From contig NZ_JAEHGE010000001.1 in assembly GCF_016097415.1 (NCBI RefSeq), positions 831,001 through 895,000 on the forward strand: a stretch of 64,000 nucleotides of DNA, in the 5' to 3' direction. The notes beneath the pieces were generated by a model that was given only the letters and a program-made list of their open reading frames with translations, had not been told where the DNA came from and made no database searches. The position numbers were made by a program, and so were the translations under genes. Source of the stretch: a sulfur-oxidizing endosymbiont of Gigantopelta aegis. GTDB taxonomy: Bacteria > Pseudomonadota > Gammaproteobacteria > GRL18. How positions within the stretch are numbered: position 1 is the stretch's first letter; every line of letters starts with the position of its first letter. Shown here in pieces: positions 1 through 64,000 of the stretch.

Positions 1-319
1 TCAATTGCTCTACTTCAACATTGCAGGAGCGAGCAAAACCTTGAGCCGCTTTAGTTGGACAGCCTTCTTCATCAAAGGCCGCCTGTAATGCCGGACCACG
101 GCGTTCGATGGATTTGTCTGGTGAGCAAACATCTAATTGGCTGACTAAGAGCGCCAAGCGACGTGGCGTGGCATAGGATTTTATTGTTTCATAGCTTAAA
201 TTCGCTTCATCCAGTCCTTTTGCCACGCCATTTTTAAAGGCTTTTATTAAGCCTTTTAATGCCGTTGGTGGTAGCTCTTCAGTTCCTAATTCTATGAGTA
301 AATCTTTTTTATCTGACAC
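1..319 (-). CDS. glyS: Glycyl-tRNA synthetase beta subunit (N-terminal part)
   Basis: This is the beginning of the beta chain of the heterotetrameric bacterial glycyl-tRNA synthetase; the rest runs off the left edge. The visible 106 codons begin SDKKDLLIELGTEELPP, the family N-terminal signature, and continue with RRGPALQAAF and a GCPTKAAQGFAR segment typical of GlyS. The start is read as GTG at 319, because the conserved LLIELGTEELP follows within ten residues. It lies 65 bp downstream of glyQ on the same strand, the usual glyQS operon order, so the two chains are probably co-transcribed. Identification is firm; only the exact start codon is inferred. Confidence 0.93.
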   Translation of the reverse strand, partial: MSDKKDLLIELGTEELPPTALKGLIKAFKNGVAKGLDEANLSYETIKSYATPRRLALLVSQLDVCSPDKSIERRGPALQAAFDEEGCPTKAAQGFARSCNVEVEQL

Positions 320-384
320 GGTTTTAACTCTTATATGTTTAACACGATAGTAAATTGCTACAAATGCTTTTCAAGCCTTAGTTT

Positions 385-1320
385 TTAAGCTTTAGCTTTC
401 AGCATAGGAAAGCCCAAGGCTTCACGACGATCATAATAGGCCTGAGCAATGGCTTTGGACAAGCCCCGAACCCGGCCAATAAAGCGTGCTCGTTCGGTGA
501 CTGAAATTGCATGACGGGCATCCAGCAGATTAAATGCATGAGAGGCCTTGACCATCATTTCATAAGCAGGCAAGGGCAGATTGACTTCAATCAAGCGTTT
601 GCTTTCTGCCTCTAGGTGATCAAATTGGGTGAACAAAGCATCAACTGGAGCTTGTTCAAAATTGTAGGTCGACATTTCGACTTCATTTTGATGAAAAACA
701 TCACCATAAGTGACTTTGCCCAAGGGACCATCAGTCCAGACCAGATCATAGATACTTTCTGCACCCTGTAGATACATGGCAATCCGTTCTAGACCATAAG
801 TGATTTCACCGGTAACGGGCTTGCATTCAAGACCGCCCACTTGTTGGAAATAGGTAAATTGTGAGACTTCCATACCATTAAGCCAGACTTCCCAGCCTAA
901 ACCCCAGGCACCTAACGTGGGCGATTCCCAATTGTCTTCAACAAAACGAATATCATGCACTAAAGGATCTAAGCCCAGCATCTTCAACGAGCCCAAATAC
1001 AGTTCCTGAATTTCCAGTGGTGACGGCTTAATCACTACCTGAAACTGATAATAATGTTGCAGGCGGTTAGGATTCTCACCATAGCGGCCATCTGTCGGGC
1101 GACGACAAGGCTGAACATAGGCTGCACTCCAGGGCTCAGGGCCAATGGCGCGCAAAAAAGTAGCGGGGTGAAAGGTGCCTGCACCCATTTCCATATCATA
1201 GGGTTGCAGTAGGACACAGCCCTTCTCTGCCCAGTAGTTTTGTAGGGATAGTATCAGACCTTGAAAGGTAGACACATCCATGGGATCGGATGAAGGCATA
1301 TTTGTAGACGATTTAGACAT
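385..1320 (-). CDS. glyQ: Glycyl-tRNA synthetase alpha subunit
   Basis: The alpha chain of tetrameric glycyl-tRNA synthetase carries the class II catalytic core that activates glycine and charges tRNA-Gly in the cytoplasm. The protein is 311 residues, close to the family's usual length of about 300. It shows the near-universal stretch [17 protein letters not shown] followed by the [14 protein letters not shown] and [17 protein letters not shown] blocks. About ten extra residues precede the conserved start, so Met8 or Met14 are alternative initiations; no strong ribosome site distinguishes them. It is followed on the same strand by glyS. Nothing unusual otherwise. Confidence 0.97.
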
Positions 1321-1459
1321 TGTATTATTTGTTTTCTAATGAGTTTATTAAAGTTGGGTGCATAAAAATGGTCGTAATTATACCTTAAATCCATCACTGG
1401 CTGTAGGTTTAACTGACTTATAAGACAAATAAATTCCACGGCTTAAAGTTGTTTTATTT

Positions 1460-1475
1460 TGTGATGTTCATCACG
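1460..1475. promoter_or_regulatory. CRP-like palindrome
   Basis: TGTGATGTTCATCACG matches the CRP consensus TGTGA-N6-TCACA in nine of ten half-site positions. It lies between the divergent glyQ and the small gene at 1657, about 140 bp from glyQ and 180 bp from the other. A CRP/Vfr-type regulator is the natural reading, but other CRP/FNR-superfamily members bind similar sites. Confidence 0.4.
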
Positions 1476-1656
1476 TTCTTTGGTGCTGGCGGGTATTCCC
1501 CAATCTTTGCATAAAAGTTAGATCCATTAGACTGAGCAGTAGACAAATGGATGAAAAGAAAAATAAAACTGCATTCATTTAAAGCGGAGCAGAGCCGCAG
1601 AGAACCAGCAAAGTCCTGATTGGCTAAGAGCCAATCAGGTAAAACAAGGAGGTATT

Positions 1657-1860
1657 ATGGTTATCGAGCAGTATTCAGCGGTATCGCGACCACAATTTGG
1701 TCTAAGAGCCATTAAAGAACAGATTAGAAGTCAGATTTCCTTCTGGCTTTGGGATCGAAAGTTATCTAAGCAATATAATGACATCATGAAGCACAATAGT
1801 GATCTTGAAAGAACTGTTGTGAATAGCGCTGTTATAAATAATGGGGTTAATCATGCTTAA
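1657..1860 (+). CDS. Small hypothetical protein
   Basis: A 67-residue protein of unknown function. The start is supported by a near-perfect ribosome site, AAGGAGGT, a few bases upstream of the ATG. The sequence is basic in the middle, with an aromatic patch (ISFWLWDRKLSKQYNDIM) faintly reminiscent of short DUF1127-type proteins; this is too weak to name. Its stop codon overlaps the start of the next small gene, so the two are probably translationally coupled. A hairpin (TGATTGGCT / AGCCAATCA, 1617-1637) lies directly before the ribosome site and could modulate translation. Confidence 0.55.
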   Translation: MVIEQYSAVSRPQFGLRAIKEQIRSQISFWLWDRKLSKQYNDIMKHNSDLERTVVNSAVINNGVNHA

Positions 1861-2137
1861 ATTGCTTGCCAATACCCGACAATATCTAGCTCAACGAGCC
1901 TACCATAGCAAGCTCCCCTATCAGCTTCGTGCCTTATATGGCGATCGAGTGCAATATACACCGACTCAAATTACTATTGCTATTCGTAAGGCGGGTTTGT
2001 GTGTGGAGCACCGACAGTTAGCTTATGAAATGTATCTCAGCAAAGAAGAAATTATCGCTTTTCGTAAAAAAAGTAATGTGCATCGTTCTAATGCCCCTTT
2101 GCCCAGAGTGACTTTAAACAAAAGCGTTTTTAATTAG
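1853..2137 (+). CDS. Small hypothetical protein, possibly DUF6559-like
   Basis: A basic protein of 94 residues. I place the start at the ATG at 1853, which has a GGGGT ribosome site at 1843-1847; an ATG 12 bp earlier is in frame. It overlaps the stop of the preceding 67-residue gene. The pattern KLPYQLRALYGD, YTPTQITIAIRKAGL and YEMYLSKEEI resembles short gammaproteobacterial proteins grouped as DUF6559, recalled from general shape, not a search. Function unknown. The last codons and the TAG stop lie in the left terminal repeat of the palindromic element at 2131-2297, so the native C-terminus may have been altered by that insertion. Confidence 0.55.
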   Translation: MLKLLANTRQYLAQRAYHSKLPYQLRALYGDRVQYTPTQITIAIRKAGLCVEHRQLAYEMYLSKEEIIAFRKKSNVHRSNAPLPRVTLNKSVFN

Positions 2138-2297
2138 TGTCCATCCGTTTATTCTAAAATTATTTGTTAATTTTGACCGTAGGGTGGGCACGCTGAAAGT
2201 GTTCATAATAAGCGCTTGAGTCAGCGTGGGCAGATAAAGCCATGCCCACCCTACGGTTCTTTATATAAAAAACCTATTTACGGATGAGCACTAATTA
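2131..2297. repeat. Nested palindromic (MITE-like) element
   Basis: The 167-bp element has imperfect 18-bp terminal inverted repeats, TAATTAGTGTCCATCCGT at 2131-2148 and the complement of TAATTAGTGCTCATCCGT at 2280-2297 (16 of 18 match). It encloses a second inverted pair, CCGTAGGGTGGGCA (2177-2190) against TGCCCACCCTACGG (2243-2256). It has no coding capacity. The architecture fits a folding, non-autonomous transposable element or REP-like sequence. Confidence 0.6.
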
Positions 2298-2481
2298 GGC
2301 TATTATCAAGCTTTAATCATCACCTTTCCTCTCCTCTCCTCTTAATAAAGGGGCGTTATAGCGTCCCTGAATCTTATATCGTATCCCACTTATATAACTG
2401 GTCTCTTTTTAAGCAAATTTTCGTTATAATAGCCGCTTGATTTTTTATTCCTAATATAAAGTATGAGTAGAGCGGTCGTTT

Positions 2482-3543
2482 ATGAAACAACAAGCAGCAG
2501 AAAAACAACGTAAAGCCGTGGCTTTAATCTCCGGTGGTCTGGACTCCATGTTAGCGGTCAAAGTCATACAGGAACAGGGCATCCATGTTGAAGGGATTAA
2601 CTTTTTTACCGGTTTTTGTGTTGAAGGTCATACGCATGCCGTTAGAAAAAAACATAAGGATAAGCAAAAACGTAATAATGCCTTATGGGTGGCTGAGCAG
2701 TTGGGCGTTAAACTGCATATCATTGATGTGGTTGAGGAATACAAAGACGTATTACTAAACCCAGTGCATGGTTATGGCAAAAACGTTAATCCCTGCTTAG
2801 ATTGTAAAACCTTTATGGTGAAAAAAGCAGTGGAATGGATCAAAGCAAATGACTTTGACTTCATTATAACAGGTGAAGTGGTAGGGCAGCGTCCGATGTC
2901 ACAGCGTCGGGAAACCATGCCGATTGTTGCCAAAGAATCTGGAAGTGATGACTTGCTGGTCAGACCCTTAAGCGCACAGCAATTACCTGCGACCTTGCCG
3001 GAGCGTGAGGGTTGGCTGGATCGGGACAAAATGTTTGATTTTAATGGCCGTACCCGTAAGCCACAAATGGCCCTGGCGGCTCAGTATGGATTCAAAGACT
3101 ATGCCCAGCCTGCAGGGGGTTGTTGTATGCTGACCGATGAAAATTATGCCGTCAAGTTGCAGGATATGTGGACCAATCGTCCGACCCGTGAATATGAGCT
3201 GGATGATATTATTATGCTAAAAATGGGACGTCATTTCCGCCTCGCATCGCACTTAAAAGTGATCATTGGTCGTGAAGAGGGTGAGAACAACTTTATGCAA
3301 GGCTACAAAAATCAATTTGTCAGTATTTTTCCGACCAGTCATCATGGTGCTTTGTGTCTGGTTGATGGTGTATTTAAAAGTGATGAAGAACTGCAACAGG
3401 CTTTGGGCTTAGTGGCACGTTATAGTCAGGGAAAAAATGCCTCGGAAGTGATATTAAAAGTGCGTCAGGCAAATGGCACTGAAGAGGAACATACGATTGC
3501 ACCCATGGCTGCCGATGCGATTAAAAGGGAATGGGTAATATGA
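2482..3543 (+). CDS. PP-loop tRNA 2-thiouridylase-like protein (MnmA/ThiI-related)
   Basis: An ATP-pyrophosphatase family enzyme that probably activates a tRNA base or other acceptor for sulfur insertion. The PP-loop SGGLDS lies at residues 17-22. The two catalytic-type cysteine sites follow: NPCLDCK near residue 105 and GGCC near residue 214. At 353 residues it is similar in size to MnmA, but the C-terminal part differs, so it is a paralogous MnmA-like subfamily and I give no symbol. A TATAAT hexamer stands at 2425-2430. The next gene, a TusA-type sulfur carrier, overlaps its stop codon, which supports a sulfur relay between the two products. Confidence 0.8.
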   Translation: MKQQAAEKQRKAVALISGGLDSMLAVKVIQEQGIHVEGINFFTGFCVEGHTHAVRKKHKDKQKRNNALWVAEQLGVKLHIIDVVEEYKDVLLNPVHGYGKNVNPCLDCKTFMVKKAVEWIKANDFDFIITGEVVGQRPMSQRRETMPIVAKESGSDDLLVRPLSAQQLPATLPEREGWLDRDKMFDFNGRTRKPQMALAAQYGFKDYAQPAGGCCMLTDENYAVKLQDMWTNRPTREYELDDIIMLKMGRHFRLASHLKVIIGREEGENNFMQGYKNQFVSIFPTSHHGALCLVDGVFKSDEELQQALGLVARYSQGKNASEVILKVRQANGTEEEHTIAPMAADAIKREWVI

Positions 3544-3797
3544 GTATCGATGAAAACTACAGTGAAGCACATCAATTGGATGCTCGCCGCTTGCTCTGTC
3601 CTCTGCCGGTGATCCGTACTCAGGATGCTGCGCTGGAACTCGCAAGCGGTGAATTGCTGACGGTGACCTGTACCGATCCGGGTACTAAAATGGACATTCC
3701 TAGTTGGTGTCGCATTAATGGTCATGAAGTCCTGGCGATTAAGGAGCAGGATCTTGAAGTTATTATCACCCTCAAGGTCAATCATGACACAGAATAA
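3540..3797 (+). CDS. TusA-family sulfur carrier protein
   Basis: A small cytoplasmic sulfurtransferase (85 residues from the ATG at 3540). The active-site motif LLCPLPVIR carries the persulfide-forming cysteine of the CPxP signature. The start overlaps the stop of the upstream PP-loop gene (ATGA arrangement), with AAGGGA nine bases before it; an in-frame ATG at 3531 is possible but badly spaced. TusA proteins pass sulfur to thiouridylases and, in sulfur oxidisers, to the Dsr/Hdr systems. The tight coupling here points to delivery to the adjacent MnmA-like enzyme. Confidence 0.85.
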   Translation: MSIDENYSEAHQLDARRLLCPLPVIRTQDAALELASGELLTVTCTDPGTKMDIPSWCRINGHEVLAIKEQDLEVIITLKVNHDTE

Positions 3798-3824
3798 AAA
3801 AATCTAAAAAAAGAATATTAAATG

Positions 3825-3853
3825 TTGCTTATATTAATACTATCTAATATACT
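3825..3853 (+). promoter_or_regulatory. Sigma70-type promoter of the sulfur globule gene
   Basis: TTGCTT (3825-3830) and TATACT (3848-3853) are separated by 17 bp, a canonical spacing. The inferred start near 3860 gives a leader of about 50 nt ending in the ribosome site GGAG before the ATG at 3912. Confidence 0.5.
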
Positions 3854-3911
3854 GAGCGCATGTTGTAAGGAATTTACACATTAAAATAAAAAACGTACTG
3901 GAGAGTATAAA

Positions 3912-4337
3912 ATGAAAACATTAATGATCGCTACAGCTATCGCAGCCTCTATTGCTTCTATGACAGCAAGTGCTTGGTGGGGTGATGACAGCAATTCAAA
4001 CACCAACTGGAATGGCAATGGCTATAACAACATGAACAACAATGCTTCTAGTAATGGCTATGGCAATGGTTGGGGTGATGGTAGCATGGACAGTGATATG
4101 GATGGTGATTTTGAAATCACTATCAAAGCACGTGGTCGCGGTCGTGGCAAAGGCAACACTAAAGGTTCAGCTTATGGTAATGCTTATAGCAACTATAATG
4201 GTAGCAATGACATGAATAACCGTTTTAATGGTTATAACAACTATGCTAACCAACAGCAGGGATATGGTTATTATCCTCGCCCTGTTGCTGCACCCGCTCC
4301 TGTAGCACCTGCACCAGTTGCGCCTGCTGCAAAATAA
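3912..4337 (+). CDS. Sulfur globule envelope-type protein
   Basis: A secreted structural protein of 141 residues. A clear signal peptide (MKTLMIATAIAASIASMTASA) is followed by a mature region rich in Asn, Gly and Tyr, a central acidic FEITIKARGRGRGKG segment, and a Pro/Ala tail with repeated PAPVAP. This combination (signal peptide, Asn/Gly/Tyr-rich repeats, PAPVAP tail) is typical of the proteins coating periplasmic sulfur globules in purple sulfur bacteria and relatives. It sits downstream of two sulfur-transfer genes but has its own promoter and terminator. Low-complexity composition leaves some doubt; other glycine-rich secreted proteins are the alternative. Confidence 0.78.
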   Translation: MKTLMIATAIAASIASMTASAWWGDDSNSNTNWNGNGYNNMNNNASSNGYGNGWGDGSMDSDMDGDFEITIKARGRGRGKGNTKGSAYGNAYSNYNGSNDMNNRFNGYNNYANQQQGYGYYPRPVAAPAPVAPAPVAPAAK

Positions 4338-4377
4338 GTGCTTAATAGGCTGAGACTTATCTCAGCTTAGTTTAGCT

Positions 4378-4418
4378 TAAAAAAGCCGTCACCTGAATTT
4401 CATGTGATGGCTTTTTTT
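4378..4418 (+). terminator. Intrinsic terminator after sulfur globule gene
   Basis: The stem AAAAGCCGTCAC pairs with GTGATGGCTTTT and is followed by a run of Ts. A smaller hairpin, GCTGAG/CTCAGC, precedes it at 4349-4366. The 330 bp from here to 4752 hold no gene, only the regulatory sites of the next one. Confidence 0.85.
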
Positions 4419-4658
4419 GGCCAAGAAAAGACCTCTTTATAAAAATTAAAGAATGATTGTACGCCCAAGTATCACGGCTATATTTGGCTTTTGATGAAAA
4501 TCGCAGTATGATTCTAGTCCTTAATTATAAAGCAGCGCTGAATTTCGCACTGTTTTAGGGCAAAAAAACCAGATTTGAGTATAAAGAACACTGTGTTTTG
4601 ATATGGTGATTCGTTTAATGACGCCTTAAAGAATGCCGTTATTAGCTTTGGGCAATGG

Positions 4659-4674
4659 TGGTACAATAATTGCT
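4659..4674 (+). promoter_or_regulatory. Sigma54 (-24/-12) promoter of glutamine synthetase
   Basis: TGGTACAATAATTGCT fits the sigma54 consensus TGGYACRNNNNTTGCW at every position, with GG and GC exactly ten bases apart. The inferred transcription start is near 4685, about 68 nt before the glutamine synthetase ATG. A sigma54 promoter fits nitrogen control by the nearby ntrBC. Only a poor NtrC-like sequence (4546-4562) is visible upstream. Confidence 0.75.
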
Positions 4675-4752
4675 CAAAAGATTTAAAGTTAACATGATCA
4701 TACAAGCTAAATTTTTTAGCTATCTATTAGTTACAGTAGAGGAAAATAAGCA

Positions 4753-6927
4753 ATGAGTGGAAATGAGTCACGCCTTCAGGCAATTTACCAAATTACCAAT
4801 CGTGAAAGCGCAGCAATGGAAAAAGCCGGTACTCTGAGTGAGATCTGGGCAAGTGATGTCTTTAATCTTGCAAAAATGGAAGATTCTCTTTCCAAAAATG
4901 CTTTTAAAGCCATTAAGAAAACAGTACAGACAGGTGAAGCGCTAGATTCATCCAATGCTGATATTGTTGCAGCAGCAATGAAAGAATGGGCTGTCTCTAA
5001 AGGTGCTAAATTTTACTCACACATTTTTTACCCACTGACACATGCGACTGCTGAAAAGCACGACGGTTTTATTATCACCAATTCTGATGGTAATGCCATT
5101 ACAGAATTCACCGGTAGTTTATTGATTAAGGGCGAGCCAGATGGTTCATCTTTCCCTAATGGTAGTATCCGTATGACTAATGCAGCACGTGGTTATACTG
5201 CATGGGATCCCACTAGCCCGGTTTATATTCAGGAAACTGAAATCGGTGCGACTCTAATGATTCCAAGTGTTTTTATGTCTTGGACGGGTGAAGCTTTAGA
5301 TAAGAAAATTCCTCTACTACGTTCTAACGATGCAATGAACAAAGCCGGTAGCCGGGTACTATCTTTAATGGGCGAAACAGATATCGCACCATTGAATTCA
5401 AGCTGTGGTGCTGAGCAAGAATACTTCCTAGTTGATTCAAACTTTGCCAATAGCCGCCCTGATTTATTATTAACGGGTAGAACTTTATTTGGTGCACCTT
5501 CTGCGAAGGGGCAAGAATTTGATGACCATTATTTTGGTGCTATTCCTGCCCGCGTTCAACTTTATATGCAGGACATCGAAGATCAACTTTATAAATTAGG
5601 TATTCCCGCTAAGACCAGCCACAATGAAGTGGCACCGGGTCAGTTTGAAATTGCCCCTTATTTTGAAGCAGCCAATGTTGCCGCTGATCACCAGCAGCAA
5701 TTAATGACCACTCTAAAAGCCACCGCTAAGAAGCACGGCTTTATTTGTTTGTTACACGAAAAGCCTTTTGCCGGTATCAATGGTTCAGGTAAACACGTTA
5801 ACTGGTCAGTCGGTAATGCGACTCAGGGTAATTTATTAGATCCCGGTCAAACACCTCATGATAACCTGAACTTCTTATTATTTTGTGGTGCGGTTATTCG
5901 TGGCGTACATAAGTTTGGTCCATTATTGCGTTCAGTTATTGCTTCTGCAGGTAATGACCATCGTTTAGGCGCTAACGAAGCACCTCCTGCGATTCTTTCT
6001 GTTTACCTAGGTGAGCAATTAGAAAAAGTCTATGAAGACATTAAAGAAGGTAAATTGACCCCAAGTAAAGCCGGTGGTGAAATGGACTTAGGTTTGTCTC
6101 AAATCTTGAACTTCGAACGTGATCCTGGTGATCGTAATCGTACTTCTCCTTTTGCTTTTACTGGTAACCGTTTTGAGTTCCGTGCAGTGGGTTCAGCTCA
6201 GTCTGTTTCTGGACCTCTGGTGGCAATGAACACGATGCTTGCTGATTCACTGAACTGGATTGCGGATAAATTAGAAGGTGCGCTAAGTGGTGGTACGGAT
6301 AAAACAGTTGCTGTGATTGAAGTCTTGAAGCAACTGATTGAAGAAAACGGCAACGTCGTTTTTGGTGGCGACGGCTATTCGAGCGAATGGCATGAAAAAG
6401 CCGTATCAGAACGTGGCTTGAAAAACATTCCGACGACTGCTGATGCTTTACCAGCTTTGCAAGAAGAGTCAGTTAAAGAATTATTCTCTAGCACTGGCGT
6501 ACTTTCTCCTATAGAACTGGAGAGTCGTTACGAAGTGTATGCAGAACAGTATATTCTTGCTATTGAAGTAGAAGCGAAGCTGGTTGTTGATATGGCAACA
6601 ACCATGATTTATCCAGCAGCAACCCGTTATTTATCTGAATTGACAATGACCAACTCCGGCTTAAACGAAATGGGTATCGAAATGGACAACTCCATTGCGA
6701 TGACCGTTGCAACTGAAGCCAGTGCGATGATGACTGAAGTGGCAAACTTGAAAGAAGCCATGGCAAAAGAAGATTTTGCTGACACGGATGAGCATACACA
6801 ATACTTTGCCAATACTATTCTTGGTTTAATGGTTGCTGTTCGTACTCATGCAGATACTCTGGAAACAGTGGTTGCTGATGAATTATGGCCTCTACCTAAG
6901 TACCATGAAATGTTATTTATCAAGTAA
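4753..6927 (+). CDS. glnN: Type III glutamine synthetase
   Basis: Cytoplasmic ATP-dependent synthesis of glutamine from glutamate and ammonium. At 724 residues this is the long GSIII class, not the roughly 470-residue GlnA class. GSIII features include [11 protein letters not shown] near residue 220 (metal/glutamate site), [16 protein letters not shown], the ATP-binding [18 protein letters not shown], and [20 protein letters not shown]. The start is preceded by AGAGGAAAA. A perfect-match sigma54 promoter precedes it and a strong terminator follows, so it is a single-gene nitrogen-regulated unit. GSIII enzymes are commonest in Bacteroidetes, cyanobacteria and some proteobacteria. No GlnA appears in the window. 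Confidence 0.95.
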
Positions 6928-6990
6928 ATAACAGGTAATATTATCAAGTTTGAGTCAGTAAAATAGTTCAAGCCTGATAAGGTTGTACAA

Positions 6991-7022
6991 TAAAAAAGCC
7001 ACTATTTATAGTGGCTTTTTTT
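6991..7022 (+). terminator. Intrinsic terminator after glnN
   Basis: The perfect stem AAAAAAGCCACTA / TAGTGGCTTTTTT has a four-base loop and runs straight into a T-tract. Confidence 0.9.
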
Positions 7023-7108
7023 GTTAAATCACGTATGATCTAAACCTTAAATCACATCGATTTGAACCTTTTTCCCTAGTTTGAAGCTTTAAGCATTACC
7101 ACAAAAAT

Positions 7109-8257
7109 ATGACAACCGAAAAGAATCATTCTGAAGATCGTTATAAGATCACTGCCAAAGTCACTATAGTTGGCGCAGTAATCAATTGTATCCTGGCAGT
7201 GCTAAAAATTGTTATTGGTGTAATCGGTCACTCCCATGCTTTAATCGTTGATGGTATCCACTCTTTCTCTGACCTACTCAGTGATGCGCTAGTCGTTTTT
7301 GCGGCCAAAAAAGGCAATCAATGTCCTGATGAAGATCACCCCTATGGCCATGCTAGAATCGAAACCGCCTTCGCTGCGGTATTGGGTGGTATTCTTATTG
7401 CTGTTGGTATCGGTATTGTTATCGATGCCCTAGATCGCTTAACGAGCGGTGATATCGTTACTCCGCAAAGCATGACCATTTGGGTGGCTTTACTCTCGGT
7501 ATTATCCAAAGAAGCACTCTACCGTTATACGCTTGTTTATGCTGAACGGCTGAATTCCAATATTCTCAAAGCTAATGCCTGGCACCATCGCAGTGATGCG
7601 ATTTCATCTATCGTCGTTTTAGTCGGTATTATCGGCAGTATTTCCGGTATCCCCTATTTAGATGCTGCTGCCGCTGTGATTGTGTCAATGATGATTGCTA
7701 AAATTGGTTGGGATATTGCTAAAGAAAGCATAGAGCAATTAGTTGATAAGGGACTTGATGGTGAAAAAGTGCGCTTTATTAGTTCACACATTACCGAAAT
7801 CCCCGGTGTTAGACACATGCACATGCTACGTACTCGACAAATGGGCGCTGAAGCCTTATTGGACGTACACATTGAAGTAGCCCCCCAATTGAGTGTCTCC
7901 GAAGGTCATCGTATCAGTGATGAAGTAAGCAAAGAACTCACTAAAGAATTCCCCGATATTTCCCAGGTATTGGTTCATATCGACCCGGAAGATGATGAAG
8001 AAGACTCTACTTGTTCAAACCTGCCTTTAAGAAAAGAAATATTATCTGATTTAGATCAGTTATGGGCCGATATCGAACAATCTAAACTCATTGAGGAAGT
8101 GACGCTACATTACTTATACGGTAAAGTCAGCGTACAAATCATTATGCCCTTATCGGTGTTATCGTCATTTGAAGAACCCGCCTTGCTTGCCAAGCACTTT
8201 GTTTCATCGGTCGAAAAACTGGATTATATTGATAAATTAGAATTATTATATCGATAA
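7109..8257 (+). CDS. Cation diffusion facilitator (CDF) metal exporter
   Basis: An inner-membrane secondary transporter that exports divalent metals (Zn, Fe, Mn, Cd or Co class) in exchange for protons. The first membrane segments hold VDGIHSFSD (residues 47-55) and a later one HHRSD (about 154-158); together these give the Asp/His metal site of the family. A cytoplasmic C-terminal domain (roughly 210-300) follows, and the protein is about 80 residues longer than FieF because of an extra C-terminal extension. The specific metal cannot be read from the sequence. Two NtrC-type boxes begin three bases after its stop codon, so its end is packed against the ntrBC control region. Confidence 0.9.
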   Translation: MTTEKNHSEDRYKITAKVTIVGAVINCILAVLKIVIGVIGHSHALIVDGIHSFSDLLSDALVVFAAKKGNQCPDEDHPYGHARIETAFAAVLGGILIAVGIGIVIDALDRLTSGDIVTPQSMTIWVALLSVLSKEALYRYTLVYAERLNSNILKANAWHHRSDAISSIVVLVGIIGSISGIPYLDAAAAVIVSMMIAKIGWDIAKESIEQLVDKGLDGEKVRFISSHITEIPGVRHMHMLRTRQMGAEALLDVHIEVAPQLSVSEGHRISDEVSKELTKEFPDISQVLVHIDPEDDEEDSTCSNLPLRKEILSDLDQLWADIEQSKLIEEVTLHYLYGKVSVQIIMPLSVLSSFEEPALLAKHFVSSVEKLDYIDKLELLYR

Positions 8258-8259
8258 AA

Positions 8260-8306
8260 TGCACCCCATTTGTGCAAAATGACATTTGTTGCACAAATAG
8301 GGTGCA
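8260..8306. promoter_or_regulatory. Paired NtrC-type enhancer boxes
   Basis: TGCACCCCATTTGTGCA (8260-8276) and TGCACAAATAGGGTGCA (8290-8306) each match the NtrC consensus TGCACC-N5-GGTGCA in 11 of 12 positions, the second in inverse orientation. Their centres are 30 bp apart, close to three helical turns, as in the paired high-affinity sites upstream of enterobacterial glnA. They also form a long imperfect hairpin, but no T-tract follows. Distance to the candidate sigma54 promoter at 8605 is about 320 bp, which is long but tolerated by enhancers. Confidence 0.7.
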
Positions 8307-8604
8307 CCCCGAATAGTGACCTCTAGGAAAAACTAAGCCATATATTCTACTCTTGCCATTTTTACCTCAAATACTTTTAGCTCAAGAACCGCAATGGAAG
8401 ACAACGAATGTCTGATGGCGGTGGTGGTCAGGTATGGCATTACCTAGCCAATCAAACTATTAATAGATCTTCGCACCATAAAAGAGCATTATAATAAATA
8501 TAAAGTATCCAATAAGCTTCATAATGAATGATAAATCATTGTTTTCTAGTTAAAATAATAGTTAAAACAACAGCTTAAAAATATACTATTATCTTTATAA
8601 ACGT

Positions 8605-8620
8605 TGGTTTAATTATTGCA
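8605..8620 (+). promoter_or_regulatory. Candidate sigma54 promoter of ntrBC
   Basis: TGGTTTAATTATTGCA keeps GG and GC ten bases apart and matches TGG, the R position and TTGCW of the consensus; the CAC triplet is degenerate. The inferred start is near 8631, 46 nt before the ntrB start. The 8310-8600 interval holds nothing else that I recognise. Confidence 0.5.
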
Positions 8621-8676
8621 TTGAAGCAAAATGACGCATAAACAATGGACTAGCTAATGGTGCAGTGGATAATTAA

Positions 8677-9834
8677 ATGGTGAACAGCTCTAAACGACAG
8701 CAATATGAATTTGCTGAAACAGTGCTGGATAATTTAAACACAGCCGTGGTATTGCTCGATAGTCAATTAAATGTACTTTATATTAATCCTTCCGCTGAAA
8801 TGCTCTTGGGCGTTAGTTCCAACAAAATTACTTCAAAGCCCATCAGTAAACTACTTACCGATGAAGCATTAATTACTGCAGTAAAAGATACTCTGCTCAG
8901 TAACCATCCCTTTACTCAACGTGAGCGTATCATTCTCATCAATGACCGCAGGCTAACGGTTGATATCAGTGTGCAGCTTATTTTATCTGAAAATATGCCG
9001 GATAAAAATGACAAGCGTTTACTCATTGAGTTCAGTCAGCTTGATCGGCACTTAAGGATTTCCAGAGAAGAAAATTTACTGGCACAACATGAAACCATTC
9101 GTGCCCTATTACGCAGTATGGCGCATGAAGTTAAAAATCCTTTGGGTGGGATTCGTGGTGCCGCTCAATTACTCGAGCGAGAATTAAAAAATTCTGAGCA
9201 GACTGAATATACCCAAGTCATTATTGATGAGGCGGATCGATTAAAAAATCTGGTGAATCGGATGTTAGGGCCCAATGCCCGACCGAATCAGACCCTGGTG
9301 AATATACACTCAGTTTCAGAGCGAGTACGAAGCTTACTTAAAGCGGATAAAAGCCGTGATGTTAATATTTATTTTGACTATGATCCCAGTATCCCAGAAG
9401 TTACTTTTGATCCGGAACATTTGATACAAGCTGTATTAAATATTGTGCGTAATGCGGCACAGGCGCTGACAGAACAAGATAAAAATAGTCCTTTGAATGA
9501 AAGCCATTCGAATTCAGAGCAGGAAAAAACCATTACCATAAAAACGCGGATCATGAGGCATTTTAATATCGGTCATAAGCGTTACAAATTAGTCGCTAAG
9601 ATGGACATTATTGATAATGGTCCAGGTATTTCAGAACATATGCAAGAAAGAATTTTTATGCCCCTAATCACAGGCCGTGCTGAAGGGACGGGGCTTGGTC
9701 TTTCTATTGCGCAATCATTGATTAGTCAAAATGGCGGCCTAATTGAATGTCATAGCAAACCCGGCAATACAGTATTCAGTATATTGTTACCCATCAATGA
9801 TAACAGTAATAAACCACATCGGAGTTTTACGTGA
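8677..9834 (+). CDS. ntrB: Nitrogen regulation sensor histidine kinase NtrB
   Basis: A cytoplasmic kinase/phosphatase that controls NtrC according to PII signalling of nitrogen status. The 385-residue protein has an N-terminal PAS domain (about 15-110), the phosphoacceptor H-box MAHEVKNPLGGIRGAAQLLERE near residue 150, and an ATPase domain with N-box NIVRNAAQAL and the DNGPGIS and GTGLGLSI motifs. No membrane segments are present, as expected for NtrB. The gene overlaps ntrC by four bases, indicating coupling. The NtrC boxes and sigma54-type promoter upstream suggest autogenous control. Confidence 0.95.
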   Translation: MVNSSKRQQYEFAETVLDNLNTAVVLLDSQLNVLYINPSAEMLLGVSSNKITSKPISKLLTDEALITAVKDTLLSNHPFTQRERIILINDRRLTVDISVQLILSENMPDKNDKRLLIEFSQLDRHLRISREENLLAQHETIRALLRSMAHEVKNPLGGIRGAAQLLERELKNSEQTEYTQVIIDEADRLKNLVNRMLGPNARPNQTLVNIHSVSERVRSLLKADKSRDVNIYFDYDPSIPEVTFDPEHLIQAVLNIVRNAAQALTEQDKNSPLNESHSNSEQEKTITIKTRIMRHFNIGHKRYKLVAKMDIIDNGPGISEHMQERIFMPLITGRAEGTGLGLSIAQSLISQNGGLIECHSKPGNTVFSILLPINDNSNKPHRSFT

Positions 9835-11234
9835 GCGAACAAAATATAGTTTGGGTGATTGATGATGATCGTTCAATTCGTTGGGTATTAGAGAAAGCAT
9901 TTAAGCAAGCTGATCTACACGTTGAGAGCTTTGAAAATGCCGAAAGTGTATTAAGTGCTTTGAAAAAAGCACAGCCAGATACTATCGTGACGGATATTCG
10001 TATGCCCGGCATGGATGGCTTTGATTTATTAAAAAAATTACAACTAGATTACAAGGATATTCCGGTCATTATTATGACCGCACATTCTGATCTGGATAGT
10101 GCTGTTTCTGCATATGAAGGGGGAGCTTTTGAATACCTGCCTAAGCCTTTTGATGTCGATGAGGCAGTAGAATTAGTACAACGCGCATTGAGCTTGCGTA
10201 AGACAGAAAAAAATCGCCAGCATAAAGAAGTTCAAGACAATGCCACACCAGAGATTATCGGTGAAGCGGCTTCTATGCAGGAAGTCTTTCGTGCCATTGG
10301 CCGATTATCCCGTTCCAATATTACCGTGATGATCAATGGTGCTTCGGGTACGGGTAAAGAATTAGTGGCGCAGGCACTACATCGTCATAGTCCCCGCTCC
10401 GATAAACCTTTTATCGCACTGAATACCGCTGCAATTCCTAAAGACTTATTAGAATCTGAATTTTTTGGTCATGAACGTGGTGCTTTTACCGGTGCTCAGG
10501 CACAGCGCGTGGGACGTTTTGAACAAGCGGATGGTGGTACCTTATTTTTAGATGAAATTGGTGATATGCCGGCAGAATTGCAAACCCGTTTATTACGCGT
10601 TTTATCTGACGGTGAATTTTATCGTGTGGGAGGGCGCTCACCCATTAAAGTGGATGTGCGCATCATTGCTGCCACTCATCAGGATTTAGATAAACGAGTG
10701 GAAGAAGGCTTATTCAGAGAAGATTTATTCCACCGTCTTAATGTGATCCGAATCCACATGCCCACCCTGAGTGAACGTCAGGAAGATATTGCCCTGCTGG
10801 CCAGCTATTTTTTAAACCGGGCAGCCTTAGAGCTGAATGTAGAAAAGAAAACGCTGGATAGAGAAAGTGAAATCTTTTTAAGCAAGCAACCCTGGCCGGG
10901 CAATGTGCGCCAATTGGAAAATGTGTGTCGCTGGTTAACGGTGATGTCACCCGCCCAAGTGGTACACATTGAAGATATGCCACCGGAGTTACAAGGCACA
11001 AACCTTGAAGAAACGGTTAATAGCAATTGGGAAGATGCGTTAAGACTCTGGCTGGATTCTCAATTGTCAGCCGGTGCAGAGAATGTATTGGACACATTAA
11101 TGCCTAATATGGAACGCATCATGATAGATGTTGCGTTGAAGAGCACTGGTGGTCGTAAACAGGATGCTGCACGCTTGCTTGGCTGGGGCAGAAATACCCT
11201 GACGCGTAAGATCAAAGAATTAAATATTGAATAA
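9831..11234 (+). CDS. ntrC: Nitrogen regulation response regulator NtrC
   Basis: A sigma54-dependent transcriptional activator. The receiver domain has phosphoacceptor Asp55 in [10 protein letters not shown]. The AAA+ domain has Walker A GASGTGKE, the sigma54-contact loop GAFTGA and Walker [13 protein letters not shown] Fis-type helix-turn-helix ends the 467-residue protein ([21 protein letters not shown]). It starts with GTG at 9831, overlapping the ntrB stop (GTGA), with ATCGGAG as ribosome site. Likely targets in this window are glnN and its own operon. Confidence 0.96.
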
Positions 11235-11253
11235 AGTGACTAAGAAGTAATGT

Positions 11254-11291
11254 CCATGCTAACTTATTTTGTGTAACATAAGTTAGCATGG
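11254..11291. terminator. Stem-loop between convergent ntrC and MlaC-like gene
   Basis: A perfect 14-bp stem (CCATGCTAACTTAT and its complement) encloses a 10-nt loop. It lies between two convergent genes and probably acts as a shared transcription end or RNA-stabilising structure. Neither strand has a T-tract, so classical intrinsic termination is uncertain. Confidence 0.5.
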
Positions 11292-11307
11292 TTGAGACTC
11301 GCGTATT

Positions 11308-12006
11308 TTAACTTTTTTCTGCGATTTGAGGCTCATTCGCTTTGTTTGAACTTGAATTTTTGCTTGCCAATTCCATCAATAAAGCATCCATGCCTTTCTT
11401 AGAGATAATTTGCTTAAAACTAGAGCGATAGGTGGTCACTAAGCTGATGCCTTCCACTGAGACATCATAAACCTTCCATTCACCATTTTTACTATGGTAT
11501 AAATCATAATTAACCTTAACAGGTTCTGCACCACTGGGTGGGTTGACCTGAGAACGAATGGTAGCATATTTGCCTTTAAGCTCACCACGAAATGGTTTGA
11601 AGGTAATGATGTCATCAGAGAGATCATTGCTTGATAAGAATTGAATCAGAGCTTTAGAATAGAATTTGACCACCAATGTCTGAAATTCAACAATGAATTT
11701 TTTTTGTTGCTCGGGAGTGGCTTTGCGCCAATTTTTTCCTAATACCCAGCGTGACATGAGAGGAAAGTTTATTTTTGGTACTAAATTATGGTTGACCAAT
11801 TGCAAGGCGATTTGAGGATCGTTACGAATCGCATCGGTATTGTTTCTGAATTCATTAATCATGTGTTTTGAGGTATCTTCCATCAGTTTTTGTGGCACAG
11901 GCACATCGGCATAACTGATTGATGATAGAACAATAGCCAATAGGAAGGATTGAATAAGAATCCTTCCTATTGGTGATAAATTGGTAAGAGTCGATAAACT
12001 AAACAT
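11308..12006 (-). CDS. MlaC/Ttg2D-family periplasmic phospholipid-binding protein
   Basis: A periplasmic carrier related to MlaC, which shuttles phospholipids between outer and inner membrane. I choose the ATG at 12006, which has a GGGG ribosome site seven bases upstream and is directly followed by a signal peptide ending FLLAIVLSSISYA. A longer frame to 12054 lacks these features. The mature part shows family hallmarks such as FPLMSRWVLGKNWRKATPEQ and VKVNYDLYHSKNGEWKVYDV. No mlaD/E/F genes are beside it, so it is an orphan. A perfect 12-bp inverted repeat (ATAGGAAGGATT...AATCCTTCCTAT, about 11940-11970) lies inside the signal-peptide codons and could fold in the mRNA. Confidence 0.85.
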   Translation of the reverse strand: MFSLSTLTNLSPIGRILIQSFLLAIVLSSISYADVPVPQKLMEDTSKHMINEFRNNTDAIRNDPQIALQLVNHNLVPKINFPLMSRWVLGKNWRKATPEQQKKFIVEFQTLVVKFYSKALIQFLSSNDLSDDIITFKPFRGELKGKYATIRSQVNPPSGAEPVKVNYDLYHSKNGEWKVYDVSVEGISLVTTYRSSFKQIISKKGMDALLMELASKNSSSNKANEPQIAEKS

Positions 12007-12181
12007 ATTTTTCCCCAGATTGTCTGCTTCTAATTTCAGGTGCAACGTCAACATGCTTAACGCATAAAATTCTTTTTAAATAAGAATAGTACATAAGACC
12101 TGCAAAAGCTGAAAGTAATTTCCATTTACATTAACCGATACTCAATGAACCGCTGGTGAATAAAAAATCTAAAAAATCATT

Positions 12182-13190
12182 CTTGATTACCCATAAAGCT
12201 CCGCCATTTTTAGGAGCTTTCCATTCATAGGTGGCGTTTTCATCGCCACGCATAAAAACCTTGGCATCATGTCTTTTAAGTTAAAGCGTCTATTAAACCG
12301 ATAACAAAATTCAGCAAGATACCGAGGTATAATATTACCTATCATAGTGTTAACCCAGATAAACTCAATTTTATCAACACTTGCCGCACCACCACCCGTG
12401 ACGATTGGAACATGCTTACAGTCAGCTTCTTTAACCGCAGGAAAACAATTTAACCCATCTGAGTAAACAGTACTTCCAGGTGTTAAATGAGTTTGTGCCC
12501 ATCGTTTTATTTCACTGGATTTAAACCCTTTAAGCACATTTAAATTCATTGCAATCGGGTGTCCATCTTCATTAGTAGAAACGGCTGCAACGAACGGTGT
12601 TTTATTTTCTGAACCACGACCTCTGGAGCCGCCTCTGTGCTCACCACCCCAGTAGGCATCATCAATTTGAATGATGCCTGATAAAGGATTTACTGTCATC
12701 ACGTTCTTTCATAACCTGCATGATCTTTTGTTTCATACTCCAGGCTGTATTGTAGCTTACCTTAAGCTGTCTCTTTAATTCTAATGCTGAAACCGCTGTC
12801 TTCAATTGAGTCATAAGATGAATCGCTAAAAACCACTTAGATAAAGGCAGTTTGGTACTATCAAATATTGTCCCACAGGTTGCTGATGTCTGATGATGAC
12901 AATGGTGGCACTGATAAAGATGGCGATGTTCTAGAGTGCAATAAGTCTTATTGCCACACTCTGGGCAAACAAATCCATCAGGAAATTTCCATTTAAATAA
13001 GGCTTGTCGGCACTGTTTGTCAGTGCCATAATCATTAAAAAGCTCAAATAAACTATAACCTTCTTGAAACTGAATTTTATTTTTTGACATCATTCTACTC
13101 CACACATAATCTATACTTTAATTATAGTATAATTATAGTATAATTATAGTATAATTATCGAAATATGGCGGAGCTTTGTGGGTAATCAAG
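12182..13190 (-). mobile_element. IS1595-family insertion sequence, decayed copy
   Basis: A 1009-bp element bounded by inverted ends CTTGATTACCCA...TGGGTAATCAAG and flanked by the 8-bp target duplication AAATCATT (12174-12181 and 13191-13198). Compared with the complete copy at 25578-26616 it has a 45-bp deletion, a 1-bp and a 3-bp insertion in the transposase gene, and one additional 11-bp unit (ATTATACTATA-type) in the upstream tandem repeat. These differences exactly account for the 30-bp length difference. It sits between the MlaC-like gene and trhP. Confidence 0.93.
12187..13093 (-). pseudogene. IS1595-family transposase, frameshifted
   Basis: The N-terminal zinc ribbon (CPECGNKTYC...CHHCHHQ) and the start of the ISXO2-like DDE domain are present. 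A one-base insertion just after the ERDDSK codons (near 12695) shifts the frame, so translation ends in SFIRHHSN and the rest (IIQIDDAYWGG onward) is in another frame. A 45-bp in-frame deletion also removes about 15 residues of the catalytic region after NTMIGNI. The element therefore cannot encode an active enzyme, although the intact copy 12 kb away might act on its ends. Confidence 0.92.
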
Positions 13191-13371
13191 AAATCATTTA
13201 AAAACGATCTAAAAAATGATGCTAGATAAAATAACGGATTCATTCGGTTATTCCAAGTTAGTATTTTCTAATAAAGAGCGCATATAAACAAGAAAAAAGA
13301 GTATAATTGTGAACTGTTTATAGCTAAATATGGCTAAAATGAGACAATTAGATTAAATTTGGTCAAAAAAT

Positions 13372-14748
13372 GTGATAAAAAAACCTGAATTACTGCTCCC
13401 AGCGGGTACCATAAAAAACATGCGCTACGCTTATGCCTATGGTGCAGATGCCATTTATGCCGGTCAGCCACGTTATAGCTTGCGGGCAAGAAACAATGAT
13501 TTTACCTATGAAAATATTGCCATAGGTATCAATGAAGCCCATGAAAACGGCAAAAAGTTCTTTCTCGCATCCAATGTTATTCCTCATAATTCTAAGATCA
13601 AGACCTATATGGATGATATTGCTCCTATTATTGAACTGAAACCGGATGCTCTTATTATGGCCGATCCCGGCCTGATTATGATGGTGAGAGAACGTTGGCC
13701 TGAAGTCAGTGTTCACCTGTCAGTACAGGCGAATACGGTGAATTATGCTGCGGTACAATTCTGGAAATCCGTGGGAGTTGAGCGGGTTATTTTGTCGCGA
13801 GAATTATCTTTGGATGAAATTGAAGAAATTCGTCAACAATGTCCGGATATGGAATTAGAAGTATTTGTTCATGGGGCATTATGTATCGCCTACTCAGGGC
13901 GTTGCTTGCTGTCAGGTTATTTTAATCATCGCGATCCCAATCAGGGTACTTGTACCAATGCTTGTCGCTGGGAATATAAAGTGCATGATGCCAGTGAAGA
14001 TGTCACCGGTGATGTGATGATTAAGCCCCCAGAGCCGCAAAAAATAGATTTTGACCCTTTTGCCGCGATGAATTCTCCCGAAGCCTTTCCCGATGAGAGC
14101 AAAATGAAGCGTCACCCGGATGCGGATAAAATCTATCTCATTGAAGAAGCGGAACGTCCGGGTGAATATATGCCGATCATTGAAGATGAAAATGGCACCT
14201 ATATCATGAACTCAAAAGATTTACGTGCCTTAGAACATGTCGAGCGATTGATGCAGATTGGTGTTGATTCACTAAAAATAGAAGGCCGAACTAAATCCCA
14301 TTATTATGCAGCGCGTACAGCACAGGTTTATCGTCAGGCAATTGATTCACTGGCGCGTGGTGAAGCCTTTGATATGGAATTGTATGCGGACCTAAATAGT
14401 CTGGCAAATCGTGGTTATACCGATGGTTTTTATCAGCGTCACCACACCCATGAATACCAAAACTATATGGATAATCATTCCCGTAGCAAAAGCCAGCAAT
14501 TTGTCGGTGAAATTCTGGAGTATAATGAAGCAGAACAAACCGCCATCGTTGATGTCAAAAACCGCTTCAGCGTAGGTGATACTCTGGAGCTTATTTTACC
14601 TGAGGGTAACAAGGCTTTTACATTAGAAGCCATTACCAGCAATAAAAATGGTGAAGCAATGGATGTCGCACCGGGCAGTGGCCATATAGTCACCATCCCC
14701 TTGCCATTTAAGGCCGATAATTATAGCTTGATTGCACGAATTTTTTAA
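13372..14748 (+). CDS. trhP: tRNA 5-hydroxyuridine synthesis protein TrhP (peptidase U32 family)
   Basis: Required for prephenate-dependent hydroxylation of wobble uridine (ho5U/cmo5U precursor) in tRNA. The 458-residue length matches E. coli YegQ/TrhP. Hallmarks are ELLLPAGTIKNMRYAYAYGADAIYAGQP at the N-terminus and the cysteine-bearing U32 block VFVHGALCIAYSGRCLLSGYFNHRDPNQGTC. It starts with GTG (no in-frame ATG precedes the conserved residues) and has a weak ribosome site. A TATAAT hexamer lies at 13302-13307. The gene is followed 24 bp later by hemB, suggesting a shared transcript. Confidence 0.92.
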   Translation: MIKKPELLLPAGTIKNMRYAYAYGADAIYAGQPRYSLRARNNDFTYENIAIGINEAHENGKKFFLASNVIPHNSKIKTYMDDIAPIIELKPDALIMADPGLIMMVRERWPEVSVHLSVQANTVNYAAVQFWKSVGVERVILSRELSLDEIEEIRQQCPDMELEVFVHGALCIAYSGRCLLSGYFNHRDPNQGTCTNACRWEYKVHDASEDVTGDVMIKPPEPQKIDFDPFAAMNSPEAFPDESKMKRHPDADKIYLIEEAERPGEYMPIIEDENGTYIMNSKDLRALEHVERLMQIGVDSLKIEGRTKSHYYAARTAQVYRQAIDSLARGEAFDMELYADLNSLANRGYTDGFYQRHHTHEYQNYMDNHSRSKSQQFVGEILEYNEAEQTAIVDVKNRFSVGDTLELILPEGNKAFTLEAITSNKNGEAMDVAPGSGHIVTIPLPFKADNYSLIARIF

Positions 14749-14753
14749 CATAA

Positions 14754-15779
<1,026 letters not shown>

Positions 15780-15807
15780 TAGAGAATAATTGTCAGTCTA
15801 GTTTCCG

Positions 15808-15920
15808 TACCAGGTTGAAGTGTTTGTCTTTACAGGGGCGCTCAAGCACATCCATGTGATCGCTTTATGAAAATATCCCTATTTTCAAAACCCTGTAAAG
15901 ACAAACACTTCAACCTGATA
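15808..15920. repeat. Long inverted repeat (palindromic element)
   Basis: A perfect 27-bp inverted repeat occupies 15811-15837 and 15891-15917 (starting CAGGTTGAAGTG). It extends three more bases through one mismatch and encloses 53 bp with an internal GAAAATA/TATTTTC hairpin. It has no coding capacity. It could act as hemB terminator, but the size and near-perfect arms suggest a mobile palindrome such as a REP or MITE. Confidence 0.65.
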
Positions 15921-15993
15921 CTCTATTGTCACTTTGCAAAATGCTGTGTAGCTACGAAAGAAATAGTTAAATGAATAAACGAGAAAACTGTTA

Positions 15994-16257
15994 GTGAAAA
16001 TAATCCTTAATATTGTGTATTTCTTGGTCTTCCTCATGCTGGCAATGCTGGTGATGTTTCTTGGTGGCTTATCAGGTGTGGCCGGAACATTCTATATCAT
16101 GGTCGAGGCGGGGGATTTACAAGCCAATTTGAGCAAGGCTATTGCTGTTTTGCTTATCGTCTGGCTAGTGGTGGTGTTTTTGAGAAATCGAAATAAAAGA
16201 GCCATAAAACGTATCAAGCGCTTGGCCAAAGAAGAGCAGGCGAAGGAAAACAAATGA
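15994..16257 (+). CDS. Small two-helix membrane protein
   Basis: An 87-residue protein with two hydrophobic helices (about 4-34 and 48-64) and a strongly basic tail (RNRNKRAIKRIKRLAKEEQ), so probably an inner-membrane protein with a cytoplasmic C-terminus. It starts with GTG and overlaps the aroE start by ATGA, indicating translational coupling. I do not recognise the family and assign no function. Confidence 0.65.
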   Translation: MKIILNIVYFLVFLMLAMLVMFLGGLSGVAGTFYIMVEAGDLQANLSKAIAVLLIVWLVVVFLRNRNKRAIKRIKRLAKEEQAKENK

Positions 16258-17117
16258 GTGATATTTTTGATTTTGATAAGCCGGATCGTTATGCCGTGAT
16301 GGGTAATCCGATTAATCATAGTAAGTCACCACAGATTCATAGCGCATTCGCCAAAGAAACGGGACAAAAGCTGGAATATACGGCTATTCATGTGGATGTG
16401 GGTGGTTTTGCTCAGGCCGTCAGTCATTTTCAGGCTCATGGTGGTAAGGGCTTAAATGTCACTGTGCCCTTTAAGTTGGATGCCTGGAAATTAGCCGATA
16501 CTTTAACTGAACGGGCAACCAAAGCCGGTGCAGTGAATACCCTTATTTTAGAAAAAAATGGTGATATTCAAGGGGATAATACCGATGGTGTTGGCCTAGT
16601 CAACGATATCATCAACCATCTGGGTTGGAGCATTGCCCAACAACGGGTATTGATATTAGGCGCGGGTGGCGCTTCACGAGGAGTGATCGGCCCTATTTTG
16701 GAACATCAGCCTAAGTCTTTGACTATTGCCAATCGTACTGCCTCCAAAGCGGCTGAATTAGTAGAACTCTTTAGCGATGTGAAAGCTGATAACACCCAGG
16801 CTATTGTGGGGGGAAGCTATGATGCTTTAAATGGACAGCAATTTGACTTGGTGATTAATGCCACGGCAGCTAGTTTAAAGGGTGAGGTGCCTCCCATTCC
16901 CGATAATATATTAGCAAGCAATGCCTGCTGTTATGACATGATGTATGCAGCACAGCCAACTGCATTTATGCTTTGGGCGAGTGAACATGGCGTCACTCAG
17001 ATCAGTGATGGTTTGGGCATGTTGGTAGGACAGGCTGCCGAATCTTTTACGATCTGGCGTGGTGTAAGGCCATCGGTCGTACCCGTGATTGCTAGCATAA
17101 AAGCGGCATTGAAGTAG
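16254..17117 (+). CDS. aroE: Shikimate dehydrogenase
   Basis: NADPH-dependent reduction of 3-dehydroshikimate to shikimate in aromatic amino acid synthesis. The protein is 287 residues. It has the substrate motif NPINHSKSPQIHSAFA, the catalytic lysine in NVTVPFKLDA, the GDNTDGVGLVNDI motif and the nucleotide fold LILGAGGASRG. It ends with the typical DGLGMLVGQAAESFTIWRG. The start overlaps the stop of the small membrane protein. Thirteen bases after its stop begins the palindromic repeat that received the ISL3/IS21 insertions, so any downstream operon partner has been separated from it. Confidence 0.97.
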   Translation: MSDIFDFDKPDRYAVMGNPINHSKSPQIHSAFAKETGQKLEYTAIHVDVGGFAQAVSHFQAHGGKGLNVTVPFKLDAWKLADTLTERATKAGAVNTLILEKNGDIQGDNTDGVGLVNDIINHLGWSIAQQRVLILGAGGASRGVIGPILEHQPKSLTIANRTASKAAELVELFSDVKADNTQAIVGGSYDALNGQQFDLVINATAASLKGEVPPIPDNILASNACCYDMMYAAQPTAFMLWASEHGVTQISDGLGMLVGQAAESFTIWRGVRPSVVPVIASIKAALK

Positions 17118-17911
17118 CGTACAATTAAACCTAAAAAAATCAGTTGAACCTACTGTGACCGCCTTATGCACTGAATCTTAAGGATTTTCCAGAATATTTT
17201 GGGCTCTTCTCCGCTTTGATGAGTGAGGGTTTACCCAAAATAGAACATACTCTGCTCATCAGGAATGGAGGTTTGCCTGATTTTAAGTTTAAAATATTCG
17301 GTATCCCGAATCCCTCTGGCCCTTTTTCTTATTAAGCCAATACTGACATTGCCTGCTTCAATTCTAGCGGATGTCAGCTGATGTTTTGCATAGTTGCAAA
17401 TACCATCTTTATTCTTTCTCATTGAGCGAGCAAATGTTTTTAAGTAGCTCATATTGCTTTGATCAGCCATGACACACCATTGCTCTAATTCATCTTTCAT
17501 TTCAGTCACGTCATTGTTATTCCACAGTGCTTGTAACTGTTCTTTCATCAGATATAAAATATTTAAATTCTGATTTTCTGATAACAGGTTATTCAATCGG
17601 TCAGATTGTTTCTCAGTGAGCTTGTCTTCATTTTTTAGTAGCAAGTAATAGCATCCCTTGAGTAAATCTTTTCCAGGCTTGCTGGCTCGTCTGAATTCAA
17701 TCCTACGTTGATTTTTTATCACGTTAGAGAAATTCTTCATGACATGAAATCGATCAAAAACAATATCTGCATTGGGCAATATTTCTCTCACTGATTTTTG
17801 ATACGCGGGCCCCATGTCCATGGTATTAGGCGACAATTAACTTGTCCGGTCGGCGACAACTAGCTTGGCCGGTTTGATACACTCCAGACACATTAATCGA
17901 GAAGGATTTTT

Positions 17912-19403
17912 ATGTCTGGAAAATCAATTACCCAAGAACAGGTCAAGTTATACATGTCACATCGAAAACAACCGAATCACACTCAAGCTTCATCAGCAGC
18001 CAAAGCAGGATTTTCAGAAAGATCAGCGCGACGCATTGATACAGGTAAGCACCCCGGCGGCACCACACAGCCCAGACAGTACAAAACTCGAAAAGATCCC
18101 TTAAATGGTGCTTTTGAACAACATTTAGTGCCCTTACTTGAGATTGAGCCCAAACTACAGCCCATTACCTTATTAGAAGCACTGGAAGAGCTAGAACCCG
18201 GTCAATTTGACAACACTCACCTAAGAACACTGCAACGCCGAGTCAAACGCTGGCGTGCTCAGGAAGGACCGGAGCAAGAAGTTATTTTTCAACAAAAACA
18301 CATTGCCGGTGATATGGGTATTTCAGATTACCTGGGCTAATGAGCTTAAAATCACGATTGACGGAGAAGATTTTAAACACAAACTTTATCACTACCGATT
18401 GGTTTATAGTGGCTGGACTTATGTTCAAGTTGTCTTAGGTGGAGAGAGCTTTGAATCTCTTTCTTCAGGCTTACAAAATGCGCTATGGCAATCAGGCGGT
18501 GTCCCTGTAAGCCACCGAACCGATAGCCTAAGTGCTGCATTTAACAATCATTATGAACAAGAAAAGCTGACCGAGCGTTATGAAAAATTATGTCAATACT
18601 ATGGTATAAAAGCCACTCGAAACAATAAAGGCATTGCCCATGAAAATGGAGCCATTGAATCCCCTAATGGTCATTTAAAACGCCGAATCGAACAAAAGCT
18701 ACTCCTTCGTGGCAGTCGAGATTTTACCGCCTTATTGGATTATGAAGCCTTTATTGATGACATCGTTCGCCAAATAAACATACGCTGTAAAACACGATTT
18801 AATGAAGAAAAAGCACACTTAAAACCGCTTCCCAGCCGCCGCACCAATGGCTTTAGTGAGCTCTATGTTAAAGTCACCACAAGGAGTACCATTTCAGTTA
18901 AACGAGTCACTTATACCGTACCCTCCCGATTGATTGGTACCACGTTATTGATCCATATTTATGATCAACATTTAGATTGTTTCTATGGTCATGAATTGAC
19001 CTTAAGTTTAAAGCGTATTTATGCACACCGCCATATCCGTTCGCGTTCAATCAATTATAAACATATCATTCACTCGTTAGCCAAAAAGCCCAATGCCTTT
19101 AAATCATCGGCTTACCGAGATGATATTGTCCCAGAAGGTGATTTCACCCTGATTTGGGAAAATCTCAAACAAACGGGCATTCATGATGATGATTGCCGTT
19201 ATATGGTGAGCTTGCTGTCCATTGCCGATGCCTATGATTGTGAAGCAGCGCTGGGTCGTTTTGTCTTAGCCTCGTTAGAAGCCGGCAGTCGAGTTTCCAT
19301 CAAAGCGTGCCGTGACTTTTTTGCGCCCATGTCGGTTGATAGACCTCAGTACACCAGTCAGCAACATGACTTATCGACCTACAATGTATTACTGGGGAAT
19401 TAA
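17912..19403 (+). pseudogene. istA: istA transposase, frameshifted
   Basis: The first 142 codons encode the HTH-containing N-terminus and end prematurely after GDMGISDYLG. The remainder (ANELKITIDGEDFKHK... to the stop at 19403) continues in another frame and contains the integrase-type catalytic region (YHYRLVYSGWTYVQVVLGG and HENGAIESPNGHLKRR). The shift is near 18328, where a family protein reads SD(F/Y)TWANEL; the local sequence fits loss of two bases or gain of one. Because IS21 istA is normally a single uninterrupted frame, I read this as decay, not programmed frameshifting. Confidence 0.88.
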
Positions 19404-19404
19404 T

Positions 19405-20153
19405 ATGGCCAATGCACAAAGTTTACCGTTTTTACTCAAAGAATTACGTTTAACGACCATGGTCAAACAATGGCAGCAGGTTTCACAAAAAGCCATTGAA
19501 TTAGATTGGGAGCCTGAATTATTTTTAGCCCATTTATGTGAATTAGAAACCAGTTACCGGCATGACAATAAATTAAAGCGCTTATTAAGAGAAAGCAAAC
19601 TACCCATTGGTAAACAGTTATCACAGTATGACTTTAATGAAATAACCGGTGTGACAGCCCAACAGCTCAAACAAAAATCACTCAGTTAAACTGGCTCAGG
19701 CAAGGACATAATCTGCTTTTATTTGGTGCCAGTGGTCTGGGGAAAACGCATTTAGCCGCCGCTATTGGTTACGCACTCATCGAGCAATCAGTGCGGGTTA
19801 AATTCATGAGCAGCACTTCATTGGTGCAAATGCTTCAAAAGGCAAAAGAAGCGTTATCTCTGGAATTTGAACTGAAAAAGCTGGATAAATATGAGTTACT
19901 TATTCTTGATGATATTGGCTATGTCAAAAAAACCAATAGTGAAAGCCAGGTACTATTTGAATTAATTGCGCACCGATATGAACGCAATAGCTTGCTCATT
20001 ACCTCAAACCAGGCTTTCAGTGAATGGGATAGTATCTTCACTGACAATATGATGACAGTGGCTGCCATTGACCGACTCATTCATCATGCGTCTATTTATC
20101 AAATTGAAGGCGACAGTTATCGTAGAAAACAAGCGATGAAAGGCTTAGATTAA
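19405..20153 (+). pseudogene. istB: istB helper ATPase, frameshifted
   Basis: IstB is the AAA+ ATPase that assists IS21 transposition. The N-terminal part (MANAQSLPFLLKELRLTTM...) stops at 19689, while the Walker A motif GASGLGKTHLAA, Walker B LLILDDIGY and the sensor region LLITSNQAFSEWDSIF lie in a different frame that enters around 19680. The start two bases after the istA stop, with GGGG as ribosome site, shows the normal istAB coupling. Confidence 0.9.
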
Positions 20154-21434
20154 TGGCTAACTCATTGATCGCTGAACATTTTAAAAGCAAGATAAAAAGC
20201 ATAGAGCGGGCGAAAAGCCAAAAAGCTCAAAGTGGCCTCGTGCAAGAGCAAAAGCCGCACATCGGTCGCTTTTCGCCCTAGAGCCAGATCAAGAGCAGCG
20301 ACTAAAGAAAAATCAAGTTAAAAAGAAGAGCAGACAATTAAAGGAGAATAATCGATTGTAAAAAACTCACTATGAATAAAATAATAAATTAGAAACCGGC
20401 CAAGCTAATTGTCGCCAACCGGACAAGGTAGTTGACGCCAGATACCATGGCCACCGCCTCTATTTTTTCAGTGGTTTCCTTCGGTATTCGTTTTAAAAAC
20501 TTTGTAAATACATCTGAAGTTCGACCTGTTTCTACCCCGATTAAATGTCCTTCAACCATATCATAAATGACCGTCATATAATCATGGCCTTTTGCTCTGG
20601 CCACTTCATCAACACCGATATATTTTAAGTCCTTTAATTTTTCGGGCTCTAATGCAGGCAATGTTTTTTCAAGATAAGCTTTGTCAATATTCTTAACGGT
20701 TTCCCAACGTATATTGAGATGCCTGGAAACAGCCTGAATGCTGATATGACGACAAAGACCACTAATCATATGACAAAATCGTTGTGTAAAACGACAGCCT
20801 TTATCAACAAAGTCACATCGCTCTATTCGGCGTTCATTTTTACTGATACAAACCTGAGCTAACTCAATTTCCAGATAGCATGGATAGCATGGATAGCATG
20901 GATAGCCCATAAATGGCACATCACGTACTTGTCTTTTTATGTATCGATTTATCGTCCCTTGCTGACCGGTTAAGGGATCAATTACCTTCCTTCGCTTGTC
21001 TCTTTGACAGATTATATGAACTGTCTCATGGTGTTTATTTAACGTTATTTCATTGACTCTTTGGCCAGTCAGTCCCAAAATGGTTGGTGAGATGTTGATA
21101 CTCATATTACCTATTGCTTATAAAACCTTCAGAAGCTTTATATTTCAACAGGTTTCTTGAATATTAGCATCTTTCTTCACTCATCAAAGCGGAGAAGAGC
21201 CATATTTTGACTTCACCCGTAGGGTGACTACGAATAAAGCCAAAATAACCTGTAAAACCCTTAATCTTCAGCGTCTAAGTCGCTCTCGCTACGATTCAAC
21301 TGATTATTTTAGGTTAAAATGTTTATTTGTCAGAAAATACTGACAATAGACAAATATCAATAGATTAATACTCCCTGTCTGATGGGCAACTATCTGAGGT
21401 ATATTTTTAACAAAATACCGCTATACTTGAACCC

Positions 21435-22691
21435 ATGTCAACAAGAAAAATTTCCATTTCCCAATTACGAAAAGGTATGTTCATCCATGAGCTTGATATC
21501 TCATGGATGAAAAGTCCCTTTTTACGTCATCGCCGCAAGATAGGTAGTAATAATGATATTGCCCTATTAAAAAAAGCCGGTGTAAAACAACTCACCATCG
21601 ACCTATCCCGTGGCGATGATCTGCAAACATCAACACCTGAATCTATCGAAGCACCTGTCATTGAAGAAAATAGAGTCTCTGAACACGAGCAACAGCCAGA
21701 GAAAGAAATTCCAGCGCCTAAAGCAACGGAAACAAAATCAAAACTGACCGAAGAACTAAAAATAGCTAAAGTCTTGCAAAGTAAGATAGGCAAATTGGTT
21801 AACCAACTGGCCTCACTGGTGAAGGATGGCCAGCCGATTTCAGCACAAAGTATCACTCCTGTCATTAATGAGGCCTTAGAAAGTATTACTCGAAATGATC
21901 AGGCATTATTAACCATGTTGCACTTGCAGCGTCAGGACTTAAAATTAAGTGATCATGGTTTTGGGGTGTTTGCAGTGACCCTGCCTTTGGCATTAAAACT
22001 GGAATGTAGTGAAGAAGAAATTAATGAATTGGGTATGGCTGCCTTGCTGCATGATACGGGCTGGGCACGTTTACCGATGCATTTATTTGGCAAAAAAAAG
22101 GCCTATACCACCTCAGAAATGACTTTGATTCAACAGCACCCTGCTATTGTCGAAAATGTATTAAATAAAAGTGCTGACTTTCCTGAACGCGTTAAATTGA
22201 TTGTTAAACAGCATCATGAATTAGGCGATGGTAGTGGCTATCCCGGCAAACTTAAAGGTGATGCCGTCCATAAACTGACAGAAATTTTACAAGTAGCGGA
22301 TGCCTATGATGAGTTAATGCATGGGCTTATGGACAAGCCGGGTATGTTACCGTCAAATGCGCTGAAAAAAATATATCAAGCTGCCAGAAGTGGTCAGTAT
22401 AGCGAAGTGGTTGTCAGTGCCATGATTCATGTGATGGGGATTTTTCCACTTACCAGCGCCATTGAATTAAGCAATGGTGAAAAAGCACTGGTAATAGAAA
22501 TCGATAAACAGAAACCCTTATTACCCCGCATACAAATCGTTTATCAAGCGAATGGAGAAGCCAGTAAAGAAGAAAAAATCATTGATTTAGCCAATCAGGC
22601 AGAAGGTGAAGATATTAAGATTATTAAAGTAATCGATCCCATCAATGATAAGGATGATCCGTTAAATTTATTGCGAGTGGAAAGTGTTTAG
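21435..22691 (+). CDS. HD-GYP domain cyclic-di-GMP phosphodiesterase (DUF3391-type N-terminus)
   Basis: A cytoplasmic enzyme likely to hydrolyse cyclic di-GMP. The N-terminal 130 residues resemble DUF3391 (ISQLRKGMFIHELDISWMKSPF). The HD-GYP domain follows, with HDTGWARLP in place of the usual HDIGK near residue 205, then QQHPAIVENVL, KQHHELGDGSGYPGKL and VADAYDELMHG. HD and GYP are kept but the Lys of HDIGK is replaced by Trp, so catalytic competence is not certain. It heads a signalling gene cluster with two kinases and a response regulator. Confidence 0.88.
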   Translation: MSTRKISISQLRKGMFIHELDISWMKSPFLRHRRKIGSNNDIALLKKAGVKQLTIDLSRGDDLQTSTPESIEAPVIEENRVSEHEQQPEKEIPAPKATETKSKLTEELKIAKVLQSKIGKLVNQLASLVKDGQPISAQSITPVINEALESITRNDQALLTMLHLQRQDLKLSDHGFGVFAVTLPLALKLECSEEEINELGMAALLHDTGWARLPMHLFGKKKAYTTSEMTLIQQHPAIVENVLNKSADFPERVKLIVKQHHELGDGSGYPGKLKGDAVHKLTEILQVADAYDELMHGLMDKPGMLPSNALKKIYQAARSGQYSEVVVSAMIHVMGIFPLTSAIELSNGEKALVIEIDKQKPLLPRIQIVYQANGEASKEEKIIDLANQAEGEDIKIIKVIDPINDKDDPLNLLRVESV

Positions 22692-22725
22692 TCACTTTTC
22701 AAAGCTATCTTGAAATATCGGATGA

Positions 22726-25113
22726 ATGCTTATGGATAAGAAGTCACAACTCAGCAGCAAAACAGCCATTACACTCTATCAACACCTGGCTGATGGTGTG
22801 CTCCATATTGCTAAAGATAATACCATTATTGCCCTTAATCCTGCCGCAGAAAAGATGCTGCAATGGCAACAGCATGAGCTTGTTGGACGTAAGGCACATG
22901 ATATTATTTGTGCTTTAGATGGGCGCTATCGTCATACTCGAGAAAATTGCTGTCTGAGTAATCCTCAGTCAAACGTCGATGACGCAGAGATAGAGCCAGA
23001 GCAGGAACAAAGTTCTGAGTTTGTCTGGGTGGATAAAAAAGGTTCTTATCTACAAATTGACGCGCGAATTATAGTGGTTGAAGCAGATCAAAGCTTTATT
23101 ATTTTATTTCGAGACTGTTCTGAGAGTGGTTATAGCGAAGGTGAAATTAAACGTCTTTCACTCTTTCCTGAATTAAACCCCGCACCTATTCTACAAGTTG
23201 ATGATCAGGCGATGATTCATTATGCTAATCCGGCAATGACTGAGCTAATGGTGGAATATGGCTTTGATGATATGGGCAGACCACAAATATTCCCCGATAA
23301 TATTGAGCAATACCTTGCTCGTTGCATTGAACATGAAGAAAGCATTGAAGGCATAGAAAAAGAATTTGAAGACAATTGGTATCTATGGAATTTTCATCCC
23401 ATAGAACACCATGAACTCAATTTGGTTCAAGTCTATGGCCTAGAGATCACCGCAAGAAAAAAATATGAGCAAAACTTAAAACAACTTAAGGAGCTGGCTG
23501 AAGCGCATAATGAGCAAAAAAGTAATTTTGTTGCCAATATGAGCCATGAATTAAGAACACCGATGAATGGTGTGATTGGTTTGAGTGGCTTATTACTGGA
23601 TACCGAATTAAATAATGAACAAGAAGACTTTGTTCACAAAATACAATCATCTGCCAGCTCATTGCTCTATATTATTAATGATATTCTGGATATATCAAAA
23701 ATAGAGTCTGGAAAATTAGACATTGATCCAGTCCCCTTTAATTTTTATCAATTGATTATTGAAGCAATTAATATTGTTGAACTTAAGGCCAAAGAAAAAA
23801 ATGTCGAGTTAGAATATCAGCTTGATATCGATATGCCTGAATATCTTATTGGTGATGCAATACGCATTAGACAAATTCTCATTAACTTTATTACCAATGC
23901 GGTTAAGTTTACTGCCAAAGGTTATGTGTTAATCGATATAATCTGTCATGAACGCAGTGCTGATAAAGTTGATTTTAGTATCCGGGTGAAAGATACCGGG
24001 ATAGGCATTAGTGCAGACAAAATAGATTATGTGTTCGGGAAATTCAATCAGGCAGACCTGTCAACCACAAGGGAATTTGGTGGGACAGGTCTTGGTTTGG
24101 CGATCAGTAAGGAACTCACTGAATTAATGGGTGGAGAAATTGGTCTTGAAAGTGAATTAGAACATGGCTCTACTTTCTGGTCACGGTTTAGCTTTGAAAT
24201 AGACAAACGTCAGGCTGAGATTGAGAAAAATGATGTTACATTAGAAACACCCTTAACATTAATAATAATTGGTGGCTTACCGCTTGCCATTAAAGTACTC
24301 ATAAAATTAATTCAATCATGGCATCAGGTTACTATCATAAGCTCTGCAAAGATTTTAGATGCAGAAAAATTTATAGCCGGACAGATAAAGAAAAATCTAT
24401 CAATGGGAACCTTAGTGGCTGTCTTTTTTGATAATTTCAGTGACTATGATATCCAATCATTTTTACAATCACCAATGCTTCAAACGCAACAGAAGTTTAG
24501 GGCTTTAGCCATTAACAATAAAAGTGAAACTAATCTTGAGACTAGGTATAAAAAATTAGGCTTGCATGGCTTTATTAAAAAACCCTTTAGCCCGAGATTA
24601 TTCAAAGAATTTGTGCATGATTTAATTATGAGTGATTCTTTTGTGGTTGGCCATTGCCGTCCACAAAGTGAAGCATTGGCACAAGCTGCAGAGATTAAGC
24701 TCAAAGTACTATTGGCAGAAGATAACTTAGTCAATCAAATGGTCGCTAAAACCTTGCTCAAAAAAGCAGGCTGTGACGTGGATGTAGTGGTTAATGGACA
24801 GTTAGCCGTCGAAGCCTGGCAACAAGGAAATTATGATGCCATTTTTATGGATTGTCAGATGCCGGTGATGGATGGCTATCAGGCCACTCGAGAAATACGT
24901 AAGCAAGAAGCTGAGAAAAACAACTCTGAAATAAATGGCTCAGAAAAAGGTAGCAATGAGGAAAAAAGCATTCCTATTATTGCCCTGACGGCAAATGCGA
25001 TGGATGGTGAGCAGGACAATTGCTATGCTGCAGGTATGGATCAATTTCTTACTAAGCCAATTGATATTAAACCCTTACATGAAGTATTACATCGAGTCAT
25101 GCGAGCTTCATAG
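22726..25113 (+). CDS. Hybrid sensor histidine kinase (PAS-PAS-HisKA-HATPase-REC)
   Basis: A 795-residue signalling kinase without clear membrane helices. In order: PAS 1 (about 12-130, with a cysteine-rich stretch [15 protein letters not shown]), PAS 2 (about 145-240), H-box [17 protein letters not shown] near residue 268, ATPase domain ([37 protein letters not shown]), a degenerate receiver-like stretch, and a true receiver (about 660-790) with [13 protein letters not shown] as phosphorylation site. It lacks a C-terminal HPt domain, so an external phosphotransfer partner is implied. It begins 34 bp after the HD-GYP gene, probably in the same operon. Confidence 0.9.
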
Positions 25114-25577
25114 AAATATATCCAAACTTGCTAATTCAATTACATGAGCTAAACTGAGAATTGATTAAATCCCTTTCTTATCCTAGGTTGAGGCAATGAA
25201 TTTTTATCCTAATAGCAAGCTAAAATATGGCTTTAAATACTTTCTACTCATCATCAGTGGCTTGCTGATAGCATCTTGTTCAGACGACAAGCAATCACTT
25301 GATAGTAGGCCCATAGAAATAGTTCTAGCGGCTGAAATGAGCCTATTGCCTGCTACTGTCTGGGTGGCTGAAAAACAGGGCTATTTTAAAAAACATCATA
25401 TTAATCTAATGATCCGTGAATACGACTCTGGGAGAAATGCTCTGGAAGCGATGCTCAAAGATCCACAAATTAACATATCGACTGTTGCTCAAACGCCGGT
25501 GGTATTTAATAGTTTTAAACAAGAGCCCTATGTGATTTTTGCTACTATGGCTTATTCACTGGATGATATTAAAGTAT

Positions 25578-26616
25578 CTTGATTACCCACAAAGCTCCGC
25601 CATATTTCGATAATTATACTATAATTATACTATAATTAAAGTATAGATTATGTGTGGAGTAGAATGATGTCAAAAAATAAAATTCAGTTTCAAGAAGGTT
25701 ATAGTTTATTTGAGCTTTTTAATGATTATGGCACTGACAAACAGTGCCGACAAGCCTTATTTAAATGGAAATTTCCTGATGGATTTGTTTGCCCAGAGTG
25801 TGGCAATAAGACTTATTGCACTCTAGAACATCACCATCTTTATCAGTGCCACCATTGTCATCATCAGACATCAGCAACCTGTGGGACAATATTTGATAGT
25901 ACCAAACTGCCTTTATCTAAGTGGTTTTTAGCGATTCATCTTATGACTCAATTGAAGACAGCGGTTTCAGCATTAGAATTAAAGAGACAGCTTAAGGTAA
26001 GCTACAATACAGCCTGGAGTATGAAACAAAAGATCATGCAGGTTATGAAAGAACGTGATGACAGTAAACCTTTATCAGGCATCATTCAAATTGATGATGC
26101 CTACTGGGGTGGTGAGCACAGAGGCGGCTCCAGAGGTCGTGGTTCAGAAAATAAAACACCGTTCGTTGCAGCCGTTTCTACTAATGAAGATGGACACCCG
26201 ATTGCAATGAATTTAAATGTGCTTAAAGGGTTTAAATCCAGTGAAATAAAACGATGGGCACAAACTCATTTAACACCTGGAAGTACTGTTTACTCAGATG
26301 GGTTAAATTGTTTTCCTGCGGTTAAAGAAGCTTGTAAGCATGTTCCAATCGTCACGGGTGGTGGTGCGGCAAGTGTTGATAAAATTGAGTTTATCTGGGT
26401 TAACACTATGATAGGTAATATTAAAAACTCTATGAAGGGAAGCTATCATTCCATTAACTCAAAACATTTACCTCGGTATCTTGCTGAATTTTGTTATCGG
26501 TTTAATAGACGCTTTAACTTAAAAGACATGATGCCAAGGTTTTTATGCGTGGCGATGAAAACGCCACCTATGAATGGAAAGCTCCTAAAAATGGCGGAGC
26601 TTTATGGGTAATCAAG
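25578..26616 (+). mobile_element. IS1595-family insertion sequence, complete copy
   Basis: A 1039-bp element with inverted ends CTTGATTACCCA...TGGGTAATCAAG and a perfect 8-bp target duplication TAAAGTAT (25570-25577 and 26617-26624). An AT-rich 11-bp tandem repeat (ATAATTATACT-type) lies between the left end and the transposase gene. It is the likely source of, or sister to, the decayed copy at 12182. Confidence 0.96.
25664..26611 (+). CDS. IS1595-family transposase (ISXO2-like DDE domain)
   Basis: A full-length transposase of about 315 residues. The zinc ribbon CPECGNKTYC...CHHCHHQ lies at residues 40-65, an HTH-like segment (ALELKRQLKVSYNTAWSMKQKIM) follows, and the DDE domain starts with IIQIDDAYWGGEHRGG and includes VYSDGLNCF and EFIWVNTMIGNIKNS. 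I prefer the tandem ATG at 25664/25667 behind GGAG over an upstream GTG. It has no frame defects, so it may be active and may mobilise the decayed copy. Confidence 0.93.
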   Translation: MMSKNKIQFQEGYSLFELFNDYGTDKQCRQALFKWKFPDGFVCPECGNKTYCTLEHHHLYQCHHCHHQTSATCGTIFDSTKLPLSKWFLAIHLMTQLKTAVSALELKRQLKVSYNTAWSMKQKIMQVMKERDDSKPLSGIIQIDDAYWGGEHRGGSRGRGSENKTPFVAAVSTNEDGHPIAMNLNVLKGFKSSEIKRWAQTHLTPGSTVYSDGLNCFPAVKEACKHVPIVTGGGAASVDKIEFIWVNTMIGNIKNSMKGSYHSINSKHLPRYLAEFCYRFNRRFNLKDMMPRFLCVAMKTPPMNGKLLKMAELYG

Positions 26617-27282
26617 TAAAGTATTGGCACGTAAGGATCATGGTATTAGTACGCCTCTTGATCTTAAGGGTAAAAAAATTGGTGCGACGGTACGTTCAAC
26701 TGGGCATTATTTTCTGGAAGGTTTTTTAAATCACTATAATTATAGCTTGAACGATATTGAATTAATTGATATTAATGCGGCAGAGTTGAAAGGTAAATTA
26801 GAGGAAGGTGAAGTGGATGCCATTACCAGTTGGGAACCGCATATTTCTAATGCTGAAAAATCTATCGGTAAAGACAAGCTGAGTTTATTAATTAGTCCGA
26901 CCCCTTTTAGAAAAGATTTCTTTTTTACTGCCAATAAACACTATGCTCAATTGCATAATGATGACTTGAAACGTTTTTTACTGGCACTGATTGATGCTGA
27001 AGATTATATCAGCAACAATCCAAATGAAGCACAAGTCATTATTGCACAGAAACTAAAAGTTTCTCCTGATGTCATTAAAAAGATCTGGAAAACTTTTACC
27101 TTTGAAATAACACTGGAACAATCTATTCTGGTGAACTTGGAAAATGAAGCCATTTGGGCGAAAGGACTATCAAATGATTATCAAGAGATCCCCAACTATC
27201 TGGAGTTTATTGATGTGACACCCTTGTCAACAGTCAAACCACATGGTGTGAATTTAATTCATTAAACTAAAGTTTAAATTAC

Positions 27283-28815
27283 ATGTCACTGACTAAACAA
27301 TTAAGATTATTTGTGGCCATCATTATTGTGATGGCCTTATTCTCCTTGTCAATTTATTTTGAGTTGACCCATAGTGTCAGGGAGCATAGAAAAAACTATG
27401 AAAATTTAAACACAATTATTCAGGGCGTTTTTGAACTCAACTTATTGACCACTGAATATTTATCAGTGCGTTCTAAGCGCTCAGAAACGCAATGGAAAAA
27501 ACGTCATGCCTCACTTACTAACCAAATTCTTATTTCATCTCGTAGTGTAGGCAATAAGTCACGACAGATATTAATGCGAGCAAGATTTGATTTAGCCAAT
27601 ATTCGTAGTCTATTTTTCAAAATTTTAGTCGCACATCAACAAATTGCGATTGATAATAAACATAATTTACGGCTAGTAAAAAGGTTGGCCGATCAGGTTC
27701 GTCTAACGTCACAAAAAGTGGTTTCAGATATTAATCGTGTAGGCACTTTGACCCTTATTACATTAAAAGAAACTGAAGCAAAGGCCATCAGTAGTTTACA
27801 ACTGCTTATGGTATTAGTCTTTCTTGTGTTAGTTGGCATTATGATTTGGGTACAGCGCTCTTTTATTGTGCCGATTACAAAACTCAAAGATTATTCGGAA
27901 AAATTAATTGGGGGTGATTATCATCGTGCAATAAAAATTAATGGTAAAAATGAAATGGCAGATCTGGCGATGAGTTTTAATACGCTAGCGGTCGCCATTG
28001 CCGATAAAATTGAGCGTTTGACCGAGCAAACGGTTTATCTGGAAGATTCAAAAGTACAGCTGGAAGTGACTAACAAAGAATTAGAGTCCTATGCTTATTC
28101 TATTTCCCATGATTTACGCTCACCATTACGCAGTATTGATGGTTTTAGCTTGGTCTTATTAGAAGATTTTGGTGATACTCTGGATGAAGAGGCACTTGGT
28201 TATTTACAGCGTATTAGAACCGGTACTAAAAAAATGTCTGAACTGATCACAGAGTTATTAAATATATCCAGAATCATGAAGGAAGGCATGAAGTTGGAAA
28301 AAATAGATTTACAGAAAATGGCCAACGAAGAAATAAATGTGCTGAGAGACACCTATATAGATAAGAATATCCAGTTTTCATGTGCAAAATTATCAATGGT
28401 TGTGGGTGATAATGCTTTATTGCGTTCGGTCATTGAAAACTTGCTGAACAATGCTATAAAATATTCTCAAAAAGAAGATCCTATTATTGTCAAAATGGGT
28501 CTGTTGCAAATGCAGATGGTTGATGAAAGCACTAAAGAAGTTCATAATCAAAGTGTGTTCTTTGTCAAAGACAATGGCGTTGGCTTTGATATGAAACATA
28601 AAAACAAACTCTTTAAACCATTTCAGCGCCTGCATAAGGTGAATGAATTTGAAGGTTCAGGTATTGGACTGGCAACGGTACAACGCATACTGATTCGGCA
28701 TAATGGTGAGATCTGGGCAGAATCAGTCATGGGCCAAGGTGCAACATTTTACTTTACCCTGAACTTAAGTGAAGAAGAGTTAATACAAACTGAATTAAAT
28801 AACAAATCTGACTAA
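27283..28815 (+). CDS. Membrane sensor histidine kinase (HAMP-HisKA-HATPase)
   Basis: A 510-residue kinase with two membrane helices (about 7-27 and 165-188) flanking a periplasmic sensor region. A HAMP linker follows (IVPITKLKDYSEKLIGGDYHR), then the phosphoacceptor SYAYSISHDLRSPLRSIDGF of phytochrome-like kinases, and an ATPase domain with NLLNNAIKYS, KDNGVGFD and GSGIGLATVQRI. It starts 17 bp after the binding-protein gene. The pairing suggests that the periplasmic binding protein presents its ligand to this kinase. The response regulator gene follows directly. Confidence 0.9.
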   Translation: MSLTKQLRLFVAIIIVMALFSLSIYFELTHSVREHRKNYENLNTIIQGVFELNLLTTEYLSVRSKRSETQWKKRHASLTNQILISSRSVGNKSRQILMRARFDLANIRSLFFKILVAHQQIAIDNKHNLRLVKRLADQVRLTSQKVVSDINRVGTLTLITLKETEAKAISSLQLLMVLVFLVLVGIMIWVQRSFIVPITKLKDYSEKLIGGDYHRAIKINGKNEMADLAMSFNTLAVAIADKIERLTEQTVYLEDSKVQLEVTNKELESYAYSISHDLRSPLRSIDGFSLVLLEDFGDTLDEEALGYLQRIRTGTKKMSELITELLNISRIMKEGMKLEKIDLQKMANEEINVLRDTYIDKNIQFSCAKLSMVVGDNALLRSVIENLLNNAIKYSQKEDPIIVKMGLLQMQMVDESTKEVHNQSVFFVKDNGVGFDMKHKNKLFKPFQRLHKVNEFEGSGIGLATVQRILIRHNGEIWAESVMGQGATFYFTLNLSEEELIQTELNNKSD

Positions 28816-28845
28816 TATGGAATTCTGGCAACAAGGACTTTTACA

Positions 28846-29286
28846 ATGAGCGAAGAAAAACATTATATTCTCTACGTCGATGACAGCGAAGATGATGTCA
28901 TTATGGCAAGGCGAGCCTTTAAAAAAAGTAATTTAGCCACCGCTATTGTTACCCTAAGCGATGGTCAGGAATGTATTGACTATATTTTTGCTGAGGGTGA
29001 TTTTGAAGGTGAAGCGCATAGTTTGCCGATGGTGATCTTATTGGACTTAAACATGCCTCGGGTCGATGGTTTTGAGGTGCTGGAATATTTACGCAGCCAT
29101 GAAGAGACAAAAAATATCCCGATTGTGGTACTGACCACCTCAGATGCGAAAAATGATATTTCCAAAGCTTATGAGCTGGGCGCAAATAGTTTTATCACCA
29201 AGCCTCTTAAAACAGAAGATTTTTTTAGCACCATCGTTGATATCAATATGTACTGGTCAGTCCACAATAAAATAAACTCAGACTAA
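28846..29286 (+). CDS. Single-domain response regulator (Rcp1-like)
   Basis: A CheY-like receiver of 146 residues without an output domain. The acidic pocket is VDDSEDD, the phosphorylated aspartate is in LLDLNMPRVDGFEVL, and T/S and K are in VVLTTSDA and FITKPLKTEDF. The length and the insertion FAEGDFEGEAHSLP match the Rcp1 group that partners phytochrome-type kinases, fitting the adjacent kinase's SISHDLRSPLRSIDGF box. It would act by protein contact or phosphotransfer, possibly towards the HD-GYP enzyme at the head of the cluster. Confidence 0.9.
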   Translation: MSEEKHYILYVDDSEDDVIMARRAFKKSNLATAIVTLSDGQECIDYIFAEGDFEGEAHSLPMVILLDLNMPRVDGFEVLEYLRSHEETKNIPIVVLTTSDAKNDISKAYELGANSFITKPLKTEDFFSTIVDINMYWSVHNKINSD

Positions 29287-29297
29287 GCTACAGACAG

Positions 29298-29825
29298 CTA
29301 CAAATAGTCATTTTTTAGCTTCACATAATGCTCAGAAGAATATTGTAATCCAGTAATTTCTTCTTCGGTGAGAGGACGGATTCTTTTCGCAGGACTGCCA
29401 ACATAGAGATAACCGCTTTCCAGACGCTTATTCGGTGCGACCAGCGCACCAGCAGCCAGAAAAACGTTTTTTTCCAGATGAGCGCCATCTAATACAATTG
29501 CACCCATACCAATCAGACAATTATCTTCAACGGTGCAGCCATGTAAGACAACATTGTGCCCTACCGTCACTTGACTACCAATGCTTAAAGGAAAACCGCC
29601 GGGGTGCTTATTGGTGTGATCATGGGTCACATGCAAGGTGCTACCATCCTGAATACTGGTATTCGCACCAATTTTAATCCAGTTAACATCACCACGCAGA
29701 GTGGTATTAGGCCAGATTGAACTATCAGTGCCGATACTGACCTGACCAATCACTTGAGCAGACTCATCAATATAAACACCTTCAGCAATATCCGGTGCAT
29801 GGTTTTTAAAGTCTCGAATACTCAT
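29298..29825 (-). CDS. yrdA: Gamma-carbonic anhydrase family protein
   Basis: A left-handed beta-helix (hexapeptide-repeat) protein of 175 residues in the YrdA/gamma-carbonic anhydrase group. Metal-ligand-like histidines occur in TLHVTHDH and VGHNVVLHGC, and the family signature IGMGAIVLDGAHLEKNVFLAAGALV follows. Many members are not proven carbonic anhydrases. It lies convergent to the response regulator gene, 12 bp away. Confidence 0.88.
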   Translation of the reverse strand: MSIRDFKNHAPDIAEGVYIDESAQVIGQVSIGTDSSIWPNTTLRGDVNWIKIGANTSIQDGSTLHVTHDHTNKHPGGFPLSIGSQVTVGHNVVLHGCTVEDNCLIGMGAIVLDGAHLEKNVFLAAGALVAPNKRLESGYLYVGSPAKRIRPLTEEEITGLQYSSEHYVKLKNDYL

Positions 29826-29885
29826 ATTTATTAATGCTCGCTGGTCTATTTATTTAGCGCCTGGCTCACTTAACGCATAGCTCAC

Positions 29886-31238
29886 TTAGCGCATAGTGAC
29901 TAATTCTTCAGCGCTACAAGGGTGGATGGCAATGGTATTATCAAAATCAGCCTTAGTCGCACCCATTTTGATAGCGACAGCAAAGCCCTGCATCATTTCA
30001 TCAACCCCGGGGCCAATCATGTGACACCCGACAATTTTTTCCTGTGCACCAATACAAATGAGCTTCATGGCGGTGGGTGCTTTATGTTCGGTAAAAGCAT
30101 GAGACATGGGGTTAAAGCGAGTGCTATAAACCTTAACAGTATCCCCATGAGAATTATGTGCCTGTTCTTCAGTCAGACCAATCGTTGCAATGGGCGGATG
30201 GCTGAAAACGACCGTGGCAATATTGCTATAATCCAGCTTTCTATCAGGCATATTATTAAAGAGTCGATCAGATAAACGACGCGCTGCAGCAATCGCTACT
30301 GGGGTTAAAGCCGCCTTGCCATTCACATCACCTAATGAACAAATACCCTTAACATTGGTTTCTTCATACTCATCACTGGGAATGAAACCATTTTTATCCA
30401 TCTCAACACCTGCTGCCGATAAATTAAGATCGGCAGTATTAGGTGCGCGGCCAATGGCCCAGATCAGAGCATCGACATTATTCACCTGCTGATTCTTAGT
30501 GCAGTGTAAGGTGAGCATTCCATTGTCGTTTTTCTCTACGGTCTCAACTTCTGTGGTACTGAGTAAGACAATATTCGGATCGTCCTGTAATACCTGGGCA
30601 AGTGTTTGCGATACGATGGGATCAAAACTACCCAGCACATGGCCTTTACGTATCAGTAGTGTTACTTGACTACCCAGACTGCTCATCAGCCCTGCAAGTT
30701 CGACTGCGATATAGCCAGAACCGACAATAGTAATATGCTTGGGCTGTTCTTTTAGGGCAAAGAAACCATCGGAAGTCAGACCTAAATCAGCACCGGGCAA
30801 GTCCGGTATGACCGGATAGCCACCTGGCGCAACCACAATATGGTCAGCGGTGAATTGTTCACCATTCACTTCAATGGTTTTGGCATCGACAAAGCGTGCT
30901 GTACCATTGATATAATCAATTTTCGAGTCTTTTAGGTAATTACCATACCAGTCAGTGATACCATTGATATAGCCTTCACGTTGTGCGATTAATTTACTCC
31001 AGTTTAGGCCGTTATTGCTGACATCAAAGCCATAATCGCGTGCATCAGCAAGGCCATGGGCTAAATTAGCCGCATTCCACATGATTTTTTTCGGTACACA
31101 GCCAATATTGACGCAGGTTCCGCCCACCTTACTGCTTTCTATTACCAGACACTGCTTACCATACTCAGCGCCACGTTCCGCTGCTGAAATACCACCGCTA
31201 CCAGCGCCAATAGAGATTAAATCATAGTGTTTTGACAT
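29886..31238 (-). CDS. gor: Glutathione-disulfide reductase
   Basis: A FAD-containing NADPH-dependent reductase that maintains reduced glutathione in the cytoplasm. I place the start at the ATG at 31238, preceded by AGG at proper distance, giving 450 residues as in E. coli Gor; an upstream extension to 31334 has no support. Seen are the FAD fold [19 protein letters not shown], the redox disulfide [13 protein letters not shown], the NADPH fold [15 protein letters not shown] and the C-terminal catalytic HPCSAEE. It is the usual NADPH-binding Gor type. Confidence 0.95.
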
Positions 31239-31353
31239 ATAGATACCTAAAAAAGTCTGTGAAAAATGTTTATCCTTACTATGTTGGGGATCTCTGCTAG
31301 TATTGTCAATATTTAGTCGCTTAATATTTTTCATTAATACGAGTTATGACGGT

Positions 31354-31869
31354 ATGAGTTTCAATAGTTTGAGTGCAGAACTAAGACAACAACGGCATCA
31401 GATGCATGATACTTGCCGACAATTTAATCGCAGTCCTTCAAGGGGTAACTTACAGCGAATAAAAGCATTATTTTTAAGTTGTGGTGACGAGGTTTTTATC
31501 GAATCGGGATTCCATTGTGATTATGGCGATAAAATTACTTTGGGCGATCGGGTTTATTTCAATATAAATTGCACCCTATTAGATGGTGGCCTGATCACCA
31601 TTGGTGATGATTGTTTAATTGGCCCTTATGTGCAGATTTTAACGATAAATCATGCCACCTCACCCCGAGAGCGTTTAGCAAAAGCAAGTTTTGCTCAAGA
31701 TGTTAGCATCGCAAATAATGTTTGGTTAGGCGCAGGCGTAATTATTTTACCCGGCCTATGCATAGGGAGTGGCGCAGTGATTGCTGCGGGTAGTGTTGTG
31801 ACTAAAAATATCCCGGAAAATTCCCTCTATTCGGGTAATCCAGCAAAATTTATTCGTTTATTAGAATAG
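31354..31869 (+). CDS. Maltose/galactoside-type O-acetyltransferase
   Basis: A hexapeptide-repeat acetyltransferase of about 171 residues related to Maa/LacA/NodL. It carries the signature CDYGDKITLGDRVYFNINCTLLD, the catalytic-type histidine in TINHATSP, and the C-terminal coil GAVIAAGSVVTKNIPENSLYSGNPAK. The ATG at 31354 is the likely start; the frame is open back to a TTG at 31303. It is divergent from gor. The acceptor sugar is unknown. Confidence 0.82.
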   Translation: MSFNSLSAELRQQRHQMHDTCRQFNRSPSRGNLQRIKALFLSCGDEVFIESGFHCDYGDKITLGDRVYFNINCTLLDGGLITIGDDCLIGPYVQILTINHATSPRERLAKASFAQDVSIANNVWLGAGVIILPGLCIGSGAVIAAGSVVTKNIPENSLYSGNPAKFIRLLE

Positions 31870-31882
31870 CCACTTAATAAAT

Positions 31883-33178
31883 TTAAAATTGAATACGCTT
31901 AATATTTTTTACTTTGCGTATCCAGGGTGTTGATTTTAATTGGAAAACAGCCGGTAGTTGAGCGATGGCTTGTTTCGCATTTGTATAGCTTTTATAGTGA
32001 CCATAAAGTAAGACAAAGGAGGTTTTCTTTGCTTGTTTTAACTGCAAAATGTAGCTTGCTTCATCGATGTATTGATCGGTGAGATGGCTAATGCTACTGT
32101 ATTGATTAGCGCTGAGGAGTTGTAAGACATAGTGATCATCATCAAGCTTTTTAAAACGCAGGGTGTCGTGTTCTAAACGCAAGTTAGCTGTGGAAGACTG
32201 GTGCTGCTTGGTTAAATTTTTATTTAGAGGCTTATGAGTACGAGCTTGATTTACTTCTTTTAAAGAAGGAGGGGTTAAAGATTTGCTAAGCTGCTGCAGG
32301 CGCAGTCGAGCATCTTGGTAGCCTGCCTTTTGTGCCAGACGAAACCATTTTTTTGCCTGAGAGGTGCTTTTTTTGATGCCATGGCCGCCGGTGCTATAAA
32401 TTTCACCTAATAAAAATAAGGCCAGGCCACTGCCTTCTTCGGCAGGGATTAAAAGTAAATCATGTGCCTTTTGAAAATCTTGCTCAACACCCATGCCCTT
32501 AATATACATAAAGCCCAGATCACGCAAGGCATCAGAGTTACTTTGATCGGCGGCTTTTTCTAACCAGAAAATACCTCGTGACAAATTAAGCGATACACCT
32601 TTCCCGGTGAGATATCGTGTTGCCAGACTATGTTGTGCTGGGCCATAACCGCTTTCAGCTGCCTGAGAAAACCAATGAGTGGCAAGACGAGCATCTTGTG
32701 CGCCGCCAATTCCTTTGTTATATAAACTGGCTAATTGAAATTGTGCTTGTAAATAATCATTCTGTGCAGACTTTTTCAATAGTTGCCGGGCTTTGACCAC
32801 ATCTCTTTTTATATCGAGACCGGCATAATATTTCATCCCCAAATAATATTGGGCTGCAGGTAAATTTTGCGCAACAGCAGATTCAAAGTACTTAAGCGCC
32901 AGGCGGGCATCTTTCTTTACACCCTTGCCTTGCTCATACAATAATCCAATGGAATACTGAGCAACAGGATTACCCTGTTCCGCCAATGGTGCCCAAAGGC
33001 TTAAGGCTTCGAGGTAATTGCCCTGAGAAAAATAAAAAGCACCGCGTTCAAAATCATCTTCAGCCAATGTCAGAGGGGCATAAAAGAGAGTGCATATCAG
33101 TATGCAAAGTATAGGGATTTTTATGAGGTGCATGGTTCGCAAAAAATAAGCAGAAAAAATGTTAAATGAAATTAACAT
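31883..33178 (-). CDS. Sel1-like repeat protein with C-terminal SPOR-like domain
   Basis: A secreted or periplasmic protein of up to 431 residues with a signal sequence (LIKIPILCILICTLFYAPLTLA). About seven Sel1-type repeats of 35-36 residues follow, such as GNPVAQYSIGLLYEQGKGVKKD and SGYGPAQHSLATRYLTGKGV, then a linker and a C-terminal domain (about 345-425) resembling SPOR peptidoglycan-binding domains. The ATG at 33178 has AGGA spaced eight bases; Met16 is the alternative. A scaffold role at the cell wall is inferred. Confidence 0.8.
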   Translation of the reverse strand: MLISFNIFSAYFLRTMHLIKIPILCILICTLFYAPLTLAEDDFERGAFYFSQGNYLEALSLWAPLAEQGNPVAQYSIGLLYEQGKGVKKDARLALKYFESAVAQNLPAAQYYLGMKYYAGLDIKRDVVKARQLLKKSAQNDYLQAQFQLASLYNKGIGGAQDARLATHWFSQAAESGYGPAQHSLATRYLTGKGVSLNLSRGIFWLEKAADQSNSDALRDLGFMYIKGMGVEQDFQKAHDLLLIPAEEGSGLALFLLGEIYSTGGHGIKKSTSQAKKWFRLAQKAGYQDARLRLQQLSKSLTPPSLKEVNQARTHKPLNKNLTKQHQSSTANLRLEHDTLRFKKLDDDHYVLQLLSANQYSSISHLTDQYIDEASYILQLKQAKKTSFVLLYGHYKSYTNAKQAIAQLPAVFQLKSTPWIRKVKNIKRIQF

Positions 33179-33306
33179 AACAACATCCTGTATAAATCCA
33201 TCAAGATTCAGTATAGTTATTCTAGTTTAATTGAGTTTTATACTCGCTTTAATCCCATACTCTACCTGATCTATGTCGAGAAAGAAGCCTTTTTATTGGA
33301 AATTTT

Positions 33307-35382
33307 ATGAGCAAGCCCCTATTAGATAAGCCTTTAGTTAACAACCCGTTATTGAATATAAGTGGCCTGCCTCGTTTTGGCCAAATTGAAGCCGAACATG
33401 TTATTCCTGCGATAGAACGTCTATTAAAGGATAATAGACAAACATTGGCACATTTATTATCTGCGCATAAAGGGGAATATGATTGGGGAAATTTATTGCA
33501 GGCGATGCAAGAAATGGATGATCGTCTTAGCCGTGCCTGGTCACCGGTGAGTCACTTGAATTCAGTCAAAAACTCCGAAGAATTACGTGCTGCACATGAG
33601 CATTGTCTGCCATTACTCAGTGAGTATCATACCGAGTTGGGACAAAATAGCGCATTGCATGATGCCATTAAATCCATAGCGGATAGCGAACAGTATGCCT
33701 TGTTGGATCAGGCGCAAAAGAAAGTCATCGATAATCAATTGCGTGACTTTAGGCTCTCTGGGGTGGACTTGAGTGCAGAAAAGAAAAAGCGCTTTAAGGC
33801 CATTAAACAACAATTATCAAAATTAAAATCCAGTTATGAAAATAACGTGCTGGATGCGACTAACGGCTGGCAAAAAAATATTTTGGATGCTGATGAGCTT
33901 GCCGGTTTGCCTGACTCCGCTCTGGCAATGGGCAAACAATGTGCAGAACAGGAGTCGCTACAGGGCTGCTTATTTAATCTGCAATTCCCCAGTTATTTTG
34001 CCATTATGACTCATGCTGACCAGCGTGACTTACGCAGAGAATTTTACACTGCCTATGCGACCCGTGCCTCAGATCAAGGGCCTAATGCCGGGAAATGGGA
34101 TAATAGCCAGAATATGGAGCAACTCTTAGCACTACGGCAAGAACTGGCGCAATTATTGGGTTTTAATAATTATGCAGAATACTCCTTAGCGACTAAAATG
34201 GCCGATTCAACCGAGGAAGTCATTGGATTTTTGCAGCAATTAGCGGAAAAATCGACAGCAGTCGCTGAGCAAGATATTGCACAGCTAAAACAATTCGCTC
34301 AAGCACACTTGAATATTGATGATTTACAGGCCTGGGATCTCAATTATGTCGCCGAAAAACTACGCCTGCATGAATACGATCTATCACAGGAACAATTAAA
34401 ACCCTATTTCCCTGAACATCAGGTTATTGAGGGCTTGTTTGCCATTGTTAAACGCCTTTATGATATTGACATCACGGCTGTGTCGGGGATTGAAACCTGG
34501 CATCCTGATGTGCGCTTTTATGAAATTAGAGATGCCCAAGGGACTTTACGAGGTCAGTTTTATCTGGACTTATATGCTCGCCCTCATAAGCGTGGTGGTG
34601 CCTGGATGGATGAATGCATTGTGCGCCATGCGACACAGGGCGTTGTACAAATTCCCGTGGCTTATCTGACCTGTAATTTGACCTCACCCGTGGGCGATAA
34701 ACCTGCCTTATTTACCCATGATGAAGTGACTACCCTATTTCATGAATTTGGCCATGGCTTACATCACATGTTGACCAAGGTTGATTATGCGGGAGTATCA
34801 GGCATTAATGGGGTTGCCTGGGATGCAGTAGAATTGCCCAGCCAGTTTATGGAAAACTGGTGCTGGGAAAAAGAGTCCTTATTATTGATTGCCAGACATT
34901 ATAAGACTGGTGAGGTGTTACCCGATGCAATGTTTGCTAAAATGAATGCAGCCAAAAACTTTCAGTCAGGTATGCAAATGCTGAGACAGATTGAGTTTGC
35001 CCTTTTTGACTTTAATTTACACATGCAATATCAATTGAATGGGCAGCCTCAGGTGCAGCCGATCCTTGATGCGACGCGACAACAGGTTTCGGTATTCATC
35101 CCCCCCGCATTTAACCGTTTTCAGCATGGTTTTTCACATATCTTTGCCGGTGGCTACGCCGCAGGTTACTATAGTTACAAATGGGCAGAAGTATTATCGG
35201 CTGATGCCTTCTCATTATTTGAAGAAAATGGTATTTTTGATCAGCAAACCGGTACGCTGTTTTTACATTCAATCTTAGAGCGTGGTGGTGTAGAAGAACC
35301 CATGGCTTTATTTACCCGTTTTAGAGGTCGCAAACCGAAGATTGATGCTTTATTAAGGCATTGCGGCATCGCCGCTCACTAA
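33307..35382 (+). CDS. prlC: Oligopeptidase A (M3 metallopeptidase)
   Basis: A cytoplasmic zinc peptidase that degrades peptides and cleaved signal sequences. It is 691 residues, matching E. coli PrlC at about 680. The zinc site TTLFHEFGHGLHHML contains HEFGH, and the third-ligand region WDAVELPSQFMENW follows. The N-terminal helical domain begins LPRFGQIEAEHVIPAIERLL as in the family. The next gene follows at 24 bp. Confidence 0.96.
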   Translation: MSKPLLDKPLVNNPLLNISGLPRFGQIEAEHVIPAIERLLKDNRQTLAHLLSAHKGEYDWGNLLQAMQEMDDRLSRAWSPVSHLNSVKNSEELRAAHEHCLPLLSEYHTELGQNSALHDAIKSIADSEQYALLDQAQKKVIDNQLRDFRLSGVDLSAEKKKRFKAIKQQLSKLKSSYENNVLDATNGWQKNILDADELAGLPDSALAMGKQCAEQESLQGCLFNLQFPSYFAIMTHADQRDLRREFYTAYATRASDQGPNAGKWDNSQNMEQLLALRQELAQLLGFNNYAEYSLATKMADSTEEVIGFLQQLAEKSTAVAEQDIAQLKQFAQAHLNIDDLQAWDLNYVAEKLRLHEYDLSQEQLKPYFPEHQVIEGLFAIVKRLYDIDITAVSGIETWHPDVRFYEIRDAQGTLRGQFYLDLYARPHKRGGAWMDECIVRHATQGVVQIPVAYLTCNLTSPVGDKPALFTHDEVTTLFHEFGHGLHHMLTKVDYAGVSGINGVAWDAVELPSQFMENWCWEKESLLLIARHYKTGEVLPDAMFAKMNAAKNFQSGMQMLRQIEFALFDFNLHMQYQLNGQPQVQPILDATRQQVSVFIPPAFNRFQHGFSHIFAGGYAAGYYSYKWAEVLSADAFSLFEENGIFDQQTGTLFLHSILERGGVEEPMALFTRFRGRKPKIDALLRHCGIAAH

Positions 35383-35406
35383 AATAATAATAAGGATCGG
35401 AGCGCA

Positions 35407-36300
35407 ATGAAAAAAGACACTATAACGAACTGTTGGAGGCAAAGCATAATAGCGTTTGGATTATTGCTGTTAATTAGCCTCAGCTTTAGTACCGTACAGG
35501 CAGAAGAGCAGCAACTGAAACCAAACACCAAGCAAAATATAAAACAAAAGCCCTCGCATTATATCAGCCCCCGTTTACAGCTGGGTTTACATACCAAGCC
35601 AAGCCTCGAAAGTCCTATTGTGGATCTTATTAGTAGTGGTACTGCAGTGGAAGTACTTAAAGTTGAAGGTGCTTTTTCCAAAATAAAAAATCTTGTGGGA
35701 AACGAGGGCTGGGTAAAAAATAAATTTCTTACTCAGGATGAACCCGCGATATTACAGCTAAATACCATGCGCGCAGCCTTGCAGCGAGCTCAAGGCTTTA
35801 TGAAAGAGCGCTTAGCGGATGGCTGCCCTGAAACGAATGCTGCTGAAACGAAGGGCTCTGAAACGAACCTAACTGATGAACCAGCGGCTTGCCCGGAAGT
35901 AGCAGAGATTCCAGCAGTAGAGAATTTATCTGAAGCAGAAAAAATGGGCTATCTTGCTACGATAGCAGAGCTTAAGGAAGAAATTAAAGCCTGGGAACAA
36001 CTCGACCGACAAGACCGGCAGGCACAAAAAAGACAGGCAGAAAAAAACAATCAATTGCTTAAAGAAAAACTGGCCATGATTGCTTCTGTGGCTATAGGGC
36101 AGAACGTGGATGCTAGCCAATTTGATCTGACTACCATCGGTGAGTTGCCAGAAATTCAGCGTGAACACGGTTCAAGCTTAATGAAAGGTATTAAAAAGAA
36201 TTACTTGTTGTTAATTGTGGTGTCTGGCCTCAGTTTTCTACTGGGTATTTTTGTGATGGACTTATTTAATCGTCGCCGTCATGGTGGTTATCGAATATAG
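35407..36300 (+). CDS. SH3-domain membrane-anchored protein (TIGR04211-type)
   Basis: A 297-residue protein with a signal/anchor helix, then a bacterial SH3 domain (about 52-115: YISPRLQLGLHTKPSLESPIVDLISSG...WVKNKFLT), a coiled-coil region (about 120-255) and a C-terminal membrane helix (YLLLIVVSGLSFLLGIFVMDLF) with a basic tail. This layout matches YgiM-like SH3 proteins of gammaproteobacteria. Its role in the envelope is unknown. Probably co-transcribed with prlC. Confidence 0.83.
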   Translation: MKKDTITNCWRQSIIAFGLLLLISLSFSTVQAEEQQLKPNTKQNIKQKPSHYISPRLQLGLHTKPSLESPIVDLISSGTAVEVLKVEGAFSKIKNLVGNEGWVKNKFLTQDEPAILQLNTMRAALQRAQGFMKERLADGCPETNAAETKGSETNLTDEPAACPEVAEIPAVENLSEAEKMGYLATIAELKEEIKAWEQLDRQDRQAQKRQAEKNNQLLKEKLAMIASVAIGQNVDASQFDLTTIGELPEIQREHGSSLMKGIKKNYLLLIVVSGLSFLLGIFVMDLFNRRRHGGYRI

Positions 36301-36338
36301 GGTGCTTATTTTGTTGCAAAGCGTGCGGGCATAAAAAT

Positions 36339-36452
36339 GCCGGGGTGGGATGAACCCCGGCTGATTAAGTAATCAAAGGAAATGTAATGATTAGGAAAGT
36401 CTCTTACTTCCACGAGACCACCCTATACCCGTGATATTGATATATCACGGGT
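36339..36452. terminator. Two hairpins in the SH3 gene-ubiD interval
   Basis: GCCGGGG/CCCCGGC (36339-36361, nine-nt loop) and the stronger ACCCGTGATAT/ATATCACGGGT (36427-36452, four-nt loop) lie in the 290-bp interval. Neither has a T-tract, so termination would be weak or factor-assisted. The rest of the interval shows nothing recognisable. Confidence 0.4.
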
Positions 36453-36590
36453 TAAACAACTCGCTGCTGCTGTTTGCATTAAGTTGCTTATACATATAGA
36501 CAGTGTAGTTGCTCATTCGTTCAATGCAATATTTTAGGTAAAGTTTTTTATCTATTTTTATATTCTAAGTAGTTATTTTTAAAGGTTTTT

Positions 36591-38054
36591 ATGAAATACA
36601 AAGACTTGCGTGAGTTTATTGATAAACTAGAAGAGATTGGTGAACTCAAGCGCATTAAACACCCAATTGATCCCAATTTAGAGATGACAGAAGTGTCTGA
36701 TCGAGTCTTGCGTGCCGAAGGACCAGCCTTATTATTTGAAAATCCCATTGGTCATAGTGTGCCGGTGCTGGCCAATTTATTTGGTACGCCAAGGCGTGTG
36801 GCCCTGGGTATGGGCGAGGATGATGTGTCAGAATTACGAGAAATTGGTCGCCTGCTGGCCTTTTTAAAAGAGCCTGAACCACCAAAGGGCTTTAAGGCAG
36901 CCATGAAAACCCTGCCTATTTATCGTAAAGTGCTGGATATGGCACCTAAAGTGGTTAAACGTGCGCCCTGCCAACAAGTCGTCTGGGAAGGTGATGAGGT
37001 AGACTTAGGTCGTTTGCCCATTCAAACGTGCTGGCCTGAAGATGCGGGTCCCTTGATCACCTGGGGCTTAGTCGTAACAAAAGGCCCCAATAAAGACCGC
37101 CAGAACCTGGGAATTTATCGCCAGCAGGTAATTGCTAAAAATCGTGTCATTATGCGTTGGTTGGCTCATCGTGGCGGGGCATTGGATTATAAAGACTGGC
37201 AGGAAAAGCATCCGGGAGAGCGTTTTCCTCTTTCCGTTGCGTTGGGAACCGATCCAGCCACTATTTTGGCGGCGGTCACGCCGGTTCCCGACTCACTGTC
37301 GGAATATGCTTTTGCTGGCTTATTGCGCGGTGCTAGAACAGAACTGGTGAAGTCCATCGGCAATGATTTACAAGTGCCTGCGGGCAGTGAAATTGTTCTG
37401 GAAGGTTTTTTGGAACCGGGTGATGAAGCACCGGAAGGCCCTTTTGGTGATCATACCGGTTATTATAATGAAGTCGGCAATTTTCCCGTGTTCACCATTG
37501 AACGCATTACCATGCGTAAAGATCCCATTTACCATAGTACCTATACCGGACGGCCACCGGATGAGCCTGCGGTATTAGGCGTGGCACTAAACGAAGTTTT
37601 TGTGCCAATTTTACAAAAACAATTTCCGGAAATAGTTGATTTTTATTTGCCTCCCGAAGGTTGTTCCTATCGTATGGCAGTCGTAAGTATGAAAAAACAA
37701 TATCCCGGGCATGCAAAACGGGTGATGTTTGGCGTATGGTCTTTTCTACGGCAGTTTATGTACACTAAATTTGTCATCGTTTGTGATGATGATGTAAACG
37801 TTAGAGACTGGAAAGATGTTATCTGGGCGATGACGACACGCATGGATCCTGCGAGAGACACCTTGCTGGTGGAAAACACCCCGATTGATTATTTAGATTT
37901 TGCTTCACCGGTTTCTGGCCTAGGTTCAAAAATGGGTATGGATGCAACGAATAAGTGGCCGGGTGAAACTGATAGGGAATGGGGAAGGGCGATTGTAAAA
38001 GATGAAGCGGTGGTGAAAAAGATAGATGATATTTGGGATGAATTGGATCTTTAA
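36591..38054 (+). CDS. ubiD: 4-hydroxy-3-polyprenylbenzoate decarboxylase
   Basis: Prenylated-FMN-dependent decarboxylase of ubiquinone synthesis. It is 487 residues with the characteristic start [22 protein letters not shown], the [11 protein letters not shown] motif carrying the catalytic glutamate region, and the C-terminal [19 protein letters not shown]. The prenyl-FMN partner gene ubiX is not nearby. Nothing is unusual. Confidence 0.96.
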
Positions 38055-38173
38055 GGAGGTAAAATTCGCTTAGCCGTTTACAAAACTGGGCTATGTGTGT
38101 GGTAATTACAATTACTTGATATACTGGTGATAGTATTTTTACATCTATTATTATCTACAAAAGGAATATTGGA

Positions 38174-38707
38174 ATGTTTCAACTGTCAAAATTATTATTA
38201 ATGGCGCTAATAGTGATTACCTTTTCTTTCTCTAGCCAGGCTTGGGCCTGGGATGCTAATGCCGAGCTAAAAGCCAATCAGACATTGGCACATTTTAAAA
38301 ATAAAGATAAATCTTTACATAACTTTTTTCTACAAGCCTATGGTTATGCAATTTTTCCAACGATAGGCAAGGCAGGTTTTGTGATTGGTGGTGCTCATGG
38401 GGATGGCATGGTTTATAAGCAGGGCACAATAACCGGCTCGACGACAATGACTCAGGTCAGTGTGGGATGGCAAATCGGTGCTGAAGCCTATAGTGAAATT
38501 ATCTTTTTTCAAAATAAAGCCGCTTATGAACGCTTTATACAAGGTAATTATGAATTGAGCGCCCAAGCTTCAGCAGTGGCTGCTAAATCAGGTGTTGCGG
38601 CACAAACGGCCTATGAAAATGGTATTGCTATTTTTACAGACTATAAAGGTGGTCTAATGGCTGCGGCCAGTGTTGGTGGCCAGAAATTCTCATATAGAGC
38701 TAAATAG
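38174..38707 (+). CDS. Lipid-binding SYLF-domain protein
   Basis: A 177-residue exported protein with a signal peptide (LLLMALIVITFSFSSQAWA). It is followed by a YSC84/SYLF-type domain: YGYAIFPTIGKAGFVIGGAHGDGMVY, VSVGWQIGAEAYSEIIFF and an end segment with GGLMAAASVGGQKFSY. SYLF domains bind lipids; the bacterial role is not known. Ribosome site AAAGGAA. The 750 bp to the next gene contain the elements listed below. Confidence 0.87.
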   Translation: MFQLSKLLLMALIVITFSFSSQAWAWDANAELKANQTLAHFKNKDKSLHNFFLQAYGYAIFPTIGKAGFVIGGAHGDGMVYKQGTITGSTTMTQVSVGWQIGAEAYSEIIFFQNKAAYERFIQGNYELSAQASAVAAKSGVAAQTAYENGIAIFTDYKGGLMAAASVGGQKFSYRAK

Positions 38708-38820
38708 TGTGCACCACTACTAAATTAACTTGCTCGCATATATTGTCCAGAAATTAGGTTAAATAATGTCAAGGCTGAGTTCCTTTAAATTTATCACTTG
38801 GCACAAGGTTTGCTATATAA

Positions 38821-38860
38821 ACACCAGTAAGAAAGTGTTTGTGCACTTTCTTACTGGTGT
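38821..38860. repeat. Perfect 17-bp stem-loop
   Basis: ACACCAGTAAGAAAGTG pairs perfectly with its complement across a six-nt loop (TTTGTG). It lies 113 bp after the SYLF gene. Only two to four Ts follow, so it may be that gene's terminator or an independent RNA or DNA hairpin. Confidence 0.6.
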
Positions 38861-38992
38861 AAGCTTTTGTGCGGCAAACGACCCTCTGTCTTGCCGTACC
38901 TTTTTACTTTGATTTTCCTCTTATTTCTCATATTATTGTACTTTCTTATTTGTAACTCCTTATATACCTCTGCTATCCAAATTACATAAGGT

Positions 38993-39083
38993 GTCGAAGT
39001 CAAATGGCATTAGATGACTCTTCTCAGTTTTGATGAGCGAGTTTTATTATAAATATCATACTATTAAGCCATTTGACTCCGAC
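38993..39083. repeat. Short palindromic (MITE-like) element
   Basis: GTCGAAGTCAAATGGC (38993-39008) and the inverse of GTCGGAGTCAAATGGC (39068-39083) form 16-bp terminal inverted repeats with one mismatch around 59 bp of non-coding sequence. Confidence 0.55.
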
Positions 39084-39167
39084 CCCAGTTGCAATATATC
39101 CAATTCATAAAATTGTAAAGGAAAAATACATTATTTGATCTGTGCCAAATAATAGGCTGAAATGAAT

Positions 39168-39250
39168 ATGACATGACAAAAGCATGACATATATTATTTT
39201 GTCATGACAAAAAAGGAGTTTTGTCATGTTTAAAGTATTTTTATGACAAA
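39168..39250. promoter_or_regulatory. Cluster of TTGTCATGACAA-type activator sites
   Basis: The perfect 16-bp palindrome TTTTGTCATGACAAAA is at 39197-39212. Around it are the related half or imperfect sites TGACATGACAAA (about 39169), CATGACA (39183), TTTTGTCATG (39219-39228) and ATGACAAA (39243). The perfect site centres about 103 bp upstream of the -12 element at 39308, the normal position for a sigma54 enhancer. The same TGTCATGACA core lies in front of the activator gene at 40905. Confidence 0.65.
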
Positions 39251-39294
39251 TGAAAAATTGTTCAAGCTTGTATTTTGATAAGTTTTTTTAGAAT

Positions 39295-39310
39295 TGGCAT
39301 AGTCAATGCT
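39295..39310 (+). promoter_or_regulatory. Candidate sigma54 promoter of a small RNA
   Basis: TGGCATAGTCAATGCT has GG (39296-39297) and GC (39308-39309) exactly ten bases apart. It differs from TGGCACRNNNNTTGCW at only two positions. The inferred start is about 39320. No + strand protein gene follows before 41.5 kb. Confidence 0.62.
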
Positions 39311-39319
39311 ACATAAATG

Positions 39320-39436
39320 AGTATGAACGGAATGTGTCTGAGTTATTACTCTTTTTTCGTTTTAATTAGTAACCTCTTTATGTTGTCAGGTTTGCCCATC
39401 CACCCTCTTTGAGGATTTAGGTTGGGCTTTTTTTTT
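39320..39436 (+). ncRNA. Putative sigma54-dependent small RNA
   Basis: The segment between the sigma54-type promoter and a strong intrinsic terminator predicts a transcript of about 117 nt. It overlaps no credible gene. The unpaired part carries C-rich anti-Shine-Dalgarno-like stretches (AACCTCTTTATG and CACCCTCTTTG), and the terminator has a long T-tract as in Hfq-dependent RNAs. A 31-codon frame inside (39317-39412) lacks a ribosome site and begins at or before the predicted start, so I favour RNA over peptide. The neighbouring activator gene is convergent and ends 22 bp from the RNA's end. Not known to me from any catalogue; inferred from layout only. Confidence 0.55.
39394..39436 (+). terminator. 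Intrinsic terminator of the putative small RNA
   Basis: GCCCA at 39394 pairs with TGGGC at 39423, with an inner CCTC/GAGG pair, and is followed by nine consecutive Ts. The T-tract lies on the + strand, so it cannot serve the convergent minus-strand activator gene and requires a + strand transcript. Confidence 0.8.
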
Positions 39437-39457
39437 GCCTGAAATTAAATAATAGCC

Positions 39458-40840
39458 TTATGACTGGTTCTTTTTCAAATAGCGATAGAGAGTACGTTCA
39501 CTGATACCAAGAGCTTGTGCCGTTGCAAGGCGATGTCCGTCATGATTTGCCAAGGTTTTTAACACAGTCTCTCGATCGGGCTTTATGCTCCAAGGGCGTA
39601 CTGTTTTTTCTGACTGAGAGCGTGTGACCTTAGGAAAATCTTGCACGTCCACATCATTATAATCATTACTAAATGGCTGGTGTGAATTCTCATGTGAATG
39701 GTTATCAATGGTTAAATGTTCTTCTGAAATCGTGTCACCGGCACAAAGAATCACTGCTCGCTCCATGATATTGCGTAATTCACGGATATTTCCGGGAAAA
39801 TCATAAGACGATAAAATGGCGACAATGTTGCTTGGTAAAGGAATATGTTGAGCACCATCTTCTATTTTGCGTAAAAAATGTTCTGCGATGGCGGGCACAT
39901 CCGCCTTGCGCTCTCGAAGCGGGGGGACATGAATAGGAAAGGTGGCGAGCCGATAATAGAGATCCTGACGAAATGTCCCTTCTTTCACCATTTTTTTAAC
40001 ATCCTGATTGGTTGCAGCAATGATGCGCACATCCACATCAAAATAGTGAGTGCCGCCAATGCGGCGAATACTGCTACTTTCAAGTACGCGTAATAATTTG
40101 GTTTGTAAATCCAGTGATAGCTCACCTATTTCATCAATAAATAAAGTCCCCCCATGAGCAGACTCGATTAAACCCATTTTTTGTTTGTTCGCTCCGGTAA
40201 AAGCCCCTTTTTCATAGCCAAACAACTCGCTTTCAATCAAAGTTTCACCAATAGCACCACAGTCGACGACGATCATAGGCTGTTCACTGCGTTTAGAATA
40301 CTGATGAATATAATTTGCTACACAGTCCTTACCTACCCCGCTTTCTCCTTCTATAAAGACGGTAGACTGAGTGGGGGCAACTCTTTGTAACATATTAATG
40401 AGTCGTAAAATGGCCGGTGTACGACCAATTAGTAATTGTGGATCATTTTCTTCTTGAGGAATGGCCACCATGGTTTCACCCATGTATTGAACCTCCCCTT
40501 GCTCATCCAATATTGGGCTGGCGCTGATTTGCACCTGTTCTTCATGGCCACCATGATTGTGGATATGCAATACGCTGGTTGACTTACCTGTGCGTAAAAC
40601 CGTTTCTAAAGGGCAGTGTTCACCTTGGAGACTACAGGGTGAATCATTGTTGTGGGAAATTTTATAGCAGTATTGCCCTTCTATATTGCTGGGTACTTGA
40701 AAAGTGTTTTGGTAAGCCGTATTGGATGCGACAATTTGATAATGGCGGTCAATAATAACAAAAGGATCATTAAAAATATTAATGATATCATCACAGGAAG
40801 GCTTGGCTGGGGAAGTTTTTTTAGCGTTAAATGTTTTCAT
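39458..40840 (-). CDS. PAS-domain sigma54-dependent transcriptional activator
   Basis: A 460-residue enhancer-binding protein without a receiver domain. The N-terminal PAS sensor (about 15-130) holds a C-x4-H-x5-C-x6-C cluster in [19 protein letters not shown] that could bind a metal, haem or Fe-S group. The AAA+ domain (about 138-375) has Walker A GESGVGKD, the sigma54 loop GAFTGA and Walker [13 protein letters not shown] Fis-type helix-turn-helix ends it ([21 protein letters not shown]). A TGTCATGACA palindrome lies about 65-80 bp upstream of the start and the same motif clusters before the convergent small-RNA promoter, so both are probable targets. Confidence 0.92.
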
Positions 40841-40904
40841 GCAATGCTTCGTCGGGTTAATGAATCGGAAATATTTTGTAGCAAAGCTCTAAATCAGATA
40901 CTTT

Positions 40905-40920
40905 TTTTGTCATGACACTT
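40905..40920. promoter_or_regulatory. TGTCATGACA operator upstream of the activator gene
   Basis: TTTTGTCATGACACTT shares the TTTTGTCATGACA core with the palindrome at 39197. Its position 65-80 bp before the activator start codon suggests autoregulation. The stretch 40921-41497 shows no gene or structure that I recognise. Confidence 0.5.
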
Positions 40921-41497
40921 CGAGTATAGAGGTATTGCTACATAATGTACCTAATAAATGGCATTTTTGTGTATTTTGTTCTATTTCTAGCAGTTCGTAT
41001 GGCTTTTCTGAGTTGCATATCATCAATTAGATTTAATACATGAATGCTTTTAAATGTCTTATTGTATTTAAAGAGCGTAGCTTTAAGTTTTGCATATCGA
41101 GCATGTGAATTTAACTTCCTTATGATGGCACTCTGTGTTTTCTTGCATGATTAACGATAATAATACTCTCAGAACATCTCTTTTCTGTGACTTAATTCTA
41201 TCGGTTTTATTCCTGTATATCATGTCAAACGGCAGTATATTTAAAATCTTTCTGATCGATCAGTATGATGTTGAGCTGACTGTTTAGATTTATTCAGTGA
41301 AAAATAAAGTGTCTGCTCATTGGTACTAAATTCTGGTCGGGTATAGATTTCTTCTACCTCAGTGTCGGACAACAAATTCTAAGTGCGTAGATACGAATAT
41401 CATCAGATATTTAAGTATTTCAAAATATTGAGTGTGGCGCAAATATGGTGCAAATGTGGTGTAATATTGAACCGTATATTATTTTGGAGTACATATT

Positions 41498-41737
41498 ATG
41501 CCAAGACAAAGTATCTCATTTACACCACCTAATGATGAGTGGTTGAAAACATAGGTTGACAGTGAAGAATTTACTAGCAAAAGTGAAGTAGTAAATGATC
41601 TTATTCGAAAAGCCCGCAAAATTGAATCAATTCAAGAGTATTTAATCCAAGCAGAGAAAAGTGGATTTACTCAACAATCTCAAGCTGAAATTCTTAAAGA
41701 AATAAAGGATGAAGCAAAACATAATGGGGATTTATAA
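41498..41737 (+). pseudogene. ParD-like antitoxin with in-frame stop
   Basis: The reading frame MPRQSISFTPPNDEWLKT / VDSEEFTSKSEVVNDLIRKARKIES... is a ribbon-helix-helix antitoxin of the ParD group, about 79 codons. Codon 19 (41552-41554) is TAG where a glutamine codon CAG would fit, so full-length translation is lost. TTGGAG precedes the ATG. The downstream toxin frame begins inside its last codons, the typical coupled arrangement. Confidence 0.8.
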
Positions 41738-41858
41738 GCTTAGTGAAAATGCAAAATTAGATCTAAAAAGGATCTATTTTCAAGGCCTTCGTATGTACGG
41801 TGAAACTCAGGCTGATAAATACTTTAACGAATTTTTTGAAATAGCATCCATTGAATAA
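41724..41858 (+). pseudogene. ParE-like toxin, truncated
   Basis: Forty-four codons (MGIYKLSENAKLDLKRIYFQGLRMYGETQADKYFNEFFEIAS) match the N-terminal half of ParE/RelE-superfamily toxins, which normally run to about 95 residues. The sequence is cut where the RAYT-type element begins (near 41850). Antitoxin and toxin are therefore both dead, as expected once the toxin is inactivated and selection on the antitoxin relaxes. Confidence 0.78.
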
Positions 41859-43155
41859 CGTACAATTACATTGTATACTCTCCATTATAGCTGTCATCCC
41901 GATTAAACGGAGTTAATCAAATGCCCACCCCAAGAAGTCAACAAATCAGTCTTTCAGATACTCCCTTTTACCACTGCATCTCCCGCTGTGTTCGCAGAAC
42001 GTTCTTATGTGGTATCGATAGCGTCACCAATAAAGATTACAGCCATCGCAAACAATGATTTGTTGAGCGACTAGCCTTACTATCAAAAACCTTTGCCATT
42101 GACGTCTGTGCCTACAGTATTATGTCCAACCATATACACACCGTGTTAAAAATCAATGCCTCACTTGCCCAAAGTTGGTCAGATGAAACCGTAATACAAC
42201 ACTGGCAACAACTTTGTTCAATTCCAGTATTGGTAGAGCGCTACCTTAATGGTGAATGTCATTCTAAGGCTGAGCAAAATAGGGCACAAGAAACCATTGC
42301 CGTCTTCAGAGACCGGTTAATGGATATCAGTTGGTTCATGCGTTGCCTCAATGAACACATTGCTCGCAGAGCCAATACTGAAGATAAATGTACGGGCCGT
42401 TTCTGGGAAGGACGTTTTAAGAGTCAGGCATTGCTTGATGAGCAAGCCATTCTTAGCTGCATGGTCTATGTTGATTTAAATCCCATTAGAGCGGGTATCA
42501 GTCGAACGCTAGAAGGCTCTGATTACACCTCAGTAAAACAGCGTATCGACTTAATTAAAAAGACAACAAGCATTAGCCAAAAAATAACGCAACAAAACAC
42601 AGCCACGATTAAGCTCGCCCCCTTTATCGGTAGCTCACTTAAAAACAAGGGCATTGCCTTTGACCTTAACGACTATCTGGAACTTACAGAATGGACAGGG
42701 CGAATAAAGAGAGATGATAAACGTGGCTATATCAAATCAGGCACTCCCGCTATATTACAAAAATTACAACTCGATGAAGACTCTTGGCTAGAAACAGTCG
42801 ATGGTTTTTCAAAAGGCTTTCATTCCTTTGTTGGCTCAGAGAAACAATTAAAATCCTTATGCTTAAAACAAAAACGGCATTGGGTGCGCGGTATTAATTT
42901 ATGCAGAAGATTATTTAAAATCGATTCTGCCGTCCCTATCACGACTTAAACGTAACAGCTTACCAAAGCACACACCTTAGCAGAACAATGCTGGCCTCCC
43001 CTTGTTCGTCATGCAGAGCAACCCATTTAATTAGCTACTTTTACTACCCATTCCACTGAAAAATATTTAATTTTTTGTAAATTTACATTTCAAGAAGAAA
43101 TTTTTTTACAATTTAGCTTTGATATTGCTTTTTATTTGGTGGGTGGCAATAATGA
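41850..43155 (+). mobile_element. RAYT/IS200-like transposase element, copy A
   Basis: This segment shares sequence with the inverted copy B (47534-50617) from TTGAATAACGTACAATTACA at the left, which includes the small hairpin TACAATtacATTGTA, to TTTATTTGGTGGGTGGCAAT at the right. The exact ends are uncertain by about 10 bp. The element carries one transposase gene and non-coding sequence on the 3' side. Confidence 0.75.
41921..42949 (+). pseudogene. Y1 (HUH) transposase of RAYT type, nonsense mutation
   Basis: A 342-codon frame starts MPTPRSQQISLSDTPFYHC and holds the HUH motif in YSIMSNHIHTVL, typical of REP-associated tyrosine transposases. Codon 46 (42056-42058) is TGA, where copy B has TGG (KQWFVERL). 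Downstream the frame is intact, so a protein re-initiating at 42122 would begin at the HUH motif. Because the damage is a single base change, the element may have moved recently. Confidence 0.85.
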
Positions 43156-43200
43156 TACAGCAATAATGATACACAATAATGATACAGCAATAATTGATAT
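43145..43200 (+). repeat. Short tandem repeat at the element's 3' side
   Basis: CAATAATGATACAG-type units of 14 bp repeat about three and a half times. They lie exactly where copy A of the RAYT element loses similarity with copy B. Confidence 0.6.
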
Positions 43201-43216
43201 CATAAATGTATATTAT

Positions 43217-43248
43217 CTTTTTGCCTCCGATGCATTTTTTGGTTATGT
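43217..43248 (-). other. Truncated attC site
   Basis: On the minus strand, ACATAACCAAAAAATGCATCGGAGGC matches in turn the left arm of the complete attC-like sites at 44012-44069 and 54312-54369, but the matching right arm is missing. It lies 15 nt after the stop of the HigA-like gene. Confidence 0.6.
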
Positions 43249-43262
43249 CTCTATCGTTCAGT

Positions 43263-43622
43263 TTAAGCAATATCAGCTAATAGACTTTCGTATGGAATCT
43301 TTAGCCCATCATGAAGACGTTTTACCATACGCAAACTCAAGGGACGTTTTTTATTTAGTATTTCTGATACTCTTCCACTGCTCCCAATAAAAGCTTCTAA
43401 ATCTCTAGCGGTTAATCCTTGTTGTTCCATTCTAAATCTTATTGCTTCTACAGGGTTAGGAGGGCTAATAGGGTAATGCTTATTCTCATAAGCTTCTATC
43501 AAAGTTACTAAAATCTCCATTTCATCAAATTCTGAAGTACCTTGTTTAGATTGAAATACCATATCTAACTGGCTGAAGGCAAATTTTAAGTCTTTATCAT
43601 TTCGGATTGGTTTAATATTCAT
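43263..43622 (-). CDS. HigA-type antitoxin
   Basis: A 119-residue antitoxin of the HigA group that binds and neutralises the toxin encoded just before it. A C-terminal helix-turn-helix (about 62-115: FRMEQQGLTARDLEAFIGSSGRVSEILNKKRPLSLRMVKRL) follows the toxin-binding N-terminal part. It overlaps the toxin gene by 11 bp, the toxin being first as is usual for higBA. A truncated attC follows, so the pair looks like an integron cassette. Confidence 0.88.
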   Translation of the reverse strand: MNIKPIRNDKDLKFAFSQLDMVFQSKQGTSEFDEMEILVTLIEAYENKHYPISPPNPVEAIRFRMEQQGLTARDLEAFIGSSGRVSEILNKKRPLSLRMVKRLHDGLKIPYESLLADIA

Positions 43623-43929
43623 TTACATTCTCGACTGTAATTTTATCGTATTGAGTATGAGTGCCTATAAATTTCACCCAAACAATACCGGCTTGATATT
43701 GAATTTCGACTACTAATCGGTATTTATTGCCACCAATATTAAAAACCACTCGATTATTTCCACATATGCTTACATTACCATATTGATTTTTAACATCTTG
43801 TGGTGATAACCAATTTGCTTTTATGGTTTCTTCATACCAACTTTCAAGTGAGCCTTTTGAATCGCCATAGGCTGGTTGCTCCCAGAAATTTCTTATAGTG
43901 CTTTTAGCAATCACTCTCATAATCTGCAT
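43612..43929 (-). CDS. HigB-type toxin (mRNA interferase)
   Basis: A RelE-superfamily toxin of 102-105 residues that presumably cleaves mRNA on ribosomes. Family features are MRVIAKSTIRNFWE near the start and YRLVVEIQYQAGIVWVKFIGTHTQYDKI at the end. Met1 has GGAG four bases upstream; Met4 (43920) begins the conserved part and is equally possible. It is co-expressed with the overlapping antitoxin from the promoter at 43949-43977. Confidence 0.88.
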   Translation of the reverse strand: MQIMRVIAKSTIRNFWEQPAYGDSKGSLESWYEETIKANWLSPQDVKNQYGNVSICGNNRVVFNIGGNKYRLVVEIQYQAGIVWVKFIGTHTQYDKITVENVNEY

Positions 43930-43931
43930 TT

Positions 43932-43977
43932 ATCTCCCATATAGGGAGATTGTAGCCAAAATAAAGAATTTAATCAA
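43932..43977 (-). promoter_or_regulatory. higBA promoter and operator
   Basis: On the minus strand TTGATT and TACAAT are 17 bp apart (43972-43977 and 43949-43954). The perfect palindrome ATCTCCCATATAGGGAGAT (43932-43950) abuts and overlaps the -10, the expected operator for antitoxin autorepression. Confidence 0.6.
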
Positions 43978-44011
43978 TAAAAACTATGAGGAGAACCAGA
44001 ATTTTCTAAAG

Positions 44012-44069
44012 ACATAACGCCTAAATCATGGGGGTGTCTCTTTGCCTCCCATGCATTTTTTGGTTATGT
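44012..44069 (-). other. Integron attC site (complete)
   Basis: A 58-bp imperfect palindrome on the minus strand runs from ACATAACCAAAAAATG to TTTAGGCGTTATGT with a central GGCAAAGAGAC spacer. The stop codon TAA of the upstream HTH antitoxin gene lies inside the ATAAC half-core, as is typical for gene cassettes. The arm sequence is almost the same as at 54312-54369. Confidence 0.68.
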
Positions 44070-44363
44070 GTGATTTGTGTGTAAATTTCTAAACACAGAT
44101 TCGGGATCAGCGTGAACAAGCTTTAGTAAAACTTTTGCTGGACCTGTTGGAGCACGATGCCCTTGTTCCCAATTCTGTAGAGTTCTAATACTAACACCTA
44201 TTAACGTTGCAAATTTTGATTGAGAAAAACCAATATCTTCTCGAATAGCTTTAACATCCGGTTCATCAAACTCGAACTTGCGTGAAGGTTCAAGCTCACC
44301 TCTCATAATTTTACCAGCTTCCTGCACGCTGGTTAATAATTCATCAAATAATTTATTATCCAT
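44064..44363 (-). CDS. HTH-domain antitoxin (HigA2/NadS-like)
   Basis: A 99-residue antitoxin with a C-terminal XRE-type helix-turn-helix: IREDIGFSQSKFATLIGVSIRTLQNWEQGHRAPTGPAKVLL. The start at 44363 (MDNKLFDELLTS) overlaps the toxin stop, and a longer frame to 44387 lies within the toxin gene. Its stop codon is embedded in the following attC site, marking the pair as one cassette. Confidence 0.87.
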   Translation of the reverse strand: MDNKLFDELLTSVQEAGKIMRGELEPSRKFEFDEPDVKAIREDIGFSQSKFATLIGVSIRTLQNWEQGHRAPTGPAKVLLKLVHADPESVFRNLHTNHT

Positions 44364-44679
44364 TTCCGAACTCCAATTCAACTGCATTTTTTAGAGCTGA
44401 CAATTGATCTTTTGTTAAATCACTAAGTTCATTTTTTTCATAAATGAAAAGCATGTAAATTTGGTCTTTGTTTTTCTCCCAATAATAGATTATGCGGGAA
44501 CCACCTCTTTTTCCTCTTCCACTACCACTCCAACGGATTTTTCTTATACTACCACTACCTGTAATTATTTTTCCTGTATCTGGTGATTCAATAAGTTCAT
44601 TTTGAAGCTCTCGATAAATTTCTTCATCCATTAAGCGGTTGATACGTTTTGTAAACGTGTGGGTTTCTATAATGACCAT
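44356..44679 (-). CDS. RelE-superfamily toxin (HigB2-like)
   Basis: A 107-residue toxin beginning MVIIETHTFTKRINRL and containing the family region GTGKI-like TGSGSIRKIRWSGSGRGKRGGSRIIYY followed by IYMLFIYEKNELSDLTKDQ. It is paired with the HTH antitoxin. The start at 44679 coincides with the predicted transcription start (the -10 box TATACT ends seven bases earlier), which would make the message leaderless. A longer frame to 44697 would begin upstream of that start and is unlikely. Confidence 0.87.
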   Translation of the reverse strand: MVIIETHTFTKRINRLMDEEIYRELQNELIESPDTGKIITGSGSIRKIRWSGSGRGKRGGSRIIYYWEKNKDQIYMLFIYEKNELSDLTKDQLSALKNAVELEFGNG

Positions 44680-44685
44680 ACATAA

Positions 44686-44713
44686 AGTATACGTCATTGA
44701 CGCACTTTGTCAA
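44686..44713 (-). promoter_or_regulatory. Strong promoter with embedded operator for the HigB2/A2-like pair
   Basis: The minus strand has TTGACA (44708-44713) and TATACT (44686-44691) separated by 16 bp. The spacer begins, next to the -10, with the palindrome CGTCATTGACG (44692-44702), an ideal place for repression by the antitoxin. Confidence 0.7.
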
Positions 44714-44758
44714 TTAGAAAAATGAGGTTGTCGAATTAAGTGTGCAGAATGTTGAACA

Positions 44759-44829
44759 CATAACGACAAAGCTGTGCGGCGCAAACGAAGCGCAGCGTAG
44801 TTTGCGTCCGAACGAGCGCCTTGTTATAA
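44759..44829 (-). other. Integron attC site
   Basis: On the minus strand TTATAACAAGGCGCTCGTTC... ends with ...GCTTTGTCGTTATGT. Inverted arms CGGACGCAAACTACGC and GCGTTTGCGCCG-like sequences surround a CTGCGCTTC spacer. It begins seven nt after the stop of the membrane-protein gene and directly precedes the promoter of the next toxin gene, so it separates two cassettes. It belongs to a different arm family from the other sites here. Confidence 0.62.
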
Positions 44830-44836
44830 GGCATTT

Positions 44837-45283
44837 TCATGGTTGCGCTTTCACTACGGAAAATGCCACTGACAAAACCAAAATAAATATTCCTGCGCTA
44901 AAAGTACCGATTTGCCACCAAAAAATACCCCACGTCTTTTTTCCTAGTTTTTTTGTGAGTTCACGAAGATCCGCTAACTCAGATTCATTACCATCTTTTC
45001 GTTTTAGATTTGTTATTTTTGCTATTGCCCTAAAATCTCTTAGCCGATTTATGGTGCACCATATACCTAATGCGCCAGACGCTAGTAAAAGCAATAAAGA
45101 CAGAAAAAACGCATAAGCTTGGCAAGAGGTAGGCTTAAAGTTTTCACTTATTAGTAATGACACTGAAAAGCCAATAGCAGCGACTGAAAATGTGAGGATG
45201 AGATTTATAGAATAGGATAGCTGGGAAATTGTAATACCCTGCCATCTTATAAATTTCTCATCGTTGTTGCTATTGTCGGACAT
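44837..45283 (-). CDS. Hypothetical membrane protein, integron cassette gene
   Basis: A 148-residue protein with hydrophobic helices at about 25-46, 56-76 and 122-145 and a polar loop (KITNLKRKDGNESELADLRELTKKLG) between them. No known family recognised. The start is 19 nt after a GTTATAAGG sequence (45297-45305) that resembles an attC core, and an attC follows the stop, so the gene fills one cassette exactly. The predicted frame on the opposite strand here is a shadow. Confidence 0.65.
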   Translation of the reverse strand: MSDNSNNDEKFIRWQGITISQLSYSINLILTFSVAAIGFSVSLLISENFKPTSCQAYAFFLSLLLLLASGALGIWCTINRLRDFRAIAKITNLKRKDGNESELADLRELTKKLGKKTWGIFWWQIGTFSAGIFILVLSVAFSVVKAQP

Positions 45284-45597
45284 TATTGTTTTGCCTTATA
45301 ACAGTTAAATCTACTGAAACATGATGATTAGAAATACACGCGTCCGTATTTCTAAATATTATTGCCGATTTCAATAAAAATATCATTAAATAAGGATGAG
45401 TTGACGTTGGTGCATGTGACTTGCTGCTATCTGGAAGAAAAGAGAGATTTATCCACATCATATGACTGGCCGTTATAGGTCATCAGCAGCTATTGATGAG
45501 AAAATTAGATTTTTTATCAAAATAATCTGTTAATTGCAGCTGCCGTCCTCAAACAGTTTTTCGGCATAATTTTGAGTGGCAACGACAAATATGAGAC

Positions 45598-45870
45598 TTA
45601 CACAATTACAATCTTACAACCTAATGCTTCAACAACTTTCTTAATTGTATCAAACTTTGGAGTGCCATTTTCTGATAATGACTTATATAAACTTTGTCGA
45701 TTAACACCCGCTTGATTGGCTACATCTGTCATACCTTTTGCTCTTGAGGCAATATTGAGTGCATGAATGAAATCATTACTAGTGCCAGTCTGAGAAACTT
45801 CTGTCAGAAACTCTTTTATATCTTCATCAGAATGAAGATGTTCAGCTATGTCGAATTTATTTGTTTTCAT
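45598..45870 (-). CDS. Addiction-module antidote protein
   Basis: A 90-residue antitoxin with an XRE-like helix-turn-helix: IASRAKGMTDVANQAGVNRQSLYKSLSENGTPKFDTIKKVVEALG. This is the sequence style of the antidotes paired with HigB-like plasmid-stabilisation toxins. It starts three bases after the toxin's stop, a coupled toxin-first operon. No convincing attC was found directly after it. Confidence 0.88.
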   Translation of the reverse strand: MKTNKFDIAEHLHSDEDIKEFLTEVSQTGTSNDFIHALNIASRAKGMTDVANQAGVNRQSLYKSLSENGTPKFDTIKKVVEALGCKIVIV

Positions 45871-45873
45871 GAT

Positions 45874-46173
45874 TTATTCCAATTCTTTCAGTATTTCACT
45901 GGCTTTATTAATATCTTTGTTTTGAGTGTTTTTATCTCCACCATTTAACAAGAGAACAACTTTATTACCTTTTATTGTGTAATAAATTCGATAACCAGAA
46001 CCAAAGAAAAAACGTAATTCAAATACATTATTTTCAGATGTATCACTCCAATCCCCAAAGTTACCATTTTCAATGCGGGCAAATCTTGCAAGTATGCGTC
46101 GTTTGGCGGTTAAATCTTTTAATTTATAAAACCATTTTGAGAAAATCTCTGTTTCTTCTATTTCATATATCAT
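45874..46173 (-). CDS. HigB-like addiction-module toxin
   Basis: A 99-residue RelE-superfamily toxin starting MIYEIEETEIFSKWFYKLKD, with the characteristic RIENGNFGDWSDTSENNVFELRFFFGSGYRIYY. I choose the ATG at 46173; upstream ATGs at 46200 and 46191 fall in the operator palindrome. Paired with the antidote gene that follows. Confidence 0.88.
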   Translation of the reverse strand: MIYEIEETEIFSKWFYKLKDLTAKRRILARFARIENGNFGDWSDTSENNVFELRFFFGSGYRIYYTIKGNKVVLLLNGGDKNTQNKDINKASEILKELE

Positions 46174-46181
46174 TAACACAC

Positions 46182-46199
46182 TGTCGCACATGAGCGACA
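46182..46199. promoter_or_regulatory. Operator palindrome of the addiction module
   Basis: TGTCGCACATGAGCGACA is a palindrome with six-bp arms located directly before the toxin start, a typical antitoxin-binding site. Confidence 0.5.
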
Positions 46200-46307
46200 T
46201 CGTGTCAATATGTTTTTGATATTATCAATAATATTTAACATTCCATTTTCTGCTGTTTTCTGATGGATTATTAAGTGTTCAGGCATTCATTTTTGTGCTG
46301 AGGCGAG

Positions 46308-46362
46308 TAGCCGCTATGGAGGAATTCAAGAATAATTCCTATTTGGTAGTGAGTGGCGGCTA
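46308..46362. repeat. Nested hairpin between toxin-antitoxin modules
   Basis: The outer arms TAGCCGC/GCGGCTA (46308-46314 and 46356-46362) enclose AGGAATT/AATTCCT (46320-46326 and 46334-46340). No gene overlaps it. The surrounding 46200-46500 holds no other feature apart from a diverged repeat noted in the findings. Confidence 0.5.
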
Positions 46363-46504
46363 AAGGTCAAAATCGTACAGAATGAAATGACTGTTCCCAT
46401 CCAAAGAAGCTATTTTTAACCATTTTTACATCCATTCCAAATGACCGCTAATTGTACATTGCTACGAGAGAGAATTATCATATCAAAGCCGATAAGGCTA
46501 TCTA

Positions 46505-46780
46505 TTAAGTAGCTTTAATTTTTATTTCAACTTCTTCGCCCATAGAAGCTAACATGTTAACCAACATATCCAAGCTGAATAAATCAATTTTACCTCGTAG
46601 TAAATCAGATATTCTAGGCTGTGTGACCCCCAGCTCCTTAGCCGCTTTCTTTTGTGTCCAACCATTCATCTCAATGGTCTGCCTGATCTGCAGCATTAAG
46701 TCTGATCTTAATTTCATATTAAGTGATTCTTGGGGAGTATCCATAATGGCATCCCACACACTATTATACCGTTCTCTCAT
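46505..46780 (-). CDS. XRE-type antitoxin
   Basis: A 91-residue protein whose C-terminal half is an XRE helix-turn-helix (IRQTIEMNGWTQKKAAKELGVTQPRISDLLRGKIDLFSLDMLVNMLASMG), as in antitoxins paired with Gp49-like toxins. The start codon shares a base with the toxin stop (TAATG), so translation is coupled. Confidence 0.88.
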   Translation of the reverse strand: MRERYNSVWDAIMDTPQESLNMKLRSDLMLQIRQTIEMNGWTQKKAAKELGVTQPRISDLLRGKIDLFSLDMLVNMLASMGEEVEIKIKAT

Positions 46781-47100
46781 TATTTATCCCCAATCTCTTT
46801 TAGTCGTTTTTTAGCTAGATCAATATCTTCCTGGCGTGTTTTTTGATCTTTTTTCTGAAAGGCATGTAAGACATAAATAGCCTCTTTAAATTTAGCAATA
46901 TAAATTGTTCTGTAGATCCCATCAGATGCTGACACTCTAATTTCATTCACTCCAGAACCAATATTGGTCATTGGTTTCCAATTGTCCGGTTTCAAACCAC
47001 TCTGTACTTTGTGTAATTCATAGCCAGTTCTTTGCTTGGCTATATCAGAGAACAACTGAATGTTTTCTAGGGAGTTACCTAAAAATTCTAATTCTTTCAT
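46780..47100 (-). CDS. Phage-derived Gp49-like/HigB toxin
   Basis: A 106-residue toxin starting MKELEFLGNSLENIQLF. It contains the family signature GVNEIRVSASDGIYRTIYIAKFKEAIYVLHAFQKKDQKTRQEDIDLAKKR. The start at 47100 is preferred over 47115, which lies in the operator. It forms a pair with the overlapping XRE antitoxin. Confidence 0.88.
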   Translation of the reverse strand: MKELEFLGNSLENIQLFSDIAKQRTGYELHKVQSGLKPDNWKPMTNIGSGVNEIRVSASDGIYRTIYIAKFKEAIYVLHAFQKKDQKTRQEDIDLAKKRLKEIGDK

Positions 47101-47107
47101 ACAACAA

Positions 47108-47127
47108 CTATACAAAATATTGTATAG
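47108..47127. promoter_or_regulatory. Operator palindrome of the Gp49-like module
   Basis: CTATACAAAATATTGTATAG is a 20-bp palindrome with eight-bp perfect arms, just upstream of the toxin gene. Confidence 0.55.
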
Positions 47128-47243
47128 AAAATCAAGTAACTACGCTTCAAAGCTTAACTCTTAATAAAATGACTGCTCCTACCAACAGAAGTCATTTTAA
47201 TCATCATTTACAATGGATAAACATGACCGTTATTTGTAGATTT

Positions 47244-47533
47244 TTGTCATTCTATTAAATATGAAAAATGAATATTCTCTGTTTTTGAATGGCTACTTTC
47301 ACACTTCGAACGTGAGTCTGTAAAAATCTATCTATTACTGCAATGGGATGATAGCACTAAGTCACGGCTACACAGATTGCCTGCTCTTATTCGGTAAACG
47401 GTCACTTCATAAAAAAAGGGCTAATTGGTTCATTTATGCTGATGGCTGACGACTTAATACCATCAATTTGCTAATGATTTTAAGTAACAGTTTACTGGAA
47501 AGTTGGGAATCAATCTTATTTGACTTGAATAGG
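47244..47533 (+). repeat. Long direct repeat, copy 1
   Basis: A non-coding block of about 290 bp that recurs at 54514-54795. The second half (from GGATGATAGCAC to GACTTGAATAGG) is nearly identical and differs mainly by an eight-base insertion here, after AAAAAGGGCT. Copy A/B transposase sequence begins directly after its last base in this copy. Confidence 0.85.
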
Positions 47534-47534
47534 A

Positions 47535-47632
47535 AAACTATTATTGCCACCCACCAAATAGGAAAACTATTATCAAACTATTATTGCCACCCACCAAATA
47601 AAAAGCAAACTATTATTGCCACCCACCAAATA
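47535..47632 (+). repeat. Tandem repeats at the 3' edge of RAYT copy B
   Basis: A 26-bp unit, AAACTATTATTGCCACCCACC plus AAATA, occurs at 47535-47560, 47575-47600 and 47607-47632 with 14 and 6 bp between. These are repeated versions of the element's terminal GGTGGGTGGCAATAAT sequence. Confidence 0.75.
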
Positions 47633-48360
47633 AAAAGTAATATCAAAGCTAAATTGTAAAAAAAATTCTTCTCGAAATGTAAATTTACAAAATTTGAATG
47701 TTTTTCAGTGGAGTGGGTAGTGAATGGGGTAGTAAAAGTAGCTGCTAGATGGGGTTGCTCTGCATGACGAACAAGGGGAGACCTGCATTGTTCTGCTAAG
47801 GTGTGTGCTTTGGTAGGCTGTTATGTTTAAGTCGTGACGGGGACGGCAGAATCGATTTTAAATAATTTCCTACACAAATTAATACCGCGCACCCAATGCC
47901 GTTTTTGTTTCAGACATAAGGATTTTAATTGTTCTTCCGGGCCAACAAAGGAATGAAAGCCCTTTGAAAAACCATCGACTGTTTCTAGCCAAGTATCTTC
48001 ATTGAGTTGTAATTTTTGTAATATAGCCGGAGTGCCCAATTTGATATAGCCACGTTTATCATCCCTCTTTATTCGCCCCGTCCATTCTGCAAGTTCCAGA
48101 TAGTCGTTAAGGTCAAAGGCAATACCCTTGTCTTTGAGTGAGCTACCGATAAAGGGGGCGAGCTTAATAGTGGCTGTGCTTTGTTGCGTTATTTTTTGGC
48201 TAATGCTTGTTGTCTTTTTAATTGAGTCGATACGCTGTTTTACTGAGGTGTAATCAGAGTCTTCTAATGTTTGGCTGATATCCGCTCTGATGGGATTTAA
48301 ATCAACATAGACCATGCAGCTAAGAATGGCTTGCTCATCAAGCAATGCCTGACTCTTAAA

Positions 48361-50040
48361 CCTAAAAACCGCAGTAGCCCCTGCAATGACATAAAATCCT
48401 GCAAAAAATTTCTTTTAGCTGAACGGTTTTGTCTAGGCTGGAGCAGGTAGCTTAATTTGTCGTGATTTATCTGAAACCAGTTCAAATTTTTCCATCGCTT
48501 TCTCTAAAATATAGCCCCAACACTCATCTAAAGTTAACTGCGGAGCAATTGCTTTAAGTTGTTTAAAAAACTGATTTAATCGCTTGTATATTCCCTGCAA
48601 TTTTTTCACGTCACCATGGTTGCTGGTAATGAACATTTTCTTTTGGTTGCCTGATTTTGTTAAACGTCCAATACTACTCAGTAATAAGGGACGGCTTGTG
48701 ATGGCTTCATGGTGTTTTTCTGGAATGGCTAAACGAACAAATAAATTCCACCAATTATAAACCAACGCAATCATTCGAGACATGAACTGACAACTCTTAA
48801 TATCTTGAGTGGCATATCCACCCCAGCCCCATTTTTTCATTTCATCAAAGTTATTTTCACAGTCCGCTCGGTCACGATAATGGTAAAACATTGAGACTAA
48901 GTCATCTTCTAAATCAGTCACTAATACGGAGTACTCATAGGCTTTAATATTTTCCTGTCCATCAACAAATACCATCTCTTGTTGACCCTCTTTTTTGTAC
49001 TCAATGGCCACCATGTTGTCATTAGATAAACGTCGGCGGATAATAACAACTCGGCGTGGCATTTCCCAACCATCCAGCTGAATATCATCATCCTTAGCTT
49101 CCCAACCTTTACGAACAACTGTCCATTCACCTAAGCCATGATGCTTTCCTATAAGCTCTTTAACGTTTTTGAACGTTTAAGCTTGAACAGATAAGGTTGA
49201 TTAATACTCTCCAGTTCTTTCATGAATTTATCCGTACCATAACCAATATCACCTCGAACAAATTCCGGTCTTTCATCGACCGAAAAACGTTTGAGTAAGC
49301 TCATTAATCCAGGTAATGAATGGTTTGAATGTGCCTGGTTTCCAGATTGAACTTCAACCTCTAACACTAAACGAGTATTCGCCATCATATAGGTATGATA
49401 GGTGTGTGATGGTCGTCCTGGCTTTTGTGGATTGTAGCCTATCTTGGCACCTTCCTGATGTCCATAAAGCGGTTTAACTGTGATATCAGCATCTAAAATC
49501 CAGGGTGTTTTCAGTAAGGGGAATAGCTGGATTGTAAATGTGTCTGTAACCATTTTATTCCCATTTCTTCATCAATCTTTTTTAAACCTCGACGTGCAGA
49601 ATCATCACTCACGACTTTACTCATGCCTAATAATTCAGAGTTGACTCGATCACTCATTAAATTCGTTATATGAGCATAACGCTTATGACCGGATAAAATG
49701 GATAAAAATAATGAACCCAGCACATCAATTTTTTTAGGGGCATTATTGCTTTTGTAATGAAGTGGGCAATCATCAACCCAGGGTTGAAATCGACCACCGA
49801 GTTTTAGAAATTGAATAAAAAATGGAAGTTGACCTATCGGAGTAACGGCTGCATCAGGATCCCATTCGACTTGTAATTTTCCACCATAAGTCTCTACTTC
49901 AACCGCTTCAAATAGGTCTGTTTTCTCGGGCAATTGGGATACACCCATAGGGTGAATGACTTTTGGCGGTAATTTCATGATATTTCACTATAAATTCAAC
50001 AGGTTATGATTATAGCCGATTTTTAACTGATTTTTATAGG
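48361..50040 (-). mobile_element. IS1380-family insertion sequence
   Basis: A 1680-bp element with ends CCTA.AAAA (left CCTAAAAACC, right inverse of CCTATAAAAATC) and the 5-bp target duplication TTAAA on both sides (48356-48360 and 50041-50045). It is inserted in the RAYT transposase gene. Confidence 0.88.
48433..49978 (-). pseudogene. IS1380-family transposase, two frameshifts
   Basis: Three consecutive frames together make one transposase: start at 49978 (AVEVETYGGKLQVEWDPDAAVTP..., YAHITNLMSDRVNSELLGMSKVVSDDSARRGL), then ILDADITVKPLYGHQEGAKIGYNPQKPGRPSH with the first catalytic aspartate and VRGDIGYGTDKFM, then DRADCENNFDEMKKWGWGG with the catalytic glutamate region. Frames change near 49530 and 49100-49150. 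The element is therefore probably immobile on its own. Confidence 0.87.
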
Positions 50041-50650
50041 TTAAAACGTCCTTCCCAGAAACGGCCCGTACATTTATCTTCAGCATTGGCTCTGCGAGCA
50101 ATGTGTTCATTGAGGCAACGCATGAACCAACTGATATCCATTAACCGGTCTCTGAAGACGGCAATGGTTTCCCGAGCCTTGTCTTGTTCAGCCTCAGAAT
50201 GGCTTTCACCATTAAGGTAGCGTTCTACCAATACTGGAATTGAACAAAGTTGTTGCCAGTGTTGTATCACGGTTTCATCCGACCAACTTTGGGCGAGTGA
50301 GGCGTTGATTTTTAACACGGCGTGTATATGGTTGGACATAATGCTGTAGGCACAGACATCAATGGCAAAGGTTTTTGATAGTAAAGCGAGTCGCTCAACA
50401 AACCATTGTTTACGATGGCTATAGTCTTTATTGGTGACAGTATCGACACCACATAAGAATGTTCTGCGGACACAGCGAGAGATGCAATGATAGTAAGGGG
50501 TATCTGAAAGGCTGATTTGTTGGCTTCTTGGGGTGGGCATTTGATTAACTCCATTTAATCGGGATGACGGCTAGAATGGAGAGTATACAATGTAATTGTA
50601 CGTTATTCAATTGGTGCTATTTCAAGAACATTTGTTTCAGCTTATTATTT

Positions 50651-50743
50651 GTATTACACTGGGTTTAGATCATGGGTGGCTATGATTGGTTTTTTTTTTG
50701 TATTACACTGGGTTTAGATCATGGGTGGCTATGATTGGTTTTT
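50651..50743 (+). repeat. Tandem duplication of 44 bp
   Basis: A segment beginning GTATTACACTGGGTTTAGAT is repeated at 50651-50694 and 50700-50743, period 49 bp, immediately before the gene at 50804. The copies are identical over the unit and lie in non-coding sequence. Confidence 0.85.
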
Positions 50744-50803
50744 CTATGATTGGTTGAAGAAGTTATAGCTGCAAAAAGTAGCACAAATAAAGGAGAGTAA
50801 AAA

Positions 50804-51121
50804 ATGGATATTTATGAACGTGATTATATAGCAGCCGTTATAAACTATTTTTGGGGGCCAAATATCACTACTTCGCAAGGTGTAAATAAATCAGCGGCGG
50901 TAGTTGCTTATAAGGCACTTGAGAAAGCAAATATATGCTCGAGGTCAATGGATCTGGTTCCTCGACCTATGGGGTTGCCAAGCTCCACCTATGCAATAAA
51001 ACAGTTGGCAAAAATTGGGAAAAGAATAATGTCGGGTAATTCTTTGATATATCATGTGTGTAAAGTACGGGTTAGTGCAAATGATAAAACAGACATACTT
51101 ATGGCACTAAGGGGGATTTAA
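50804..51121 (+). CDS. Hypothetical protein
   Basis: A 105-residue basic protein (MDIYERDYIAAVINYFWGPNITTSQGV...) with a strong ribosome site AAAGGAGAG before the ATG. It contains an Ala/Lys-rich middle (SAAVVAYKALEKANICS) and YAIKQLAKIGKRIMSG. No family recognised. It is followed one base later by the start of the interrupted exported protein, so the two may form one operon or cassette. Confidence 0.55.
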   Translation: MDIYERDYIAAVINYFWGPNITTSQGVNKSAAVVAYKALEKANICSRSMDLVPRPMGLPSSTYAIKQLAKIGKRIMSGNSLIYHVCKVRVSANDKTDILMALRGI

Positions 51122-51280
51122 TATGTTAAGAATTGCTCTTACTTCAGTTTTATTAATGTTATCTTTAAACGTTTTTTCTAGATCGGCTATAGAACTTGTA
51201 TACTCTGAATTAAAAATTACTTAGATTCAACTCATAAGTGCAACACTATTTGGTTGTATTTGTGATATTTGCTGGTTTAT

Positions 51281-51350
51281 CGCTGGCTCATGAAATTCCC
51301 GGGGTGGCCGAGCGTAGCGATGGCCACCCCGGGAATTTCATGAGCCAGCG
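51281..51350. repeat. Perfect 29-bp inverted repeat inside IS30
   Basis: Arms at 51281-51309 and 51322-51350 (CGCTGGCTCATGAAATTCCC...) are perfectly complementary around a 12-nt loop, GAGCGTAGCGAT. A weaker hairpin AAAATGGCC/GGCCATTTT follows at about 51408-51440, before the transposase start. The strong hairpin could shield the gene from outside transcription or be an inserted REP element. Confidence 0.8.
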
Positions 51351-51464
51351 ACGCGACGCTGACGGCGCTACTAAAAAAATCATAAGTACAGCAATGATTT
51401 GCTCGAAAAAATGGCCAATTGCTTGTAAAATCGGCCATTTTCTCCTGCAAGAGTAAAGTGACTT

Positions 51465-52460
51465 ATGAGAACTTACAAGCAATTGACACAAGAACAAAGA
51501 TACTACATTTCGACTGAGATTAAAAATGGCATTTCCCAGTCTAAAATTGCTCAGGCGATTGAGGTGAGTAAATCTACTATATGCCGTGAAATTAAACGCA
51601 ACGCTGGTTTACGTGGCTATCGATTTAAGCAAGCTCAAGAAAAAGCCGTTAAGCGTCGCTACAATGCTTCTAAAGCAATTAAAATGACGGATGACATGAT
51701 TGCCCTTATTGATGAAAAGCTTTCACAGCACCAGTGGAGTCCTGAACAGATATCAGGTTGGTTACTGAATGACAAAATGCTACTTCTTAGCCATGAACGT
51801 ATTTATCAACACATATGGGATGATAAGAAGCAAGGTGGTGATTTACATCAGTATTTAAGGCGTCAGGGAAAGAAATACCAAAAGCGTGGTAGTAACGGTA
51901 AAAGCAGTCGAGGACAAATAATTAATCGAATTTCCATTGATGACCGTCCTAAGATTGTTGATGATAAACGTCGTGTTGGTGACTGGGAAATTGATACAGT
52001 GATCGGTAAAGGACACAGTGGTGCTCTGGTCACGATTGTAGAAAGAAAAACGCTTTACACATTAGTAGCAAGAGTGAATGGCAAACAGGCTGATTGGGTG
52101 ACACAAGCAACAATACAATTGCTTAAACCCTTTAAAGACAGGCTTCATAGTATTACCGCAGACAATGGTAAAGAGTTTGCTTATCATGAGCAGGTAAGCA
52201 AAGCTCTTGATACAGCATTTTATTTTGCCCACCCTTATTCTTCATGGGAGCGAGGGTTAAATGAAAATACTAATGGACTGATTAGACAATATTTTCCTAA
52301 AGATACAGACTTTAAAGAAGTGACTGATAAAGAGGTTTACAACATGATGGAAAAACTTAATAATAGACCTAGAAAGGCACTCGGCTTTCAAACACCATTC
52401 CAGGCAATGAAAAAATCATTTGCAAGAACTGGAATTTCCTGCGTTGCACTTCAGAGTTGA
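51465..52460 (+). CDS. IS30-family transposase
   Basis: A full-length transposase of 331 residues. The N-terminal helix-turn-helix is YKQLTQEQRYYISTEIKNGISQSKIAQAIEVSKSTICREIKRN. The catalytic core has WEIDTVIGKGHSGALVTIVERK (first Asp), TADNGKEFAYHEQV (second Asp) and WERGLNENTNGLIRQYFPK (Glu). It has no defects, so the element may be active. Confidence 0.94.
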   Translation: MRTYKQLTQEQRYYISTEIKNGISQSKIAQAIEVSKSTICREIKRNAGLRGYRFKQAQEKAVKRRYNASKAIKMTDDMIALIDEKLSQHQWSPEQISGWLLNDKMLLLSHERIYQHIWDDKKQGGDLHQYLRRQGKKYQKRGSNGKSSRGQIINRISIDDRPKIVDDKRRVGDWEIDTVIGKGHSGALVTIVERKTLYTLVARVNGKQADWVTQATIQLLKPFKDRLHSITADNGKEFAYHEQVSKALDTAFYFAHPYSSWERGLNENTNGLIRQYFPKDTDFKEVTDKEVYNMMEKLNNRPRKALGFQTPFQAMKKSFARTGISCVALQS

Positions 52461-52882
52461 ATCCGCGTTAACTTACCAGGTGGTTTTACGCTGATTGGTG
52501 ATATGGGTGGGCAAGATAACATTCTTATCTTTAGGTATGGTAATGAAAAAGGAAAGAAATACATTGCGTTTACAGACATGACTAACGATATTACCATTGA
52601 ATATGGATGTGCTGTAAATGTTTTTTATAATGATCTTTTTTCTGAGAATAAGAATACCAGCTGTAATCTCGAGAACCTTGATATAATGCGTAAAACGTTT
52701 ATTGAAAATAAAGATGTAGTTGTATGGAAAATTAATAACTATATTTTGAACTATTCGTCAGGAAAAGATAAATCCTTTTTATTTCTTAGTGGTAGAAGTG
52801 GCAAGCTAATAAAAGTAGATTCAGACTTTATAGATAAAAAAATATACAAAAATATTTTTAAAAATATTTAATCAGAGTGACT

Positions 52883-52966
52883 ATAATAAATGATTGCTCA
52901 TGGAAAATTTTGTCTTTGGCTGAAAAAGCGCCAATGACAAAATTTCCGGAGAATCAAACGTTAGGT
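52883..52966 (+). other. attC-like palindrome
   Basis: GATTGCTCATGGAAAATTTTG at 52891 pairs imperfectly with CAAAATTTCCGGAGAATC at about 52938, and the structure ends with the core site GTTAGGT (52960-52966), a perfect GTTRRRY. It starts about 12 nt after the stop of the interrupted exported protein. Confidence 0.5.
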
Positions 52967-53023
52967 GCCAAAAAACGCCCAGCGTCTAGCAATTTCAACT
53001 TCACAGGGCGTGAAGATATTATT

Positions 53024-53293
53024 ATGGATTCTAAAATTGCTGAGGAACTGAAACAATTTGAAGAACATCTTGATGATATTACATGTTTAGAGTGTGGTTA
53101 TGAAGGTACTGTTGGAATTATAAGCGAAGAACCTACATTCCATTTTTGGAAATATTTTTTATCTACAGCTTCATTTGTATTTTCCATTTTTGTAATAGGC
53201 TTATTTGTAGATAATGAATCAATGATATTGTACCCACTTTTAAGTATTGATTTATCTTCAAAATATTATCCCTATCCCATATATGTGTGGTAG
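53024..53293 (+). CDS. Zinc-ribbon membrane protein, possibly frameshifted
   Basis: An 89-residue frame with MDSKIAEELKQFEEHLDDITCLECGYEG (a CxxC knuckle), then a membrane helix (FWKYFLSTASFVFSIFVIGLFV). In the next frame the sequence after the end reads MCGRNFEVHCPN, which looks like the continuation with further cysteines, so a frameshift near 53285 is likely. No family recognised; the ribosome site is weak. Confidence 0.4.
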   Translation: MDSKIAEELKQFEEHLDDITCLECGYEGTVGIISEEPTFHFWKYFLSTASFVFSIFVIGLFVDNESMILYPLLSIDLSSKYYPYPIYVW

Positions 53294-53385
53294 AAATTTT
53301 GAAGTCCATTGCCCTAACTGAAAAAAAGACATTGAGTTGACTTATAAATATTGGAACTAATCAATACAATATGGAGAATGATAAA

Positions 53386-53511
53386 ATGGCTCAAGTTGAA
53401 AGCAAATCAAATATTTCTATTGATATTGAAGTAAAGGCAAGAACCGGAGAAAAAAAGGGGCATATTTCAATAACAAGTGGTAACTTGTACTATTATCGAG
53501 TAAATGCCTAA
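53386..53511 (+). CDS. Small hypothetical protein
   Basis: A 41-residue frame (MAQVESKSNISIDIEVKARTGEKKGHISITSGNLYYYRVNA) with GGAG nine bases upstream of the ATG. The alternating hydrophobic/polar pattern suggests beta strands. No family recognised. It ends 27 bp before the ISL3-derived MITE. Confidence 0.4.
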   Translation: MAQVESKSNISIDIEVKARTGEKKGHISITSGNLYYYRVNA

Positions 53512-53538
53512 AATGAAACCGCAATATACACATTTTTG

Positions 53539-53737
53539 AGTTCTTCTCCGCTTTGATGAGTGTAAATCCACATTCAAAACCCTGTTAAACATTGATACAT
53601 AAAAGCTTTTCTTATCAAGAAGGCTTTTTATAGTTTTACCTATACACATAACCTTGCTTATGTTGATCAGCCAAATAAAGATGAGCTCTATAGACTGAAA
53701 TGGATAAGTTGTTCACTCATCAAAGCGGAGAAGAGCC
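53539..53737. mobile_element. ISL3-derived MITE
   Basis: A 199-bp non-coding element whose ends (AGTTCTTCTCCGCTTTGATG and the inverse of GGCTCTTCTCCGCTTTGATG) match those of the ISL3 element at 17202-21201. It is flanked by the 8-bp duplication CATTTTTG (53531-53538 and 53738-53745). It is a non-autonomous derivative. Confidence 0.88.
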
Positions 53738-53747
53738 CATTTTTGCA

Positions 53748-53766
53748 ACTAATTGACGCCAGATAC
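53748..53766. other. Solo end of an IS21-type element
   Basis: AACTAATTGACGCCAGATAC differs at one or two positions from the outer right end of the IS21 element at about 20427-20446 (GTAGTTGACGCCAGATAC). No other IS21 sequence is nearby, so this is a remnant or chance match. Confidence 0.35.
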
Positions 53767-53852
53767 TTAATTGAACAAGATGTGGAAAATAAATAAATCT
53801 GTTTTTATACTAAGTTTCGAAATTACATATTCAGTTGAGGATAAGGGGAAAA

Positions 53853-54035
53853 ATGAGTCCAACTGTATTTAGAGAAAAGGGACACAGGTTCTTCTTTTTC
53901 TCAAGAGAGGAAGACCGTATGCATGTTCATATTTTATCAGGTGATGGGGAAGCTAAGTTTTGGCTTGAACCAGAAATTGAACTCGCAAAAATTACAATTA
54001 TTCAAGAAAGCATCTTAAAGAAATTGAATCAATAG
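53853..54035 (+). CDS. DUF4160 family protein
   Basis: A 60-residue protein beginning MSPTVFREKGHRFFFFSREEDRMHVHILSGDGEAKFWLEP, which is the DUF4160 pattern. The ATG at 53853 follows GGGG; an upstream TTG at 53835 is less likely. DUF4160 and DUF2442 genes are commonly paired, toxin-antitoxin-like, but no activity is established. They are followed by an attC, so the pair forms an integron cassette. Confidence 0.85.
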   Translation: MSPTVFREKGHRFFFFSREEDRMHVHILSGDGEAKFWLEPEIELAKITIIQESILKKLNQ

Positions 54036-54047
54036 TGGAGGTTCATT

Positions 54048-54317
54048 ATGATGAACTCATTAGCGCATGGAAAAAACACTTTAGCAGTTGAGGTGACAAA
54101 TGTTTCAGCTCATGGAGTATGGCTTTTAACTTGTAGTAATGAATTATTTATGTCATTTGATGATTTTCCTTGGTTTAAAAACCAAACCATTGAATCTATT
54201 GTTAATGTTGAAGAACAATCATCAGGTCATTATTACTGGCCTGATATTGATGTTGATTTAACAGAAGAAATGATCGAGCACCCAGAACGCTTTCCTCTTA
54301 AAGCGAAAATTACCTAA
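54048..54317 (+). CDS. DUF2442 family protein
   Basis: An 89-residue protein with the DUF2442 pattern VTNVSAHGVWLLTCSNELFMSFDDFPWFKN...HYYWPDIDVDLTEEMIEHPERFPL. It starts 12 bp after the DUF4160 gene with GTGGAGG as ribosome site. Its TAA stop (54315-54317) is inside the ACCTAAC core of the attC, the characteristic cassette arrangement. Confidence 0.88.
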   Translation: MMNSLAHGKNTLAVEVTNVSAHGVWLLTCSNELFMSFDDFPWFKNQTIESIVNVEEQSSGHYYWPDIDVDLTEEMIEHPERFPLKAKIT

Positions 54318-54369
54318 CCAAAAAATGCATCGGAGGCAAAAAGACGCCCCGATGATTTAGGTGTTATTT
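54312..54369 (+). other. Integron attC site (complete)
   Basis: A 58-bp site starting with ACCTAAC, a perfect RYYYAAC core. The arms AAAATGCATCGGAGGC and GCCCCGATGATTTAGG pair except for an extrahelical G in the left arm (ATGCATCGG against ATCATCGG), as in functional attC hairpins. It ends with GTTATTT. Confidence 0.72.
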
Positions 54370-54513
54370 TACTCTGATTTCATCCAGCATTCAGAGCCTA
54401 TAACTTATCTTTTTGAGCATTTCAATTAAAAAATAATTTGACTGCTTTATTGGACAAAAAATTGTATTTGCAGGTAATCAAAGCGGTGTAAAATGTCCGC
54501 TTATTGTACTTTT

Positions 54514-54795
54514 TTGTCATTTGAGTGAACGTTAAAAATGAATATTATCTGGTTTTGAATGTCCGCTTTCTCACTTCCAACGTGAGCCCATAAAAAGTTC
54601 CGAATAGCAGCTAAGGGATGATAGCACTAAATCACGGCTACACAGATTGCCAGCTCTTATTCGGTAAACGGTTACTTCATAAAAAAAGGGCTCATTTATG
54701 CTGATGGCTGACGACTTAATACCATCAATTTGCTAATGATTTTAAGTAACAGCTTACTGGAAAGTTGGGAATCAATCTTATTTGACTTGAATAGG
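54514..54795 (+). repeat. Long direct repeat, copy 2
   Basis: This is the uninterrupted version of the block at 47244-47533. It continues past GAATAGG into CGGAATGGCTC without transposon sequence. Its content is non-coding as far as I can see. Confidence 0.85.
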
Positions 54796-54806
54796 CGGAA
54801 TGGCTC

Positions 54807-55106
54807 ATGACAGACCTGAATAAGAAAAGACTCATATATCTGCTTTACGCCCAAACCGACTGGATTAAGAAGTTACTAGCTCAGATTCGTCAAATTTTTG
54901 GGGAGGGGCTTCCACATAGCCCCATATTGAGGCTTTTATTTAAGAAAAATGAAAAAATCATTGCTCATAAATTAATAAAAGTTGACTTTTATACTAAAGT
55001 ATTCTTAAATATGACCATAAATCATTGTTTTATAACCATATTTTATATAAGGTTATTTGTTTTTAGCCCTCCTCTCATTTTATCAGGGAGTGAAAAATGT
55101 GTTTAA
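54807..55106 (+). CDS. Doubtful hypothetical frame
   Basis: A 99-codon frame (MTDLNKKRLIYLLYAQTDWIKKLLAQIRQIF...). No ribosome site is evident and the second half is low-complexity hydrophobic sequence. The first 35 residues look more protein-like and may be the remnant of a larger gene. I would not trust a product. Confidence 0.2.
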   Translation: MTDLNKKRLIYLLYAQTDWIKKLLAQIRQIFGEGLPHSPILRLLFKKNEKIIAHKLIKVDFYTKVFLNMTINHCFITIFYIRLFVFSPPLILSGSEKCV

Positions 55107-55128
55107 ATTTATGCTTTTAGATGAAAAA

Positions 55129-55156
55129 GTGGCAGTAATAACAAGTAACGTATAAT
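55129..55156 (+). promoter_or_regulatory. Candidate dsrA promoter
   Basis: The consensus -10 TATAAT (55151-55156) has a weak -35 GTGGCA (55129-55134) at 16 bp. The predicted leader is about 20 nt with the strong ribosome site TAGGAGGA. Confidence 0.5.
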
Positions 55157-55184
55157 AAGTATTAAGTATAAGTAGGAGGACATT

Positions 55185-56444
55185 ATGTCTAAGGTAACAA
55201 TTTACGATACGCCCATGCTAGATGAGTTGGAAAATGGCGAATGGCCTAGCTTTATTACAGCGTTTAAACGCTTAAGAGATGACCATCCAAGTGAGCGCAT
55301 TAATTCAATGGTTGGCGGACTATTAGGCCAACTGGAACATTCCTACGAAACTCGTATGGGTTGGTGGAAAGGTGGAACAGTTTCTGTCTTCGGTTATGGC
55401 GGTGGTATTATTCCTCGTTTCTCTGAAGTGGCTGAACATTTCCCTGAATCAAAAGAATTTCACACAGTCCGTGTACAGCCACCTGCGGGCAACTTCTATA
55501 CAGCTGACATCCTGAATCAATTAGCTGACGACTGGGAAGCTCACGGTTCTGGTCTGCAAACATTCCACGGTCAGACTGGTAACATCATGTTTATCGGTGC
55601 AACCACGGATGAAATGCAACCATTCTTTGACAAAGTGAACTCCTATGGTTGGGATTTAGGTGGTGCTGGACCTTGTGTTCGTACTGCAATGGCCTGTGTC
55701 GGTGCTGCTCGTTGTGAACATTCTTGTACTAACGAACACGGCATGATGCGTCACTTGGTTAACGAATTCCAAGATGACTTACACAGACCAGCTCTTCCAT
55801 ACAAATTTAAAGTAAAAGTCTCTGGTTGTCCTAACGACTGTACCAATGCCATTGAACGTGCTGATATGGCCGTGATTGGTATTTGGCGTGATGAGATGAA
55901 AGTTGACCAAACAGAAGTGAAAGCATTCGTTGCTGACAAAGGCCGTGACTACGTCATTGATAACGTTACTGACCGTTGCCCAACCAATGCCATTAAACTG
56001 GCAGATGATGACACCTTAGTCGTTAACAACAAAGAATGTGTCCGTTGTATGCATTGTATCAATGTTATGACCAAAGCCTTAGCGCCTGGTGATGACAAGG
56101 GTGTGACCATCCTAATCGGTGGTAAGCGTACACTGAAAATTGGTGACATGATGGGTACTGTTGTCGCACCTTTCTTGAAAGTAGACACCATGGAAGAAAT
56201 CGAATATCTGGTTGAACTGACTGGTGAAATGATTGATTTCTTCGCAGAAAATGCTTTAGAGCATGAACGTACCGGTGAAATGATTGAGCGTATCGGCCTG
56301 GTTAACTACCTTGAAGGTATCGGTCTTGACTTAGATCCCAACATGGTTAGCGAACCCCGTCAGTGTTCATACGTACGTATGGATGGCTGGGACGAAGAAG
56401 TTAAGAAGTGGTATGACAAAAAAGCTGAAGCGGCAACTGCTTAA
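55185..56444 (+). CDS. dsrA: Dissimilatory sulfite reductase alpha subunit
   Basis: The catalytic subunit of the sirohaem sulfite reductase. In sulfur oxidisers the reverse enzyme turns stored sulfur, delivered as persulfide, into sulfite. The 419-residue protein is full length. The sirohaem-[4Fe-4S] ligands are C171/C177 (CVGAARC) and C215/C219 (SGCPNDC). The ferredoxin-type cluster has C265, C285, C288 and C291 (DRCPTNAI and ECVRCMHC). It has its own promoter and strong terminator and no dsrB follows, which is abnormal because DsrA and DsrB form an alpha2-beta2 enzyme and are usually adjacent. Confidence 0.96.
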   Translation: MSKVTIYDTPMLDELENGEWPSFITAFKRLRDDHPSERINSMVGGLLGQLEHSYETRMGWWKGGTVSVFGYGGGIIPRFSEVAEHFPESKEFHTVRVQPPAGNFYTADILNQLADDWEAHGSGLQTFHGQTGNIMFIGATTDEMQPFFDKVNSYGWDLGGAGPCVRTAMACVGAARCEHSCTNEHGMMRHLVNEFQDDLHRPALPYKFKVKVSGCPNDCTNAIERADMAVIGIWRDEMKVDQTEVKAFVADKGRDYVIDNVTDRCPTNAIKLADDDTLVVNNKECVRCMHCINVMTKALAPGDDKGVTILIGGKRTLKIGDMMGTVVAPFLKVDTMEEIEYLVELTGEMIDFFAENALEHERTGEMIERIGLVNYLEGIGLDLDPNMVSEPRQCSYVRMDGWDEEVKKWYDKKAEAATA

Positions 56445-56467
56445 GTTTTTTCGTTAACATTGCGCTT

Positions 56468-56505
56468 AAAAAGCCACTTAGATGCAAATCTAAGTGGCTT
56501 TTTTT
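56468..56505 (+). terminator. Intrinsic terminator after dsrA
   Basis: The 15-bp stem AAAAAGCCACTTAGA / TCTAAGTGGCTTTTT has a six-nt loop and runs into a T-tract. It isolates dsrA from the next gene. Confidence 0.93.
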
Positions 56506-56568
56506 ATTTTAGATTTAAAAATGCTTTATACTCAAAGAAAATAAAAATTTCTTAATCGAGAGCATCTC

Positions 56569-56913
56569 ATGGCTACCAGTATTACTTTTCATAGTGAACA
56601 AGCAATAATCTATTTTTCAGAGCAAGAACAATACTTTGTTTTACAATTATTTTTTTATGATGTATCCCGACAGGCAATGATGGATAATCAAAATAAAATT
56701 AACTTATCCTTCGATCAATGTGAGCAAAATGGTGCGGTACTAAAAGATGGGATTAGCTTTGAAATGGAGTTAAATATTGAGTCTTGGGAGGATATTTCTG
56801 AACAAGAAGCGGTCTATCCTGAATTAGGCAATGACTTTATCTGTGGCTTGTCAAAACAAGATAAGCAATGGTTTAGTGAGCGATATCAGCAAGCTTGTGA
56901 GCGTTTAATTTGA
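56569..56913 (+). CDS. Hypothetical protein
   Basis: A 114-residue acidic protein (MATSITFHSEQAIIYFSEQEQYFVLQLFFYDV..., ending KQDKQWFSERYQQACERLI). It has no signal peptide or membrane helix, and ribosome site spacing is ordinary (GAGAGCATCTC). I do not recognise a family. It stands between the dsrA terminator and the convergent cupin gene. Confidence 0.6.
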   Translation: MATSITFHSEQAIIYFSEQEQYFVLQLFFYDVSRQAMMDNQNKINLSFDQCEQNGAVLKDGISFEMELNIESWEDISEQEAVYPELGNDFICGLSKQDKQWFSERYQQACERLI

Positions 56914-56968
56914 GAATAAATAATCGCTCTTAAGTAAATTGCTTCATAGACCCCCTGCTTTACGGCCA

Positions 56969-57340
56969 TTATTCTTCCTCCAAAGTATAATAATTTTTTT
57001 GTTCAAAGCGAGGCGTGCAGATACATAAAAATACCAATTCCGTTTGCCCGGTATTTTCAATTTTTTGTGCGACATCAGCAGGAATGCTAATACTATCCAG
57101 TGCAGATACCTCTTCAGGTGCTTCATGATTAATGAAAACTCGCCCCTGACCAGACAAAATAATATAACGCTCAATGGTGTTTTTTAAGGCGTGTAACTGC
57201 GTGCAAATTCCCGGCGCAACAGCAGCACGAGCAATAGAACATTGACTATCACCCGCATGGTTGAGCAATTCATTTATGGTGCAGCGCTCTGGTGTTGAAA
57301 ATTGCTTGTTGGGATCATAGGGGGTTAAATAGGTATTCAA
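56969..57340 (-). CDS. Cupin-domain protein
   Basis: A 123-residue single-domain cupin. The barrel motif is ICTQLHALKNTIERYIILSGQGRVFI, in which one of the usual histidines is kept (LHALKNTIERYIIL), and a second half VSALDSISIPADVAQKIENTG. The metal-ligand set is incomplete, so enzymatic activity is uncertain. It begins 11 bp after the DMT transporter gene, in the same operon. Confidence 0.82.
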   Translation of the reverse strand: MNTYLTPYDPNKQFSTPERCTINELLNHAGDSQCSIARAAVAPGICTQLHALKNTIERYIILSGQGRVFINHEAPEEVSALDSISIPADVAQKIENTGQTELVFLCICTPRFEQKNYYTLEEE

Positions 57341-57351
57341 AAAAATTCTCC

Positions 57352-58275
57352 TTAGCTAAAAAAATGCTTACGTAAAGGCTCATAGAACTGGTGAATAAGC
57401 AGTCCTGATAAAACACAGGCCGTGCCAATAAAAATAGCGCTGGTAATGGTCTCATGATTAAACCATTTGCCCAGTAACAATGCTGTAATAGGCGTTATTA
57501 AGGTTGCCAGTGCCACGGTCGAGGCTGATAGTCGAGATAAGACAAAATAATAACTGACAAAGCCAACGACCGATCCCATGATACCTAAGTAAACAATAGA
57601 CCAGAGTGTGCGTAGGGGTAATTGTTCGGGGAGTGGATCAGCAAATAATAGAAAACTCAGCAGGAACAAGGGCAGTGCAAACAGCAAGCCGCCAGTGGTC
57701 ACAATGAGTGCCGGTAATGGTATATTGAGACGTTTGATTCTAACGGCACTACCCGTGTGTAATATGACTGCAATCAATACTGCCAGCATGCCCATTATTG
57801 CTTCTTCACCCCGGCTGATGCGTTCGATAAATATAATGCCCAGTCCACAAATGCCCACACCGGCACCCCATAATTTATGCCAGCCAAAATGCTCGTTTAA
57901 AGACACATGATTACGCAGCAATAAGACAAAGCCCGTGGTAAAAATGGGTGACAGCCCAAATAGCACCGACACTAGTCCGGAGGGTATAAACTGAGCCCCC
58001 CAATAAACCATCATCATTGAGCCATAAATTGAAAAAGCTGAAGCAGTGTAAACACTACGCGCATTTTTATGCATGGGTATTTTTTTGTGCCATAACAGTG
58101 CCAAGAACAATGCTAGGATGGCACCAATAAGCATTCGAGCCGACACGCCGGTAATAAAATCCAGTCCTTGCGAACTCCATTTGATCGCCAGAGGTGTGGT
58201 TGACCAGATCACAATCATGGCCAAATAAGCCATAGTAACCAGCAGTGAATGATTTGTTTTAGTGGATAGTTTCAT
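57352..58275 (-). CDS. EamA/DMT-family transporter
   Basis: An inner-membrane transporter of 307 residues with ten predicted helices in two EamA repeats (MAYLAMIVIWSTTPLAIKWSS at the start; GFVSYYFVLSRLSASTVALATLITPITALLLGKW in the second). Substrates of such carriers are metabolites or amino acids and cannot be deduced. No ribosome site is evident before the ATG at 58275. An intrinsic terminator pointing into the gene lies only about 12-30 nt upstream. Confidence 0.88.
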   Translation of the reverse strand: MKLSTKTNHSLLVTMAYLAMIVIWSTTPLAIKWSSQGLDFITGVSARMLIGAILALFLALLWHKKIPMHKNARSVYTASAFSIYGSMMMVYWGAQFIPSGLVSVLFGLSPIFTTGFVLLLRNHVSLNEHFGWHKLWGAGVGICGLGIIFIERISRGEEAIMGMLAVLIAVILHTGSAVRIKRLNIPLPALIVTTGGLLFALPLFLLSFLLFADPLPEQLPLRTLWSIVYLGIMGSVVGFVSYYFVLSRLSASTVALATLITPITALLLGKWFNHETITSAIFIGTACVLSGLLIHQFYEPLRKHFFS

Positions 58276-58287
58276 CGTTTTGGAGCC

Positions 58288-58323
58288 AAAAAAAAGCCAT
58301 AGAATAATAATCTATGGCTTTTT
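58288..58323 (-). terminator. Terminator hairpin in the EamA leader
   Basis: The stem AGCCATAGA/TCTATGGCT has eight Ts after it on the minus strand, directly before the transporter start codon. Any promoter must lie upstream, so transcription has to read through it. The + strand T-tract is only five, so the minus orientation is favoured. Confidence 0.75.
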
Positions 58324-58367
58324 GAAAACGGGATATAAGTTATTCTTATATTGTTTCGTTTATCATG

Positions 58368-58496
58368 TTACTTTTTGTTAAAACAAGGTGTTATAAACAA
58401 GTAGAGTAAACAAGCGCACAGATTCATTGAGGTGCTATTAAAGATGCGAATAGCCGCGCTCATTCGTCGTAAAATATGTGCATGTAAAATATTCAT
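58368..58496 (-). CDS. Possible 42-residue peptide upstream of the EamA terminator
   Basis: MNILHAHILRRMSAAIRIFN... ends with the hydrophobic NLCACLLYLFITPCFNKK. It has an amphipathic and basic start and a short membrane-like tail, and ends 45 bp before the terminator hairpin. No good ribosome site is present, so it may not be translated; alternatives are a leader peptide or chance. Confidence 0.28.
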   Translation of the reverse strand: MNILHAHILRRMSAAIRIFNSTSMNLCACLLYLFITPCFNKK

Positions 58497-58652
58497 GGCA
58501 TTAGATTGCGTGAATAAGCTATTATTGTCAAGCAGAGTTTGATGAACAGATGCTGAAACTAAGCAACTTTGACATTTTATGAAAATTACCTATAGTTAAA
58601 GTGGCGTGTTATCAATGAAAAAAATAAAAATGATAAGGTATTACTGAAACGA

Positions 58653-60623
58653 GTGGCAAAGCAAATTGGTCGATTTAATCAGGTTAGGGAATTAGGCAAA
58701 GGGACGCAGGGTGTGGTTCATTTGGCAGTTGACCCTGTTCTGCAACGTAATGTGGCGATAAAATCTTTGCATTTCTCTGATATGAGAAAGGCTGAAGAAA
58801 CCAAGGCCATGCTCCTCAAAGAAGCTCGAACTATCAGTAAAATGGTTCACCCCAATATTGTGTCAATTTATGAAGCGGGTGAAGATCAACAACAAAATCC
58901 CTATTTGGTTTTTGAATATGTCAGTGGCCAATTGCTCACGGATGTCATGAAAAAAAAGGGCATGATGACCATTAAAAATGCCCTAGCTTTACTCAAGCCA
59001 GTGATTGAAGCAATCAGCCATGCTGACCAATTAAACATTATCCATTGTGATCTTAAGCCTGCCAATATTTTAATTAATGATGATAATATACCCAAGGTAA
59101 TGGACTTTGGTATTGCCCATGTTTTGTCCAAGCAGCAATCAAAAACCGATGGCTTTTTTGGTACACCGCGTTATATGCCACCCGAGTACATTCGTAAACA
59201 AACCATTTCTGCCAGCAATGATTCTTATGCTCTGGGTATTATTCTCTATGAAATGCTCACAGGCAAGTCTGCTTTTATAGGCAGTAATATCAAGCAAATT
59301 ATCGTTAAAGTATTAAATGACTCTCTTCCTCCTCCTTCAAAATTTAATACTGATGTTGATGCACAATTTGAAAGTATTGTGTTCAAAGCTATCGATAAAA
59401 AATTAGCCAATCGTTATCACAGTACGACCGAATTTAATGCGGCTATTGATGAATATTTGGCAAAGCAAAATTCAACAGTCAACCAGTCCAGTAAAAAGCA
59501 GGATGCAACCATAGAATTTTTGTTGCGTCGTATGAAACGTAAAAAAGATTTTCCAGCCTTATCGGAATCATTGTTTAAGATCAATAAAATTGTTGAAGAA
59601 GATAATACCGGATTTGATGTATTAGCAGGGGCAATTGTCGAAGACTTTGCCTTGACCAATAAAATATTAAAAATTGTCAATTCTGCTTATTATCGTCGTA
59701 GCGGTGGTGAGGTAAAAACCATTTCTCATGCGGTAATGATGTTGGGCTTTGATGCTATTCGTTCAATTGCAGTCAGTTTAATTTTAATTGATCACCTGCA
59801 TGATAAGTCACAGGCAAAGCAACTAAAAGACAGTGTCGTTTCATCTCTCTATAGTGGAGTGTTTGCTAAAAACTTGGCAGAAAAATCACAATTGGTCAAT
59901 AAAGAACAGGTATTCTTGAGTGGGATTTTTCATAATTTGGGTAAGTTATTAACAATTTTTTATTTTAATGAAGAATCATTGGAAATAGAAAAACTCATTG
60001 CAGAAGAAAAATTAGATGAGGAAAATGCCTCGACCCAAGTACTGGGTGTTCCCTATAGTCGCTTGGGGATGGCAATAGCAAAAGAGTGGGAACTTCCTCA
60101 TTACATCGTGAATACTATTAGCCCCTATAATACCAAAGTGAATAGTAAGCGTATGCAGTTAAACGATGAAGAAAAAATGCATGCGATTTGTAGTTTGTCT
60201 AATGAGTTGACCCATCTGATAGAAAATAGTGATGCTGCAGAAGACTGGCGTGAGAAAGCAGTTAAAATCTGGCGTCAATACACCCCACAATTACAACTAA
60301 AGGATAAGGATCTGGTTACTCTGGCTGATCAGGCTAAAGAAGATTTAATTGACTTAAACTCCATCTTGAACATCAGCATGTCAAAGTCCTCTATTATACA
60401 AGGCCTGGATAATGACAATGCAAGCGTAACAACTGCCGACAATGTAGAAAAAACCTTGGTGATTACGCCCACAAAAGGCTCAGAAAAACAGCATGAGCTA
60501 GAAAGTAAACCGCGTGCTATAGAAGAAATTCTAAAGGCTGGTATTGATAATATTGGCACGATGATAAAAGGTGACTATAGTTACAGTGGACCCCATTGTC
60601 AAGACAGCTTTCTCAAATATTAA
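58653..60623 (+). pseudogene. Ser/Thr protein kinase-HDOD fusion, 3' end cut by IS3
   Basis: A cytoplasmic signalling protein. The N-terminal Hanks-type kinase (about 6-265) has the glycine loop LGKGTQGVV, VAIK, HCDLKPANILI (catalytic Asp, with Cys in place of the usual Arg) and DFGIAH. An HDOD domain follows (about 290-500; TNKILKIVNSAYYRR, ISHAVMMLGFDAIRSIA, SGIFHNLGKLL). The last native codons are ...IKGDYSYS; from 60587 the frame runs through the IS3 end and stops after PHCQDSFLKY. Related proteins carry a GAF-like domain after this point, so a C-terminal domain is probably lost. GTG start at 58653. Confidence 0.85.
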
Positions 60624-60657
60624 GATATAATTCTGTTGGTTATTTATAGTATTAGTC

Positions 60658-60747
60658 TTATCCACATATCCACAGGTCTGCCAGTAGTCCAGAGACGCTT
60701 GCGATATATCTCAGGGCTACTGGCTTGGCCTGTGGATATGTGGACAA
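60658..60747. repeat. Palindromic element inside the IS3 end
   Basis: TTATCCACATATCCACAGG (60658-60676) and CCTGTGGATATGTGGACAA (60729-60747) are inverted copies with one mismatch; an inner GCCAGTAG/CTACTGGC pair and GAG/CTC continue the fold. It is about 90 bp and lies between the IS3 left end and orfB. Confidence 0.7.
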
Positions 60748-60779
60748 GGCGGTTGCCAGTAAAGTTGATTATCCTCTCA

Positions 60780-61665
60780 TCATGCTGCCCGTTTTAAGTC
60801 TGGAACAACTTCTTTCATCACGCCATAGATCTCTGCAGGCGTTTTTCCACCGTGTGTACTGTGTGGTCGTTCATGGTTGTAAAACTCAAAATATTCCTTT
60901 AATGAGCTCTTTAGCTCATCAATACTTTGGTAATCCTTGAGGTAAATTTCCTCATATTTTACACTTCGCCAGAGTCGTTCAATCATAATGTTATCCATTG
61001 CTCTGCCTTTGCCGTCCATGCTGATTTTTATATCATTGGCCTTTAGAACACCTGTAAATGCTCTGCTAGTATATTGAGCACCTTGATCCGTATTGAAGAT
61101 TTCTGGCTTTCCATATCGTCGCAGTGCTGTTTCCAGACTACTGATACAAAAGCTTTCTTCCATGCTGGTTGACACTTCCCAGGACAGCACAAAACGGCTA
61201 CTCCAGTCCATAACAGCACTTAGGTAGACAAATCCATGTGGCATCCGTAAATACGTGATATCTGTGCACCAAACCTGGTTATTCCTATTAATATCAATTC
61301 CTTTGAGCAAATATGGATAGAGGTTATTTACTTTGCAAGGCTTGCTGGTATTGGGTTTTGGTGCCACTGAAACCAATCCCATGATCCGCATAAGCCGTTG
61401 AACTTTTTACGATTAATTTTATAACATTTCAATCTTAATGCATTACGAATTTGACGACTGCCATAGAATGGATGTTTTATGTACAACTCATCAATCAAAT
61501 TCATTAATGTTAAATCTTTATTTTGCAGAGGCTTTTTAGGTTGATAGTAATAGCTTGAACGGTTCAGGCCGATAAGCTCACATTGTTTTTTGATGCTCAA
61601 CTGAGGGTGCTCTTTTTCTATGCAACACCGCTTTTCTGCTCTACTCAGTTGAACATCTTCAACTT
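60780..61665 (-). pseudogene. IS3 transposase orfB, frameshifted
   Basis: orfB is entered by a -1 shift at A AAA AAG (about 61660) near the end of orfA, giving VEDVQLSRAEKRCCIEKEHPQL and then SIKKQCELIGLNRSSYYY. A further one-base loss in the A-run near 61405 puts the integrase core in another frame. That core holds VWCTDITYLRMPHGFVYL (Asp), FNTDQGAQYTSRAF (Asp) and DNIMIERLWRSVKYEEIYL (Glu) and runs to 60780. The first shift is the normal IS3 mechanism; the second is a mutation. Confidence 0.87.
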
Positions 61666-61935
61666 TTTTGACAGCCAGTCAGCCTCTACTTTTAGTTGAC
61701 CTATTTGGCTGTACAGGTGTTCTTTTTCCTTTTCATGTTCAGCATCTTTATTCTCTAATTTTTTTGAAAAAGTATCGGCTGCACCATCAAGCATCTGCTT
61801 TTTCCAGCTATTGACCTGGGTGGTGTGCACTTCAAATTCTGACGCAATTTCTGCGACTGTTTTTTGACCTTTCAAAGCCTCAATGGCTACTTTTGCTTTA
61901 AATTTGTTGTTGAATGTTTTTCTTTTTGTGCTCAT
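61645..61935 (-). CDS. IS3 orfA (helix-turn-helix protein)
   Basis: A 96-residue DNA-binding subunit: KFKAKVAIEALKGQKTVAEIASEFEVHTTQVNSWKKQML helix-turn-helix, then a leucine-zipper-like tail (HLYSQIGQLKVEADWLSKKLK). The slippery AAAAAAG for production of the OrfAB fusion lies at its end. The gene itself is intact. Confidence 0.9.
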   Translation of the reverse strand: MSTKRKTFNNKFKAKVAIEALKGQKTVAEIASEFEVHTTQVNSWKKQMLDGAADTFSKKLENKDAEHEKEKEHLYSQIGQLKVEADWLSKKLKMFN

Positions 61936-62005
61936 TTTTTGTTCCCCGTTAGGTTAGCTCTTATATCTTAACCTATTGTCCAGTTTTCGGGGTCCACTAT
62001 AATTT

Positions 62006-63207
62006 GTTATCACGCAAACTCATTTTCAATCACCATCTTCAGCAGGTTTTCGATCATTTTATATCGGAAATAATCAGATCATTCAACCTGTAGGGATTGA
62101 TGATCTAAAAGCTTTAAAGCCATTTCCTGATGCAGCCAATAAAACAGCTATTTTTATTGCTAAAAAATGCAAAGGTAACACAATAAAATATCCTATACCC
62201 TATGCTATATGGGAAGCGGCTAAAGGAAATAAAAAAAGCAATCCCTGCTCACCTCACAAAACAAGAAGCTCTTGATTCAGTTGACATTGATAAGTGTGAG
62301 GCAACCCCTGTTACGGGAGGTGATTCACCATGGGCTATTACACCGAAGGTGGTTTTAAAGCATTTAAAAGATCACTGGTGCAAGCACTTGGGTTAACGGC
62401 AGAAAAGGAGTAACCACAGAATTAAATGGTATTTATTTTGTAAAAATTATTGATACAAATAAAAATAATAATTTGGTGCAAATTAAAACCTGCCCTGACT
62501 TTGGAAGAAATGAAAAAGTAAAACCAGCAAGAAAGTTTTGGATAGAACCTGATTTTCTATATCCTTTAGTTAAGGGGGCTGGAGATATACAGGAATGTTA
62601 TGTCTCAATCAAAAAAGATTTATATGTACTGGTGCCTAATAAGGGGATCACAAAACAGTTATTAGAAGATTGTGAAAATGACATGGAAGACAAACCAAAG
62701 TGTGAAGGATTTTTTAGCACCTATCAAGACCAGCTTATTTTAAGATCAACATATAGCAAACGAATGACAGAACACGCACCTTATTTCTGTATTTCAAATG
62801 TTGGCAGTTATACTTTCGCACCATTTAAAGTGGTATGGCCTGAACAGCCTGGCAATAAATCATTTAGAGCGGCAGTCATTACAAAAGGTAACGATCCTAT
62901 CAGTGGTCAAAAAGTTTTTGTTCCCGACCACAAATTGTTTTTTGTTGATTTTTATGATTCAGAGCCAGCCTATTATCTTTGTGGTTTACTAAACAGCTCT
63001 ACAGTACAAGCTTTTATTGATAGTCATAATATTTCAATTCAAGTGGGTAATGTGTTTAAACACATGAATTTACCAGAATTTGATGCAGATAATAAGAAAC
63101 ATAAAGAGTTATCAGCATTAAGTGAAGTAGCACATAATGAAGATAACAAAATCAAAAGACAAGCATTGTTAAAAACTATTTCTAAACTTGGAAATTCATT
63201 ACTTTGA
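62006..63207 (+). pseudogene. DNA methyltransferase / type IIG restriction enzyme, C-terminal remnant
   Basis: Only the C-terminal third of an Eco57I-like N6-adenine methyltransferase is left. It is cut at 5' by IS3 and has two frameshifts (near 62225 and 62390). The pieces read THFQSPSSAGFRSFYIGN, VGIDDLKALKPFPDAANKTAIFIAKK, then SVDIDKCEATPVTGGDSPWAIT, then GRKGVTTELNGIYFVKI, IEPDFLYPLVKGAGDIQECYV, YTFAPFKVVWPEQ and YYLCGLLNSSTVQAFI. This corresponds to the target-recognition and C-terminal region of the family. The catalytic N-terminus is missing, so no function remains. Confidence 0.78.
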
Positions 63208-63223
63208 GCAAATATGGGTGTTT

Positions 63224-64000
63224 TTATACAAAAATATCAACACCTTTGTTTATCGGCTTGATACTGGTGAGGGGGTTTCTCACTTCATGAACAATACCTG
63301 AAGTAAACTCACCGATAGCAGCCAAACGTCTTTGTTCAGCCATTTTCACCGTTTTACCGAAACTATGAGTCACCAAGTGGGCAATATTACTCAGTAATTC
63401 TACATGCTCCTCGTTATAGGCATTGGCTTCTCGGGAAGCAAAAATCAACATACCCGGCACTTGAGTTTCCTGGGTCAGGTGCAAAAAAATGGCACTCTTC
63501 ATGCCTTCTTTTGCCAGCAAATTAAGAAACACATAATGTTTATTGTTCTCAGCCAGTGTTTGCAAGTCGGATATTAGCAGTGGCTTATCACTATTAATGG
63601 CTTTTTCCAGCAGAGTGCCGGCAATGGCAAAGTGTGTGCGTGGCATTAGGTGTGGTTTACCATCAATATAAGCACCCTGCAATTCTAATAGGGTTGCATT
63701 GCCATTATGCAATAACACACTGGTCCAGTTTATGGGTAAGATAGAGGAAAATTCTTCAGCAATAAAGCCCAAAGTAGAATCGAGGTCATCTCCCTGTTGT
63801 ACCCGATGAATGAGTTGAAAAATAGAATGTAAACGCTGCGAAAGATGATTGAAGCTTGTTGCAATTGAAGCAATTTCATTATCACTGCTAACAACGACTT
63901 GATGACCAAAATCGCCTTTGGAGACACGCTTGAAACCTTCTACAGCACGATTTAATGGAATAATAACTTTTATATAAAAACCAATTAAAGTAATTAAGGC
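63224..64000 (-). CDS. Sensor histidine kinase (HAMP-GAF-HisKA), truncated at its 3' end
   Basis: The reading frame enters at the right edge and shows a membrane helix (ALITLIGFYIKVIIPL), a HAMP linker (NRAVEGFKRVSKGDFGHQVVVSSDNEIASIATSFNHLSQRL), a GAF domain and the H-box IGEFTSGIVHEVRNPLTSIK. Instead of the remaining dimerisation helix and ATPase domain it ends PINKGVDIFV-stop at 63224. The break directly abuts the methyltransferase remnant, so a rearrangement has removed the kinase's catalytic half. The 5' end is outside the window. Confidence 0.82.
   Translation of the reverse strand, partial: ALITLIGFYIKVIIPLNRAVEGFKRVSKGDFGHQVVVSSDNEIASIATSFNHLSQRLHSIFQLIHRVQQGDDLDSTLGFIAEEFSSILPINWTSVLLHNGNATLLELQGAYIDGKPHLMPRTHFAIAGTLLEKAINSDKPLLISDLQTLAENNKHYVFLNLLAKEGMKSAIFLHLTQETQVPGMLIFASREANAYNEEHVELLSNIAHLVTHSFGKTVKMAEQRRLAAIGEFTSGIVHEVRNPLTSIKPINKGVDIFV

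Follow-up and report, generated by a model that had tools for sequence, protein, structure and literature searches.

A solitary dsrA gene

The stretch of DNA considered here, the window, comprises 64,000 nt (G000:C1, positions 831001-895000) from the genome of a sulfur-oxidizing endosymbiont of Gigantopelta aegis. It contains a dsrA gene that stands by itself (Table 1). The product matches the DsrA model TIGR02064 over its full length (model positions 1-402 of 402) and scores 570.6 bits, where the cut-off is 392.85; with the dsrB model it reaches 123.6 bits, under the cut-off of 341.5. The closest solved relatives by sequence are DsrA chains, the best being 3mm5_A (E 3.3e-104). Three cysteine motifs of the Cx5C and CxxC kinds, CVGAARCEHSC, CPNDC and CVRCMHC, can be read in the translation, and we take these to bind the siroheme-[4Fe-4S] center and the ferredoxin cluster. 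Thus, the complete dsrA with cluster cysteines that a preliminary description had reported is indeed present.

DsrA normally works only with DsrB. The canonical oxidative dsr operon, in which dsrA is followed by dsrB and further dsr genes, is not the arrangement at this locus: there is no dsrB among the window ORFs around the gene, and the next ORF on the same strand encodes 114 residues without a Pfam match. The gene is closed by an intrinsic terminator, as also described earlier. A strict terminator scan of the 260 nt behind orphan dsrA genes gave hits at 4 of 11 loci (the window, L118, L123 and L124), and imperfect stems with T runs can be seen by eye at L119, L122, L125, L126 and L127; a terminator may not be a general feature of the orphan loci.

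Table 1. Features at and around the solitary dsrA (positions in the window)
Feature	Position	Strand	Remarks
PAS / sigma-54 activator / Fis-HTH regulator	39458-40840	-	80% identical to the G008 gene
Accessory cassette/IS block	40980-54960	.	borders approximate; measured relatives have no such block
Degraded FNR/DNR-type palindrome, ATTGCTCATAAATTAAT	54960-54976	+	ATTGATCYRGATCAAT in most relatives; from alignment
Conserved core promoter region, TTGACT...TATTCTTAAAT	54982-55010	+	predicted; alignment of 14 orphan upstreams
Conserved leader block, 34 nt, TTGTTTTATAACCATATTTTATATAAGGTTATTT	55025-55058	+	single match in own genome
Sigma-70-like match, GTGGCA-16-TATAAT	55129-55156	+	10 of 12; partly within the ~27-nt extra stretch
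Solitary dsrA (DsrA, 419 aa)	55185-56444	+	ATG start; dsrB not adjacent
Intrinsic terminator of dsrA	56468-56503	+	16-pair stem, then T-rich; -22.5 kcal/mol, z = -6.0
Cupin	56969-57340	-	downstream neighbor; 8/11 orphan loci with readable downstream side, window included
EamA transporter	57352-58275	-	downstream neighbor; 5/11 orphan loci with readable downstream side, window included
Ser/Thr kinase-HDOD protein	58653-60623	+	downstream neighbor; 8/11 readable orphan loci, window included

The dsr operon of the same genome

A second dsrA lies about 245 kb away on the same 4.2-Mb contig (C1:1131263-1132521) and is 97% identical to the solitary copy at the DNA level. Directly 3' of it is the sole dsrB match of the genome (C1:1132649-1133722), followed by a run of genes that matches the order dsrEFHCMKLJOP, labels which we assign by gene order. 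The suggestion that dsrA was duplicated, with dsrB elsewhere, is thus borne out by the genome search. The related idea of a dispersed set of sulfur-oxidation genes does not hold for dsr, the operon itself being compact. A misassembly was considered and rejected, since a single contig holds both copies and independent assemblies show the solitary context again.

The two copies belong to the same protein family and are nearly identical, and their likeness is confined to the coding sequence; the flanks are unrelated. After the start, 35 codons differ, 33 silently and 2 with an amino-acid change, at residues 2 (S/P) and 36 (S/N). By a crude majority rule, the rarer state of these 35 codons is found 24 times in the window copy and 7 times in the operon copy, with 4 undecided. 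The operon copy differs in being followed by dsrB, in its GTG start and in having no FNR-type box (see below) within 1 kb. The start codons follow the two kinds of locus: ATG is present at 14 of the 15 orphan-side loci listed, the exception being L150, and GTG at 14 of 15 operon loci, where the listing has the outgroup L151 shifted by one codon.

The dsr operon has on its upstream side, in divergent orientation, a gene for a Cas6-domain protein (L005:5600-6343; PF09559, tested in L005). The protein cluster to which it belongs is represented at 13 of 15 operon loci, with a second dsrC-like gene nearby, and is missing from L149, which is cut, and from the outgroup L151.

Conservation and synteny of the locus

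Two separate long dsrA matches are present in the window genome (G000) and in seven others (G005, G007, G008, G010, G014, G021 and G022, the last with a partial operon copy) among 40 genomes searched, its own included. Several further genomes of the 40 have pieces of dsrA at contig ends, and six others, reached through named loci, have one dsrA each. The orphan loci with a readable 5' side number 14: the window, L118-L127, L129, L131 and L146. Outside this set are L153 (G020) and L133 (G006), which lack the 5' end, and L150 (G019), whose join is doubtful. In L150, a contig of 3.1 kb (G019:C566), an operon-type dsrA start is joined to orphan-side downstream genes; it is probably a chimera made in draft assembly from two alike dsrA copies.

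Between the promoter region and the gene lies a conserved leader block. With up to 3 mismatches allowed, it is found at one place each in 14 of the 24 family genomes, spanning two genera, and a reversed-pattern control gave 0. A dsrB was found in 11 of these 14 genomes, and none was recovered from the fragmented drafts G009, G012 and G013. The block is absent from G001, G002, G003, G006, G011 and G016-G020, among which G006, G019 and G020 hold the partial or doubtful orphan-side contigs L133, L150 and L153. G002 and G003 also have no close homologue of the kinase-HDOD protein, and therefore a regional loss is likely in these two. The leader was also considered as a structured RNA, a possibility that was rejected (z of -1.57 in the window and 0.06 in L118). 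An Rfam search of 54600-56700 gave no match in the leader and four sub-threshold hits, all around the terminator.

The neighbors are conserved as well. A divergent sigma-54-type regulator (PAS, sigma-54 activator and HTH_8 domains) is present in the orphan loci of 11 of 13 relatives; it is lacking in L122, and the L125 contig stops before that point. Downstream, a PP2C-like phosphatase accompanies the gene in 5 of the 11 readable orphan loci, the window included, in addition to the genes listed in Table 1. L119, L122 and L124 have neither this phosphatase nor the cupin, kinase-HDOD and EamA genes downstream.

The promoter region and an FNR/DNR-type palindrome

A perfect palindrome, TTGATN4ATCAA, which we take to be the FNR/DNR consensus, is found in 13 of the 14 orphan upstreams, its center lying 148-240 bp ahead of the start. 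The window is the sole exception. Its palindrome, as aligned with the other orphan upstreams, has altered half-sites and one extra base, and there is no perfect site in the 1 kb upstream of the window dsrA or in the whole window. Upstream of the operon, the motif is missing at 14 of 15 loci, and the remaining one has a site 607 nt away (up to 1 kb was read, at one locus only 394 nt).

Next to the palindrome, the 14 orphan upstreams share a predicted core promoter region; an alternative core is TTGACT-17-TTAAAT, and the -10 assignment is uncertain. The window copy also has about 27 extra nt directly ahead of its start codon, missing in the aligned relatives; this stretch holds a TATAAT and may be a replacement promoter. 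Sigma-70-like matches upstream of dsrA are not above those of shuffled sequence (4 found, against a mean of 5.3), and no sigma-54 promoter was seen by eye in the orphan-upstream alignments. For the earlier claim that the gene has a promoter of its own, the convincing evidence is comparative.

The same motif is in use in this organism, whose genome has 40 sites as against 5 for the reversed control. Three FNR/DNR-type boxes lie between a nirS-like gene and a divergent gene with a cytochrome-d1 domain (L201:8443-9229, own genome). The name nirS here denotes a protein with cytochrome c and d1 domains, for which all NCBIfam models are under cut-off; the cluster includes NirJ and siroheme-decarboxylase genes that pass theirs. 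In the family, the palindrome precedes nirS at 14 of 15 loci, and only 50 nt can be read at the fifteenth. The nirS promoters resemble the orphan dsrA upstreams in this palindrome and differ in that they drive nirS/heme-d1 genes rather than a sulfur gene. In the window genome, the motif is thus kept at nirS and lost at dsrA.

An accessory block between the regulator and dsrA

The distance between regulator and dsrA is 318-584 bp in all 9 of the g1 relatives measured and 2.7 kb in two g3 relatives; in the window it is 14.3 kb. Likeness to the relatives extends on the regulator side to about 40980 and resumes on the dsrA side from about 54960. The intervening block contains genes for an IS30 transposase and a RelE/ParE-type toxin, both above cut-offs, together with an IS1380 remnant and an IS200/Y1-like gene below them. 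Its attC-like repeats were judged by eye, and a possible integron nature is read from these repeats. Other contents of the block are toxin-antitoxin-like small genes, long inverted repeats and a direct repeat of about 310 bp (47220-47533 and 54490-54795, 7.3 kb apart), parts of which are 81% and 98% identical. In the regulator itself, a PAS segment is rich in Cys and His, as also in L121; this segment is a possible redox or sulfur sensor.

The comparison with relatives indicates that the block came in beside a pre-existing solitary dsrA and parted the gene from its regulator. The earlier proposal that dsrA was relocated in connection with the accessory region is not supported, the locus being common to relatives that lack the insertion. 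Because the perfect box is lost, anaerobic control may not hold in the window species, and with control altered, the present role of the solitary copy is uncertain.

Selection and gene conversion

Ka/Ks is 0.02-0.06 in all 8 orphan/operon pairs. Within genomes, Ks between the two copies ranges from 0.14 (own genome) to 1.5. Comparing the operon copies of different genomes gives Ks values of 0.78-2.07 in 27 of 28 pairs, the exception being the closely related G021/G022 with 0.21. The locus is older than the split of the genera, and low Ks within a genome therefore means homogenization.

Identity tracts within otherwise diverged pairs, longer than a random order of differences gives, which is the criterion for gene conversion, were found among the seven pairs that entered the test (that of G022, with its incomplete operon copy, was left out). 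Difference-free tracts span nt 489-984 in G021 (~495 nt), 738-1107 in G008 (370 nt) and 657-852 in G014 (195 nt), each with a permutation P of 0.0005, the floor of 2000 shuffles; these three strongest tracts come from many-contig drafts, in which alike copies could have been mixed. Uncorrected P values for the other pairs are 0.02 (G010), 0.04 (own), 0.12 (G005) and 0.33 (G007), the permutation test thus giving no significant tract in the last two. Quartet-informative sites, summed by hand over 21 genome pairs, group 1641 times by genome, 314 times by locus and 193 times crossed. In the first 84 nt these counts are 112, 65 and 7, indicating that the 5' end retains more of the history of the locus.

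In the tree, the own pair is grouped at a support of 1.00. The orphans of G021 and G022 form a group together with G023, the G014 orphan groups with the operon copy of G002, and the G005 and G007 copies stand apart from their partners. Orphan and operon DsrA show no fixed difference at any amino-acid site. Residue 2 comes nearest, with Ser in 10 of 11 orphans and Pro in 12 of 12 operon copies, and at a few other sites the majority residue differs. The idea that the orphan protein has a fixed functional difference was rejected, and nothing points to a different chemistry.

What the second copy may do

We consider it somewhat probable that the solitary gene is an ancestral extra dsrA, switched on anaerobically, whose subunit pairs with the DsrB of the operon and whose control has changed in the window species. 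The second copy would predate the split of the two family genera. Through its own promoter of the FNR/DNR class, cells respiring without oxygen would make extra DsrA alpha subunit. This subunit, in effect the protein of the operon, would most likely assemble with operon-encoded DsrB, and purifying selection together with episodic gene conversion would hold the two genes alike. In the window species, where the mobile block separates the gene from its divergent regulator and the FNR-type box has decayed, control would have changed, with the protein still intact.

Several observations count against this reading. If TAnnnT is read as the -10, the palindrome is some 2-4 bp too far upstream for the class II place, usually -41.5. 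The copies are far apart in G005, G007 and G010 (Ks 1.2-1.5), and they pair within a genome in only 3 of 8 cases in the tree (G000, G008 and G010, support at least 0.997). G002 (93% complete) and G003 (99% complete) have the dsr operon and nirS and no orphan dsrA, and G010 (100% complete) has the orphan with its box, and its NirS matches are all at or below 36%. Hence, the orphan tracks nirS in neither direction.

A less likely explanation, to be kept in mind all the same, is that the gene is a functionless spare, a leftover duplicate that chance gene conversion from the operon copy has kept alike and that is now decaying in the window species. The degraded box and interrupted locus of the window fit such a spare, as do the missing orphans of G002 and G003 and the excess of rarer codon states in the window copy. 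However, the open reading frame and the leader are conserved over two genera, the leader block is at one place per genome, and the excess of silent changes is strong even where Ks is above 1 and no significant tract is found (G005 and G007). The preliminary description had held that a second intact dsrAB operon would make this copy merely a spare. That operon is present, but the conclusion does not follow, because the copy has been kept in two genera under purifying selection with a conserved leader of its own.

Duplication of the alpha subunit only is a real puzzle for the reading as an anaerobically switched partner of DsrB and leaves room for a role of DsrA without DsrB. Under anoxia, the protein might act alone, either as a siroheme enzyme on nitrite or sulfite or as a store of siroheme beside heme d1 synthesis. 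None of the 24 f1 genomes has more than one dsrB match, and the motif class is common to the nirS/heme-d1 genes, which draw on siroheme. Thiobacillus denitrificans, a denitrifier by name, also has a dsrA without dsrB (PMC2702494). Against such a role stand the normal dependence of DsrA on DsrB, the lack of any fixed amino-acid difference between orphan and operon DsrA and the presence of an orphan in G010, which has no nirS orthologue, and we regard it as rather improbable. Finally, a recent duplication carried by the neighboring mobile region, whose end lies about 225 bp upstream of dsrA, is scarcely credible, given that independent assemblies of relatives have the same locus without the block and that the likeness to the operon copy stops at the coding ends and includes no mobile sequence.

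A broader proposal is that in this family a dsrB-less dsrA couples sulfur oxidation to anaerobic (nitrate) respiration. Under anoxia, a regulator of the FNR/DNR class would raise the amount of alpha subunit, resulting either in an excess of DsrA with a role of its own (siroheme-dependent chemistry on nitrite or sulfite) or in a changed supply of DsrAB, and gene conversion would tie the sequence to that of the operon copy. We put it forward as speculative and on balance doubtful.

Comparison with known systems

The usual view of DsrAB is of an obligate alpha-beta enzyme whose genes come as a pair, and dsrA serves as a marker for microbes of the sulfur cycle. An alpha-only copy that is conserved and has a switch of the anaerobic type raises the question of why one subunit is made on demand, and such a copy could link sulfur oxidation to anaerobic respiration. 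In dsrA surveys, the orphan would double or blur the counts for this group; several draft contigs end inside dsrA.

Solitary dsrA is uncommon and recurrent. Among the best 80 of 586 named dsrA loci, 70 are followed closely by dsrB, 5 break off within 10 nt of the match and 5 are solitary, all of these from the family of the window (G004, G005, G008, G019 and G022). Class-wide, with at most four candidates scored per genome and dsrB looked for beside second copies, dsrA was found at E <= 1e-90 in 117 of 369 genomes and in two copies in 13, two of them in the window family. The second copy has an adjacent dsrB in 9 of the other 11, is cut at a contig end in G380 and is solitary in G339. Second dsrAB pairs (e.g. 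G078, G105, G169, G178, G332 and G354) thus resemble the present case in having a second dsrA in one genome and differ in having a dsrB of their own beside it. The solitary dsrA of G339 (L174, G339:C90), from another family of the class, is independent, and its protein is 88% identical to the operon DsrA of that genome; no dsrB was found within 4 kb downstream and no perfect box in 9.3 kb.

A literature search on dsrB-less, extra or converted dsrA found nothing closer than T. denitrificans, in which dsrA copies are unlinked to dsrB (Beller 2006, as reported in Loy et al. 2009, PMC2702494). This sulfur oxidizer likewise combines clustered dsrAB with dsrB-less dsrA, there in a single species that has two extra copies, at 78-83% DsrA identity. 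The family of the window, in contrast, has one extra copy (97% DNA identity in the window genome), present in two genera and marked by a shared leader, an FNR/DNR-type box and conversion tracts.
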